Part shown: positions 1 to 64,000 of the stretch, piece by piece
Layout: every line of letters starts with the position of its first letter
How positions within the stretch are numbered: position 1 is the stretch's first letter
From: Ehretia macrophylla
Lineage: Eukaryota; Streptophyta; Magnoliopsida; Boraginales; Ehretiaceae
DNA: 64,000 nucleotides
Direction of reading: 5' to 3'
NCBI GenBank assembly: GCA_037974665.1
Contig: CM075770.1
Span: 23,671,501 to 23,735,500, forward strand
The notes under the pieces: generated by a model
Databases searched by the model: none
Told to the model about the DNA's origin: nothing
Seen by the model: the letters and a program-made list of their open reading frames with translations, nothing else
Made by a program: the position numbers and the translations under genes

Positions 1-505
1 CCATGTTAGTTGGAAAGTTCATGGTTACGTGAAAGATCGTGCTTGAAGAGTTGTCTTGTGTGTTATGTGGCTGAGTTGTAGAAAGATGCAAAGATGTATG
101 TTTTCATGCATTGTATGTATCTAGTGTTAAAAGTTATGTAATTAACTTAACTAGGTTTATTAGAATGGTATGATAGTCTATTTTATGCAATAGGTTAGTA
201 TAGTTTAATTGCCAAGCATGAATGTACTTGTAAAAGATGAGAAGAGATAGGTTAGCTTGTAAACTGGAAATGTATATTTGCTTGTGTTCGCTTGTTGAGA
301 ACCAAGGCCCGAATGGCCTTGAGGTGTTGTATGGTTGGACACGGTGCTGGTCCATCTATATGCTATTGCAGGTTTTGCATTTTTGCTAGAAACAGGGGAG
401 ACTCCGTCCGTCTTTCCCTAAAAATTTTTGCCCGGGGTTTGGAATTGGGTTGTGATTAGATTGATTGATAGAACTCCCGGTCTCGAGAGGGATCGGGGTG
501 TTACA
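1..505 (+). mobile_element. E1 5' LTR, last 505 bases
   Basis: This is the right-hand end of a long LTR whose start lies outside the window. It ends in GATCGGGGTGTTACA, followed two bases later by a primer-binding site. It matches the same part of the E1 3' LTR (14897-15414) and of the E4 5' LTR (17914-18413). It carries the conserved terminal stretch ACTCCCGGTCTCGAGAGG. No coding potential is seen. Confidence 0.9.
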
Positions 506-507
506 GG

Positions 508-519
508 TGGTATCAGAGG
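508..519 (+). other. Primer-binding site of E1 (tRNA-iMet type)
   Basis: TGGTATCAGAGG lies two bases after the LTR end. It matches the TGGTATCAGAGC site of plant elements primed by initiator tRNA-Met except for the last base, where E4 and E9 have C. It fixes E1 as plus-strand oriented. Confidence 0.85.
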
Positions 520-2234
520 TTGTTTAGCTCATAAGGCAGGACAGGGTCCTCGGTCTGTTAGGTAGTAACCCTTGGATGTGTGCTTGTTAAGTGTGTTTTG
601 AAAATGTGTGCCTGTATGTGAGATTGTGTGTCTTAAATTGAATGTGTGTACCTACGTGATGTAAGTATGTGGTATGTGCTAAAGGTTTGTTACGTGAAGT
701 GAAGTGACTACTCGTGTATCGAATTGGCATCGTGAATCGAATCGACCTCGTGAATTGTTATTTACTTGGGGTATTGCTTGTAATGTGTGTATTGGAATAT
801 TTTGAATTGGTTGTGTCGTGATTTGAATTGATTATGTTGTGCTTGACTTGATTGCCGTGCTTGAGTGACTTTGTTGAATAAACTGTTTTACAAACATGCT
901 TGCATAATAGTTTAAGGCATGTGTATAAATGTGATATATTGGCATTCATACATGTCCTATTGAAATGGTAAGAAAGACTTCTTCCTCCCCCCGAAGAGAA
1001 GTGGCTAGTAGCTGGCCCTCCAAGTTATATGGATTGACGGGAATGAGCAGTATTTGACTAGCCTTTATTTGGGAGTTGGTGTTTGCTTTTGGAGTTCGGT
1101 TATTGGCGAATCTCTAAGGTCCTCCTCTGTGCTTAACGGTTGTAAAAGAGTAGCTTTCTTTTAAGGTTCTACTTGGTTGTTCTTTGGAGTATTCTTTGGT
1201 TTTCTTATTGGGTATTCTTGGAACTTTTATTGGCACTTCTTGGTAGACTTGGCTATTGGGTTTTCAATCAGACTTACTGCATGGTATTATTTATAATATA
1301 TGTGTCTCGGTTTTTATTGGTGTGTTACTGGCATCCCTTATTGGAAATTCTTTAATGGCCTTCTCTAGAATTCTTAGTGGCCATTTATCTAGTACTTACT
1401 TATTGGGCAATCCTTGGTACTTTCTTACTGGAGCATTGTTTCGGATATCTTCTTCAGTGTTCCTCAGTAGGTTTGGTATTTGGAATTCCTATCAAACTTA
1501 TTGTATAGTACTACTTACGGTATTCTTTGGAATTCTTAGTGGGCATTCTACTAGTATTTTCCTTATTGGCAAAGATGTACAAAGTTCTCACTTGGCAAAC
1601 ATTGAAGAGGCCTCGGAGTTTGGTTTTGTATATTGTGCACCAGCTCGGTATTTTTCCTTAGGGTTTTCGTCTAGCTGGGAAACTATATTTGTTATTCAAC
1701 TTGATTGTCTTATTGGGCACATTATATTTTCTCTGCTATTTCATTTGACATTCTTCTCAGCATTTGATAGCGGTACTTGGGATCTAATTGGTTATCCTAT
1801 GGGGTTATTATTTGGAAGACTTCTCTAGAATATATTTGACTGGGTTTTCTTAGTATTTTCCTCAGCACTCCTAACATGGAATTCTTCTATGAAATTCATG
1901 ACCAGTGGGGTACTTCTTTGGACCTCTGGATGGAACCTTGATTTGAGCCTTTAGTTGGCTTCCTGCTTGGCGTTCTCGGGCAATAATAGTTGAACTTCTA
2001 CTGGAGATTCATATGTGGGGTATTTCTTCGGCATCCTTCTTGTCATTAATATGTGATGTTAATTTTATCTACAGTATCTTTGCTTCAGTCTTTAGTTGGT
2101 ATTTTCTCGGCATTCTTGGTTGGGATTTCTATTCGGGTTTTCCTACGAGCATCCTTATTCACTGTCTTGCTCAGCAACTGATGAAGATTAGTCAGAGTTG
2201 GGTTTCAGGTGATGTTGAGTTCTATTGGAAGAAG

Positions 2235-2270
2235 AATTGCGAGGACGCAATTGTTTTAAGGGGGGAAGAA
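2235..2270 (+). other. E1 pre-PPT hairpin and polypurine tract
   Basis: A perfect 7-bp hairpin with arms AATTGCG and CGCAATT and loop AGGA occupies 2235-2252. After GTTTT comes the purine tract AAGGGGGGAAGAA (2258-2270), which abuts the 3' LTR. The tract is the expected plus-strand DNA primer. The hairpin recurs at the same place in E3, E4, E5, E6 and E7. Confidence 0.85.
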
Positions 2271-4309
2271 TGTGATAACCCGAACCCGGCATGCATTTAA
2301 TAGCATTTAGCTGCATTTAATTAAGTGTTTAATTAGTTAATCATCCATTTTGCACTATTTTGATATTTCTTTTAGATGCATTCAATAATTTTTATATTGA
2401 TTAACTAAAATATTATCACCTATTTTTATTATTTCTAGAAATTGGATTTACTTTCTTGTATTTAATTAAGTGTCATCTTAAATGTTAGTATTTAATTGCA
2501 TTTGATTACGTGTTTATATTAACTTCTTCATTCGTAACCTAGCATTAATTTCATAATTCTTTAAAATATTCTAGAAATAGTTAAATTAATTATTTTTAAA
2601 AGAATATTGATTATTTTGATTATTTTAATAATCGGTTTTATTTTCTTGCATTAAATTACTCGATTTTTTAGTAAATGAGAAAAAATGGCTCGGAGTCCGG
2701 AGTGAATTTTAAACTATTCTATTATTTTACTTTTCAAAAATTATAGTTTTATATTATTGGTCATCATTTGATTTGCGATCGTTTATTGACCGTTCGATCG
2801 TAGCATTTCGAAAATAAAAGTTAGAAGAATATTTCTCGGATTTCGTGAATAGCGTTTCTAGTTTAAATTAGCTAGTTTTAGTCGGTTTTCATTAAAATTG
2901 CATTGCTCTACTTGGAATAAATTAAATGGCATCAAAATAGGCTAATTTGATCATTTTTTAACTTGAATTGACCAAGCCTTTGCCTTTGACCTTTTTGCCC
3001 TTAGTTGTCACCTTTTTAAACAAAAGAAAAGAAAAAAAATAAAACTAGGCAAAAATTCAGCCATGGCCGAAACTCAAAGGAAAAGAAAGAAAAAAAATTT
3101 ATTTTGCATTTTTATGCCAAAATCTTACGTGGAATCGGATGAGGATCGTGGCTCGGGTCCTTGCGGGTCTTGGTCTTCAATCTCTGTGAGGGTTTTCACG
3201 TTTTTGTGCTTTTTTAATTGAATTTGTTTTTGTTTCAAATTTTCATATTAGATATATATTTTGTTATAATGCCTATAATTGCTTGATATAGCTTCCTTTG
3301 AGTTCGTAGAGCATTGCTTGTTAGTTATTTAGCGATTTTTGACAACTAGAAATGCAAATTGAAATTATGGAAGAGCGTGAATAGTAAAAATGAATAGTAA
3401 AACACTAGATTTTTGGATTTTTTTATCCGAATTGCGATTTATTGATTTGTATAGGTGCCATTAATGATAGAAAGATAAAATGTGCAATAAAAACGGACCG
3501 ACCTTTGTTTAAATTGGAAATTAGACAAAGAAACGTAAAGGGGCCGTTTGACCAAGTGTTGACCGTGCTCGAATTGAGTTGGGGGTTTTGCTATTGAGGG
3601 CATGGAAACACTTTTGGCATTGTTGTGGCATTGATTGAATGACCGGTTAACATAGTTGTAGTTCAAACACAGTAGGTGGACTTTCGGGCCTCGAGTAAGA
3701 AAGTCAAGTTTAGTGATATAGAAACGTGCCTTGTAGTGCCTAAGTGAATGTAGTGAAATCGGTTTCCTAATCCTGTAGCTCGTTTGCTCGTAATTGCCTT
3801 TGGAAGTTAGAGATTGAATAGTGATATTTGTCGTTTTCGTGTTTGAACTGTTGTTACTTGTTTATTTGGTGTTCTTGTTGCTATTAATGATAGTTATGCT
3901 TGAAAAGTTAATTGATTGCTATTATTGATTGTAAATGCTTGGTATCCCGTTTATCGCCACTAATCTGCACTTTCAAGCTATTGCTCGTTTATTGCTTATA
4001 TCTCGTATTGCATTGCATAGTGTCAAGCGCGTGAGTGATAGGCCTCTCTAGGCAGCCTCGGGCTGCCAAGGTTGGGTTGCTCTAGCTCCGTGTCCTATTC
4101 CCATTCTCGCTAGGGGTGCCGCCCTGGGAGATTTGGGTCGTAGATGTGTCGGGGTACATCCGGAGTACACCTAGTGGATGTTATAAGGTGGTTGCGCGCT
4201 TATTGTCATCGTTGTCAACATCAAGCTCGAGATTGATGTAATGCTCGTGGAATCGAATCGCATGGTACATTGCTCGTATGAGTGAACCATAGCCTTCAGA
4301 GTGTGGTAT
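2271..4309 (+). mobile_element. E1 3' LTR, first part
   Basis: The LTR begins TGTGATAACCCGAACCC directly after the purine tract and runs to the E2 insertion site. With the part at 14707-15414 it is 2747 bp, close to the 2757 bp of the E4 LTR. In sense order it carries a donor-like GTGAGG at 3186, a degenerate CGCG palindrome near 4028 beside TGCATTGCATAG, and the palindromic-loop hairpin at 4151-4172 (loop core TCCGGA). No gene is seen. Confidence 0.9.
4305..4309. repeat. E2 target-site duplication, left copy
   Basis: GGTAT directly precedes E2 and is repeated at 14702-14706 directly after it. This shows E2 inserted into the E1 LTR. Confidence 0.9.
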
Positions 4310-4939
4310 TGTGACACCCCGATCCCTCTCGAGACCGGGAGTTCTAACAATCAATCTATTCACAACTCCAAATCCAAACCCGGGCAAGATTTTAGGGAAA
4401 GACGGACACAGTCTCCCCTGTTTCTAGGCAAATTGCAAAACCTGTAATAGCATATAAATGGACCAACACCGTGTCCAACCATTCAACCACCTCAAGGCCA
4501 TCCGAGCCTCGGTTCACAACAAGCAATTCACAAGTAAATATAAATTCAAGCTTAGCAATTAAACTACACCAACCTATTGCATAAAGTAGACTATCATGAC
4601 TTTCTATCTTTTTCCCTTTTTGTCATTACAAATATATATTGAAGTTAAGCTATATTAACTAAATACATAATCTAATGAACTTAAATTACATCCCCTTTAA
4701 CATTAAATACATATAATACATAAAAGCATACAACTTTACAACTTTGACAACTCAAGTCACATAGGCACGCAGTACAACCCTTCAAGCACAGACTTTCACG
4801 AAATCACGAACTTTTCAGCTAACATGGCATTTCCTAAAATGTGGTGGTGAGGAGTGAGTATACACAACACGTATACTCAGTGAGGGCGAGACAAATATCG
4901 AGATGGAGAGAAAGAAGATCGTGCAATGCAAATAGGTAC
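4310..4939 (-). mobile_element. E2 solo LTR, left part
   Basis: This reads TGTGACACCCCGATCC, the reverse complement of the E1/E9-type LTR end, so the LTR lies on the minus strand. Together with 12832-14701 it forms one LTR of about 2495 bp, matching the 2489-bp E9 LTR. There is no internal region and GGTAT flanks both sides, so it is a solo LTR left by LTR-LTR recombination. The covarying hairpin is at 4855-4879 and the acceptor-like TTTTAG ends at 4834 (minus strand). Confidence 0.9.
4935..4939. repeat. E3 target-site duplication, left copy
   Basis: GGTAC precedes E3 and recurs at 12832-12836 directly after it. Joining the flanks restores the uninterrupted E2/E9 LTR sequence. Confidence 0.9.
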
Positions 4940-5433
4940 TGTCACGCCCCAACTCGACCCCTCCTATAAACAGTCAGGACGCAACGGAATTTTGGCAGTA
5001 TAACGACAGTAAATAGGATACCGAGGCTCTAACCCAACCTCATTAGAACATCATACACCAAGCTCCACAACCATACAACAAACAACTCCTCAATTAAAAA
5101 CAACAACATACAACATAATCATATTATACAATAAACCATCCTCGTTATACGCCTCCGTTCCAACATAATACATGAACTTCAATATACATTGCAAAACATG
5201 TTGGAACAAAAGAAACACTACTAAGACACCATCAACTAATTCATTGTCTTATCAACATCTTATACATTATAAACTACAAAGCAGATAAAAGTCTACTAAG
5301 TTAATTTACAAGATAATAAAACATGTACGACATCATGGATAAGACTCTGGAACATATGACTCGTCCACGTAAAGCACATTTTCCACATTCTCCTCTTCAG
5401 GAGGCACATACCCGTAATCCGGCTCTGCAACAC

Positions 5434-6708
5434 CTGTATGCATGCATTAATAGAGAGTGAGCTTATATACATAAGCCCAGTGAGGATCCGATAGATCTCG
5501 ACAGTATTCACTACGCTCCTTGGATTTAGTCCTTTGAGCAAGTAAACACACAACAACAATAATAATGCTATCATCACATAACAACATAAATAATGCTATC
5601 ATCTCATAACAACATAAATAATGCTATCATCACATAACAACATAAATAATGCTATCATCACATAACTATATAACCAATCAATAAGGATACTCTATTTGGT
5701 GTAGCTCCAAACGCCATCACGATCTCAACCGTTCTTCTTATAACTCCCCATTACTCACGCACCCGAGGTACCTCACTATCCCCTTCCCTCCATGACATCT
5801 CCGTCATGCGAGCTGGGGGTAGCCTATGGCAGTCATGCCGGTTTCAACCCGACAGCCCGACGCTGCCCGAGAGGTGGCACACACATACCAAGGCTCCATA
5901 TTCATCAATCATCATGCAAGCATAAATCGATCAATCAATTGGGAGATCAGCAACAAGAGTGCCCGATTCCCGCATTCAATAATAATCAATCAATATCATT
6001 TTATCATCATCAATAATCATATCATCATTATCAATAACATCAATAATCAATTAAACAACAAATAACGTAGTTAGATGACAAAGTAGGCCATCTAACCGGA
6101 CATGCATTAAACACACAATCAAACCTTAGTTTACCCATCAACAACTCACAATTCAATCACTCAAACCACACCCGGTCAACTAAGGCTCAATTCAATAATT
6201 TAAAGAAAGATAACCTAAACTTCAAATAATCATATCTTACATTCTACTAATCCAAACAACTCCAAATCAATTTCAAACACTCACCCATTCGATCATCTAC
6301 ATTAACCTTATCGGAAACCAACCAAGACACCTCAAAATCAAGCCCAACAACCCTAAAACCTCAAGGCACCTATGCTGAAATTTTTGAATTTTAGCACGGA
6401 CATCACAATCGAAAATTCGGCATTACAACAGCGTTAACACGTAATTATCAAGTATTTAGAAATCGACGGCAATCGATTTCGAGCAACGCAACTCAATTAA
6501 ATCAACTTTGAACATTTTAATCAAAATTAAATACCCGGAAAATAAAAATTATGCTATATCCGACAGAAACTCGTAGTATTAGTATATAATGATCCCTAGC
6601 ATGCAAGGAGCAATAATCTATCATCAGATTTCAATTCTAACGGTTCAATCTTCATTTATACGCAAAAACACAAAAATGACATTTTGAGATCTAGAATTTT
6701 TCTCTCAC
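5434..6708 (-). other. Predicted leader intron in E3 left LTR
   Basis: The donor context CAAAG/GTGAGAG (first intron base 6708) and the acceptor CATACAG/GTG (last base 5434) define a 1275-base intron candidate. The hairpin TGGGCTTAT/ATAAGCTCA (5458-5479, one G-U pair) ends 24 bases before the acceptor. The TATA-like box lies about 220 bases upstream of the donor. The same pairing of sites occurs in the other LTR families here. This is inference from motif conservation; no transcript was seen. Confidence 0.5.
5561..5666. repeat. 28-bp minisatellite in E3 left LTR
   Basis: Three full copies and one partial copy of a 28-base unit beginning AATAATGCTATCATCACA are present. One copy has a C-to-T-type change (ATCTCATAAC). 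The same array is in the right LTR at 10908-11013. The related solo LTR E10 has a single remnant unit near 61409-61437. Confidence 0.9.
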
Positions 6709-6927
6709 CTTTGATGCGATAAAAGCCTAGGAATGCGTGCAATGCGTGCCCAACAAGCGGAATCCAACTCGGTGCGAAGTTTCACGGACAAAAACTAGGT
6801 TTTTCTTTGAAAAATTGGATTGAAAAGCTTTGAAATTCTCTTTCTTTTTCTCTCCTCTTTCTCTCGGCCATGTGTGTGTTTGTGGAGTGTGTTTTGTGTT
6901 GTGTGAGTGTGTGTTGATGACAAGGAG

Positions 6928-6936
6928 TATTTAAAA
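6928..6936 (-). promoter_or_regulatory. TATA-like box of E3 left LTR
   Basis: The minus strand reads CTTTTAAATACTCC, a good TATA-type element. It lies about 220 bases upstream of the predicted leader donor. The equivalent box in the right LTR is at about 12275-12283. Confidence 0.5.
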
Positions 6937-7484
6937 GCTTGGTCAATTAAAAAAATGCAAAGTCAAAGTTAGTTTTAATAGGTATTTTTGTGTTTTTAAT
7001 GACTTTAATTGCATTTTAGTGCTCACCAAGTTAAAAATAATTATGCCACCCCCAAGATATCTCAAGTGGATTATTTTTAGGTGACAAGAAGTTTTACATT
7101 CAAAGAATTCTACCCGAGTCGGCTTAAAACTCGATTTTCGCAAAAGTCGGTGTAAAAACCCTAATAAATTCTTAAGCCGATTTTAAAACCGTTTTCATCA
7201 AACACATGTCTATTAAAGTCTGTGGACTAGGTCTAGAAGGGTTAAAAAGACCAGTTTCAAAATTATAGCGGACGTGTTTCGAAAACACTATTCACTGAAA
7301 ATCGACGATAAAATTTCTGACTCCGTTTTTTATGAAAATTTCATGAATGCACATTTAGCACGTATTAGGAGTATTGAAATCAAAATTATAACTTTCTAGG
7401 TCCTATAGCACATAAACAGGTCATATGCACGCAAAACGAGACAAAGCACGTAAAACGAGATAAGCAGAAAAGTGGGGTTTCACA

Positions 7485-7520
7485 TTCTCCCCTCCTTAAA
7501 ACAATTGCGTCCGCGCAATT
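7485..7520 (-). other. E3 polypurine tract and pre-PPT hairpin
   Basis: On the minus strand a hairpin with arms AATTGCG and CGCAATT and a 4-base loop (7503-7520) is followed by GTTTTAAGGAGGGGAGAA and then the LTR. The layout is identical to E1 although the flanking sequences are not. Confidence 0.85.
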
Positions 7521-10267
7521 CTCGAACTGATAGACAATTAAATCCTCAATCGTTACGCATAACAATACTTCTCTTAGTTCTCATTTATCTCTTAGGATAA
7601 TACCTAACCAAAGACCTCAAAAGAACAAACTCTGTTGACTGCAAGTTGATGATCATAATTCCAAGACAATCTCCAATTCATAATTCTCTCCTACTTAATA
7701 TCTTATTGCATATGAAAGAAATCACAACTCCAAAGTCCTAGCATGATACCACTAATTATCAATCACCCCCTACTACACAAAAGAGCTCTATGAACACCCC
7801 GAGGGTTTTAAAAACTCAATCACGATAACATGAATGATTACTGATCAAAGAAATATCTCAAAAGTGACATTTGTCAGAATATGGCTCTTATGAAATTTAC
7901 AATGAATTAAGAATATGGAAAGTCATATTTGAGCCAACAATCAAGGGTGCAAGATGTCAAACAAGTTAGAGAATCAAGAGGCTAATAGTTTAATAAGGAA
8001 GCATGATAACTAAGATAAGAAATGTCTCAGCACCTTTTAGTTAAATAAGTACAAACAAAGGATAATGGCGAGTCAAAACAGTGCTGAGTATGTTGAACAA
8101 AAATTCCTGAACAAGTAGATATTTCAATTTTCGATAATTGTTCAAGGAACCAACAAGTAAGTTGTACTTGAGGTGAAATGAAATTAAGAGATAAGAGATG
8201 ATTAATTCAATAGAAAACATGAGTGGCAAGAGAATCTCAGCACACAAAACCAAAGAAGTACGAATAAGAAATGATAACAATAGGACAGTGCCGAGTACTT
8301 TGAGTGAGCAATTACAAGCAAAGTAATGGCTCAGGATTTAATAATAAAATAATAGGATTAACAAAGATCAACAAGAATGACAATGATGTACTTAGGTAGG
8401 GAGTACATCAAGCAAGTGAAATTCGAATAAGTAAAATGGTATACCAAAGGAAAAATTACTTTCAAATGAATAGTAATAGGATGAAATGAAATATTGAAAC
8501 GAATGGCTAGAGATATAGAATGAAATATAGAAGTCTCAAACCTTAACTCCAATAAGCGACATTGCTATAAGAAGCAAATATGAATGTTAAGAATGGAAAC
8601 AATGTCAAATGAGTATAGGATCCATTAATCCAATAAGCAAAACTTTCAAGAAACAATTGATAGGCTAGAAAAGTGTAACTCTCTCTCAAATAAGTGAGAA
8701 TAGAGTAGAAAAGAATATTAATGAGACTGATAGAATTATGAAGTACAAGAAGGGTGTTCCACCTACACATTTGAACACCAACAAGTCAAATCCTATAATC
8801 TATCTTCCTCCAAAACAAGACACTAAGGAGATCTAGAGAACCTAAGGAGTCATAACAATCACCAAACAAGATAAATCACTCCAAAATTTTACATTCCGTA
8901 CCAGACAAAACACAAAACAAGAGAAATCACTGAATACCCAACAAGAGTAACTAATGAAGACTCCAAAATCTGATAACACAATACAGATTCATACTAACCC
9001 ATTATAACACAAGCGAATCCTCAATCAACAATTTAGAAAGTCATACCACCTAGAACTCAAAAGCTTGATGTAGGTAAGTAAATGTTCAGTCACCAAAATG
9101 CATTCTTATTTCCTCAATTAATTCTATCTCCCAACAATTACATCTTCAATTAAAGTAACTTTAGTCAGGAATCACTCCAATTGTTTTCAAGGTTTAAAGA
9201 TCCAAACTCCAAAATACCCATTAATAATATAGCAATCCCAAATAGTAGAAATATTCACATGTTATACAACACTTCATTCCATTCACAAATATACATTACT
9301 AATTCCTCAAATAAATTCATTCTAAAATAACCTCAAGAAAGTATAATCTGAGTTGAGACTCCAAAAGTTTCTAATCACAACCTCACAAAAACCTCAACTT
9401 ATGATTCATCTCCAAGTAATAACAAGTTAAACATGGCAACAAAAGTAATTATAACCATCAAGATACATTGCTATTTCCTCGAAAAAAAAACTTTATTCTC
9501 ACTAAAGGAACATCAAGATCAATCCACTAAGCCGAAACTAAAATCCATAAACATAACAATTAAAATCTAACTGATAAACTTCTAGAATAATAATAATAAT
9601 TCAAAATCATGGCCTATCTCTATTTCCGAAAACTCTTACAACTACCCTAGACATTAAAAGGTCACTCACGAGTTAAAACATGTATGCAACTATATCATAT
9701 GAAAGACAAGTATAACGTAATGCGCAATTATCATACAATGCAACATTATCACATAACACACAATTCAACATATAAGAAGCCAACATCACATAAACAGGTT
9801 ATATCACAGAAGTAAGTTATAAACAATTAAAGTCACATAAGCAACAAACTTCACATAAGACAAGTTGATCACGTAACTCACATTGGTCACTTAAAGTACA
9901 TTGAGCACCTAAAGCACGTTGTTTCACATAATCTAGTTATAAACAATTAAAAGCACATAAACAACTAACTTCACACAAGGCACAAAATCACATAAAACAC
10001 AATTGTCACATAATACACATTAATCACATAATGCACATTAATTAAAACACATTGAGTATGTATAACACGTTATCACATAAAACATATTGACCACATTAGT
10101 TCACTTAACACACAAGGCATATTTGTCACATAGAAGGTTAGACACATAAGTAAATTAATCACATAAACATATTAACATATGTTTCACTTTTCATTCACTT
10201 AATACATACTTGCATGCTTAGACCACTACCCACATTCCGAGGATACCCCGGCTGACAGCTAACATGC

Positions 10268-10279
10268 GCTCTGATACCA
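10268..10279 (-). other. E3 primer-binding site (tRNA-iMet type)
   Basis: The minus strand reads TGGTATCAGAGC, seven bases from the right LTR (10287). It is the same site as in E4, E6 and E9. Confidence 0.9.
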
Positions 10280-10286
10280 CTTAAAC

Positions 10287-12831
10287 TGTCATGCCCCAAC
10301 TCGACCCCTCCTATAAACAGTCAGGACGCAACGGAATTTTGGCAGTATAACGACAGTAAATAGGATACCGAGGCTCTAACCCAACCTCATTAGAACATCA
10401 TACACCAAGCTCCACAACCATACAACAAACAACTCCTCAATTAAAAACAACAACATACAACATAATCATATTATACAATAAACCATCCTCGTTATACGCC
10501 TCCGTTCCAACATAATACATGAACTTCAATATACATTGCAAAACATGTTGAAACAAAAGAAAGACTACTAAGACATCATCAACTAATTCATTGACTTATC
10601 AACATCTTATACATTATAAACTACAAAGCAGATAAAAGTCTACTAAGTTAATTTACAAGATAATAAAACATGTACGACATCATGGATAAGACTCTGGAAC
10701 ATATGACTCGTCCACGTAAAGCACATTTTCCACATTCTCCTCTTCACGAGGCACATACCCCTAATCCGGCTCTCCAACACCTGTATGCATGCATTAATAG
10801 AGAGTGAGCTTATATACATAAGCCCAGTGAGGATCCGATAGATCTCGACAGTATTCACTACGCTCCTTGGATTTAGTCCTTTGAGCAAGTAAACACACAA
10901 CAACAATAATAATGCTATCATCACATAACAACATAAATAATGCTATCATCTCATAACAACATAAATAATGCTATCATCACATAACAACATAAATAATGCT
11001 ATCATCACATAACTATATAACCAATCAATAAGGATACTCTATTTGGTGTAGCTCCAAACGCCATCACGATCTCAACCGTTCTTCTTATAACTCCCCATTA
11101 CTCACGCACCCGAGGTACCTCACTATCCCCTTCCCTCCATGACATCTCCGTCATGCGAGCTGGGGGTAGCCTATGGCAGTCATGCCGGTTTCAACCCGAC
11201 AGCCCGACGCTGCCCGAGAGGTGGCACACACATACCAAGGCTCCATATTCATCAATCATCATGCAAGCATAAATCGATCAATCAATTGGGAGATCAGCAA
11301 CAAGAGTGCCCGATTCCCGCATTCAATAATAATCAATCAATATCATTTTATCATCATCAATAATCATATCATCATTATCAATAACATCAATAATCAATTA
11401 AACAACAAATAACGTAGTTAGATGACAAAGTAGGCCATCTAACCGGACATGCATTAAACACACAATCAAACCTTAGTTTACACATCAACAACTCACAATT
11501 CAATCACTCAAACCACACCCGGTCAACTAAGCCTCAATTCAATAATATAAACAAAGATAACCTAAACTTCAAATAATCATATCTTACATTCTACTAATCC
11601 AAACAACTCCAAATCAATTTCAAACACTCACCCATTCGATCATCTACATTAACCTTATCGGAAACCAACCAAGACACCTCAAAATCAAGCCCAACAACCC
11701 TAAAACCTCAAGGCACCTAGGCTGAAATTTTTGAATTTTAGCACGGACATCACAATCGAAAATTCGGCATTACAACAGCGCTAACACGTAATTATCAAGT
11801 ATTTAGAAATCGACGGCAATCGATTTCGAGCAACGCAACTCAATTAAATCAACTTTGAACATTTTAATCAAAATTAAATACCCGGAAAATAAAAATTATG
11901 CTATATCCGACAGAAACTCGTAGTATTAGTATATAATGATCCCTAGCATGCAAGGAGCAATAATCTATCATCAGATTTCAATTCTAACGGTTCAATCTTC
12001 ATTTATACGCAAAAACACAAAAATGACATTTTGAGATCTAGAATTTTTCTCTCACCTTTGATGCGATAAAAGCCTAGGAATGCGTGCAATGCGTGCCCAA
12101 CAAGCGGAATCCAACTCGGTGCGAAGTTTCACGGACAAAAACTAGGTTTTTCTTTGAAAAATTGGATTGAAAAGCTTTGAAATTCTCTTTCTTTTTCTCT
12201 CCTCTTTCTCTCGGCCATGTGTGTGTTTGTGGAGTGTGTTTTGTGTTGTGTGAGTGTGTGTTGATGACAAGGAGTATTTAAAAGCTTGGTCAATTAAAAA
12301 AATGCAAAGTCAAAGTTAGTTTTAATAGGTATTTTTGTGTTTTTAATGACTTTAATTGCATTTTAGTGCTCACCAAGTTAAAAATAATTATGCCACCCCC
12401 AAGATATCTCAAGTGGATTATTTTTAGGTGACAAGAAGTTTTACATTCAAAGAATTCTACCCGAGTCGGCTTAAAACTCGATTTTCGCAAAAGTCGGTGT
12501 AAAAACCCTAATAAATTCTTAAGCCGATTTTAAAACCGTTTTCATCAAACACAGGTCTATTAAAGTCCGTGGACTAGGTCTAGAAGGGTTAAAAAGACCA
12601 GTTTCAAAATTATAGCGGACGTGTTTCGAAAACACTATTCATTGAAAATCGACGATAAAATTTCTGACTCCGTTTTTTATGAAAATTTCATGAATGCACA
12701 TTTAGCACGTATTAGGAGTATTGAAATCAAAATTATAACTTTCTAGGTCCTATAGCACATAAACAGGTCATATGCACGCAAAACGAGACAAAGCACGTAA
12801 AACGAGATAAGCAGAAAAGTGGGGTTTCACA
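10287..12831 (-). mobile_element. E3 right LTR (5' LTR in sense)
   Basis: This is a direct repeat of 4940-7484, offset by 5347 bases with no net length change. It includes the minisatellite (10908-11013), the hairpin (10805-10826), the donor-like site at 12055 and the acceptor-like site at 10781. It ends GGGGTTTCACA and is followed by the GGTAC duplication. In the sense direction this copy would carry the active promoter. Confidence 0.92.
10781..12055 (-). other. Predicted leader intron in E3 right LTR
   Basis: Same donor (AAAG/GTGAGAG) and acceptor (TACAG/GTG) as in the left copy, 1275 bases. As this is the sense 5' LTR, this copy would be the one transcribed into the genomic RNA leader. 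Inference only. Confidence 0.5.
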
Positions 12832-14701
12832 GGTACAGTTAAGCAATACAATCAATAAAAGGCATTCAATATATATAACAATACAATACACAGTTAAGAA
12901 AAGCATTAACACAACCAATCAAAGCTATACCACACTTTGAAGGCTATGGATCACTCGAGCAAGTAATGTACCGATCACGATTCCGATGACATTAACGATG
13001 ACGCGCTGGCCCAAACCACCTTATAACACCAGTTTGGAATACCCCGGGAGTAACCATCAATTCTACGACCCAAATCTCCCTGGGAGGCAACCCAAGGGAG
13101 AAAGGGAATAGCAGCGGAGCTAGAGCAACCAACACTAGCAACCCGAGGCTACCCAGAGAGGCCCATCACTCACGCGTGAGACACTATGCAATGCAAGACT
13201 CGATACAAGGCGATGAGCGAGCGATATCAAGCATTCTCAATAATTGATAAACATTTCAATCAATAATCAACTCTAACAAGCGTAATAAGCATTAACAAGC
13301 ATTTACAATCAAACAAGTGACAAAAACAACACCAACTAACATTATCAAGCATTAGCAAGTATTCTATAGGCATTATAAGCATTCTATAGGCAACATAAGC
13401 ATTCTATAATCAATATAAACATACTATAAGCAATATTCTATGAAAACACACAAAATCACAAAAATGACCCCAACTTCAAAACACTACTACTTTCAAACGA
13501 GCCACGAGCTTTGGAAACCGACTTCACCAGTCCTCCTAGGTCACCATAAGGCACGTTTAAAGACCCCGAAACCCTACTTTACCCTAGAATTCACGCAAAG
13601 TCCCGATTTCCCCCTTTGCTCGTTTGAACTACAACTATATCAACCAAACACCCAACCAACGCCATAATCGCACCAAAAGTGCTTCCATGGCCTCCCGAAA
13701 CAATGCCAATACGCAATACGAGAAAACGCTAAACTCGACCTAAACGACCCCGACTTTCACCAAGCCGTTTTTCTCCGTTTTTCTATTACACATTCCAATT
13801 AAACCACACATTTAGGCATTCTAGCATATCTAGCACATTTCTCTATCAACAGATAGCATAACAGCGCAACTTTATCATTTCAAGGATTTACTATTCACTA
13901 ATTACTATTCATTAGTCAATTTAAATTGCAATTTCGATTTTCAATCACAGAAAATGCTAAAAAGCTATAAATCATGTTCTACAATCAACAAGGAACATTC
14001 TTTAAGCAACAAAATGATTAAAACAACAATCTACGCATAAGTTCTAAAAATTAAAGTTTAGATATACATTTTTCAAATGCACAAATATCGATGAAACCCT
14101 CACCTTAGACGCTCCTAGACGCTAGGGAAACCACGATGGATACCTCGGAAACCACCCCGCACAAGCTCACGCGACGAAATGAAGATTTGAAGTTGAAATG
14201 TTTTTTTTTTTCCTCCATGGTTTCAGCCATGGCTCTTATTTTTCTGGTTTTTGGTCTTTTGTTTCGTATTTAAACTTAAATAAAAGATGACAAATGGTCA
14301 AAGCTTCGGTCAACCCGCTAAACCAAAACAGCTATGCGTGACCTTACGAAAACGGCCATAACTTCTTCTAGAAAACTCCAATTCATGAACGGTTTGAAGC
14401 CTCAGAAACTAGACTCATAGAGCTTTCCAACCATATATAATTTGCTACCTAACTCTTCCCCAATTGGTTCAGATTTAATTCCAAAGTTGACCCAAAATTT
14501 GACTAACTTAACATTGTATTTTTTTATTTCTAATCCCAAGTTTGCCCTTTATTAAACATTTCAAAAATTCTCACCTTGTCCTAGTTGGTCAATGTAGATG
14601 AAAATTCAACTAGTTTGGTCAAAGAAGGTGAAAGGTCAATAAAATGCAATTTAAATGAACTTTAAATGCTATTGAATACATGCAAGGTTCGGGGTATCAC
14701 A
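12832..14701 (-). mobile_element. E2 solo LTR, right part
   Basis: This continues the E2 LTR after E3 and ends GGTTCGGGGTATCACA, the reverse complement of the E9 LTR start. It contains the 12-bp palindrome CTCACGCGTGAG (13169-13180) beside ATGCAATGCA, a hairpin with a CCCGGG loop (13036-13055), a donor-like CTAAG/GTGAGGG starting at 14103 and a TATA-like TTTAAATACG at 14265-14274 (minus). The first five bases are the E3 target duplication. Confidence 0.9.
14265..14274 (-). promoter_or_regulatory. TATA-like box of E2 LTR
   Basis: The minus strand reads TTTAAATACG about 165 bases upstream of the conserved CTAAG/GTGAGGG donor-like site. The spacing matches E4 and E9. Confidence 0.45.
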
Positions 14702-14706
14702 GGTAT
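14702..14706. repeat. E2 target-site duplication, right copy
   Basis: GGTAT, matching 4305-4309. The E1 LTR resumes at 14707. Confidence 0.9.
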
Positions 14707-15414
14707 AGCTTTGAATGGTTATGTTAATGCTTTTATTAATTGCTTATTGTATTGATTGTTTATATTGATTGCTTACTTGTTAGTTATATTGCTTAACTGT
14801 CTTATTTGCATTGCACGACTTTCTTTCTCTCCACCTCGATATCTGTCTCGCCCTCACTGAGTATACGTGTTGTGTATACTCACTCCTCCCTACCACATTT
14901 CACGAAATGCCATGTTAGCTGGAAAGTTCGTGGTTACGTGAAAGATCGTGCTTGAAGAGTTGTCTTGCGTGTTATGTGGCTGAGTTGTAGAAAGATGCAA
15001 AGATGTATGTTTTCATGTATTGTTTGTATCTAGTGTTAAAAGTTATGTAATTAACTTAACTAGGTTTATTAGAATGGTATGATAGTCTATTTTATGCAAT
15101 AGGTTAGTATAGTTTAATTGCCAAGCATGAATGTACTTGTAAAAGATGAGAAGAGATAGGTTAGCTTGTAAACTGGAAATGTATATTTGCTTGTGTTCGC
15201 TTGTTGAGAACCAAGGCTCGGATGGCCTTGAGGTATTGTATGGTTGGACACGGTGCTGGTCCTCCTATATGCTATTGCAGGTTTTGCATTTTGCCTAGAA
15301 ACATGGGATACTCCATCCGTTTTTCGCTAAAAGTTTTTGCCCGGGGTTTGGAATTGGGTTGTGATTAGATTGATTGATAGAACTCCCGGTCTCGAGAGGG
15401 ATCGGAGTGTTACA
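14707..15414 (+). mobile_element. E1 3' LTR, last part
   Basis: This continues 2271-4309 after the nested E2/E3 insertion and ends GATCGGAGTGTTACA. The hairpin TGAGTATAC/GTATACTCA is at 14858-14882. The acceptor-like site 20 bases later reads TTTCAC here instead of TTTCAG, so this copy would have lost its AG. Confidence 0.9.
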
Positions 15415-15656
15415 CTACTACTTAAGGCCCTTCTCCTGGGCATTCTCTTAAGCTTAAAAGCAAATTCACTGCTTAGCCCCTGAAATGCTATTGTTAACTG
15501 GCCTAAAAAGGCCAGAAAATGGCCATAGGAAGAACACATTCATTTCGCAATGGGGCTAAAGAGATTGGGAGAATTGGTGAAGAGATATCTTTTATCTTAT
15601 TTCTTTTGGGCAAATCCCTTGTTTAAGGCCTCGAGACTGAGTACGAAAATGAAAAG
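15415..15656. other. Short island between E1 and E4, origin unknown
   Basis: These 242 bases match none of the other elements in the window. They contain a perfect hairpin with arms CTGGCC and GGCCAG near 15498-15520 and two CTTAAG palindromes. No coding frame is convincing. They may be the pre-existing DNA into which E1 and E4 inserted, or a scrap of another element. Confidence 0.5.
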
Positions 15657-16402
15657 TGTGATAACCCGAACCCGGCATGCATTTAATAGCATTTACCTGC
15701 ATTTAATTAAGTGTTTAATTAGTTAATCATCCATTTTGCACTATTTTGATATTTCTTTTAAAAGCATTCAATAATTTTTATATTGATTAATTAAAAGATT
15801 ATTGCCTATTTTTATTGGTTATAGTAATTAGATTTATTTTCTTGTGTTTAATTAAGTGTCATTTTAAATGTGAGTATTTAATTGCATCTGAGTACGTGTT
15901 TATATTAACTTATTCATTTGTCTCTTAACATTAATTTCATAGTTCTTTAAAATATTCTAGAAATAGGTAGATTAATTATTTTTAAATGAATATTGATTAT
16001 TTTGATTGTTTTGATTATTTCAATAATTGGTTTTAATTGTCTTGCATTAAAATTACTCGGTTTTCAATTAAAAGAGGAAAGTAACTCCGAGCCAAAGTGA
16101 ATTTTAAACTATTCTACTATTCTACTTTTCAAAAATTATGGTTTTATATTATTGCTCATCATTTGATTAGCGATCGTTTATTGACCATTCGATCGTAGCA
16201 TTTCGAAAATGAGAGTTAGAGAAATATTCCTCGGACATAGTGAAAAATATTTTTAGCTTAATTTAGCTAGTTTTAGTTGGTTTTCATTAAAATTGCATTG
16301 TTTTAACTTGAATTCGGTTAAATGGCATCAAAATAAGCTTGTTTAACCATATTTTCAATTAAGCTTGACCTTGCAAAATGACAACAATGCCCTTTGTCAT
16401 CT

Positions 16403-16415
16403 TTTATAAATAAAA
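16403..16415 (+). promoter_or_regulatory. TATA box of E4 5' LTR
   Basis: TTTATAAATAAAA is a near-consensus TATA element. The same box is at about 20696-20709 in the broken 3' LTR. It lies 180 bases before the donor-like site. Confidence 0.6.
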
Positions 16416-16586
16416 CAAGGCAAAAATAAAAACAAAACAAATTGCAAAATACCCTTTGTATCCCCCCCCATGGCCGAATGCTTTCAAGGAGAAAAAAAAA
16501 TTTGCTTCAATTTTCTTCTACAATCATGCGTGGAATTGCTCGGGGATCGTGGCTCGGGTCTTTGCTGGTCTTCCTCGTCAATCTCT

Positions 16587-17905
16587 GTGAGGCTTTTCAC
16601 GTTTTTGTGCATTTATATTCAAATTTGATTTTTGATTCAATTTCTTAGATTTGATATTTAATGCGTTATAATGCTTGAAATCACTTGGAATTTCCTCTTT
16701 AGGGTTCGTAGAGCATTGCTTGTTAGTTATTTAGCGATTTTTACGGTTAGAAATGTAAATTGAATTTAGGCAAGAACGTGAATAGTAAAAATAAATACAA
16801 AAACCCAAGAATTTTGGATTTTTGATTCGAATTGCGATTTCTTGATTTGGATAGGTGCCATTAATGATAGAAAGATAAAATGTGCAATAAAAACGAATCG
16901 GCCTTTGTTAAAATTGGAAATTAGACAAAGAAACGTAAAGGGGCCGTTTGACCAAAAGTTGATCGTGCTCGAATTGAGTTAGGGGTTTTGCTATTGCGGG
17001 CATAGGCACTTTTGGCGCTGTCGTGGAGTTGATTGAGTGACCAGTTAGCATAGCTGTAGTTCAAACGCAGTAGGTGGACTTTCGGGCTTCGGTTGGGAAA
17101 GTGAGGTTTAGTGACATAAAAACGTGCCTTGGAGTGCCTAAGTGAATATAGTGAAATCAGTTTCCTAATCCCGTAGCTCGTTTGCTTGTAATTGCCTTTG
17201 GAAGTTAGAGATTGAATAGTGATATTTGTCGTTTTCGTGTTTGAACTGCTGTTACTTGTTTAATTGGTGTTCTTGTTGCTATTAATGATAGTTATGCTTG
17301 AAAAGTTAATTAAATGCTAATGTTTATTGTAAATGATTGATATCTCGTTTATCGTCACTAATCTGCATTTTCGTGCTATTGCTCGTTTATTGCTTTTATC
17401 TCGTATTGTATTGCATTAGTGTCAGGCGCGTGAGTGATGGGCCTTTCTGGGTAGTCTAGGGCTGCCAGGGTTGGTTTTCTCTAGCTCCGTGTCCTATTCC
17501 CGTTCTCGCTAGGGGTGCCGCCCTAGGAGATTTGGGTCGTAGATGTGTCGGGGTACTTTCGAAGTACACCCAGTGGATGTTATAAGGTGGTTGCGCGCTT
17601 ATTGTCATCGTTGTCAACATCAAGCTCGGGATTGATGTAATGCTCGTGGAATCGAATCGCATGGTACATTGCTCATATGAGTGAACCGTGACCTTCAAAG
17701 TGTGGTATAGCTTTGAATGGTTGTGTTAATGCTTTCTTTAATTGTTTATTGTATTGTCGTTTATATTGAATGCTTTCTTATTGATTATATTGCTTAACTG
17801 TACCTATTTGCATTGCACGATCTTCTTTCTCTCCACCTCGATATCTGTTTCACCCTCACTAAGTATACGTGTTGTGTATACTCACTCCTCACCACCACAT
17901 TTCAG
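16587..17905 (+). other. Predicted leader intron in E4 5' LTR
   Basis: The 1319-base candidate runs from GTGAGG after TCTCT to ACATTTCAG/GAAAT. The hairpin at 17860-17884 (arms TAAGTATAC and GTATACTCA, one G-to-A change at the base) ends 21 bases before the acceptor. Its last bases CTCA followed by C resemble a plant branch site. Confidence 0.5.
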
Positions 17906-18413
17906 GAAATATCATGTTAGCTGGAAAGTTCGTGGTTATGTGGTAGATCGTGCTTGAAGAGTTGCCTTGCGTGCTATGTGGCTTCAGTTGTCAAAGATGT
18001 AAAGATGTATATTTTCATGTAATGTATGTATTTAGTGTTGAAAGTTATGTAATTAACTTAACTAGGTTTATTAGAATGGTATGATAGTCTATTTTATGCA
18101 ATGGGTTAGTATAGTTTAATTGCCAAGCATGAATGTACTTGTCAAAGATGAAAAGAGATAGGTTAGCTTTTAAATTGGAAATGTATGTTTACTTGTGTTC
18201 ACTTGTTAAGAACCAAGGCTCGGATGGCCTTGAGGTGTTTGTATGGTTGGACAAGGTGCTGGTCCACTTATATGCTATCACAGGTTTTGCATTTTGCCTA
18301 GAAACAGGGAGAGTCCGTCTGTTTTCCCTAAATTTTATGCCCGGGTTTGGAATTGGGTTGTGATTAGATTGATTGATAGAACGCCCGGTCTCGAGAGGGA
18401 TCGGGGTGTTACA

Positions 18414-19959
18414 GGTGGTATCAGAGCTTGTTTAGCTCATAAGCCAGAACAGGGTCCTCGGTCTGGTGGGTAGTGATCCTTGAATGTGTGCTTGTTAAGT
18501 GTGTTTTGAAAGTGTGTGCCTGTATGTGAGATTGTGTGTCTTGAATTGAATGTGTATATCTATGTGATATAGTTCTGTGATATGTGTTAAAGGTATGTTA
18601 CGTGAAGTGAAGTGTCTAGTTGTGTAATGAATTGACCTATTGAATTGACCTCGTGAATCGAATCAACCTCGTGAATTGTTAGTTGCTTGAATTGTTGCTT
18701 GTAATATATGTAATTGAATGTCTTGGATTGATTTGTGTTGTGATTGACGTGCTTGAATGACTCTGATGATTAAACTGTTTTATAAATTCTTTTATAAACA
18801 TGCTTACATAATAGTTTAAGGCATGTATGTATAAATGTGATATCTTGGCATTCATACATGTCCAGTTGAAATGGTAAGAAAGACTTCTTCCACCCCTGAA
18901 GAGAAGTGGTTAGTAGCAGGCTCTCCAAGTTATATGGATTGACGGGAATGAGCAGTATTTGACTAGCCTTTATTTAGGAGTTGGTGTTTGTCTTTGGAGC
19001 TCGGTTATTGGCGAATCTCTAAGGTCCTCCTCTATGCTTAACAGTTGTGGAAGATTGGCTTTCTTTTAGGGTTCTATTTGGTTGTTCTCTGGAGCATTCT
19101 TTGGTTTTCTTATTGGGTATTCTTTGGAAACTTCTGTTGGCACTTCTTGGTAGACTTGGCTGTTGGGGTTTCAATCGGACTTACTACATGGTATTATCTA
19201 TGGTATATGTGTCTCGGTCTTTATTGGTGTGTTACTGGCATCCTTGATTGGAAATTCTTCAACGACATTCTATAGAATTCTTAGTGGCCATTTATCTAGT
19301 ACCTACTTATTGGGCAATCCTTGCTACTTTCTTATTGGAGCATTGTTGCGAGTATTTTCTTTAGTGTTCCTCAGTAGGTTTGGTATTTGGAATTCCTATC
19401 ATACTTATTGTATAGTACTACTTACGGTATTCTTTGGAATTCTTAGTGGGCATCTACTAGTATTTTCCTTGATGGCACTTATTGGAAGTCTTACACTTGG
19501 AATCTTGTTCAGACATATTATCTCATATTGCTTACGGTATGCTGTGGAATACTTTGGGCTCTTTTGGTGGTAAGTTGTATAAAGTTTGCACTCGGCAAAT
19601 GGCGATGAGGTCTTGAAGTTTGGTCTTATATGTGTTGCATCTACTCTGGCTATTCTTTGACTTCTTTATTTGGTACTTGTTGAACTTCTACTGGCGATTC
19701 GTACGTGGGGTATTTCTTCAGCATTCTTCTTGTCATTAATATGTGATGTTAATTTTATCTACAGTATCTCTGCATCAGTCTTTAGTTGGTATTTCTCGGC
19801 ATTCTTGGTTGGGATTTCTATTTGGGATTTTCCTACGAGTATCTTATTCAGTGTCTTGCTTAGCAACCAATGAAGAGTAGTCAGAGTTGGATTTCAGATG
19901 ATGTTGAGTACTATCGGAAGAAGAATTGTGAGGACGCAATTGTTTTATGGGGGGAAGGA
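18414..19959 (+). mobile_element. E4 internal region, non-coding
   Basis: The primer-binding site TGGTATCAGAGC is at 18416-18427. A GT-rich leader follows, then a T-rich TTGG/ATTCTT microrepeat block, then a pre-PPT hairpin at 19924-19941 (arms AATTGTG and CGCAATT, a wobble at one position) and the purine tract GGGGGGAAGGA (19949-19959). It is about 220 bases shorter than the E1 internal region. The hydrophobic frame at 19163-19573 aligns with that of E1 but also begins at TTG, so I do not call it a gene. Confidence 0.88.
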
Positions 19960-20773
19960 TGTGATAACCCGAACCCGGCATGCATTTAATAGCATTTAAC
20001 TGCATTTAATTAAGTGTTTAATTAGTTAATCATCCATTTTGCACTATTTTGATATTTCTTTTAAAAGCATTCAATAATTTTTATATTGATTAATTAAAAG
20101 ATTATTACCTATTTTTATTGGTTATAGTAATTAGATTTATTTTCTTGTGTTTAATTAAGTGTCATTTTAAATGTGAGTATTTAATTGCATCTGAGTACGT
20201 GTTTATATTAACTTATTCATTTGTATCTTAACATTAATTTCATAGTTCTTTAAAATATTCTAGAAATAGTTAAATTAATTATTTTTAAATGAATATTGAT
20301 TATTTTGATTGTTTTGATTATTTTAATAATCGGTTTTAATTGTCTTGCATTAAAATTACTTGGTTTTCAATTAAAAGAGGAAAGTAATTCCAAGCCGGAG
20401 TGAATTTTAAACTATTCTACTATTCTACTTTTCAAAAATTATGGTTTTACATTATTTGCTCATCATTTGATTAGCGATCGTTTATTGACCGTTCGATCAT
20501 AGCATTTCGAAAATGAGAGTTAGAGAAATATTCCTCAGACTTAGTGAAAAATGTTTTTAGCTAGTTTTAGTTGGTTTTCATTAAAATTGCATTGTTTTAA
20601 CTTGAATTCGGTTAAATGGCATCAAAATAAGTTTGTTTGACCATATTTTTACTTAAGCTTGACCTTGCAAACTGACCAAAATGCCCTTTGTCATCTTTTA
20701 TAAATAAAACAAGGCAAAAATCAAAACAAAAAAAATTGCAAAATACCCTTTGTATCCCCCCCATGGCCGAATG
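19960..20773 (+). mobile_element. E4 3' LTR, truncated by E5
   Basis: The first 814 bases of the LTR match the start of 15657-18413 and stop at CCATGGCCGAATG, where E5 begins. The remaining part does not reappear to the right of E5, so it was lost with the end of E5. Confidence 0.9.
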
Positions 20774-21361
20774 TGTCACGCCCCCACCCCACACGAGACC
20801 AGAGGCTCTAATAACCATGCTATTCTCAACCCAATACCAAACCCGGTCACAAAATTTTAGGGGAAAAACGGACAGAGTTTCCCCTGTACTATGGACATTC
20901 TGAAAACCTGTAAATTCTCAAATAAGGTAACTACAAGGTAAACAAACTTTTCATGGCTAAATATTTAAAGATTCACGGCCATCCGAGCCTTGAAGCAAAC
21001 AACAGTTTCAAAACCACACAAGCATGCAAGTAACTTGTTTATAATATAGTCTAATAACCATGCCATTCTAGGATAATATTAAAACATACTTAGAGATAAA
21101 ACATTCTACACTAAGCCATTCACTCCCAAGCATACAAAGCAACTAGAAATAGAAATATAAGTTATTACAAGCCATAGAATTACCACTGCTACTACATTAT
21201 CAGACTTCCAGCTTACATATTGCTCAAATACATACATGAGCTTTAAGGCCCCAAAATAGATTATACATAGGACAACAAATTCTTCACATAGCAACCAGAA
21301 AGCACATCCACTTCAGACAAATATCACACAGCAGCTAAGGCAACTCCACCAACTGTGCCAC

Positions 21362-22696
21362 CTGAAACATGTTAGCGAGGTATGAGCAACCACTGTTGCC
21401 CAGTGAGGGATATAGTCCCGGGGCGTGCAATGCAACAGATAATACAGTTATACAACAATATCACTTAGACAATTTAAGAAGCAATGATAACATAGGTAAC
21501 CACACATTTAAAAGGAAACATTTCACACAATCCCCTATACACCAATCTTCACTGGTCTTCATTCACGATCCACGAACCACGAGCACGATCACGATAAGCC
21601 AGCATAACCCCAAACACTCCAGTGGGTGTACTCCGGATGTACCCCGATAATCCTACGACCCAACATCCCCTAGCAATCTCCGGACCAGGCGAATGAGGGA
21701 CTATGGTACGAAGTTTGAATATCCACCGGCAAGCCCTCTGCCGCCCAGCCGATATTCAACACATCCGCCCCTGACACTATGGTTGCGCAACCACGATGCA
21801 ATGCACTTAACGATGGCAAGTTAATAGCAATAATATAAGCATTAACACATATGAGGATCAACAAAGTAGGTTGACCTCGAGGCAATTAGCATAAAAGCAA
21901 TTATAGAAGCTAATAAGCAGTTTACAAAGGAACATATACAAAATAAGCATAGAATCATACCAAAAGCTCCAAATCGACTTGAAACCACATATAAACACTT
22001 AAGGAGTCATGCCATGGGTTTAGAAGTGTGAGTCAACCGAAATTGCACCTAAACCCCTTTGTTTTTCAAACTATTTCTCTTCCAAACCAAGGTTAATGAT
22101 TCCATTTTCAAAGAAAACTCTCCCAACCTTCTAACTAACCCTCAAGGTACCCTCTCAACCCTCTAACTCATTCAAATGGCTGCGATTACCCCGAAAGCCC
22201 CAAATTCCCTCTTATGGCTTTAAACTACACATACAATGTCCGGGCTTCAAACAAAGGATATCAAGGCTTCTATAGCACCTAGGTAGCCTAAGGATACTAG
22301 AATTGAAGCCCGAATTCACCCGGATTCGCATTAACCCCGAAAGCCCCAAATTAAAGTCGACTATTTTACATTTTTAGCGATTTAAGGACAATACAAGTGC
22401 ACGGGGCTATTAGATTACCTTCACTAGCACCTAAGGCATCTATTAGAAGCCTTTAATCAAGCTAATTCGAGCAATTACGCAAAACCCTAGAAAAACGTCA
22501 CTATTCACCCTAAAAATCAAACTAACGATTCTAACCGTTTAAATTGCGAAACGATGGCTCAAATATGTTCTCTAGCACTCATATACAAGGTATAATAGCA
22601 TAGATAATCAATACAATAGCATTTGAACACATTTTCAACAAATCAAGAAAATAGCAACTATTTTAAAATGCAAAAATAAGCCGTGAAATCCCTCAC
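21362..22696 (-). other. Predicted leader intron in E5 LTR
   Basis: Donor CATTG/GTGAGGG (first base 22696) and acceptor TGTTTCAG/GTG (last base 21362), 1335 bases. The hairpin TGGGCAAC/GTTGCTCA (21383-21402) has a different stem sequence from E1 and E6 but keeps its pairing. It ends 21 bases before the acceptor and is followed by CGCTAAC, a textbook plant branch-site match. Confidence 0.5.
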
Positions 22697-22849
22697 CAAT
22701 GCGCGTAGGAGCTCCTAGGAGGCTAGTAGACACCCTAAACCACTTGTACCTAGCTTGGCTTGGCTTGGAATGAGGATTTGTTGAGCAAAAAAACTCTATT
22801 TCTTCTCCAATTCAATTCTCGGATTTGCTACAGTGTTTTCAGCATGCTC

Positions 22850-22870
22850 TTTTTTTTTTTTTTTTTTTTT
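22850..22870. repeat. Poly-T tract in E5 LTR
   Basis: 21 consecutive T on the plus strand (A on the sense strand), just upstream in sense of the predicted leader donor. Confidence 0.95.
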
Positions 22871-22904
22871 GCTAAGTTATGAGCTAATGTGTGTGTTGTG
22901 TGAG

Positions 22905-22915
22905 TTATATATTAA
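22905..22915 (-). promoter_or_regulatory. TATA-like box of E5 LTR
   Basis: The sense strand reads TTTAATATATAACTCA about 210 bases upstream of the donor-like GTGAGGG. Confidence 0.5.
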
Positions 22916-23277
22916 ATGGGGCTAAGTTGCTTGCTTAAATGGTTCACTAAATGCGCTTAGTTAGCTTAAAACGAGCCTAGATAGTAAAATGAATGCTAGC
23001 TAATTCTTTCCCTAAGTTATGTTACGTAACACTATTCTTTCAACTCCAAAAATTATTTTCTAAACTCCCTCTCCTATCGCCTCTAGCTCAATTGCACATT
23101 TTTCCCACTACTTTAACAATTAATATGATTTAATAAAAATACTAATTAACTAATATAATGCAGTTTAAAAACGGAGTGAATAGTAATTTAAGAAGACAAT
23201 TAATAAGGCATAGAAAGAGGTGCGCAAATAAAGGATGCAACAGTAATTGAATGCATGGCTAAATCTCGGACGTCACA

Positions 23278-24150
23278 TCCTCTCCCCCTCAAACTAATTG
23301 CGTCCACGCAATTCTTCTTCACAAGAGAACATCTGCATCAACTGAAAACAAACTCTGATTATTCGTCATCAGTTGCTAAGCAAGAATACCATATACGAAT
23401 TCTTGTGGAAGCTCATTAAGAAATCCCAGTAGTATTGTCTGCGAACCTCACTTAATAAGGCCAAATAAAGGCTCCAATAGAGACGCTACTTCGAAATCCA
23501 AATAAGAATCCCGCTGGTACGAATACCATAGAAGAATAGAATCCCAACTAAGAGCGGAGAGAAAATACCAATAAAAGTTCCGAGCAGGAGTATTGTAAAT
23601 AATACCAGATAATAAGGCTAAAAAGAATCCCATATACCAATTCTTCTGAGAGATGCCGACAAAAGAATACCAAATGAATAGCTGATAAGAAAATACCAAG
23701 AATATACTCCAGAGAACTGTCTTATAGAAACCCCAAAAGAAGCTACTCATTTATGACCGCTAAGCACTGAAGAAGGCCTTAGAAGAATCCCAATAACTGA
23801 GCTCCAACTATATCCACCAATTCCCAAATAAAGGCTGATTAATTGCCTCTCATTTCTGCTAATCAACATAATTTGGAAGGCCTGCCACTAATCACCTCTC
23901 TTCAGGGGAGGAAGGAGTTTTTCTTACCATTCGACGGCTATGTATGCATGCCAAACAATTGCATATGTATAATCATTCTTTAAACTATTACGCAAACATG
24001 TTAATGAAAGAGTTTGTGAAACAGTGTAATCATCAAAGTCATTCAAGCACGATAATCAAGTCAAGCATAACACAACTCAATCAAAGACATTCAAATACAC
24101 ACATTACAAGCAACATTTCAAGCATTTAATAATTCACAAAGTCAATTTGA
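23278..24150 (-). mobile_element. E5 internal region, truncated
   Basis: The purine tract on the minus strand (23278-23292) and the hairpin AATTGCG/CGCAATT (23296-23313) are followed by the reversed T-rich microrepeat block and GT-rich leader known from E1. The region stops before the primer site and is joined directly to 5S spacer sequence near 24150-24165. Its 5' LTR and target duplication are missing. There is no gag-pol. Confidence 0.85.
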
Positions 24151-24432
24151 TGCATAACTAGGCACTTTGCTTCATTAGTTTTGAGCCATTTTTTTTCTTT
24201 TGCTCTATTTTTCAGTCCCGAATCGTACGTCATGAGCTGTTAAAAGGACGACAACCTAACTCACGGAACATTATAGGGCCCTACAACGCGTGGATATCAC
24301 ATCTTGCGAGGATGCAGCATTGTTGAAGCGGATGGGTTGTCGTTACGCCCATTGGGCCTTTTGAATGGGCTATCTCTCTGGGTTGGGACTGTGAACTATC
24401 AACACATAAAGGAATTATGCCCTCAACAATGC

Positions 24433-24550
24433 GGGTGCGATCATACCAGCACCAATGCACCGGATCCCATCAGAACTCCGAAGTAAACCGTGCTTGGGCA
24501 ATAGTAGTACTAGGATGGGTGGCCCCCGGGAAGTCCTCGTGTTGCACTCC
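24433..24550 (+). rRNA. 5S rRNA: 5S rRNA copy 1 (array edge, probably inactive)
   Basis: 118 bases from GGGTGCGATC. The internal promoter is damaged: AAGTTAAGC reads AAGTAAACC, GGGCGAGAG reads GGGCAATAG, and GTGACC reads GTGGCC. It is the most diverged edge copy. Confidence 0.9.
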
Positions 24551-25077
24551 TCTTGTCAATTTTTTTTGCCCCGGTTAGGGTTGCCCAGATACTTTATCCA
24601 CCATATTTCTATTATCGAATCCCACGTCACCTTGGGCAAGACAACTTCGCTTCACGTAGAGGCTGGGCCTACAAACCGAGGGTGTAGGGCTTGTGACCAG
24701 GTAGTGCCCATAAATTTTGATCCGCAAGGAGTTACACGGCGCACAACATACCGTTGGAAAGCTCTCCAAGAGCTCTGCTTTGCTGCGCCTATTTTTGGAG
24801 CCCAAAATCGAACGTTTTCAACAGTTTCGGGCCACCTTTCTTCTTTTGCTCTGTTTTATTGCCCCGAATCATAAGTCATGAGCAGTTAAAAGGACGACAA
24901 CCTAACTCGTGAAACATTAGAGGCCCTACAACGCGTAGATATTACGTCTTGCGAGGATGCAGAGTTGTTGAAGCGGATGGGTTTTCGTTAAGCCCATCGG
25001 GCATTTTGAATGGGCCATCTCTCTGGGCTGGGACTGTAAACCATCAACACATAAAGGAATTGTGCCCTCAACAATGC

Positions 25078-25195
25078 AGGTGCGATCATACCAGCACTAA
25101 TGCACCAGATCCCATCAAAACTCCGAAGTTAAGCGTGCTTGGGCGAGAGTAGTACTAGGATGGGTGACCCCCTGGGAAGTCCCCATGTTGTACCT
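25078..25195 (+). rRNA. 5S rRNA: 5S rRNA copy 2
   Basis: The A box, intermediate element and C box look intact. The first base is A instead of G. Two G-to-A changes (CCAGATC, CAAAACT) and a changed 3' end (CCCATGTTGTA) weaken the terminal helix. Confidence 0.93.
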
Positions 25196-25754
25196 ACCTT
25201 TTCAATTTTTTTTGCTTCGGTTAGGGTTGCCAAGATACTTTATCCGCCATATTTCATTATCGAATCCCACGGCACCTTGGGCAAGACACCTTCGCTTCAC
25301 GTAGAGGCTGGGCCCGCAAACAGAGGGCATAGGGCTGGTGACCAGTCTCCGTCGCTTTGGTGCCCATAACTTTTGATCTGTAAGGAGTTACGCGGCGTAC
25401 AACATACCATTGGAAAGCTCTCCAAGATCTGTACGACGGGGGCAACAAGCCTGCTCGGCTACGCCCTTATTTGGGGCCCATAATTGAACATTTTCATCAG
25501 TTTCGGGCCACTTTTATTCTTTTGCTCTGTTTTTCCATCCCGGATCGCATGTATTGAGCTATTAAAAGGACGACAACCAAACTCGCGAAACATTAAAGGG
25601 CCCTACAACGCGTAGATATCACGTCTTGCGAGGATGCTGAGTTGTTGAAGCGGATGGGTTGTCATTAAGCCTATTAGGCCTTTTGAATGGGCCATCTCTC
25701 TGGGCTGGGACTATAAACCATCAACACATAAAGGAATTGTGCCCTCAACATGAC

Positions 25755-25871
25755 GGGTGCATCATACCAGCACTAATTCACCGGATCCCATCAGAACTCC
25801 GAAGTTAAGCGTGCTTGGGCGAGAGTAGTACTAGGATGGGTGACCCCTTGGGAAGTCCTCGTGTTGCACCC
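25755..25871 (+). rRNA. 5S rRNA: 5S rRNA copy 3 (1-base deletion)
   Basis: 117 bases. GGGTGCATC lacks the G of GCGATC near base 7. The internal promoter is intact. It has CCCTTGGG and AATTCACC changes. Its flanking spacer is closest to that of copy 5. Confidence 0.92.
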
Positions 25872-26432
25872 CCCTTTTCAATTTTTTTTGCCCCGATTAG
25901 GGTTGCCAAGATACTTTATCCACCACATTTCTATTACCGAGTCCCACGGCAACTTGGGCAAGACAACTTCGATTCACGTAGAGGCTGGGCCTACAAACCG
26001 AGGGTGTAGAGCTTGTGACTAGGTCTCCGTCGCTCCGATGCTCATAACTTTTGAACCGTAAGGAGTTACGCGATGCATAGCATACCGTTGGAAAGCTCTC
26101 CGAGAGCTCTACGACGGGGGTAGCAAGCCTGCTGTGCTGCGCCTATTTTTGGAGCCTAAAATCAAACGTTTTCATCAATTTCAGGTCACTTTTCTTCTTT
26201 TGCTCTATTTTTCCATCTCGGATCGTACGTCGTGTGCTGGTAAAAGGATGACAACCTAACTTGTGGGACATTAGATGGCCCTACAATGCATCGATATAAC
26301 GTCTTGCGAGGATGCTGCGTTGTTGAAGTGGATGGGTTATCGTTAAGCCCTTTGGGCCTTTTGAATAGGCCATCTCTCTGGGCTGGGACTGTGAACCGTC
26401 AACACATAAAGGATTTGTGCCCACAACATGAC

Positions 26433-26550
26433 GGGTGCGATCATACCAGCATTAATGCACGAGATCCCATCAGAACTCTGAAGTTAAGTGTGCTTGTGTG
26501 AGAGTAGTACAAGGATGGGTGACCCCCTAGGAAGTCTTCGTGTTGTACCC
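26433..26550 (+). rRNA. 5S rRNA: 5S rRNA copy 4 (variant promoter)
   Basis: The intermediate element reads TGTGTGAG in place of GGGCGAG and the gene has GCACGAGATC and TACAAGG. It shares nearly all these changes with copy 6, which shows that the two arose by duplication. Confidence 0.92.
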
Positions 26551-27111
26551 CCTCCTTTTCAATTTTTTTTGCCCTAGTTAGGGTGGCCAAGATACTTTAT
26601 CCACCACATTTCTATTACCGAATCCCACAGTACTTTGGGCAAGACAACTTCGCTTCACGTAGAGGATGGGCCACAAACTGAGGGCGTGGGGCTTGTTACC
26701 AGGTCTCTGTCGCTCCGGTGCCTATAACTTTTAATCCGTAAAGAGTTAGGCGACTCATAACATACCGTTGGAAAGCTCCCCGAGAGCTCTACGACGGGGG
26801 CAGCAAGCTCGCTTAGCCGACCCTATTTTCGGAGCCCAAAATCAAACATTTTTATCAGTTTCGGGCCACTTTTCTTCTTCTGCTCTGTTTTTCATCCCGG
26901 ATCGTACGTCGTGACGTGTTAAAAGGACAACAACCTGACTCGCAGGATATTACCGGGCCCTACCACGCGTCGATATCACGTCTTATGAGGTTGATTCGTT
27001 GTTGAAACGGATGGGTTGTCGTTAAGCCCATTGGGCCTTTTGAATGGGCCATCTCTCTGGGCTGGGACTGTGAACCGTCAACACATAAATGATTTGTACC
27101 CTCAACATGAC

Positions 27112-27229
27112 GGGTACAATCATACCAGCACTAATGCACCGGATCCCATCAGAACTCCGAAGTTAAGCGTGCTTGGGCGAGAGTAGTACTAGGATGGGTG
27201 ACCCCTTGGGAAGTCCTCGTGTTGTACAC
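27112..27229 (+). rRNA. 5S rRNA: 5S rRNA copy 5
   Basis: Close to consensus in the internal promoter. The 5' end reads GGGTACAATC instead of GGGTGCGATC. It is paired with copy 3 by spacer similarity. Confidence 0.94.
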
Positions 27230-27789
27230 CCCTTTTCAATTTTTTTGCCCCGATTAGGGTTGCTAAGATACTTTATCCACCATATTTCTATTACCGAATC
27301 CCACGGCAACTTGGGCAAGACAACTTCGATTCACGTAGAGGCTGGGCCCGCAAACCGAGGTCGTACGGCTTGTGACTAGGTCTTTGTCGCTCCGGTGCTC
27401 ATAACTTTTGAACCGTAAGGAGTTACGCGATGCACAGCATACCGTTGGAAAGCTCTCTGAGAGCTCTACGACGGGGGTAGCAAGCATGCTATGCTGCACC
27501 CATTTTTTGAGCCCAAAATCAAACGATTTCATCAGTTTTGGGCCACTTTTCTTCTTTTGCTCTGTTTTTCTATCCCGGATCGTACGTCGTGTACTGTTAA
27601 AAGGACGACAACCTAACTTGCGGGACATTAGAGGGCCCTACAATGCGTCGATATAACATCTTGTGAGGATGCTGCGTTGTTGAAGTGGATGGGTTGTCGT
27701 TAAGCCCTTTGGGCCTTTTGAATGGGCCATCTCTCTGGGTTGGGACTGTGAACCGTCAACACATAAAGGATCTGTGCCCACAACATGAC

Positions 27790-27907
27790 GGGTGCGATCA
27801 TACCAGCATTAATGCACGAGATCCCATCAGAACTCTGAAGTTAAGTGTGCTTGTGCGAGAGTAGTACAAGGATGGGTGACCCCCTGGGAAGTCTTCGTGT
27901 TGTACCC
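27790..27907 (+). rRNA. 5S rRNA: 5S rRNA copy 6 (variant promoter)
   Basis: Shares GCACGAGATC, CTCTGAAG, AAGTGTGCTTGTG and TACAAGG with copy 4. The intermediate element is TGTGCGAG. Confidence 0.92.
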
Positions 27908-28469
27908 CCTCATTTTCAAATTTTTTTGCCCTAGTTAGGGTTGCCAAGATACTTTATCCACCACATTTCTATTACCAAATCCCACAGCACTTTGGGCAAG
28001 ACAACTTCGCTTTACGTAGAGGATGGGCCACAAACTGAGGGCGTGGGGCTTGTTACCAGGTCTCCGTCGCTCCGGCGCCCATAACTTTTTATCCGTAAGG
28101 AGTTACGCAATGCACAACATACCGTTGGAAAGCTCTCCGAGAGCTCTACGACGGGGGCAGCAAGCTTGCTCAGTCGACCCTATTTTCGGATCCCAAAATC
28201 GAACATTTTTATGAGTTTTGGGCCACTTTTCTTCTTATGCTCTGTTTTTTCAACCCGGATCGTACATCGTGACTTGTTAAAAGGATGACAACCTGAATCG
28301 CAGGATATTACCGAGTCCTACCACGCATCGATATCACGTCTTACGAGGATGCTTCGTTGTTGAAACGGATGGGTTGTCGTTAAGCCCATTGGGCCTTTCG
28401 AATGGGCCATCTCTCTGGGCTGGGACTGTGAACCGTCAACTCATAAAGGATTTGTGCCCACAACATGAT

Positions 28470-28587
28470 GGGTGCGATCATACCAGCACTAATGCACCGG
28501 ATCCTATCAGAACTCCGAAGTTAAGCTTGCTTGGGCGAAAGTAGTACTAGGATGGGTGACCCCGTGGGAAGTCCTCGTGTTGCACCT
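28470..28587 (+). rRNA. 5S rRNA: 5S rRNA copy 7
   Basis: Nearly consensus. Private changes are AAGCTTGCTT in the A box, GCGAAAG after it, and CCCCGTGGG near the 3' end. Confidence 0.94.
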
Positions 28588-29148
28588 CCCTTTTCAATTT
28601 TTTTTTCCCCGGTTAGGGTTGCCAAGATACTTTATCCACCACATTTCTATTACCGAATCCCACGGCACGTTGGGCAAGAAAACTTCGCTTCATGTAGAGG
28701 CTGGGCCCGAAAACCGAGGGCGTAAGGCTTGTGACTAGGTCTCCATCACTCCGGTGCCCATAACTTTTGATCCGTAAGGAGTTACGCGGCGCACAGCATA
28801 CCGATGGAAAGCTCTCCAAGAGCTCTACGATGGGGGCATCAATCTTGCTCAGCTTCGTGTATTTTTGGAGCCCAAATTCGAACGTTTTCAGCAGTTTCGG
28901 GCCACTTATCTTTTTTTGCACTATTTTTTTGTCCCGGATCGTACGTCGTAAGCTGTTAAAAGGACAACAACCTAACTCGCGGGACATTAGAGGGCCCTAC
29001 AACGCGTCGATATCACGTCTTGCGAGGATGTTGCGTTGTTGAAATGGATGGGTTGTCGTAAAGCCCTTTGGGCCTTTTTAATGGGCCATCTCTCTGGGCT
29101 GGGATTGTGAACCGTCAACACATAAAGGGTTTGTGCCAACAACATGAT

Positions 29149-29266
29149 GGGTGCGATCATACCAGCACTAATGCACCGGCTCCCATCAGAACTTCGAAGT
29201 TAAGCATGCTTGGGCGAGAGTAGTACTAGGATGGGTGACCCCATGGGAAGTCCTCGTGTTGTACCG
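29149..29266 (+). rRNA. 5S rRNA: 5S rRNA copy 8
   Basis: Internal promoter intact apart from AAGCATGC. Private changes CCGGCTCCC and AACTTCG. The 3' end is TTGTACCG. Confidence 0.94.
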
Positions 29267-29825
29267 CCTTTTCAATTTTTTTTGCCCCGGTTAGGGTTGC
29301 CAAGATACTTTATCCACCACATTTCTATTACCGAATCCCACGGCAATTTGGGAAGAAAACTTCGCTTCACGTAGAGGCTGGGCCCGGAAACCGAGGGCGT
29401 AGGGCTTGTGACCAGGTTTTCGTCGCTCCAATGCCCATAACTTTTGATCCGTAAGGAGTTATGCGTCGCACAGCATACCGTTGGAAAACTCTCCAAAAGC
29501 TCTACGATGGGGGCATCAAGCATGCTCGGCTGCACTTATTTTTGGAGCACAAATTCGAACGTTTTCATCAATTTTGGGCCACTTATCTTCTTTTGCTCTG
29601 TTTTTCCGTCCCTGATCGTACGTCGTGAGCTTTTAAAAGGACGACAACCTAACTCGCGGGACATTAGAGGGCCCTACAACGCGTCAATATCACATCTTAC
29701 GAGGATGTTGCGTTGTTGAAGTGGATGGGTTGTCGTAAAGCCCTTTGGGCCTTTTGAATAGGCCATCTCTCTGGGCTGGGACTGTGAACCGTCGACACAT
29801 GAAGGATTTCTGCCCACAACATGAC

Positions 29826-29943
29826 GGGTGCGATCATACCAGCACTAATGCACCAGATCCCATCGGAACTATGAAGTTAAGCGTGCTTGGGCAAGAGTAG
29901 TACTAGGATGGGTGACCCCCTGGGAAGTCCTCGTGTTGCAGCC
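29826..29943 (+). rRNA. 5S rRNA: 5S rRNA copy 9
   Basis: A box intact, GGGCAAGAG in the intermediate element, private changes CATCGGAACTATG. The 3' end is TTGCAGCC. Confidence 0.93.
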
Positions 29944-30503
29944 CCCATTTCAATTTTTTTTCCCCGGTTACGGTTGCCAAGGTATTTTATCCTCCACATT
30001 TCTATTACCGAATTCCACGGTACCTTGGGCAAGAAAACTTCGCTTCACGTAGAGGCTGGGCTCGCAAACCGAGGGCGTAGGGCTTGTGACCAGGTCTCCG
30101 TCGCTCCGGTGCCCATAACTTTTGATCCGTAAGGAGTTACGTGGCTCACAGCTTAGCATTGGAAAGCTCTCCAAGAGTTCTAAGACGGGGGCATCAAGCC
30201 TGGTCGACTGCGCCCATTTTTGGAGCCCAAAATCAAACGTTTTCATCAGTTTCAGGCCACTTTTATTGTTTTGGTCTGTTTTTCCATTCCAGATCGTACG
30301 TCATGAGATGTTAAAAGGATGACAACCTAACTCGCGGGACATTAGAGGGCCCTACAACGCGTCAATATCACGTCTTGCGAGGATGCTGCATTGTTGATGC
30401 GGATGGGTTATTGTTAAGCCCATAGGGCCATTTGAATAGGCCATCTCTCTGGGCTGGGATTGTGAACCGTCTACACATAAAGGAATTGTGCCCTCAACAA
30501 GAC

Positions 30504-30621
30504 GGGTGCGATCATAGCAGCACTAATGCACCGGATCCCATCAGAACTCCGAAGTTAAGCGTGCTTGGGTGAGAGTATTACTTGGATAGGTGACCCCCTG
30601 GGAAGTCCTCGTGTTGTACCC
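30504..30621 (+). rRNA. 5S rRNA: 5S rRNA copy 10
   Basis: A box intact. GGGTGAGAG, AGTATTACTTGG and GATAGGTG changes alter the C-box region, so activity is doubtful. Confidence 0.92.
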
Positions 30622-31110
30622 CCCTTTTCAAATTTTTTTGCCCTGGTTATTGTTGCCAAGATACTTTATCCACCACATTTCTATTACCAAATCCCACAGC
30701 ACCTTGGACAAGACAACTTCGCTTCACGTAGAGGCTGGGCCCCCAAACTGAGGGCGTAGGGCTTGTGACCAGGTCTCCGTCGCTCCGGTGCCCAAAGCTT
30801 TTGATCTGTAAGGAGTTACGCGGCTCACAGCATACCGTTGGAAAGCTCTCCTAGAGCTCTACAAGGGGGGCAGTACGCCTGCTCGCCTGCTCGCCTGCTC
30901 CCATTTTTGGAGCCCAAAATTGAACATTTTAATCAGTTTTTGGCTACTTTTCTCCTTTTGCTCTATTTTTTCATCCCGGATCGTACGTCGTGAGCTGTTA
31001 AAAGGACAACAACCTAACTCGCGGGACATTAGAGGGCCCTACAATGCACCGATATCACGTCTTGCAAAGATGCTACGCTGTTGAAGCGGATGGGTTGTCG
31101 TTAAGCCCAT

Positions 31111-31142
31111 TGGGCCTTTTGAATGGGCCATCGCTCTGGGCT
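31111..31142 (+). promoter_or_regulatory. Site II-like cluster upstream of 5S copy 11
   Basis: TGGGCC at 31111 and 31124 and TGGGCT at 31137 sit 80 to 49 bases before the gene. The same triplet, with small changes, occurs upstream of almost every copy. TGGGCY motifs are known as TCP-bound site II elements in plant RNA polymerase II promoters of ribosomal protein genes. A role in 5S transcription here is a guess. Confidence 0.45.
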
Positions 31143-31190
31143 GGGACTGTGGACCGTCAACACATAAAGGAATTGTGCCCTCAACATGAC

Positions 31191-31308
31191 GGGTGCGATC
31201 ATACCAGCACTAATGCACTGGATCCCATCAGAACTCTGAAGTTAAGCGTGCTTGGGCGAGAGTAGTACTAGGATGGGTGACCCCCTAGGAAGCCCTCGTG
31301 TTGAACCC
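31191..31308 (+). rRNA. 5S rRNA: 5S rRNA copy 11
   Basis: Internal promoter intact. Upstream are C at -1, GC at about -13 and a TATA-like ATAAAG at -27 to -22 (31164-31169), the usual plant 5S arrangement. The 3' end TTGAACCC and AGGAAGCCC are private changes. Confidence 0.94.
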
Positions 31309-31328
31309 CCCTTTTCAATTTTTTTTTG
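31309..31328 (+). terminator. Poly-T terminator of 5S copy 11
   Basis: The gene is followed by CCCTTTTCAA and a run of eight or more T, the expected RNA polymerase III stop. All copies have the same TTTTCAA plus T-run arrangement. Confidence 0.75.
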
Positions 31329-31868
31329 CCCCGGTTAGGGTTGCCAAGATACTTTAGCCACCATATTTCTATTACTGAATCCCACGGCACCTTGGGCATG
31401 ACCACTTCGCTTCACGTAGAGGCTGGGCCTGCAAACCGAGGGCGTAGGGCTTGTGACCAGGTCTCCGTTGCTCCGGTGCCCATAACTTTTGATCCAAAAG
31501 GAGTTACGCGGCGCACAACATACCGTTGGAAAGCTCTCCGAGAGCTCTACAAAGCGGGCAGCAAGCCTGCTATGCTGCGCCCTTTTTGGAGCCCAAAATC
31601 AAACGTTTTCATTAGTTTTGGGCCACTTTATTCTTTTGCTCTATTTTTCCGTCTCGGATCGTATGTCGTGAGCTATTAAAAGGACGACAACCTAACTCGC
31701 GGGACATTAGAGGGCCCTACAATGCGTCGATATTAAATCTTGCGAGGATGCTGCGTTGTTGAAACGGATGGGTTGTCGTAAAGCCTATTGGGCCTTTTGA
31801 ATGGGCCATCTCTCTGGGTTGAGACTGTGAACTGTCAACACATAAAGGAATTGTGCCCTCAACATGAC

Positions 31869-31874
31869 GGGTGC
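31869..31874 (+). rRNA. 5S rRNA: 5S rRNA copy 12, first six bases (split by E6)
   Basis: GGGTGC is followed directly by the E6 LTR. Its last five bases, GGTGC, are the target duplication; the gene resumes at 43891. Confidence 0.9.
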
Positions 31875-32565
31875 TGTCACGCCCCAACTCGACCTATAGA
31901 GGTTAGACTAGGGTGTGATCTAAACATTCAAGTCATTTCACGTACTTAATCGTTCATGAAGGTTTAATACTTAACGTTTAGCCTAAACTCCACAAATTCT
32001 CCAGAAAGCCGGTAGCATAACGGCTGTAATTGGGCTCTTTAGTTTGACCTAATTCTCTAAACGCCTCAAAATTTCCAATCTCAATTTCATTTCTAACTAA
32101 GATTACTATTTTTCATCAATTGAAATGCCTACTGGTTGTCTCAAAGTCTCGTTTGATTAATAACCTAGCATGATACTATGTCTCGTTTGTTTGAAAATCC
32201 TTGTTACAAAAGTACCTGTTGATCTTAGCTTAACCATGAGTACCTACTTAAGATTGGATAGATTCATTTTACTTAATCCTTTACCTGATACTTCTTAAGC
32301 CTGCGATAGATACTAACCAATAGCGATAGCAAAAACGACCATAAGAGTGTCTATCTAGTTATGATCAGTACAATCCAAAATTAGACCCCAAATTGCAACG
32401 GGGGTCATTTACAATACAATAACAAGCAGCATACAAAATAGTCTTCAAGCAACATATCGTTCACAAAATAGCCATAGTCACGTAAGGCAAGTTGGGCAAG
32501 CAATCATTCCAAGGAATCATCAATAGGCACGTTGTCCTCGGGTACCTGTTCCTGGTCTTCTTTAC

Positions 32566-34384
32566 CTGAGATGATAAAAGAGGGTGAGTCCTTATGAACT
32601 CAGCGAGGGGGAACGAGAAATAAGTTTTGAAACTCATTTTCCGATTCAACTTATGAAAACCCTTTGCAAGCATGAGATATATCACAAGTAAGTTCATAAT
32701 GTAATATAAAAGTAAAAGAACACAATTACCCGTCTTTCCTCCCCGAGGTCCTCTAGGAACCAAGCGAGAGTACTTATACACATAGTAAAAAGGATACGAT
32801 GAGCTTTTGCTCTCAGTTCATTTCCAGTATTAGTTGTTGCGACCGACTTCAAATCATCCCCTTATCACGCCAAATGGGTGTACTCCGGATGTACCCCAAA
32901 ATCCTTCGACGCAACTCTCCGAAGAAGTCTAGTCCCCAAGCGAGAGAGGGAATTGGACAATGGTAGTCACGGTTGTACCAGCAAGCCCGATGCTGCCCGG
33001 TGTGCGTGAAACACTACCATGCCATAATGAAAGGTTGCAACCTTGTATGCAATGCACATTTATGACATTTAATATATCACTTTAGGAGGACAACAAAGTA
33101 GGTTGCCTCCGAGCAGTTATAAGATTGCACATTGACAAGTAAACACGCGAGGCACGATATGACAGGTAATTTCACTTGTAAAGCACATGGAGTTATATGA
33201 ATATTAAATGGGCAGCCATGTAATGCATGTAAATCAAGTCATATAAGTCATTTCGAAGTTCACGTAATCAAATAATAAGGTCATACAACATGCAACGACG
33301 TTTACGTGAGACCGGGTGCAAGAAAGGTCTACTTGTCAACATGTAATCATCGGAATCACATTTAGGGATATAAGGGCAACTACGGGCAGCCTACTAATCA
33401 TAAAATTAAACACGATATCCATAGGATCAACACTTAGCGAGTTTTCCTAGTCATTAGGGTTTCAATTCATGCTCACCCATGCGATTAAGCCCTAAGTTGT
33501 CACGTAATTAAACTCAAGCCATGCAATGATTAATTAAAACATTCTCAAGCATTCAAAATAGTCCACACAACATCCAAGTGCCACAATCCCAAGCATTTAA
33601 TACAACAAGAGAAGTTACAATAATTTTCAAAGCATATCACTAGATGAAAACCTCACTGCAATGATCTGTTTTCTCACAATCATTGAGACAAGCAAACAAT
33701 CTCCAATTGCAGTGAAAAACATGTCAAATTAAATCTTAAGGAGTGAACTAAATCCAGAAACAAACCTCGTATCATTTGGAGTTCGAGTTCAAGAGTTATA
33801 GCCAAAACCGTGAGACTACGCAAAACTGTCCAGATTTGCACACATTTCAATACTTGTCGTTTTTGAGGACCTTAGGGTCAGATTTAGCCTTAGTCTATTT
33901 CTGACAACAATGTCCCGAACTGAAAAATATAGCAGAACACCGAATTTTATGCATTTTGGATATCATTTACTAAGTCAAAACTGGTTCGTTCTACAAGGAT
34001 AGTGAATCTGCCAAAACATGCTTCATTTTCCCAGATTTTCCAGATTTGGACACCTTTCAATGTTTTTCCATTTTGGGGACCTTAGAGTCAAAATTATCTT
34101 TGGCCTATTTCTACGAAAAATACTCAGAACTGGCAAAAATATTCACCTACCAATTTTCACGCATTTTCAACATCATTTACCTAGTCAAAATCACTTCTCT
34201 CCAACAGAACAGAAAGCTGCCAAATACGCGATTTCACCTATCTTCACATTCTAGCCAAATATCTTGCCATGCATGTTTACCAAAGCTCATGTACACACAT
34301 ATATCACAAGTACAGAGGTAAAAATAGACATTTAAAGGCATGAATATGGTTGTTGAAAGCTTGTCAGGAAGTTTTAGCCCTCAC
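32566..34384 (-). other. Predicted leader intron in E6 left LTR
   Basis: 1819 bases from GCTAAG/GTGAGGG to ATCTCAG/GTAAAG. The hairpin TGAGTTC/GGACTCA (loop ATAA, one T-G pair) ends 19 bases before the acceptor. A stronger-looking donor TTAG/GTAAGT 180 bases upstream would give a 1999-base version. Confidence 0.5.
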
Positions 34385-34704
34385 CTTAGCAAGACAACAA
34401 AGAAGATGCACAAAACTCTTGATGATGCACAAGGTCGTCCTTTTTTCCTTGCTTAGCCGAGAGACAACTTGAGATTCTCTAATTTCCTAGCTTAGTAACC
34501 ATGTTCTTAGTATGTGCAAGTGGCTAGAACAAAAAGAAAAAGAAATAGGAGCTATTAAACTTACCTAAGCCGAAATGAACTTGCATGTGTGTCTTTTGCA
34601 ATCTAGCTTGCTTGGTCGAGCTCCTTAGCAACTTGCATGTCTTGAAGAACCTTAGGATGATGAACTCAAGCTATGGGGAGTAGAATTTCAGCCAAGGCCG
34701 AGAG

Positions 34705-34707
<3 letters not shown>

Positions 34708-34744
<37 letters not shown>
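34708..34744. repeat. GA microsatellite in E6 left LTR
   Basis: About 18 GA units, that is CT in the sense strand, upstream of the donor-like sites. The right LTR has two interrupted GA tracts at 43123-43180; E7 and E8 have shorter ones at 52169-52183 and 56656-56690. Confidence 0.95.
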
Positions 34745-34748
<4 letters not shown>

Positions 34749-35470
34749 AATGAGAGAAAATATGAGAATGTGAGAAAGAATAGAAGCTTTGAAGTGTTTG
34801 ATGCATATGTCGGCCTAGGGCTTGCAAAATTCAGAATTTGTGTCTTCAAGGAGCATAATTTGAATCATCCTAGCATGGGCATTTGATTGTGTCGAGATTG
34901 GGGTGCATTGAGTAGGGTTTTGAGTCTTTTTTTTTTTTGCTTTGTGTCATAACTTGTCATAGAATGTCTAGGAATGTTAATAAATTATGCAATGCTAGTT
35001 CAATATGCAAATAGTGGTCGGCCACGCTTGTGCAAGAATCTGAATTTTTGTCTTGGTTGAGCAATATAATATTGTGTGTTTGGGATGTGCAAAAGAATAA
35101 GGAATAAAGAATAAAGAATGCTTAGTTTTTGGTGCAATTTAGTCTTCTAGTGAGTTGAATTAGAAATTTAATATTAGTTAGTGGAATTTGTATGATTAAT
35201 TAATGATCTAGTGCTTCGTGTAAGATGCTTTATTGATTAGCGTGTGGGCACGCTTTCCTAGGTCTAGGGCACGCACTACAAGATAAGGCACGAATTACGA
35301 GATGAATGCACGTTTTCCAAGTAAATGCACACAACCCTAAATGAATGCACGTAATTCAATGCAAGGCACACAAAATGAAACACGACTCTTAAACCTTGGT
35401 CAAGGCACACAAATCTAGGTTAGGGCACACGAAACGAGGTATCGCACGCAAATCGAGGTCGGGCCTCACA

Positions 35471-35505
35471 TCCTCTCCTCCTTAAAATAATTTCGTCCCG
35501 AAATT
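35471..35505 (-). other. E6 polypurine tract and pre-PPT hairpin
   Basis: On the minus strand the hairpin AATTTCG/CGAAATT with loop GGA (35489-35505) is followed by ATTTTAAGGAGGAGAGGA and the LTR. Compared with E1 (AATTGCG/CGCAATT) one stem pair is changed on both sides. Confidence 0.85.
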
Positions 35506-35509
35506 CAAT

Positions 35510-35591
35510 ATTACCTTTGAAATAATGCTGGATACTATTGCTCCATCTGGTCTCGCCTTTCCCACGTTGCTTCTTCAACTCCATGATGATC
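35510..35591 (-). pseudogene. E6 chromodomain-like tail
   Basis: After the stop at 35592 the same frame continues with a motif including VEEATWE, typical of the C-terminal chromodomain that follows integrase in chromoviruses and targets integration to chromatin. The stop replaces a Trp codon that is present in the related E7 tail. Confidence 0.75.
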
Positions 35592-36731
35592 CTACAACAC
35601 TTTTACCATCGGTATAGATTTGTTGCGCAACTCCCGATCTTGCTGGTCTAGGATCCGAATGGGCTTCTCTTCATAAGACAAGTTCTCCCGAAGCTGCAAC
35701 GGCTCTGGCTCCAAGATATGTGATGGATCAGGATGATACTTCCGTAGCATTGAAACATGAAAAACGTCGTGAATATTAGAGAGGTTTTGGGGTAGTTCCA
35801 GGTGATACGCCAACTTGCCAACCTTCTCAATTATCTGAAATGGTCCTACAAACCTCGGGCTCAACTTTTCATCCTTGTCATGTTTAATCAGTCCCCTTCG
35901 AGGTGATATCTTCAAGAACACCTTGTCGCCGACCTCAAACTCTAGACTCCGTCTCCATCGGTCTGCATAAATTTTATGCTTGCTTTGGGTGGTAAACATC
36001 TGTTTTCGGATGAGGTGGACATTATCAATAGTCTTCATATGTTCAGGTAGAAGGGTCGGGTAAAAAGTCTTCGTCTCACCTACTTCATCCCAGTAAATTG
36101 GGGATCGACACTTACGTCCATACAATGCCTCAAATGGGGCCATCCCGATAGTGTCCTGATAACTGTTATTATAAGCGAACTCCGCTAGAGACAGATATTT
36201 CTCCCAACCTTTTCTGAAGTCTAAAACACACGCCCTCAGCATATCTTCCAGAATTTGAATAGTTCTCTCAGATTGTCCATCAGTCTGAGGGTGATAAGCC
36301 GTGCTGAAACTCAACTTCGTTCCCAAAGCTTCTTGTAATCTCTTCCAAAATCGGGAAGTAAAACGAGGATCCCTATCCGATACAATACTCACAGGCATCC
36401 CGTGCAACCTTACAATATCCGCCACATACATATCTCCCAATTTCTCAGGACTATCCTCCTTGTTCATCGGTAAGAAGTGCGCTGACTTAGTCAATCTATC
36501 CACTATAACCCAAATGGCGTCATGACCCTTTCGTGACCTGGGCAGGTCCATGACAAAGTCCATAGTTATATGTTCCCATTTCCATTGAGGAATTTCCAAC
36601 GGCTGAAGTAAACCTGCTGGTCGTTGATGTTCTGCTTTGACTCTCTGGAAAGTCAAACACCATGCCACAAGCTCCGTAATCTCTCTCTCCATGTTATTCC
36701 ACCAATAGTGTTGCTTCAAATCCCGGTACAT
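35592..36731 (-). pseudogene. IN: E6 integrase
   Basis: About 379 residues survive from an internal Met. The catalytic core has Asp in TMDFVMDLP, Asp in VSDRDPRF and Glu in DGQSERTIQ. The C-terminal part has the GPF motif ([18 protein letters not shown]). In the N-terminal zinc-binding region the second Cys of the usual CLTC is Phe (CLTF), so metal binding should be lost. Integrase joins the cDNA ends to target DNA. Confidence 0.93.
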
Positions 36732-36887
36732 CTTTGTTCTGCCAGGGTGAATAGTATATCTTCAATTATGGGCTTCTTCAAGAATCTTCTTTTTCAGCTC
36801 TGGCTCATTAGGAACACAAATCCGATTCCTAAACCTCTAAATATCATCATCATGAAACTTGAAATCTGTGTTGCTTTCTTTAATCTT

Positions 36888-37772
36888 CTAAAACTGTTGG
36901 TCCTTCTGTTGAGCCTCTCGTACTTCAGACAACAAGCTCGATTGAACTTGTGTAGTGGCAAAAAGTAACCCTTGTTGAGTCAATTGTGGTTTCCACAAGA
37001 ATGCTTCTTCTAACAACTCCTGCACCTTAACTTCCAGTTTTGCCATGCTCGCTTTCCGACTTAAGGCATCTGCAACTACATTTGCTTTACCGGGCACATA
37101 ATTGATTGTGCAGTTATAATCATCCAAAAGCTCTATCCACCGTCTTTGCCTCATGTTCAACTCTTTTTGTGAGAACAAGTATTTCAAGCTCTTGTGATTA
37201 GTAAACACCTCGAACTTGTTACCCCACAGATAGTGCCTCCATTTCTTGAGTACAAACACAATAGCCGCTAACTCTAAATTATGCGTTGGGTAGTTCAATT
37301 CATACGGCTTCAGTTTCCTAGAAGCATACGTAATCACTCTACCATTTTGCATCAACACATAACCCAGTCCTTCCTTCGAAGCATTGCTATAGATTACAAA
37401 ACCTTGACTCCCTTCAGGCAATGCAAGAACGAGTGCAGTAGTCAATCTCTTCTTCAATTCTTGGAAGCTGTTCTCACACTTGTCATCCCACACGAATTTT
37501 GTTTTCTTTTGAGTGAGCTTTGTAAGCAGCCCTGCGATCTTTGAGAAATCCTTCACGAACATCTGATAATAGTCGGCTAGACCAAGAAAATTCTGAACCT
37601 CCGTAGTGTTTTCCGGCTTCTTCCAAGAAATCACCGCTTCTATCTTTGCTGGATCTACCGCTATTCCCTCTTGGGATATGATATGCCCCAAAAATTCAAT
37701 CTGCTGCAACCAAAATTCACATTTGCTAAACTTTGCATACAATTGATGCCCTCGAAGTTTCTGCAGTACCAA
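36888..37772 (-). pseudogene. RT-RH: E6 reverse transcriptase connection and RNase H
   Basis: About 294 residues. The first third matches the RT thumb and connection ([20 protein letters not shown]). RNase H follows with [19 protein letters not shown] and VVADALSRK. The first RNase H acidic residue, normally Asp in YSDAS, is Asn here (YSNAS), which would abolish RNA cleavage. Confidence 0.93.
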
Positions 37773-37781
37773 TCGCAGATG

Positions 37782-38534
37782 TTATTCATGCTCCGCCTCG
37801 AATTTCGAGTATACCAAAATATCATCAATGAAGATGACCACAAATTGGTCCAAGTAGGGTTGAAACACCCTGTGCATCAAGTCCATAAAAGCTGCAAGGG
37901 CATTAGTTAGCCCAAATGGCATCACCACATATTCATAATGCCCATATCTTGTCCTGAAAGCTGTTTGAGGCACATCCTCCTTTTTGATCCGCAACTGATA
38001 GTACCCTTGCCTCAAGTCGAGCTTCGAATACACTTTGGCTCCTTGAAGTTGATCAAATAACCCGTCGATCAGTGGAAGTGGGTATTTATTCTTGACGGTC
38101 ACTTGGTTCAATCCTCGGTAACCGATGCATAGTCTCAACGTTCCGTTTTTCTTCTTTACAAATAGGACTGGCGCACCCCACAAAGAAGGACTTGGTTGAA
38201 CAAACCCCTTCTTCAATAATCCTTGCAATTGGTCCTTCAATTCTTGTAGCTCGGCTGGTACCATGCGATAGGGAGCTTTTGATATCAGCTGGGTGCCAGG
38301 CAGTAATTCTATAATGAACTCGATCTCCCGATTTGGGGGTAAACCGGGCAATTCTTCTGGAAACACATCCGCATAATCTTTAATCACTGGCATCTCCTCC
38401 AACTTGGCTTTGTCCGACGGCTTGTTGATGAGGTAAGCTAAGTATCCACTACATCCTTTTCTCAAGGACTTCACTGCTTTCATAGATGAAATGATGGAAC
38501 TCCCGGTGAAGTCTCTTCGACCCATTACCTCCAA
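37782..38534 (-). pseudogene. RT: E6 reverse transcriptase palm and fingers
   Basis: About 250 residues with [32 protein letters not shown] and the catalytic FIDDILVYS. The three catalytic Asp residues are intact. The conserved Asp of the CIDYR motif is Gly (CIGYR). The frame ends at a stop right after EAEHE, where a Glu codon is expected in the family. Confidence 0.95.
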
Positions 38535-38576
38535 TATTGGTTGACCAGGTATCTAGAATATTACAATCTTTGTCCG

Positions 38577-38867
38577 TCAATCTAGTTGGGCATGATGCTT
38601 TGCCAACCAGTCCATCCCTAAGATGACTTCATAGTCTCGAAAGGGTAATACAATAAGATTGGCTGAGAATTCCCTATCTTTAATTTGGATTTTACATGCT
38701 TTACAAGCTGAGCGAGTAACAAGTTTAGAACCCATCGGAGTACCAACTTCTACTTCGTAAGGCAAACATACAACTCTCAGTTTCACACGTTGCACACATA
38801 ACGGAGTAATAAATGAATGAGTAGCACCTGGATCAATTAGTACCCTAACAGGTTGATTCAGTATCAA
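38577..38867 (-). pseudogene. PR: E6 aspartic protease
   Basis: About 96 residues with the active-site motif DPGATHSFI and the downstream VILGMDWL, as in gypsy-type retropepsins that cut the gag-pol polyprotein. It ends at a TGA stop before the RT linker. Confidence 0.92.
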
Positions 38868-38999
38868 GAATGTACCTTCAACAACAGCGGTCTCCTCTGG
38901 AAGCTCCTCGCACTCAATAGCATAAGCTCGAGCCTGAACTCTAGGAACTGGAGTCTTGCCTCTACCAGCTAGTTTAACCTGATTTTGTCCTCCTTGCCA

Positions 39000-40025
39000 T
39001 TTAGGGCAATCCTTGATCTAATGCTGATCACTACCACACCGCACACATCGTCCTGACTTCTTCCAGCACTGGGCCTCAATATGACCTTTCTTGTCACAGT
39101 AAGAACAGTTGATAGACTGAGTAGTAGGTGAACGACCTGTGGGTCCACGGGTGGAAGAGGCTGATGGTGCTTTAGTTGAGCCACGGTTATTAGCTGGTCT
39201 GTTCTAGATCTGGCCCTGACTATGACTCTGGCTCTGGAATTTCCTCTATTGTCCTGGAGGCTGGTATGGTTTCTTGTTCTGCTGGCTCGAACCGGCTCTA
39301 TCAAGTTTTCTTTTCTCAACTCGGGAAGCAACAGCAAGGAGAGCAGAATAGGTATCGAAGTCATGCGAAGCCAACTGGTCCTGAATTTCTGGCCTCAACC
39401 CATTCGTAAATTTCCACATCTTCACCTCAGGGGTACAGACCATGTATTGAGCATAATGGGACAGTCAGTCAAAACGAGCCTCGTACTGGGCCACCGTCAT
39501 GTTACATTGGTTCAAGTGAATGAATTCCTCAATCTGCCTCTGCCTAGAAACTGCAGGTACATATTTCTCCTTTAATGCCTTAACGAAATTACCCCACAAG
39601 CGAGGTGTATGATCAGTTTCCCAAAGTGCCTCCACAGTGTGCCACTAATGCTCAGCATCCCCGTGCAACAAAAACACAGCAAACTCCACATTTTCTTCAT
39701 CAGTATAGTTAAATGGCTTGAAAATCCTCTCGATCTCAGACAGCCAAGTCTCTGCCTTTTCATCATCAGCTTCCCCATGGAATTTGGACGGGCGAAAGTC
39801 AAGAAACTATTGCATTCTGCTATTTTTCCCATGGTTACCATCATTCCTGTTGTTGTTGTTGTTGTTTGCTTCACGTGCATGTTGACGTTCCATCATTCGC
39901 GACACGCGATCCATGGTATTTTCCATCATATTAAACATAGCCATGCCGGGATTAGTTTGATAAGCATATCCGGTCTCTTGGGGCTCACCGCTCCTATTAG
40001 TAGTGCGGGTACTAGGGCCAGCCAT
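39000..40025 (-). pseudogene. gag: E6 gag
   Basis: The frame begins MAGPSTRT at 40025. A retrotransposon-gag region is recognisable around 39250-39800, and two zinc knuckles (CX2CX4HX4C) near 39005-39110. The second knuckle is interrupted by a stop, and another stop lies after the Asn-rich segment near 39810. Gag would form the virus-like particle and bind the RNA. Confidence 0.85.
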
Positions 40026-40280
40026 CTATAGGCACATATTACGATGCACAATTTTATTGGAATACGATAAACAAGAATTTAATGCATAAGATATGCAACA
40101 TATAATTTTATATAGATACACAATTCTAGAAACAGTTAAGACATGTTAATCACATAAGCACATAGAACATAGAAGGCACAATTAACATTATCACACATTA
40201 ACACATATAAACAAGTCATCCTAATAACCTTAGGGCTTCTACCCACGGTCCGAGAGTTAAACCCGACTTAAGCAATCTAA

Positions 40281-40292
40281 GCTCTGATACCA
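40281..40292 (-). other. E6 primer-binding site (tRNA-iMet type)
   Basis: The minus strand reads TGGTATCAGAGC, 11 bases from the right LTR at 40304. Same site as in E3, E4 and E9. Confidence 0.93.
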
Positions 40293-40303
40293 TTAAGATA
40301 AGG

Positions 40304-43147
40304 TGTCACGCCCCAACCCGACCTATAGAGGTTAGACAAGGGTGTGATCTAAACATTCAAGTCATTTCACGTACTTAATCATTCATGAAGGTTTAATATT
40401 TAACGTTTAGCCTAAACTCCACAAATTCTTCGAAAAATCGGCAGCATAACAGCTGTAATTGGGCTCTTTAGTTTGACCTAATTCTCTAAACGCCTCAAAA
40501 TTTCCAATCTCAATTTCATTTCTAACTAAGATTACTATTTATCATCAATTGAAATGCCTACTGATTGTCTCGAAGTCTCGTTTGATTAATAACCTAGCAT
40601 GATACTATGTCTCATTTTTTTGTAAATCCTTGTTACAAAAGTACCTGTTGATCTTAGCTTAATCATGAGTACCTGCTTAATATTGGATAGATTCATTTTA
40701 CTTAATCCTTTACCTGATACTTCTTAAGCCTGCGATAGATACTAACCAATAGCGATAGCAAAAACAACCATAAGAGTGTCTATATAGTTATGATCAGTAC
40801 AAGCCAAAATTGGACCCCAAATTACAACGGGGGTCATTTACAATACAATAACAAGCAGCATACAAAATAGTCTTCATGCAACATATCGTTCACAAAATAG
40901 CCATAGTCACGTAAGGCACGTTGGGCAAGCAATCATTCCAAGGAATCATCAATAGGCGCGTTGTCCTCAGGTACCTGTTCCTGGTTTTCTTCACCTGAGA
41001 TGATAAAAAAGGGTGAGTCCTTATGAACTCAGCGAGGGGGAACGAGAAATAAGTTTCGAAACTCATTTTCCGGTTCAACTTATGAAAACCCTTTGCAAGC
41101 ATGACATATATCACAAGTAAGTTCATAATGTAATATAAAAGTAAAAGAACACAATTACCCGTCTTTCCTCCCCGAGGTCCTCTAGGAACCAAGCGTGAGT
41201 ACTTATACACATAGTGAAAAGGATACGGTGAGCTTTTACTCTCAGTTCATTTCCAGTATCAGTTGTTGCGACTGACTTCAAATCATCCCCTTATCACACC
41301 AAATGGGTGTACTCCGGATGTACCCCGAAATCCTACGACCCAACTATCTGAGGAAGTCTAGCCCCCAAGTGAGAGAGGGAATTGGTGGTAGTCATGGTTA
41401 TACCGGCAAGCCCGATGCCGCCCGATGTGCGTGAAACGCTACCACGCCAGAATGAAAGGTTGCAACCTTGTATGCAATGCACATTTATGATATTTAATAT
41501 ATCACATTAGGAGGACAACAAAGTAGGTTGCCTCTGAGCAGTCATAAGATTACACATTGACAAGTAAACACGCGAGGCACGATATGGCAGGTAATTTCAC
41601 TTGTAAAGCACATGGAGTCATATGAATATTAAACGGGCATCCATGTAACGCATGCAAATCAAGTCATATAAGTCATTTCGAAGTTCACGTAATCAAATAA
41701 TAAGGTCATACAGCATGCAACGACGTTTACGTGAGACCGGGTACAAGAAAGGTCTACTTGTCAACATGTAATCATCGGAATCACATTTAGGGCTATAAGG
41801 GAAACTATGGGCAGCCTACAAATCATACAATTATACACGATATCCATAGGATCAACACTTAGCGAGTTTTCCTAGTCATTAGGGTTTCAATTCATGCTTA
41901 TCCATGCGATTAAGCCCAAAGTTGTCACGTAATTAAACTCAAGCCATGCATCGATTAATTAAAACATCCTCAAGCATTCAAAACAGTCCACACAACATCC
42001 AAGTGCCACAATCCCAAGCATTTAATACAACAAGAGAAGTTACAATAATTTTCAAAGCATATCTCTAGATGAAAACCTCACTGCAATGATCTGTTTTTCT
42101 CACAATCATTGAGACAAGCAAACAATCTCCAATTGCAGTGAACAAAATTTCAAATTAAAGCTTAAGGACTGAACTAAATCCAAAAACAAACCTTGCATCA
42201 TTTGGAGTTCGGGTTCAAGAGTTATAGCCAAAACCGTGAGACTACGCAAAACTGTCTAGATTTACACACATTTCAATACTTATCATTTTTGAGGACCTTA
42301 AAGTCAGATTTAGCCTTCGTCTATTGCTGACCAAAATGTCCAAAACTGAAAAATCTAGCAGTAAACCAAATTTCATGCATTTTGGATATCATTTACTAAG
42401 TCAAAACTGGTTCGTTCTACAAGGATAGTGAATTTGCCAAAACCTGCTTCATTTTCCCAGATTTTCTAGATTTGGACACCTTTCAATGTTTTGCCATTTT
42501 GGGGACCTTAGATTCAACATTAGCTTTGGCCTATTTCTATGAAAAATGCTCATAACTGGCAAAAATAGTCACCTATCAATTTTCACGCATTTTCAACATC
42601 ATTTACCGGTCAAAATCACTTCGCTCCAATAGAACAGAAAGCTGCCAAATACGCTATTTCACCTATCTTCACATTCTAGCCAAATATCTTGCCATGCATG
42701 TTTACCAAAGCTCATGTACACACATATATCACAAGTACAGAGGTAAAAATAGACATTTAAAGGCATGCATGTGGTTTTTGAAAGCTTTTCAAGAAGTTTT
42801 AGCCCTCATCTTAGCAAGACAACAAAGAAGATGCACAAAACTCTTGATGATGCACAAGGTCGTCCTTTTTTCCTTCCTTAGCCGAGAGACAACTTGAGAT
42901 TCTCTAATTTCCTAGCTTAGTAACCATGTTCTTATTATGTACAAGTGGCTAGAACAAAAGAAAAAGAAATAGGAGCTATTAAACTTACCTAAGCCGAATT
43001 GAACTTGCATGTGTGTCTTTTGCAATCTAGCTTGCTTGGTCGAGATCCTTAGCAACTTGCTTGTCTTGAAGAACCTTAGGATGATGAACTCAAGCTATGG
43101 AGAGTAGAATTTCATCCAAGGCCGAGAGAGAGAGAGAGAGAAGAAAT

Positions 43148-43179
<32 letters not shown>

Positions 43180-43890
43180 AGAAATGAGAGAAAATATGAG
43201 ATTGTGAGAAAGAATGTTTGATGCATATGTTGTCCTAGGGCTTGCAAAATTCAGAATTTGTGTCTTCAAGGAGCATAATTTGAATCATCCTAGAATGGGC
43301 ATTTGATTGTGTCAAGATTCGGGTGCATTGGGTAGGGTTTTGAGTCATTTGTTTTTTTTGCTTTGTGTCATAACTTGTCATAGAATGTCTAGGAATGTTA
43401 ATAAATTATGCAATGCTAGTTCAATATGCAAATAGTGGTCGGCCAAGCTTGTGCAAGAATCTGAATTTTTGTCTTGGTTGAGCAATATAATATTGTGTGT
43501 TTGGGATGTGCAAAAGAATAAGGAATAAAGAATAAATAATACTTAGCTTTTGGTGCAATTTCGTTTTCTAGTGAGTTGAATTAGCAATTTAATATTAGTT
43601 AGTGGAATTTGTAGGATTAATTAATGATCTAGTGCTTCGTGTAAGATGCTTTATTGATTAGCGTGCTGGCACACTTTCCTAGGTCTTGGAAACGCACTAC
43701 GAGTATGGCACGAACTACGAGACGAATGCACATTTTTCAAGTAAATGCACGCAACCCTAAATGAATGCACGTAATTCAATGCAAAGCACACAAAATGAAA
43801 CACAACTCTTAAACCTAGGTCAAGGCACGCGAATCTAGGTTAGGGCACACGAAACGAGGTATTGCACGCAAATCAAGGTCGGGCCTCATA
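40304..43890 (-). mobile_element. E6 right LTR (5' LTR in sense)
   Basis: 3587 bp, direct repeat of 31875-35470 with many scattered substitutions, so E6 is not recent. The plus-strand end reads CCTCATA rather than CCTCACA. Hairpin at 41014-41031, palindromic-loop hairpin at 41305-41326, palindrome at 41456-41469. The donor-like site reads AAG/ATGAGGG (42809), so its GT is lost in the copy that would be transcribed. Target duplication GGTGC follows at 43891. Confidence 0.94.
43123..43180. repeat. GA microsatellites in E6 right LTR
   Basis: Two GA tracts separated by AAGAAATGAGAGAAA, an apparent duplication of the tract and its flank relative to the left LTR. Confidence 0.9.
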
Positions 43891-44007
43891 GGTGCGATCA
43901 TACCAGTACTAATGCACCCGATCCTATCAGAACTCCGAAGTTAAGCGTGCTTGGGCGAGAGTAGTACTGGGATGGGTGACCCCCTGGGAAGTCCTCGTGT
44001 TGTACCC
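43891..44007 (+). rRNA. 5S rRNA: 5S rRNA copy 12, remainder (split by E6)
   Basis: Starts with the GGTGC target duplication. The internal promoter is nearly consensus (TACTGGG in place of TACTAGG). With 31869 it would be a whole gene; now its natural 5' flank is the E6 LTR. Confidence 0.93.
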
Positions 44008-44569
44008 CCCATTTCAATTTTTTTTGCCCCGGTTAGGGTTGCCAAGATTCTTTATCCACCACGTTTCTATTACCGAATCCCACGGCAGCTTGGGCAAGAC
44101 AACTTCACTTCACGTAGAGGCTGGGCCCACAAACCGAGGGCGTAGGGCTTGTGACCAAGTCTCCGTCGCTCTGGAGCCCATAACTTTTGATTCGTAAGGA
44201 GTTATGCGGCGCACAACATACCGTTGGAAAGCTCTCCGAGAGCTCTACGATGAGGGTAGCAAGCTTGCTTGGCTGCGCCTGTGTTTGGAGCCCAAAATCG
44301 AATGTTTTCATCTGTTTCGGGCCACTTTTCTACTTTTGCTCTGTTTTTTTTGTCCTGAATCGTACGTCGTGAGCTGTTAAAAGGACGACAACCTAACTCG
44401 CTGGACATTAGAGGGCCCTACCACGCGTTGATATCACATCTTACGAGGATGCTGCGTTGTTGAAGCGGATGGGTTGTCGTTAAGCCCATTGGGCCTTTTG
44501 AATGGGCCATCTCTCTAGGCTGAGACTGTGAACCATCAACACATAACGGATTTGTGCCCACGACATGAC

Positions 44570-44687
44570 GGGTACGATTATACCAGCACTAATGCACCGG
44601 ATCCTGTCAGAACTCCAAAGTTAAGCGTGCTTGGGCAAGAGTAGTACTAGGATGGGTGACCCCCTGGGAAGTCCTCGTGTTGCAACC
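44570..44687 (+). rRNA. 5S rRNA: 5S rRNA copy 13
   Basis: Internal promoter intact apart from GGGCAAGAG. Private changes GGGTACGATT, ATCCTGTC and CTCCAAAG. The 3' end is TTGCAACCC. Confidence 0.93.
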
Positions 44688-45249
44688 CCCCTTTTCAATT
44701 TTTTTTGCCCCAGTTAGGGTTGCCAAGATACTTTATCCACCACATTTCTATTACCGAATCCCACGGCACCTTGGGCAAGACAACTTCGCTTCACGTAGAG
44801 GCTGGGCTCGCAAACCGAGGGCGTAGGGCTTGTGACCAGGTCTCCGTCGCTTCGGTGCCAATAACTTTTAATTCGTAAGGAGTTACACGACGCACAGTAT
44901 ACCGTTGGAAAGCTCTCCGAGAGCTCTACTATGGGGATAGTAAGCCTGCTCAGCTGTGCCTATTTTTGGAGCCCAAAATCAAACATTTTCATCAGTTTCG
45001 GGCCAATTTTCTACTTTTGCTCTTTTTTTTCATGCCAGATCATACATCATGAGCTATTAAAACGACGACAACATAACTCGCGGCATATTACAGGGCCCTA
45101 CCATGCGTCAATATCACGTCTTACGAGAATGCTACGTTGTTGAAGCGGATGGGTTGTCGTTAAGCCCATTGGGCCTTTTGAATGGGCCATTTCTCTGGGT
45201 CGGGATTGTGAACCGTCAACACATAAAGGATTTATGCCCACAATATGAC

Positions 45250-45367
45250 GGGTGCGACCATACCAGCACTAATAAACCGGATCCCATCAGAACTCCGAAG
45301 TTAAACATGCTTGGGCGAGAGTAGTACTAGGATGGGTGACCCCCTGGGAAGTCCTCGTGTTACACCC
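45250..45367 (+). rRNA. 5S rRNA: 5S rRNA copy 14
   Basis: Private changes AATAAACCGG and AAACATGC in the A box. The C box is intact; the 3' end is TTACACCC. Confidence 0.92.
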
Positions 45368-45906
45368 CCCTTTTCATTTTTTTTTGCCCCAATTAGGGTT
45401 GCCAAGATACTTTATCCACCACATTTCTATTACCGAATCCCACGGCACCTTGGGCAAAACAACTTCGCTTCACGTAGAGGCTGGGCCCGCAGACCGAGGG
45501 CGTGGGGCTAGTGACACATTACTTTTGATCCGTAAGGAGTTACACAGCACACAACATACCGTTGGAAAGCTCTCCAAGAGCTCTACGATGGGGGCAGCAA
45601 GCCTGCTCGGCTGTGCCCATTTTTGGAGCCCAAAATCAAACATTTTCATCAGTTTCTGGCAACTTTTCTTAATTTGCTCTGTTTTTCCATCCCAGATCGT
45701 ACGTCGTGAGCTGTTGAAAGGATGACAACATAACTCGCGAGACATTAGAGGGCTCTACACCGCGTCGATATCACCTCTTGCGAGGATGCTGCGTTGTTGA
45801 TGTGGATGGGTTGTCGTTAAGCCCATTGGGCCTTTTGAATGGGCCATCTCTCAGGGCTAGGATTGTGAACCGTCAACACATAAAGGAATTTTTCCCTCAA
45901 CATGAC

Positions 45907-46023
45907 GGGTGCGATAGTACCAGCACTAATGCACCATATCCCATCAGAACTCCGAAGTTAAGCGTGCTTGGGCAAGAGTAGTACTAGGATGGGTGACCCC
46001 CTGGGAACCCCTCGGTTGCACCA
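45907..46023 (+). rRNA. 5S rRNA: 5S rRNA copy 15 (3' deletion)
   Basis: A box intact. One base is missing near the 3' end (GGGAACCCCTCGGTTGC), and CACCATATCCC and GATAGTACC are changed. The terminal helix is disturbed. Confidence 0.9.
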
Positions 46024-46584
46024 CCCTTTTCAATTTTTTTTGCCCCGGTTAGGGTTGCCAAGATACTTTATCCACCACATTTCTATTACCGAATCCCATG
46101 GCACCTTGGGCAAGACAACTTCGCTTCACGTAGAGGCTTGGCCCGCAAACCGAGGGCGTAGGGCTTGTGACCAGGTCTCCGTTGCTCCGGTGCCCATAAC
46201 TTTTGAGCCGTAAGGAGTTACGTGGCGCACAACATATCGTTGAAAAGCTCTCCTAGATCTCTACGACAAGGGTAGCAAGCTTGCTCGGTTGCACCCATGT
46301 TTGGAGCCCAAAATCCAACGTTTTCATCAGTTTCGGGCCACTTTTCTACATTTGCTCTTATTTTTCATCCCGAATCGTACGTCATGAGCTGTTAAAAGGA
46401 TGACAACCTAACTCGCGGGATATTAGAGGGCCCTACAACGCGTTGATATCACGTCTTGCGAGGATGATGCATTGTTGAAGCGGATGGGTTGTCGTTAAGC
46501 CCATTGGGCCTTTTGAATGGGACATCTCTCTGGGCTTGGACTGTGAACTGTCAACACATGAAAGATTTGTGCCCACAACATGAC

Positions 46585-46702
46585 GGGTGTGATCATTCCA
46601 GCACTAATGCACCGGATCCCATCAGAACTCCGAAGTTAAGCGTGCTTGGATGAGAGTAGTACTATGATGGGTGACCCCCTAAGAAGTCCTCGTGTTGCGC
46701 CC
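46585..46702 (+). rRNA. 5S rRNA: 5S rRNA copy 16
   Basis: A box intact, intermediate element TTGGATGAG, C box TACTATGATGGG. Changes CCCCCTAAGAAG near the 3' end. Confidence 0.92.
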
Positions 46703-47264
46703 CTCCTTTTCAATTTTTCTTGCCCCAGTTAGGGTTGCCAAGATACTTTATCCACCACATTTCTATTACCGAATCCCACGGCACCTTGGGCAAGACAACT
46801 TTGCTTCACGTAGAGGCTGGGCCCGTAAACCGGGGGCATGGGGCTTGTGACTAGGTCTCCGTCGCTCCGGTGTCCATAACTTTTAATTCGTAAGGAGTTA
46901 CGCGACGCACAACACACCGTTGGAAAGCTCTCCGAGAGCTCTACGACGGGGGCAGCAAGCTTGCTTAGCTGCGACTGTTTTCAGAGCCCAAAATCGAACA
47001 TTTTCATCTATTTTGGGCCACTTTTCTTCTTTTGCTCTATTTTTTCGTCCTGGATCATACGTCGTGAGCAGTTAAAATTACGACAACCTAACTCACGGGA
47101 GATTAGAAGGCCCTACAACGCGTCGATATCAGGTCTTCCGAGGATTCTGCATTGTAGAAGTGGATGGGTTGTCGTTAAGCGCATTGGGCCTTTTGGAAGG
47201 GCCATCTTTCAGTGCTGGGACTGTGAACCGTCAACACATAAAGGAATTGTGCCCTCGACATGAC

Positions 47265-47382
47265 GGGTGCGATCATACCAGCACTAATGCACTACTTCCA
47301 ATAAGAACTCCAAAGTTAAGCGTGATTGGGCGAGAGTAGTACTAGGATGGATGACCCCTTGGGAAGTCCTCATGTTGCACCC
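47265..47382 (+). rRNA. 5S rRNA: 5S rRNA copy 17 (diverged loop)
   Basis: The usual CACCGGATCCCATCAG is replaced by CACTACTTCCAATAAG, the largest local change in any copy. GTGATTGGG in the A box and GATGGATGACC in the C box are altered. Probably inactive. Confidence 0.9.
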
Positions 47383-47942
47383 CCCTTTTCAAATTTTTTG
47401 CCCCAGTTAGGGTTGCCAAGATACTTTATCCACCACATTTCTATTACCGAATTCCACGGCACCGTGGGCAAGGCAACTTCGCTTCACGTAAAGGCTGGGC
47501 CCGCAAACCGAGGGCGTGGGGCTTTTGACCAGGTCTCCGTCGCTCCGGTGCCCATAACTTTCAATCCGTAAGGAGTTACGCGGTGCATAACATACCGTTG
47601 GAAAGCTCTCCAAGAGCTCTACGATGAGGGTAGCATGCCTACTCGAATGTGCCCATTTTTGGAGCCCAAAATTGAACGTTTTCATCAGTTTCGGGCCACT
47701 TTTCTCCTTTCGCTCTGTTTTTCCATCCCGGATCGTACGTCGTGAGTGATTAAAAGGATGACAACCTGACTCACGGGACATTAGAGGGCCCTACAATGCA
47801 TCGATCTCACGTCTTGCGAGGATGCTGCATTGTTAAAGCGGATGGGTTATCGTTAAGCCCATTGGGCCTTTTGAATGGGCCATCTCTCTGGGCTAGGACT
47901 GTGAACCGTCAACACATAAAGGAATTGTACGCTCAGCATGAC

Positions 47943-48060
47943 GGGTGCGATCATACCAGCACTAATGCACCGGATCCCATCAGAACTCCGAAGTTAAGCG
48001 TGCTTGGGCGAGAGTAGTACTAGGATTGGTGACCCCTTGGGATGTCCTCGTGTTACACCC
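47943..48060 (+). rRNA. 5S rRNA: 5S rRNA copy 18
   Basis: The first 80 bases match the local consensus. Changes GGATTGGTGACC and GGGATGTCC lie in the C box and helix. The 3' end is TTACACCC. Confidence 0.94.
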
Positions 48061-48619
48061 CCAATTTCAATTTTTTTTGCCCCGGTTAGGGTTGCCAAGA
48101 TACTTTATCCACCACATTTCTATTACTAAATCCCACGGCATTTGGGCAAGACAACTTCGCTTCACGTAGAGGCTGGGCCCGCAAACATAAGGCGTAGGGC
48201 TTGTGACCAGGTCTCCGTCGCTCCGATGCCCATAAGTTTTGATCCGTAAGGAGTTACGCGACGCACAGCATACCGTTGGAAAGCTCTCTGAGAGCTCTAC
48301 GATGGGGGCAGCCAGTTTGCTCAGTTGCGCCCATTTTTGGAGCCCCAAAATCTAACATTTTCATCAGTTTCGGGCAACTTTTATTATTTTGCTCTGTTTT
48401 TCCGTCCCGGATCATGCATCGTGAGCTGTTAAAAGGATGACAACCTAACTCGCGGGACATTAGAGGGCCCTACAACGCATTGATATCACGTCTTGCGAGG
48501 ATGCTACGTTGTTGAAGTGGATGGGTTGTCGTTAAGCCCTTTGGGCCTTTTTAATGGGCCATCTCTAGGCTGGGACTGTGAACTGTCAACACATAAAGGA
48601 TTTGTGCCCATAACATGAC

Positions 48620-48737
48620 GGGTGCGATCATACTAGCACTAATGCACCGGATCCCATCAGAACTCCGAAGTTAAGCGTGCTTGGGCGAGAGTAGTACTAT
48701 GATTGGTGACCCCCTGGGAAGTCCTCATGTTGCACCC
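48620..48737 (+). rRNA. 5S rRNA: 5S rRNA copy 19
   Basis: A box and intermediate element intact. TACTATGATTGG changes the C box. The 3' end TTGCACCC pairs with GGGTGC at the 5' end. Confidence 0.94.
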
Positions 48738-49299
48738 CCCATTCTCAATTTTTTTTGCCCCAATTAAGGTTGCCAAGTTACTTTATCCACCACATTTCTA
48801 TTCCCGAATCCCACGGCACCTTGGGCAAGACAACTTCGCTTCACGTAGAGGCTGGGCCCGCAAACCGAGTGCGTGGGGCTTGTGACCAGGTCTCCGTCTC
48901 TCCGGTGCCCATAACTTTTGATCTGTAATGAGTTACGCAGCGCACAACATACCGTTGGAAAGCTCTCCAAGAGCTCTACGATGGGGGCAAAAAGCCTGCT
49001 CGGCTGCGTCCATTTTTTGAGCCCAAAATTGAATGTTTATATCAGTTTCGAGCTACTTTTCTTCTTTTGCTCTGTTTTTCGTTCCCGGATCATAGGTCGT
49101 GAGATGTTTAAAGGATGACAACCTAACTCGTGGGACATTAGATGGCCCTAAAATGCGTCGATATCACGTCTTGCGAGGATGCTACGTTGTTGAAGCAGAT
49201 GGGTTATCGTTATGCCCATTTGGCCTTTTGAATGGGCCATCTCTCTGGGCTGGGACTGTGAACCGTCAACACATAAAGGAATTGTGCCCTCAACATGAC

Positions 49300-49355
49300 G
49301 GGTGCGATCATACCAGCACTAATGCACCGGATCCCATGAGAACTCCGAAGTTAAG
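49300..49355 (+). rRNA. 5S rRNA: 5S rRNA copy 20, first 56 bases (cut by E7)
   Basis: Consensus except CATGAGAAC. It stops at AAGTTAAG inside the A box, where the E7 LTR begins. The remainder is not in the window. Confidence 0.93.
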
Positions 49356-52300
49356 TGTCACGCCCCAACCCGGCCTATAGAGGTTAGACTATGGTGTGAT
49401 CTAAACATTCAAGTCCTTTCACGTATTTAATCATTCAAGAAGGTTTAACACCTAACGTTTAGCCTAAACTCCACAAATTCTCTAAAAAACCGGCAGCATA
49501 ACGGCTGTAATTGGGCTCTTTAGTTTGACCTAATTCTCAAAACGCCTCAAATTTTCCAACTAAGATTACTATTTATAACCAATTGAAACACCTACCAGTT
49601 ATCTCGAAGTCTCGTTTGATTAATAACCTAGCATGATACTATGTCTCGTTTGTTTGTTTGTCCTCGTTACAAAAGTACCGGTTGATCTTAGCTTAACAAT
49701 GAGTACCTGCTTAAGATTAGATAGGTTCATTTTAGTTAATCCTTACCTGATACTTCATAATCCTATGATAGATACTAGCCAATAACGATAGCAAAACGAC
49801 CATAGTAGTGTCTATCTAGTTATTATCAGTATATGCCAAAATTAGACCCCAAATTACAATGGGGGTCTTTTACAATACAATAACAAGCATCATAAGAAAT
49901 GAAATAGTCTTCAAGTAACATATTGTTCACAAAATGGCCATAGTCAAGCAAGGCATGTAGGGCAAGCAATCAATCCAAGGAATCATCGTTAGGCACGTTG
50001 TCCTCGGGAACCTGTTCCTGATCTTCTTCACCTGAGATGATAAAAGAGGGTGAGTCCTTATGAACTCAGCGAGAGGCAACGAGAAATAAGTTTTGAAACT
50101 CATTTTCAAGTTCAACTTATGGAAACCCTTTTTGCAAGCATGAATGTATCGCAAGTAAGTACATAACGTAATGTAAAAGTAAAGGAACACAATTACTCGT
50201 CTTTCTTCCCCGAGGTCCTCTAGGAACCAAGCGTGAGTACTTATACACATAGTGAAAAGGATACGGTGAGTTTTTGCTCTCAGTTCAATTCCAATATCAG
50301 TTGTTGCAGCCGGCTTCAGTTCTTCCCCTTATCACGCCAAATGGGTGTACTCCGGATGTACCCCAAAATCCTACAACCCAACTCTCCGAGGAAGTCTAGC
50401 CCCCAAGCGAGAGAGGGAATTGGACAATGGTAGTCACGGTTGCACCAGCAAGCCCGATACTGCGTTAACGCTACCACGCCAGAATGAAAGGTTGCAATCT
50501 CGTATGCAATGCACATTTATGACATTTAATATATCACATTTGGAGGACAACAAAGTAGGTTGCCTCCGAGCAGCCATAAGATTTCACATTGACAATTAAA
50601 CACGCGAGGCACGATATGACAGGCAATTTCACTTATAAGGCACATGGAGTTATATGAGTATTAAATGGGCAGCCATGTAACGCATGTAAATCAAGTCATA
50701 TAACTCACTTCGAAGTTCACGTAATCAAATAACAAGATTATTCAACATGCAACGACATCTACGTGGGACCGGGTGCAAGAAAGGCCTATTTTTCAACATG
50801 TAATCATTGAAATCATATTTAGGGCTACAAGGGTAACTACGGGCAGCCTACTAAACACATAATCAAACACAATATCCATAGGATCGATACTTAGCGAGTT
50901 TACCTAGCTACTAGGGTTTCAATTCGTGCTTACCCGTGCGATTAAGCCCCAAGTTGTCTCGTAATTAAACTCAAGCCATGCATTGATTAATTTGATCACC
51001 CTCAAGTATTCAAAGCAGTCCTCACAACATCCAAATGCCACAATCCCAAGCACTTAATGCAACAAGAGAAGCTACAAAAATTTTTCTATGCATATCCCTA
51101 GGTGAAACCCTCACTGCAATGGACTGTTTCTCACATTCATTGAGACAAGAAAAAAATCTCCAATTCCAGTGAACAAGATGTCAAATTGAAGCTTAAGGAG
51201 TGAACTAAATTCAGAAACAAACCTCGCATCATTTGGAGTTTGGGTTCAAGAGTTATAGCCAAAACAGTGAGACTACACAAAACTGTCAAGATTTGCACAC
51301 ATTTCAATACTTGTTGTTTTTTAGGGCCTTAGGGTCAGATTTAGCCGTAGTCCATTACTGACAAAAATGTCCAGAAATGAAAAATATAGCTACACACCAA
51401 ATTTAATGCATTTTGCATACCATTTACTAAGTCAAAACTGGTTCATTCTACAAGGTCAGTGAATCTGCCAAAACCTGCTTCATTTTTCTAGACTTTCCAA
51501 ATTTGGACACATTTTTATAATTTGCCATTTTTAGGACCTTAGAGTTAAAATTAGCTTTGGCCTATTTCTATGAAAAATTCTCAGAACTAGAAAAAATAGT
51601 TACCTACTAATTTTCACGCATTTTCAACATCTTTTACCCGGTCAAAATCACCTCGCACCAACAAGGCAGAAGGCTGTTACATACCCGATTTCATCTATCA
51701 TCACATTCTAGCCAAAAATCTTGCCATGCATGTTTACAAAAACTCATGAACACACATATATCACAAGTACAGAAGTAAAGATAGACATTTAAGGGCATGC
51801 ATGTGGTTTTTTGAAAGATTTTCAAGAAGTTTTAGCCCTCACCTTAGCAAGACAACAAAGATGATGCACAAACTCTTGGTGAAGCACAAAGTTGATCTTT
51901 TCCTTGCTTAGCCGAGAGACCACTCGATTTTCTCTAATTTCCTAGCTTAGTAACCAAGTTCTTAGTAGGTGCATGTGGTTAGAACAAGAAGAAAACGAAA
52001 TGGGAGCTAACAAACTCACCTAAGCCGAAATGGATGTGCTAAAGGCTTGCATGTGTGCTTCTTTGCTCCTAGTTTTGCTTGGTCGAGATCCTAAGCTTCT
52101 TGCATGTCTTGATGAACCATTGAGTGATGAAGTTAATCTATTGAGTGGAGAAACTCAGCCAAGGCTGAGAGAGAGAGAGAGAGAAGAATGAGAGGAAATG
52201 AAAGAAAATGAAAGAAAATGAAAGCTTTGCAACGTTTGAAGCTTGTGTCGGCCTAGGGCCTTGCAAAAATATGATTTTGTGTCTTCAAGAAGCATCATTT

Positions 52301-52897
52301 GAAGTGTCTAGCATGGGCAAGGAGCTTGTGTCGAGATTTGGAGCTTTGAGGAGGGTTTTGAGCTAATTTTTTATTGCTTTGTGTCATAGAATTGCCATAG
52401 AATGTTTAGGAATAGAATTTGAAATTAAAATGCATGGACAATGGCTCCTAGTGGTCGGCCAAGGGTGTGTTAAAATCTGAATTTTTGTCTTGGTTGAGCA
52501 ATAATTAATTGTGTGTTTGGGATATGCAAAGAATAAAGAATAAAGAATGTCTAGCTTTTTGTAAGATTTTTTCTTCTAGTGGGTTGAATTAGCAATTTAA
52601 TATTAGTTAGTGGAGTTTATAGGATTAACTAATGATCTAGTGCTTCATGTAAGAAGCTTTCTTGATCAACGTGTGGGCACACTTTCCTAGGTTTAGGGCA
52701 TGCACTACGAGGCAAGGCACGAACTACGAGACAAATGTATGTTTCCCAAGTAAATGCACGCAACCCTAAATGAATGCACGTAATTCAATGCAAGGCACAC
52801 TACAAAACATAATTCTTAAACCTAGGTCAAGGCACGCAAATCTAGGTTAGGGCACACAAAACGAGGTATCGCACGCAAATCGAGGTCGAGCCTCACA
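49356..52897 (-). mobile_element. E7 LTR (3' LTR in sense)
   Basis: 3542 bp, TGTCACGCCCCAACCCGG to GAGCCTCACA on the plus strand, same family as E6 but a different subgroup (shares indels with E8). Hairpin at 50051-50068, palindromic-loop hairpin at 50343-50364, a degenerate AAGGTTGCAATC palindrome near 50488-50501. The left flank TTAAG is the presumed target duplication; its partner lies outside the window. Confidence 0.92.
50032..51842 (-). other. Predicted leader intron in E7 LTR
   Basis: 1811 bases from GCTAAG/GTGAGGG (51842) to ATCTCAG/GTGAAG (50032). The hairpin ends 19 bases before the acceptor, as in E6 and E8. A second donor-like TTAG/GTGAGT lies about 180 bases upstream. Confidence 0.5.
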
Positions 52898-52932
52898 TCC
52901 TCCCCTCCTTAAAAGAATTTCGTCCTGAAATT
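52898..52932 (-). other. E7 polypurine tract and pre-PPT hairpin
   Basis: Purine tract AAGGAGGGGAGGA on the minus strand, preceded by hairpin arms AATTTCA and CGAAATT (52916-52932), one pair reduced to a wobble-type mismatch. Confidence 0.8.
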
Positions 52933-52949
52933 CAATATTACCTTTGAAA

Positions 52950-53815
52950 TAATGCTGGACACTGTTGCTCCATCTGGTCTCGCCTTTCCCACGTTGCTTC
53001 TTCAACTCCATGATGATCCCACAACACTTTCACTATCGGTATAGATTTGTTACGCAACTCCCGATCTTGCTGGTCTAGGATCTGAATGGGCTTCTCTTCA
53101 TAAGACAAGTTCTCCCGAAGCTACAACGGCTCTGGCTCCAAGACATGCGATGGATCAGGGTGATACTTCCGCAGCATTGAAACATGAAAGATGTCATGAA
53201 TATTGGAGAGGTTTTGGGGTAGTGCCAAGCAATATGCGAATTTGCCAACCTTCTCAACTATCTCAAATGGTCCTACAAACCTCGGGCTCAACTTTCCACC
53301 CTTTTCATGTTTAATCAATCCCCTCCGAGGTGATATCTTCAAGAACACCTTGTCACCAACCTCAAACTCTAGGCCCCGTCTCCATCGATCTGCATAACTT
53401 TTCTGCCTGCTTTGGGAGGTAAGCATCCATTTCCGGATGAGGTGGATATTATCAACAGTCTTCATAAGTTCAGGTAGAAGGGTCGGGTCAAAAGTCTTCG
53501 TCTCACCTACATCATCCCAGTAAATTGGGGATCGACACTTACGTCCATACAATGCCTCAAATGGGGCCATCTTGATAGTGGCCTGATAACTATTATTATA
53601 AGCGAACTCCGCTAGAGACAGATATTTCTCCCAACCTTTCCCGAAGTCTAAAACACACGCCCTTAGCATATCCTCTAGAATCTGAATAGTTCTCGTAGAT
53701 TGTCCATCAGTCTGAGGGGGATAAGCCGTGCTAAAACTCAACTTTGTTCCCAAAGCTTCTTGCAATCTCTTCCAAAATCGGAAAGTAAAACCAGGATCCC
53801 TATCCGATACAATAC
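52950..53815 (-). pseudogene. IN: E7 integrase C-terminal half and chromodomain-like tail
   Basis: The frame from VSDRDPGF to [13 protein letters not shown] matches E6 integrase. The catalytic Glu of GQSER is Thr (GQSTR) and YHPQ reads YPPQ, so the enzyme would be dead. A stop follows EPEPL (53121-53123). The tail beyond, with VKVLW and VEEATWE (about 52965-53050), is otherwise readable. The N-terminal half is missing because E8 starts at 53816. Confidence 0.9.
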
Positions 53816-56800
53816 TGTCACGCCCCAACCCGACCTATGAAGGTTAGACTAGGGTGTGATCTAAACATTCAAGTCATATCACGTACTTAATCGTTCAAGA
53901 AGGTTTAACACTTAACGTTTTAGCCTAAACTCCACAATTTCTCCAGAAAAACCGGCAGCATAACAACTGTAATTGGGCTCTTTAGTTTGACCTAATTCTC
54001 TAAATGCCTCAAATTTTTCAATCACTATTTCATTTCTAACTAAGATTACTATTTATCACCAATCACAACGCCTACTAGTTATTTCGAAGTCTCGTTTGAT
54101 TAATAACTTAGCATGTTACTATGTCTTGTTTGTTTGTTAATCCTCGTTACAAAAGTACCTGTTGACCTTAGCTTAACAATGAGTACCTGCTTAAGATTGG
54201 ATAGGTTCATTTTACTTAATCCTTACCTGATACTTCACAATCCTATGATATATACTAGCCAATAACGATAGCAAAACGACCATAGTAGTGTCTATCTAGT
54301 TATGATCAGTACAAGCCAAAATTAGACCCCAAATTATAACGGGGGTCGTTTACAATACAACAACAAGCAAAATAAGAAATGAAATAGTCTTCAAGCAACA
54401 TATTGTTCACAAAATGACCATAGCCAAGCAAGGCACGTAGGGAAAGCAATCATTCCAAGGAATCATCGTTAGGCACGTTGTCCTCGAGTACCTGTTCCTG
54501 ATCTTCTTCACCTGAGATGATAAAAGAGGGTGAGTCCTTATGAACTCAGCGAGGGGGAATGAGAAATAAGTTTTGAAACTCATTTTCCGGTTCAACTTGT
54601 GAAAACCCTTTTTGCAAGCATGAATATATCACAAGTAAGTACATAACGTAATGTGAAAGTAAATGAACACAATTACCCGTCTTTCCTCCCCAAGGTCCTT
54701 TACGAATCAAGCGAGAGTACTTATACACATAGTGAAAAGGATACAGTGAGCTTTTGCTCTCAGTTCATGTCAGTATCAGTTGTTGCGGCCGACTTCAAAT
54801 CATCCCCTTATCACGACAAATGGGTGTACTCCGGATGTACCCCGAAATCCTATGACCTAACTCTCCGAGGAAGCCTAGCACCCAAGCGAGAGAGGGAATT
54901 GGACAATGGTAGTCACGGCTGGGTCGGCAAGCCCGATGCCGCCGGGTGTGCGTGAACGCTACCACGCCAGAATAAAAGGTTGCAACCTTGTATGCAATGC
55001 ACATTTATGACATTTAATATATCACATTTGGAGGACAACAAAGTAGGTTTCCTCCGAGCAGTCATAAGATTGCACATTGACAGTTAAACACGCGAGGCAC
55101 GATATAACAAGTAAATTCACTTGAAAAGCACATGGAGTTATATGAATATTAAACGGGCAGCCATGTAACTCATGTAAATCAAGTCATATAACTCATTTCA
55201 AAGTTCACGTAATCAAATAATAAGATTATTCATCATGCAACGACATCTACGTGGGACCGGGTGCAAGAAAGGCCTACTAATCAACATGTAATCATCGAAA
55301 TCATATTTAGGGCTACAAGGGCAACTACGGGAAGCCTACTAAACACATAATCAAACACAATATCCAAAGGATCAATACTTAGCGAGTTTACCTAGTTACT
55401 AGGGTTTCAATTCGTGCTTACCCGTGCGATTAAACCCCAAGTCATCTCGTAATTAAACTCAAGCTATGCATTGATTAATTCGAACACCCTCAAGTATTCA
55501 AAGCAGTTCTCACAACATCCAAATGCCACAATCCCAAGCATTTAATGCAACAAGAGAAGCTACAAAAAATTTTCTAAGCATATCACTAGGTGAAACCCTC
55601 ACTGCAATGGACTGTTTTCTCACATTCATTGAGACAAGAAAAAAATCTCCAATTCCAGTGAAAAAGATGTCGAATTAAAGCTTAAGGAGTGAACTAAATT
55701 CAGAAACAAACCTCGCATCATTTGGAGTTCGGGTTCAAGTGTTATAGCCAAAACAGTGAGACTACACAAAACTGTCCAAATTTGTACATATTTCAATACT
55801 TGTCGTTTTTGAGGGCCTTAGGGTCAGATTTAGCCTTAGTCCATATCTGACAAAAATGTCCAAAACTGAAAAATATAGTAGCACACCAAATTTCATGCAT
55901 TTTGGATATCATTTACTAAGTAAAAATTGGTTTGTTCTACAAGGTCAGTGAATCTGCCAAAACCTGCTTCATTTTTCCAGACTTTCCAGATTTGGACACA
56001 TTTTGATAATTTTCCATTTTGAGGACCTTAGATTCCAAATTAGCTTTGGCCTATTTCTGTGAAAAATTCTAAGAACTGGAAAAACTAGTTACCTACCAAT
56101 TTTTACGCATTTTAAACATCATTTACCTAGTCAAAATCACCTCGCACCAACAAGGCAGAAGGCTGTCACATACCCGATTTCATCTATCATCACATTCTAG
56201 TCAAATATCTTGCCATGCATGTTTACAAAATCTCATGAACACACATATATCACAAGTACAGAAGTAAAGATAGACATTTAAAGGCATCCATGTGGTTTTC
56301 AAAAGCTTTACAAAGAAGTTTTAGCCCTCACCTTAGCAAGACAACAAAGAGATACACAAACTCTTGAGGATGCACGAGATTGACTCTTTTCCTTGCTTAC
56401 CCGAGAGACAACTTGGGATTTCTCTAATTTCCTTGCTAAGTTACCATGTTCTTAGTAGGTGCATGTGGTTAGAACAAGAAGAAAATGAAATGGAAGCTAA
56501 CAAACTCACCTAAGCCGAATGAATGTTCAATGAGCTTGCATGTGTGTCTCTTGCACTCTAGCTTTGCTTGGTTGAGTTCCTTGGTAGCTTGGAGGTCTTG
56601 AAGAGCCTTAGGATGAAGAACTTAGCTATGGAGTCTACAATATTCAGCTAGGGCCGAGAGAGAGAGAGAAGAAATGAGAGGGAGAGAGAAGAATGAGAGG
56701 AAATGAGAGAAAATGAAAGAAAAATAAAAGCCTTGCAATGTTTGAAGCTTGTGTCGGCCTAGGGCCTTGCAAAAATCTGATTTTGTGTCTTCAAGAAGCA

Positions 56801-57167
56801 TTATTTGAAGTGTCTAGCATGGGCAAGGAGCTTGTGTCGAGATTTGGAGCTTTGGGGGAGGGGGGGGGGAGGGGTGTCTTTGAGCCATTTTTTTATTGCT
56901 TTGTGTCATTAAATTGTCATAGAATGTTTGGGGAATAAATTTTGAAATTGAAGTGCATGCACAACGGTCCATGTGGTCGGCCAACGGTGTGTTTAAATCT
57001 GAATTTTTGTCTTGGTTGAGCAATAATTAATTGTGTGTTTGGGATATGCAAAGAATAAAGAATAAAGAATAAAGAATGTCTAGCTTTTTGTGAGATTTTG
57101 TTTTCTAGTGGGTTGAATTAGCAATTTAATATTAGTTAGTGGAGTTTGTAGGATTAATTAATGATCT
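53816..57167 (-). mobile_element. E8 LTR, truncated (inserted in E7 integrase)
   Basis: Begins TGTCACGCCCCAACCCGACC within the E7 integrase frame and follows the E6/E7 LTR to AATGATCTAG, where roughly the last 260 bases of the LTR are missing. Hairpin at 54531-54548, palindromic-loop hairpin at 54822-54843, palindrome at 54976-54989, an 11-base G run interrupted by A near 56854-56874. Confidence 0.9.
54512..56331 (-). other. Predicted leader intron in E8 LTR
   Basis: 1820 bases from GCTAAG/GTGAGGG (56331) to ATCTCAG/GTGAAG (54512). The hairpin TGAGTTC/GGACTCA ends 19 bases before the acceptor. Confidence 0.5.
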
Positions 57168-57537
57168 AGATTTGTTGCGCAACTCCCGATCTTGCTGGTC
57201 TAGGATCCGAATGGGCTTCTCTTCATAAGACAGGTTTTCCCGAAGCTGCAACCAAGATATGCGATGGATCAGGGTGATATTTCCGCAACATCGAAACATG
57301 AAAGACGTCGTGAATATTGGAGAGGTTTTGGGGTAGTGCCAGGCGATACGCCAATTTGCCAACCTTCTCAATTATCTCGAATGGTCCTACAAACCTTGGG
57401 CTCAACTTTCCACCCTTGCCGTGTTTAATCAGTCCCCTCCGAGGTGATATCTTCAAGAACACCTTGTCGCCGACCTCAAACTCTAGACTCCGTCTCCGTC
57501 GGTCTGCATAACTTTTCTGCCTGCTCTGGGCAGTAAG
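57165..57537 (-). pseudogene. IN: E8 integrase C-terminal fragment
   Basis: Encodes the GPF module ([19 protein letters not shown]) and [24 protein letters not shown] on the minus strand. An 11-base deletion near 57248 shifts the frame after that point. It is joined on the left to a truncated E8 LTR and cut on the right by E9, so only about 370 bases survive. Confidence 0.9.
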
Positions 57538-57964
57538 TGTGATACCCCGAACCTGGCATGTATTCAATAGCATTTTAAGTTCATTTAAATTGCATTTTAT
57601 TGACCTTTCACCTTCTTTGACCAAACTAGTTGACTTTTCATCTACATTGACCAACTAGGACAAGGTGGGAATTTTTGAAATGTTTAATAAAAGGCAAACT
57701 TGGGATTAGAAATAAAAAAATGCAATGTTAAGTTAGTCAAATTTTGGGTCAACTTTGGAATTAAATCTGAACCAATTGGGGAAGAGTTAGGTATCTAAAT
57801 ATATATGGTTGGAAATCTCTATGAGTCTAGTTTATGAGGGTTCAAACCGTTCATGAATTGGAGTTTTCTAGAAGAAGTTATGGCCCTTTTCGTGAGGTCG
57901 CGCATAGCTGTTTTGGTTTAGCGGGTTGACCGAATTTTGACCTTTGACTTCTTGACATTTTTTT

Positions 57965-57974
57965 TTTAAATAAG
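57965..57974 (+). promoter_or_regulatory. TATA-like box of E9 LTR
   Basis: TTTAAATAAG after a T run, about 180 bases upstream of the donor-like site, the same spacing as in E4. Confidence 0.45.
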
Positions 57975-58145
57975 CAGAATGTGCACGAAAAAAACAGAGA
58001 GAAAAAGGCTTGAAACCATGAGGAAAATAAGGAGAAAAAAAAAAAGAAAATCTCAACTTCAAATCTTCGATTCTTCGCGTGGGCTTGTGCGGGGTGGTTT
58101 TCGAGGCACTCTATGAGGTTTTCCTAGCGTCGAGGAGCGTCTAAG

Positions 58146-59430
58146 GTGAGGGAAGCATGTTATTTGCGCATTTATACGTTGTATATGTTAACTTTGTCAA
58201 TTTTTAAATTTATCCGTAGATCGTTATTTAAAGTGATTTGATGCTTCTAGAATGTTCCTTAGCATTTGTAGAACATGTATTTATAGCTTTGTAACATTTT
58301 TTGCGGTTAAATGTTGTGATTGCAAATTAAATTGTGAAATAAATAGTGTTTTATGAATAGTAAAACCTTGAAACGTTGAAATTGCGCTGTTATGCTTTCC
58401 GTTGATGTAGAAACGTGCTGGGTATGCTAAAATGTGTGGTTTGTTTGGGTTGCGTAGTGGAAAAAATGAGAATTAAGCCTTTGGGAAAGTTGGGGTCATT
58501 TTGGTCGACTTTTGCGTTTTCTCGTTTTGCGTGTTGGCATTGCTTCGGTAGGCCATGGATGCACTTTTGGTGCGATTATGGCGTTGGTTGGGTGTTTGGT
58601 TGATATAGTTGTAGTTCAAACGAGAAAGGGAAAAATCGGGGCTTTGCGCGAGTTCTAGGGTAAAGTAAGGTTTCGGGGTCTTTAGACGTGCCTTATGGTA
58701 ACCTAGGAGGGTTGGCGAAGTCGATTTCCAGAACTCTTGGCTCGTTTGGAAATGGTAGCATTTTGATAGTTGGGGCCGATTTGTGTTTTTGTGTGTTTTC
58801 TTGTCTTTATGCTTATAGAATGTTTAGAATTACTTGGAATACTTGTTTGAGTTGTTTTGGATTGAATTACTTATCAAATTGCTGCTATTGCGTGCGAGAG
58901 TAACCTACTTTGTTATTCTTTCACGTGTGGCTTTATCGCTTGTTTATCGCCTTGTATCGAGTCTTGCATTGCATAGTGTCTCACGCGTGAGTGATGTGCC
59001 TCTCTGGGTAGCCTTGGGTTGCCAGTGTTGGTTGCTCTAGCTCCGCTGCTATTCCCTTTCTCGCTTGGGTTGCCTCTCAGGGAGATTTGGGTCGTAGGAT
59101 TGATGGATACTTCCGGGGTATTCCAAACTGGTGTTATAAGGTGGTTTGGGCCGGCGCGTCATCGTTAAAGTCATCGGAATCGTGATCGGTACATTACTCG
59201 CTCGAGTGAACCATAGCCTTCAAAGTGTGGTATAGCTTTGATTGGTTGTGTTAATGCTTTCTTTAGTTGTTTAATTGTATTGTTGTTTATATTGAATGCC
59301 TTTTATTCATTGTAGTGCTTAACTGTACCTATTTGCATTGCACGATCTTCTTTCTCTCCAATTCGATATCTGTCTCGCCCTCACTGAGTATACGTGTTGT
59401 GTATACTCACTCCTCACCACCACATTTCAG
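58146..59430 (+). other. Predicted leader intron in E9 LTR
   Basis: 1285 bases from GTCTAAG/GTGAGGG to ACATTTCAG/GAAATG. The perfect 9-bp hairpin TGAGTATAC/GTATACTCA (7-base loop) ends 21 bases before the acceptor and its closing strand supplies CTCAC, a plant branch-site-like motif. Clearest example in the window. Confidence 0.55.
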
Positions 59431-60026
59431 GAAATGCCCTGTTAGCTGGAAAGTTCGTGATTTCGTGAAAGTCCGTGCTTGAAGAGTTGTCTTGAGTGCC
59501 TATGTAACTTGAGTTGTCAAAGTTGTCAAGTTGTATGCTTTTATGTTGTATGTAATTATTGTTAAAAGAAATGTAATATAAATCTAGCTATGTAGTTGGA
59601 ATGGTTTGACAACTTAGATTATGTATATAGTTAATGTAGCTTAACTTCAATGCATGGCTGTAATGTCCAATGGAAAAGAATTAGAATCGCATGATAGTTT
59701 ATTTTATGCAGTAGCTTTGTATGGTTTAATTGCCTAAATTGAATGTACTTGTCAAAATGAAAAGATAGGTTAGTTTTTAAATTGGAAATGTATGTATACT
59801 TGCTGAGTTTAAATTGTTGAGAACCGAGGCTCGAATGGCCTTGAGGAAGTTTTGTATGGTTGGACACGGTGGTGGTCCATTTATATGCTATTACAGGTTT
59901 TGCATTTCGCCTATAAACAGGGGAGACTCCGTCCATTTTCCCTGAAAATTTTGCCCGGGTTTGGTTTGGGTTGTGATTAGTTTGATTGATAGAACTCCCG
60001 GTCTCGAGAGGGATCGGGGTGTCACA

Positions 60027-60782
60027 GGTGGTATCAGAGCTTATTTAGCTCATAAGCCGGGACAGGGTCCTCGGTCTGGTGGGTAGTGACCCTTAAATGT
60101 GTGCTTGTTAAGTGTGTCTTGAAAGTGTATGCTTTTATGTGAGATTATGTGTCTTGACATGAATGTGTGCTCCTATGTGATATAGTTATGTGTTATGTGT
60201 TAATTGTGTGCTAAGTGAAGTAAAGTGTCTAGTTGTGCATTGAATTGACCTATCGAATCGACCTCGTGGATTGTTATTTGCTTGAAGTATTGCTTTTAAT
60301 GTGTGTACTGAAATGTCTTGAATTAGCTATGCCTTTATTTGAATTGATTATGCTGTGCTTGACTTGATTGTTATGCTTGAGTGACTTTGTTAAATAAACT
60401 ATATTGTAAACTTGCTGGCATAATAGCTTAATGCATATGTATAACTGTGATATATTGGCATTCATACATGTCCTATTGAAATGGTAAGTAAGTCATCTTC
60501 CTCCCCTGAAGAAAGTGGTTCACTGCTGGCTTTTCAAGGTGTATGGATTGGCAGGAAATGAATGGCATTTGACTAGCCTTTATTTGGGAATTGGTGATTG
60601 CTTTTGGAGCTCGGTTATTGGCGAATCCCTTTGGTCCTTCTCTATGCTTAACAGTTGCGAAAGAGTAGCTTTCTCTTGGGGTTTTAATTGGGTGTTCTCT
60701 GGAACATTCTTTGGTTTTCATAACGGGTGTTCTTTGGGGACTTTTGTTGGCACTTCTCGGTGGACTTGGTTAATGGGATTTC
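60027..60782 (+). mobile_element. E9 internal region, first part
   Basis: The primer-binding site TGGTATCAGAGC is at 60029-60040. The GT-rich leader and the start of the T-rich block match E1 and E4. It is interrupted at 60783 by E10, three codons into the frame that corresponds to the hydrophobic frame of E1; here the first codon is ATG rather than TTG. No gag-pol. Confidence 0.9.
60778..60782. repeat. E10 target-site duplication, left copy
   Basis: ATTTC, repeated at 63214-63218. Confidence 0.9.
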
Positions 60783-63213
60783 TGTCACGCCCCAACTCGA
60801 CCCCACCTACGATCAGTCAGGACGCAACGGAATTTCGGCGGCATAACGACAGTAAACAGATTTCCGAGGTTCTAAACCAACCTCATTAAACATCATACAT
60901 CCAATAATTCCTCAATACAAACGATAACATACAACACAACCAATATATACAATAAAACATCTTCGTTATACGCCTCCGTTCCAACATGACATACAATACC
61001 TCAATTTATAATACATTTCAAAAGTAAGTTGAGACACAACTACAACTTAACCATAGACGAAAGAAAGCCACTAAATTAACATCATTTGGATCATCATCTT
61101 TTCAATATCTATTACACTAAGAACCGTAAAGCATATAAAGTCTATTAAACTAATATACAAGACATTTAACAACATAGAATCATGGATAAGACTCAGGGAC
61201 ATATGACTCATCCACGAAAGGCACGTTTTCCACATTCTCCTCTTCAGGAGGCACGTACCCGTAATCTTGTGAAAGTACACCTGAAACATGCATTAATAGA
61301 GAGTGAGCTTATATACATAAGCCCAGTGAGGATCCGATAGATCTCGACAGTATTCACTACGCTCCTTGGATTTAGTCCTTTGAGCAAGTAAACACACAAC
61401 AACAATAATAACATAAATAAAGCTATCATCACATAACTATATAACCAATCAATAAGGATACTCTATTTGGTGTAGCTCCAAACGCCATCACGATCTCAAC
61501 CGTTCTTCTTATAACTCCCCATTACTCACGCACCCGAGGTACCTCACTAGCCCCTCCCTCCATGACACCTCCGTCATGCGAGCTGGGGGTAGCCTATGGC
61601 AGTCATGCCGTTATCAACCCGACAGCCCGACGCTGCCCGAGAGGTGGCACACACATACCAAGACTCCATATTCATCAATCATCATGCAAGCATAAATCAA
61701 TCAATCAATTGGGAGATCAGCAACAAGAGTGCCCGATTCCCGCATTCAATAATAATCAATCAATAACATCAATATAACATCAATATTAAATTAAACAACA
61801 AACAACGTAGTTAGATGACAAAGTAGGCCATCTAACCGGACATGCATAATATACATAATTAAACTCTAAATTACTCAACAACAACTCACCATTCATCACT
61901 CGAACACTACCCAACCATCTAAGGCATCGTTCAAGAAATTAAAGAATGACAACCTAAACTTCTAAAATTCATAACTTACAATCTACTAATCCAAACATTG
62001 CCAAATCAGTTCCTATCACTCACCCATTCAACCTACTACATTAGCCCTCTCGGAAATCCACCATAACACCTCCAAATCATGCCCGATAACCCTAAAACAC
62101 TATTCCGTCATGGATGGATTTTCCGGATTTTCACACGAACAATGTAATCGAAAATTCGGCATTACAACAGAGCTAACACGTAATTATCAAGTATTTAGAA
62201 ATCGACGGCAATCGATTTCGAGCAACGCAACTCAATTAAATCAACTTTGAACATTTTAATCAAAATTAAATACCCGGAAAATAAAAATTATGCTATACCC
62301 GACAGAAACTCGTAGTATTAGTATATAATGATCCCTAGCATGCAAGGAGCAATAATCTAACATCAGATTACAATTCTAACGGTTCAATCTTCATTTATAC
62401 GCAAAAACACAAAAATGACATTTTGAGATCTAGAATTTTTCTCTCACCTTAGATGCGATATAAGCCTAGGAATGCGTGCTATGCGTGCCCAACAAGCAGA
62501 ATCCAAGTCGGTGCGAAGTTTCACGGACAAAAACTAGGTTTTTCTTTGAAAAATTGGATTGAAAGCTTAAGTTTTTCTCTTCTCTTTTCTCTCCTCAAAC
62601 TCACGGCAATGTGTGTGTGTGTGATGGTGTTTTTGTGTTGTGTGAGTGTGTGTAGGTGACATTAGCTTATAAGGTCAATTATTTAATTAAAGTCAAAGTT
62701 ATTTTAATAGGTATTTTTGTATTTTTAATGACTTTAATTGCATTTTAGTGCTCACCAAGTTAAAAATAATTATGCAACCCCCAAGATATCTCAAGTGAGT
62801 TATTTTTAGGTGACAAGAAGTTTTACATTCAAAGAATTCCACCCGAGTCGGCTTAAAACTCGATTTTCGCAAAAGTCGGTGTAAAAACCCTAATAAATTC
62901 TTAAGCCGATTTTAAAACCGTTTTCATCAAACACAGGTCTATTAAAGTCCGTGGACTAGGTCTAGAAGGGTTAAAAAGACCAGTTTCAAAATTATAGCGG
63001 ACGTGTTTCGAAAACACTATTCACTGAAAATCGACGATAAAATTTTTGACTCCGTTTTTGATGAAAATTTCATGAATGCACATTTAGCACGTATTAGAAG
63101 TATTGAAATCAAAATTATAACTTTCTAGGTCCTATAGCACATAAACAGATCATATGCACGCAAAACGAGGTAAAACACGTAAAACGAGATAAGCAAGAAA
63201 GTGGGGTTTCACA
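60783..63213 (-). mobile_element. E10 solo LTR (E3 family)
   Basis: 2431 bp, TGTCACGCCCCAACTCGACC to GGGGTTTCACA, related to the E3 LTRs but lacking the minisatellite expansion. ATTTC on both sides and no internal region show a solo LTR. Hairpin at 61304-61325. Its right 1050 bases are nearly identical to E3; the left part is more different. Confidence 0.94.
61281..62447 (-). other. Predicted leader intron in E10 LTR
   Basis: 1167 bases from ATCTAAG/GTGAGAG (62447) to TGTTTCAG/GTG (61281). Hairpin TGGGCTTAT/ATAAGCTCA ends 23 bases before the acceptor. The acceptor here is TTTCAG as in E5 and E9, while E3 has TACAG. Confidence 0.5.
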
Positions 63214-64000
63214 ATTTCAATCGGCCTTACTACATGGTATTATCTATGGCATATGTGTCTCGGTCTTTATTGGAGTGTTACTGGTATTCCTTATTGGAAA
63301 TTCTTCAATGGCATTCTCTAGGATTCTCAGTGGCCAATTATTTAGTATTACTTATTGGGCAATTCTTGGTACTTTTTTACTGGAGCATTGTTCAGGTATT
63401 TTCTTTGGCATCCCTCAGTTGGTTTGGTAACTGGAATCCCTATCAGATTTATTGTATAATACTACTTATGGTATTCTTTGAAATTCTTATTAGGCATTCT
63501 CTTGGTATTTTCCTTGTTGGCAAAGTTGTATGAAGTTCTCACTTGGCAAACAGTGAAAAGGACTCAGAGTTTGGTTTCGGTATATTGTTCATCAGTTCGG
63601 TGTTTATCCTTGGAGTTTTCGTCCATCTGGGAAACTATGTTTGTTATTCAACTTGGTTGTCTTATTGGGCACGTTATATTTTCTCTGTTATTTCCTTTGA
63701 CATTCCTCTAAGCATTTGATAGCAAAACTCGGAATCTAAGTGGTTGTTCCATGGGGTTATTATTTGGAAGGCTTCTTTGGAACTTTGGAAATATATTTGA
63801 TTGGGTTCTTGGTATTTTCTGCAGCACTCTTAACAGGTAATTCTTCTATGAAATCCACGACCAGCGAGGTACTTCTTTGGACTTCTATAAAGAATCTTTG
63901 TTTGATCTTTTTTTTGGCTTCTTGCTTGGGAATTGTGGGGAAGTAACAGTTAGACTTCTATTGGAGATTCGTGCGTGAGGTATTCTTCTTGTCGTTATTG
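63214..64000 (+). mobile_element. E9 internal region, continued to window end
   Basis: Starts with the ATTTC duplication and continues the T-rich TTGG/ATTCTT block of E9. Aligned with E1 it has small indels that break the hydrophobic frame. No gag-pol, PPT or 3' LTR is reached before the window ends. Confidence 0.88.

Follow-up and report, generated by a model that had tools for sequence, protein, structure and literature searches.

The window, that is the whole stretch of 64,000 nucleotides analysed here, raises the question of whether a small hairpin repeated in several of its long terminal repeats (LTRs) marks the end of an intron inside the LTR, and whether such a structure could divide the RNA of a retrotransposon between message and genome. 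We interpret the window as plant DNA in which an array of 5S rRNA genes has been invaded by LTR retrotransposons. All 19 matches of an Rfam scan of the window are 5S rRNA, and neither the hairpin nor the conserved block described below matched any Rfam family there at gathering score. Four Ty3/gypsy LTR families (F1-F4) carry the hairpin on the acceptor side of the putative intron. The F3 element of the window has reverse transcriptase, RNase H and integrase domains in gypsy order, and LTR ends of the form TG..CA together with a primer binding site (PBS) are present, as in Ty3/gypsy LTRs. A chromodomain-like end of pol, read by eye, raises the question of membership in the Tekay (Del) chromoviruses. 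In blastn comparisons the LTRs of the different families are alike mainly within a block of some hundred bases; the 3' ends of F1 and F4 are alike as well.

Several observations concern the arrangement of these elements. The 5S array, whose units measure about 678 bp, is broken by F3 LTR elements (window 24208-31943 and 43890-49375), and at 53816 an F3 LTR end abuts integrase-like coding sequence of a different element, a nested insertion. Between the F2 LTRs at 10295-12831 and 60783-63213, nearly identical segments alternate with segments that have diverged strongly, a pattern like that left by recombination, and open reading frames lie in part of the F1 leader and internal region (60500-60790). 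Genome-wide, F1 and F4 matches recur at fixed spacings of about 4.2-4.3 kb and 3.6 kb, which suggests short, non-autonomous elements; in places (C7 39.85 Mb, C6 74.14 Mb) three successive LTR matches follow at this spacing. Two DNA patterns and an RNase H protein revealed no plant relatives among viral contigs. One pattern match among genome contigs, located in a bacterial contig, was taken for chance.

The pattern C[CT]C[AG]CT[GA][AG]G, 6-30 bases, CTCA yielded 12 sites across the four families in the window (Table 1) and 15 when twenty 10-kb stretches of this genome (1.58 Gb) were drawn, a sample that is not fully random since at least three of the stretches (L013, L015, L020) had been placed on already known F1 copies. 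Further copies were added with a looser pattern. The TGRG...CTCA hairpin after CCTCRC, which the first-pass annotation had reported for ten sites of the window, is thus confirmed, and the distances given there between stem end and AG apply as well: 19 (F3), 21 (F1, F4), and 23 and 24 (F2) nucleotides.

Table 1. Positions of the F1 LTR features and of all hairpin copies in the window
Feature	Positions	Strand	Remarks
F1 LTR	57538..60026	+	2489 bp; PBS TGGTATCAGAGC at 60029 follows
Leader exon 1	57998..58145	+	start guessed from TATA-like AAATAAG near 57968; donor end from junction match
F1 LTR intron	58146..59430	+	GTGAGG ... CAG, 1285 nt; from donor and acceptor sequence and junction match
Conserved block between families	58890..59430	+	3' end of intron; from blastn between LTRs and block comparison
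Second hairpin	58892..58925	+	constant loop CCTACTTTG; loop core 58904-58912
F1 hairpin	59385..59409	+	scan site 59380; TGAGTATACGTGTTGTGTATACTCA after CCTCAC; AG at 59429-59430
Putative branch site CTCAC	59406..59410	+	A 59409 is 21 nt before last intron base
Exon 2 start	59431..59468	+	F1 short frame GNALLAGKFVIS, then stop
F1 hairpin copy	17860..17884	+	scan site 17855; reads TAAG, one outer (second) pair broken
F1 hairpin copy	14858..14882	+	scan site 14853; AG lost, CAC versus CAG in others
F1 hairpin copy	4855..4879	-	scan site 4884
F2 hairpin copy	61304..61325	-	scan site 61330
F2 hairpin copy	10805..10826	-	scan site 10831
F2 hairpin copy	5458..5479	-	scan site 5484
F4 hairpin copy	21383..21402	-	scan site 21407
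F3 hairpin copy	32585..32602	-	scan site 32607
F3 hairpin copy	41014..41031	-	scan site 41036
F3 hairpin copy	50051..50068	-	scan site 50073
F3 hairpin copy	54531..54548	-	scan site 54553

Since the outer TGRG/CTCA letters are fixed by the scan pattern, only the inner stem tests pairing. One hairpin from each window family was taken, giving 19 inner pairs in total; none of 200,000 shuffles of the inner parts equalled this sum. In an alignment of 12 rows, 10 of them distinct (A3), 98.7% of the cells hold standard pairs, as compared to 19-59% when the partner is slid by 1-3 columns. Measures of covariation were divided in this alignment, the relatedness of whose rows inflates covariation counts: the covariation score is 0.333 versus 0.160 in shuffles (0/500 as high), whereas neither the number of pair types (481/500 as high) nor that of pairs changed on both sides (218/500 as high) exceeds the shuffles. 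The original statement that inner stem bases vary between families while pairing, G-U included, is kept nevertheless agrees with the shuffles, with A3 and with 13 distinct hairpins tabled by hand. In the latter, pair 5 is T-A or C-G, pair 6 A-T, T-A or T-G, pair 7 T-A, A-T or C-G, and pair 8 A-T, G-T, C-G, T-G or T-A; two hairpins of family F5 have T/T at pair 8 and stems one pair shorter. The case for the hairpin is covariation, not folding energy, which is only moderately low (z -1.2 to -3.1 in six stretches with the hairpin). We regard it as very likely that the hairpin acts as RNA.

A donor of the form G/GTRAG (the slash denotes the splice site) lies at a family-typical distance upstream of the hairpin in 9/12 window copies and 12/15 sampled copies. 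In the three window copies without it (scan sites 14853, 17855 and 4884) the LTR match ends before the donor position is reached; the sampled copies without donor are L023 and two in L024. The distance from donor to hairpin is 1.1-1.3 kb in F1, F2, F4 and F5 (the latter in L011) and 1.76-1.96 kb in F3. Donors mostly read AAG/GTGAG or G/GTGAGGG, in F3 also TAG/GTRAGT, and F3 has a second donor-like site. On the opposite side CTCAY closes the stem, with its A paired to the initial stem T, and YAG follows after 19-24 nt, a distance common for branch sites. CTCAY is what we take to be a fair branch-site match, not the best plant branch motif, and other candidates such as TTAAT in F2 are present; CTCAY, a match in sequence, is somewhat more likely than not to be the branch site. 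The T content is 23-28% in the 150 nt before the donor as opposed to 34-39% in the intron, in agreement with the U-rich introns described in PMC3735527; the 600 nt after the acceptor (33-40%) show no contrast with the intron.

The most direct evidence for splicing comes from an LTR that has lost the predicted intron. The exon-exon junction of F1 was fixed in advance as a pattern of 27 letters, and the entire genome (1.58 Gb) was searched with it at up to two mismatches, a limit that would miss older intron-less copies. There was a single match, with 0 mismatches, and none for the reversed control. The matching locus (L033:745-2107) is an LTR of 1363 bp that starts with TGTGATAACCC, ends with GGGGTGTTACA and is flanked on both sides by ATGGG, a 5-bp target-site duplication. 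It aligns with positions 486-609 (88%) and 1892-2489 (86%) of the window F1 LTR, the overlap being the shared AGG; for the part corresponding to positions before 486 there is no alignment with that LTR. The matches stop at LTR position 608/609 and resume at 1892/1893, exactly the predicted splice sites. The simplest reading would be a solo LTR left by an element whose RNA template lacked this intron. The acceptor-like AG is accordingly supported as an intron end, as proposed in the first-pass annotation, at least in F1, the one family with an intron-less LTR so far and with one such copy. Within the window, exon-exon junctions of all four families were absent at up to 4 substitutions. From the junction match and the exact loss of the intron it follows that the intron inside the F1 LTR is, or was, spliced, and we consider the LTR intron almost certainly real. 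Since AAGG and CAGG share AGG, some room is left for a deletion by microhomology. Alternatively, the palindrome might function at the DNA level, for instance by binding a protein in the LTR promoter, or the block might be a promoter element, the intron-less LTR having arisen by chance deletion. This microhomology, and the palindromes and TATA-like letters in some copies (F2), would fit such an assumption, which we nevertheless hold to be very improbable because the inner letters of the stem change between families while pairing persists, with G-U pairs too, because the deletion ends precisely on predicted sites and because in other families a coding signal begins at the same AG. At least 40 F1 copies contain the intron: out of 1450 candidates the best 40 were scored, and every one of them matches along the full 601 bases. 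At least 40 intron-containing copies and a single intron-less one are what would be expected if unspliced RNA were the usual template.

We propose a mechanism in which an LTR GT-AG intron of about 1.2-2 kb is held back by the hairpin, unspliced RNA being genomic and spliced RNA being message. Transcription would start upstream of the donor, CTCAY at the hairpin foot would serve as the branch site, and the folded stem would slow its recognition such that part of the RNA is left unspliced. This part would retain the structured block as a label and would be the genomic RNA copied by reverse transcription, while the spliced RNA would be translated as message. As a whole, we give this mechanism an even chance; the role of the stem as a splicing brake, taken separately, is a tentative assignment that falls somewhat short of that. 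It is also conceivable that the hairpin aids splicing, by presenting the branch site or by shortening the path to the AG, and that the intron mainly lifts expression from the LTR promoter, an effect that introns in the leaders of plant genes can have. The anatomy would be the same (leader exon, donor, U-rich intron, short distance between CTCAY and AG), and hairpin and splice sites are both retained in most copies. Neither the conserved structured block nor the rarity of intron-less LTRs is explained by a helper function alone, and we consider this alternative unlikely.

The conserved block is part of the proposed sorting of message and genome; neither it, with its second hairpin, nor the coding 3' exon belonged to the first-pass observation on this hairpin. 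It would stay in unspliced RNA and might therefore be a natural label for genomic RNA. With respect to a possible packaging signal, the block lies in the intron such that unspliced RNA alone would keep it, and it contains covarying hairpins, the structure being deduced from sequence. A second hairpin is predicted about 500 nt before the acceptor; its loop CCTACTTTG is constant and its stem changes (GTTAGATGG/TCATCTAAC, GGAGGCAA/TTGTCCTCC, GAGGTCAA/TTGATCCTC, GAGAGTAA/TTATTCTTTC and GGGAATCAA/TTGATTTCCC). The loop occurs in 26 distinct sequences, 23 of which were kept as candidates. For 20 of these at most 4/300 shuffles fold as well, and for the remaining three 9, 14 and 17 of 300 are as good. 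Three loop matches were rejected: L022 has no fold, L020 at 4001 is equalled by 150/300 shuffles, and L029 at 463 folds but, judged by eye, sits in another repeat. RNAalifold predicts 55 pairs for six block sequences, 13 of them changed on both sides, with a small covariation term (-1.7 of -44.6 kcal/mol), and a fold of the entire block is tentative. On the minus strand of L020, at about 1800-2100, a foldable unit near GGGAATCGGGCACTTTCGTTGCTGATCTCCC is repeated several times inside an F2-type LTR block.

Downstream of the AG, F2, F3, F4-type and F5 copies share one phase, with one base contributed by the preceding exon, and read into acidic peptides (GVAEPDYGYVPPEEENVENV..., GEEDQEQVPEDNVPNDDSLE, GDAEGDPQLVDLVEEEEVQIEPLP and GVVEADPIEVIEEEEQVEVFP) followed by a stop. 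Codon positions were compared in 17 chosen copies (5 F2, 6 F3, 4 F4-type, 2 F5). Left out beforehand were the F1 copies and the window F4 copy, which has another short frame, furthermore, because of early stops, one copy each of F2 and F3, and two copies whose acceptor is lost. Differences at codon positions 1, 2 and 3 number 87, 93 and 212 (212/392 at the third position), counted over pairs that are not independent. Silent exceed replacement single changes in F2 (59:38), F4-type (24:6) and F5 (4:0), whereas F3 shows the contrary (20:36). Judged by this pattern, the 3' exon is a coding exon for a short acidic peptide in four families.

Exon 1 was rejected as coding partner of the acidic exon, its phase-1 frame having stops or no consistent ATG, and the acidic exon in the 3' LTR would therefore more likely be joined to an upstream coding donor. 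The end of pol was discarded (donor-like sites in three elements, differing phases, joined frame soon stopping, as judged by eye), as was a donor near the gag start, where phase-1 G/GT occurs in four elements within glycine codons and is likely chance. In two gag-pol frames the highest score under an approximate matrix falls on the strong donor CCAG/GTAAGG in PGKA codons, in phase 1, and the F3 candidate is CCCG/GTAAAG; the PGKA-codon donor as a partner is a lead only. These candidates, the same-phase acidic peptides with their third-position excess and the lack of a consistent in-frame ATG in exon 1 would suit the view that the AG is mainly the acceptor of the 3'-LTR coding exon, that splicing from gag-pol yields a shortened, acidic-tailed protein, and that the hairpin controls this subgenomic RNA, leader splicing being a by-product. 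However, in the sole junction found exon 2 is preceded by the leader exon, the PGKA motif is conserved in the protein, so that its donor may be chance, and replacement outnumbers silent changes in F3. We regard this view as distinctly unlikely. A combined scheme appears doubtful, though less so: in a group of plant Ty3/gypsy elements, an LTR intron with genome label and branch-gating hairpin would sort message from genome and the same acceptor in the 3' LTR would give rise to a subgenomic acidic-tail protein.

In retroviruses a donor lies in the leader with the packaging signal behind it, and splicing removes the signal, thus parting message from packaged RNA. Here, on the other hand, donor, structured block and acceptor are all located inside one LTR. 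According to a 2025 review, plant LTR elements are generally without introns, the exceptions being Ogre and EVADE (PMC12786077). Ogre, likewise a plant Ty3/gypsy element, carries an intron that is spliced in part (PMC12786077, PMC6317226). Arabidopsis EVADE, in the same review, also produces a subgenomic RNA by splicing, but it is a Ty1/copia element and its protease region, not the LTR, is spliced (PMC12786077). The 104-nt intron at the start of the pr domain of barley BARE1 resembles the LTR intron in being a facultative GT-AG intron associated with separate RNA pools for translation and packaging; unlike the latter, it belongs to a Ty1/copia element and lies outside the LTR, and the part of the source on this intron describes no hairpin (PMC3735527). 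Cer1 of C. elegans is another LTR element that has to export unspliced beside spliced RNA, yet its export protein is encoded by the spliced RNA according to the same review (PMC12786077), and nothing comparable is shown here. No published description of an intron inside a plant LTR with such a hairpin was found in the literature outside subscription, to which the search was mostly confined. Partly spliced introns in plant LTR elements are thus already known; the combination of intron and hairpin within the LTR would be new.

For only a few plant LTR families is it known how a single transcript is shared out between translation and reverse transcription. An LTR intron that combines conserved RNA structure with a 3' coding exon makes this division directly testable. 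It would explain why a conserved block persists amid otherwise fast-changing LTRs and would change the annotation of LTRs and of solo-LTR transcripts. In these families, the LTR intron may help to separate message RNA from the RNA that is copied into new insertions.
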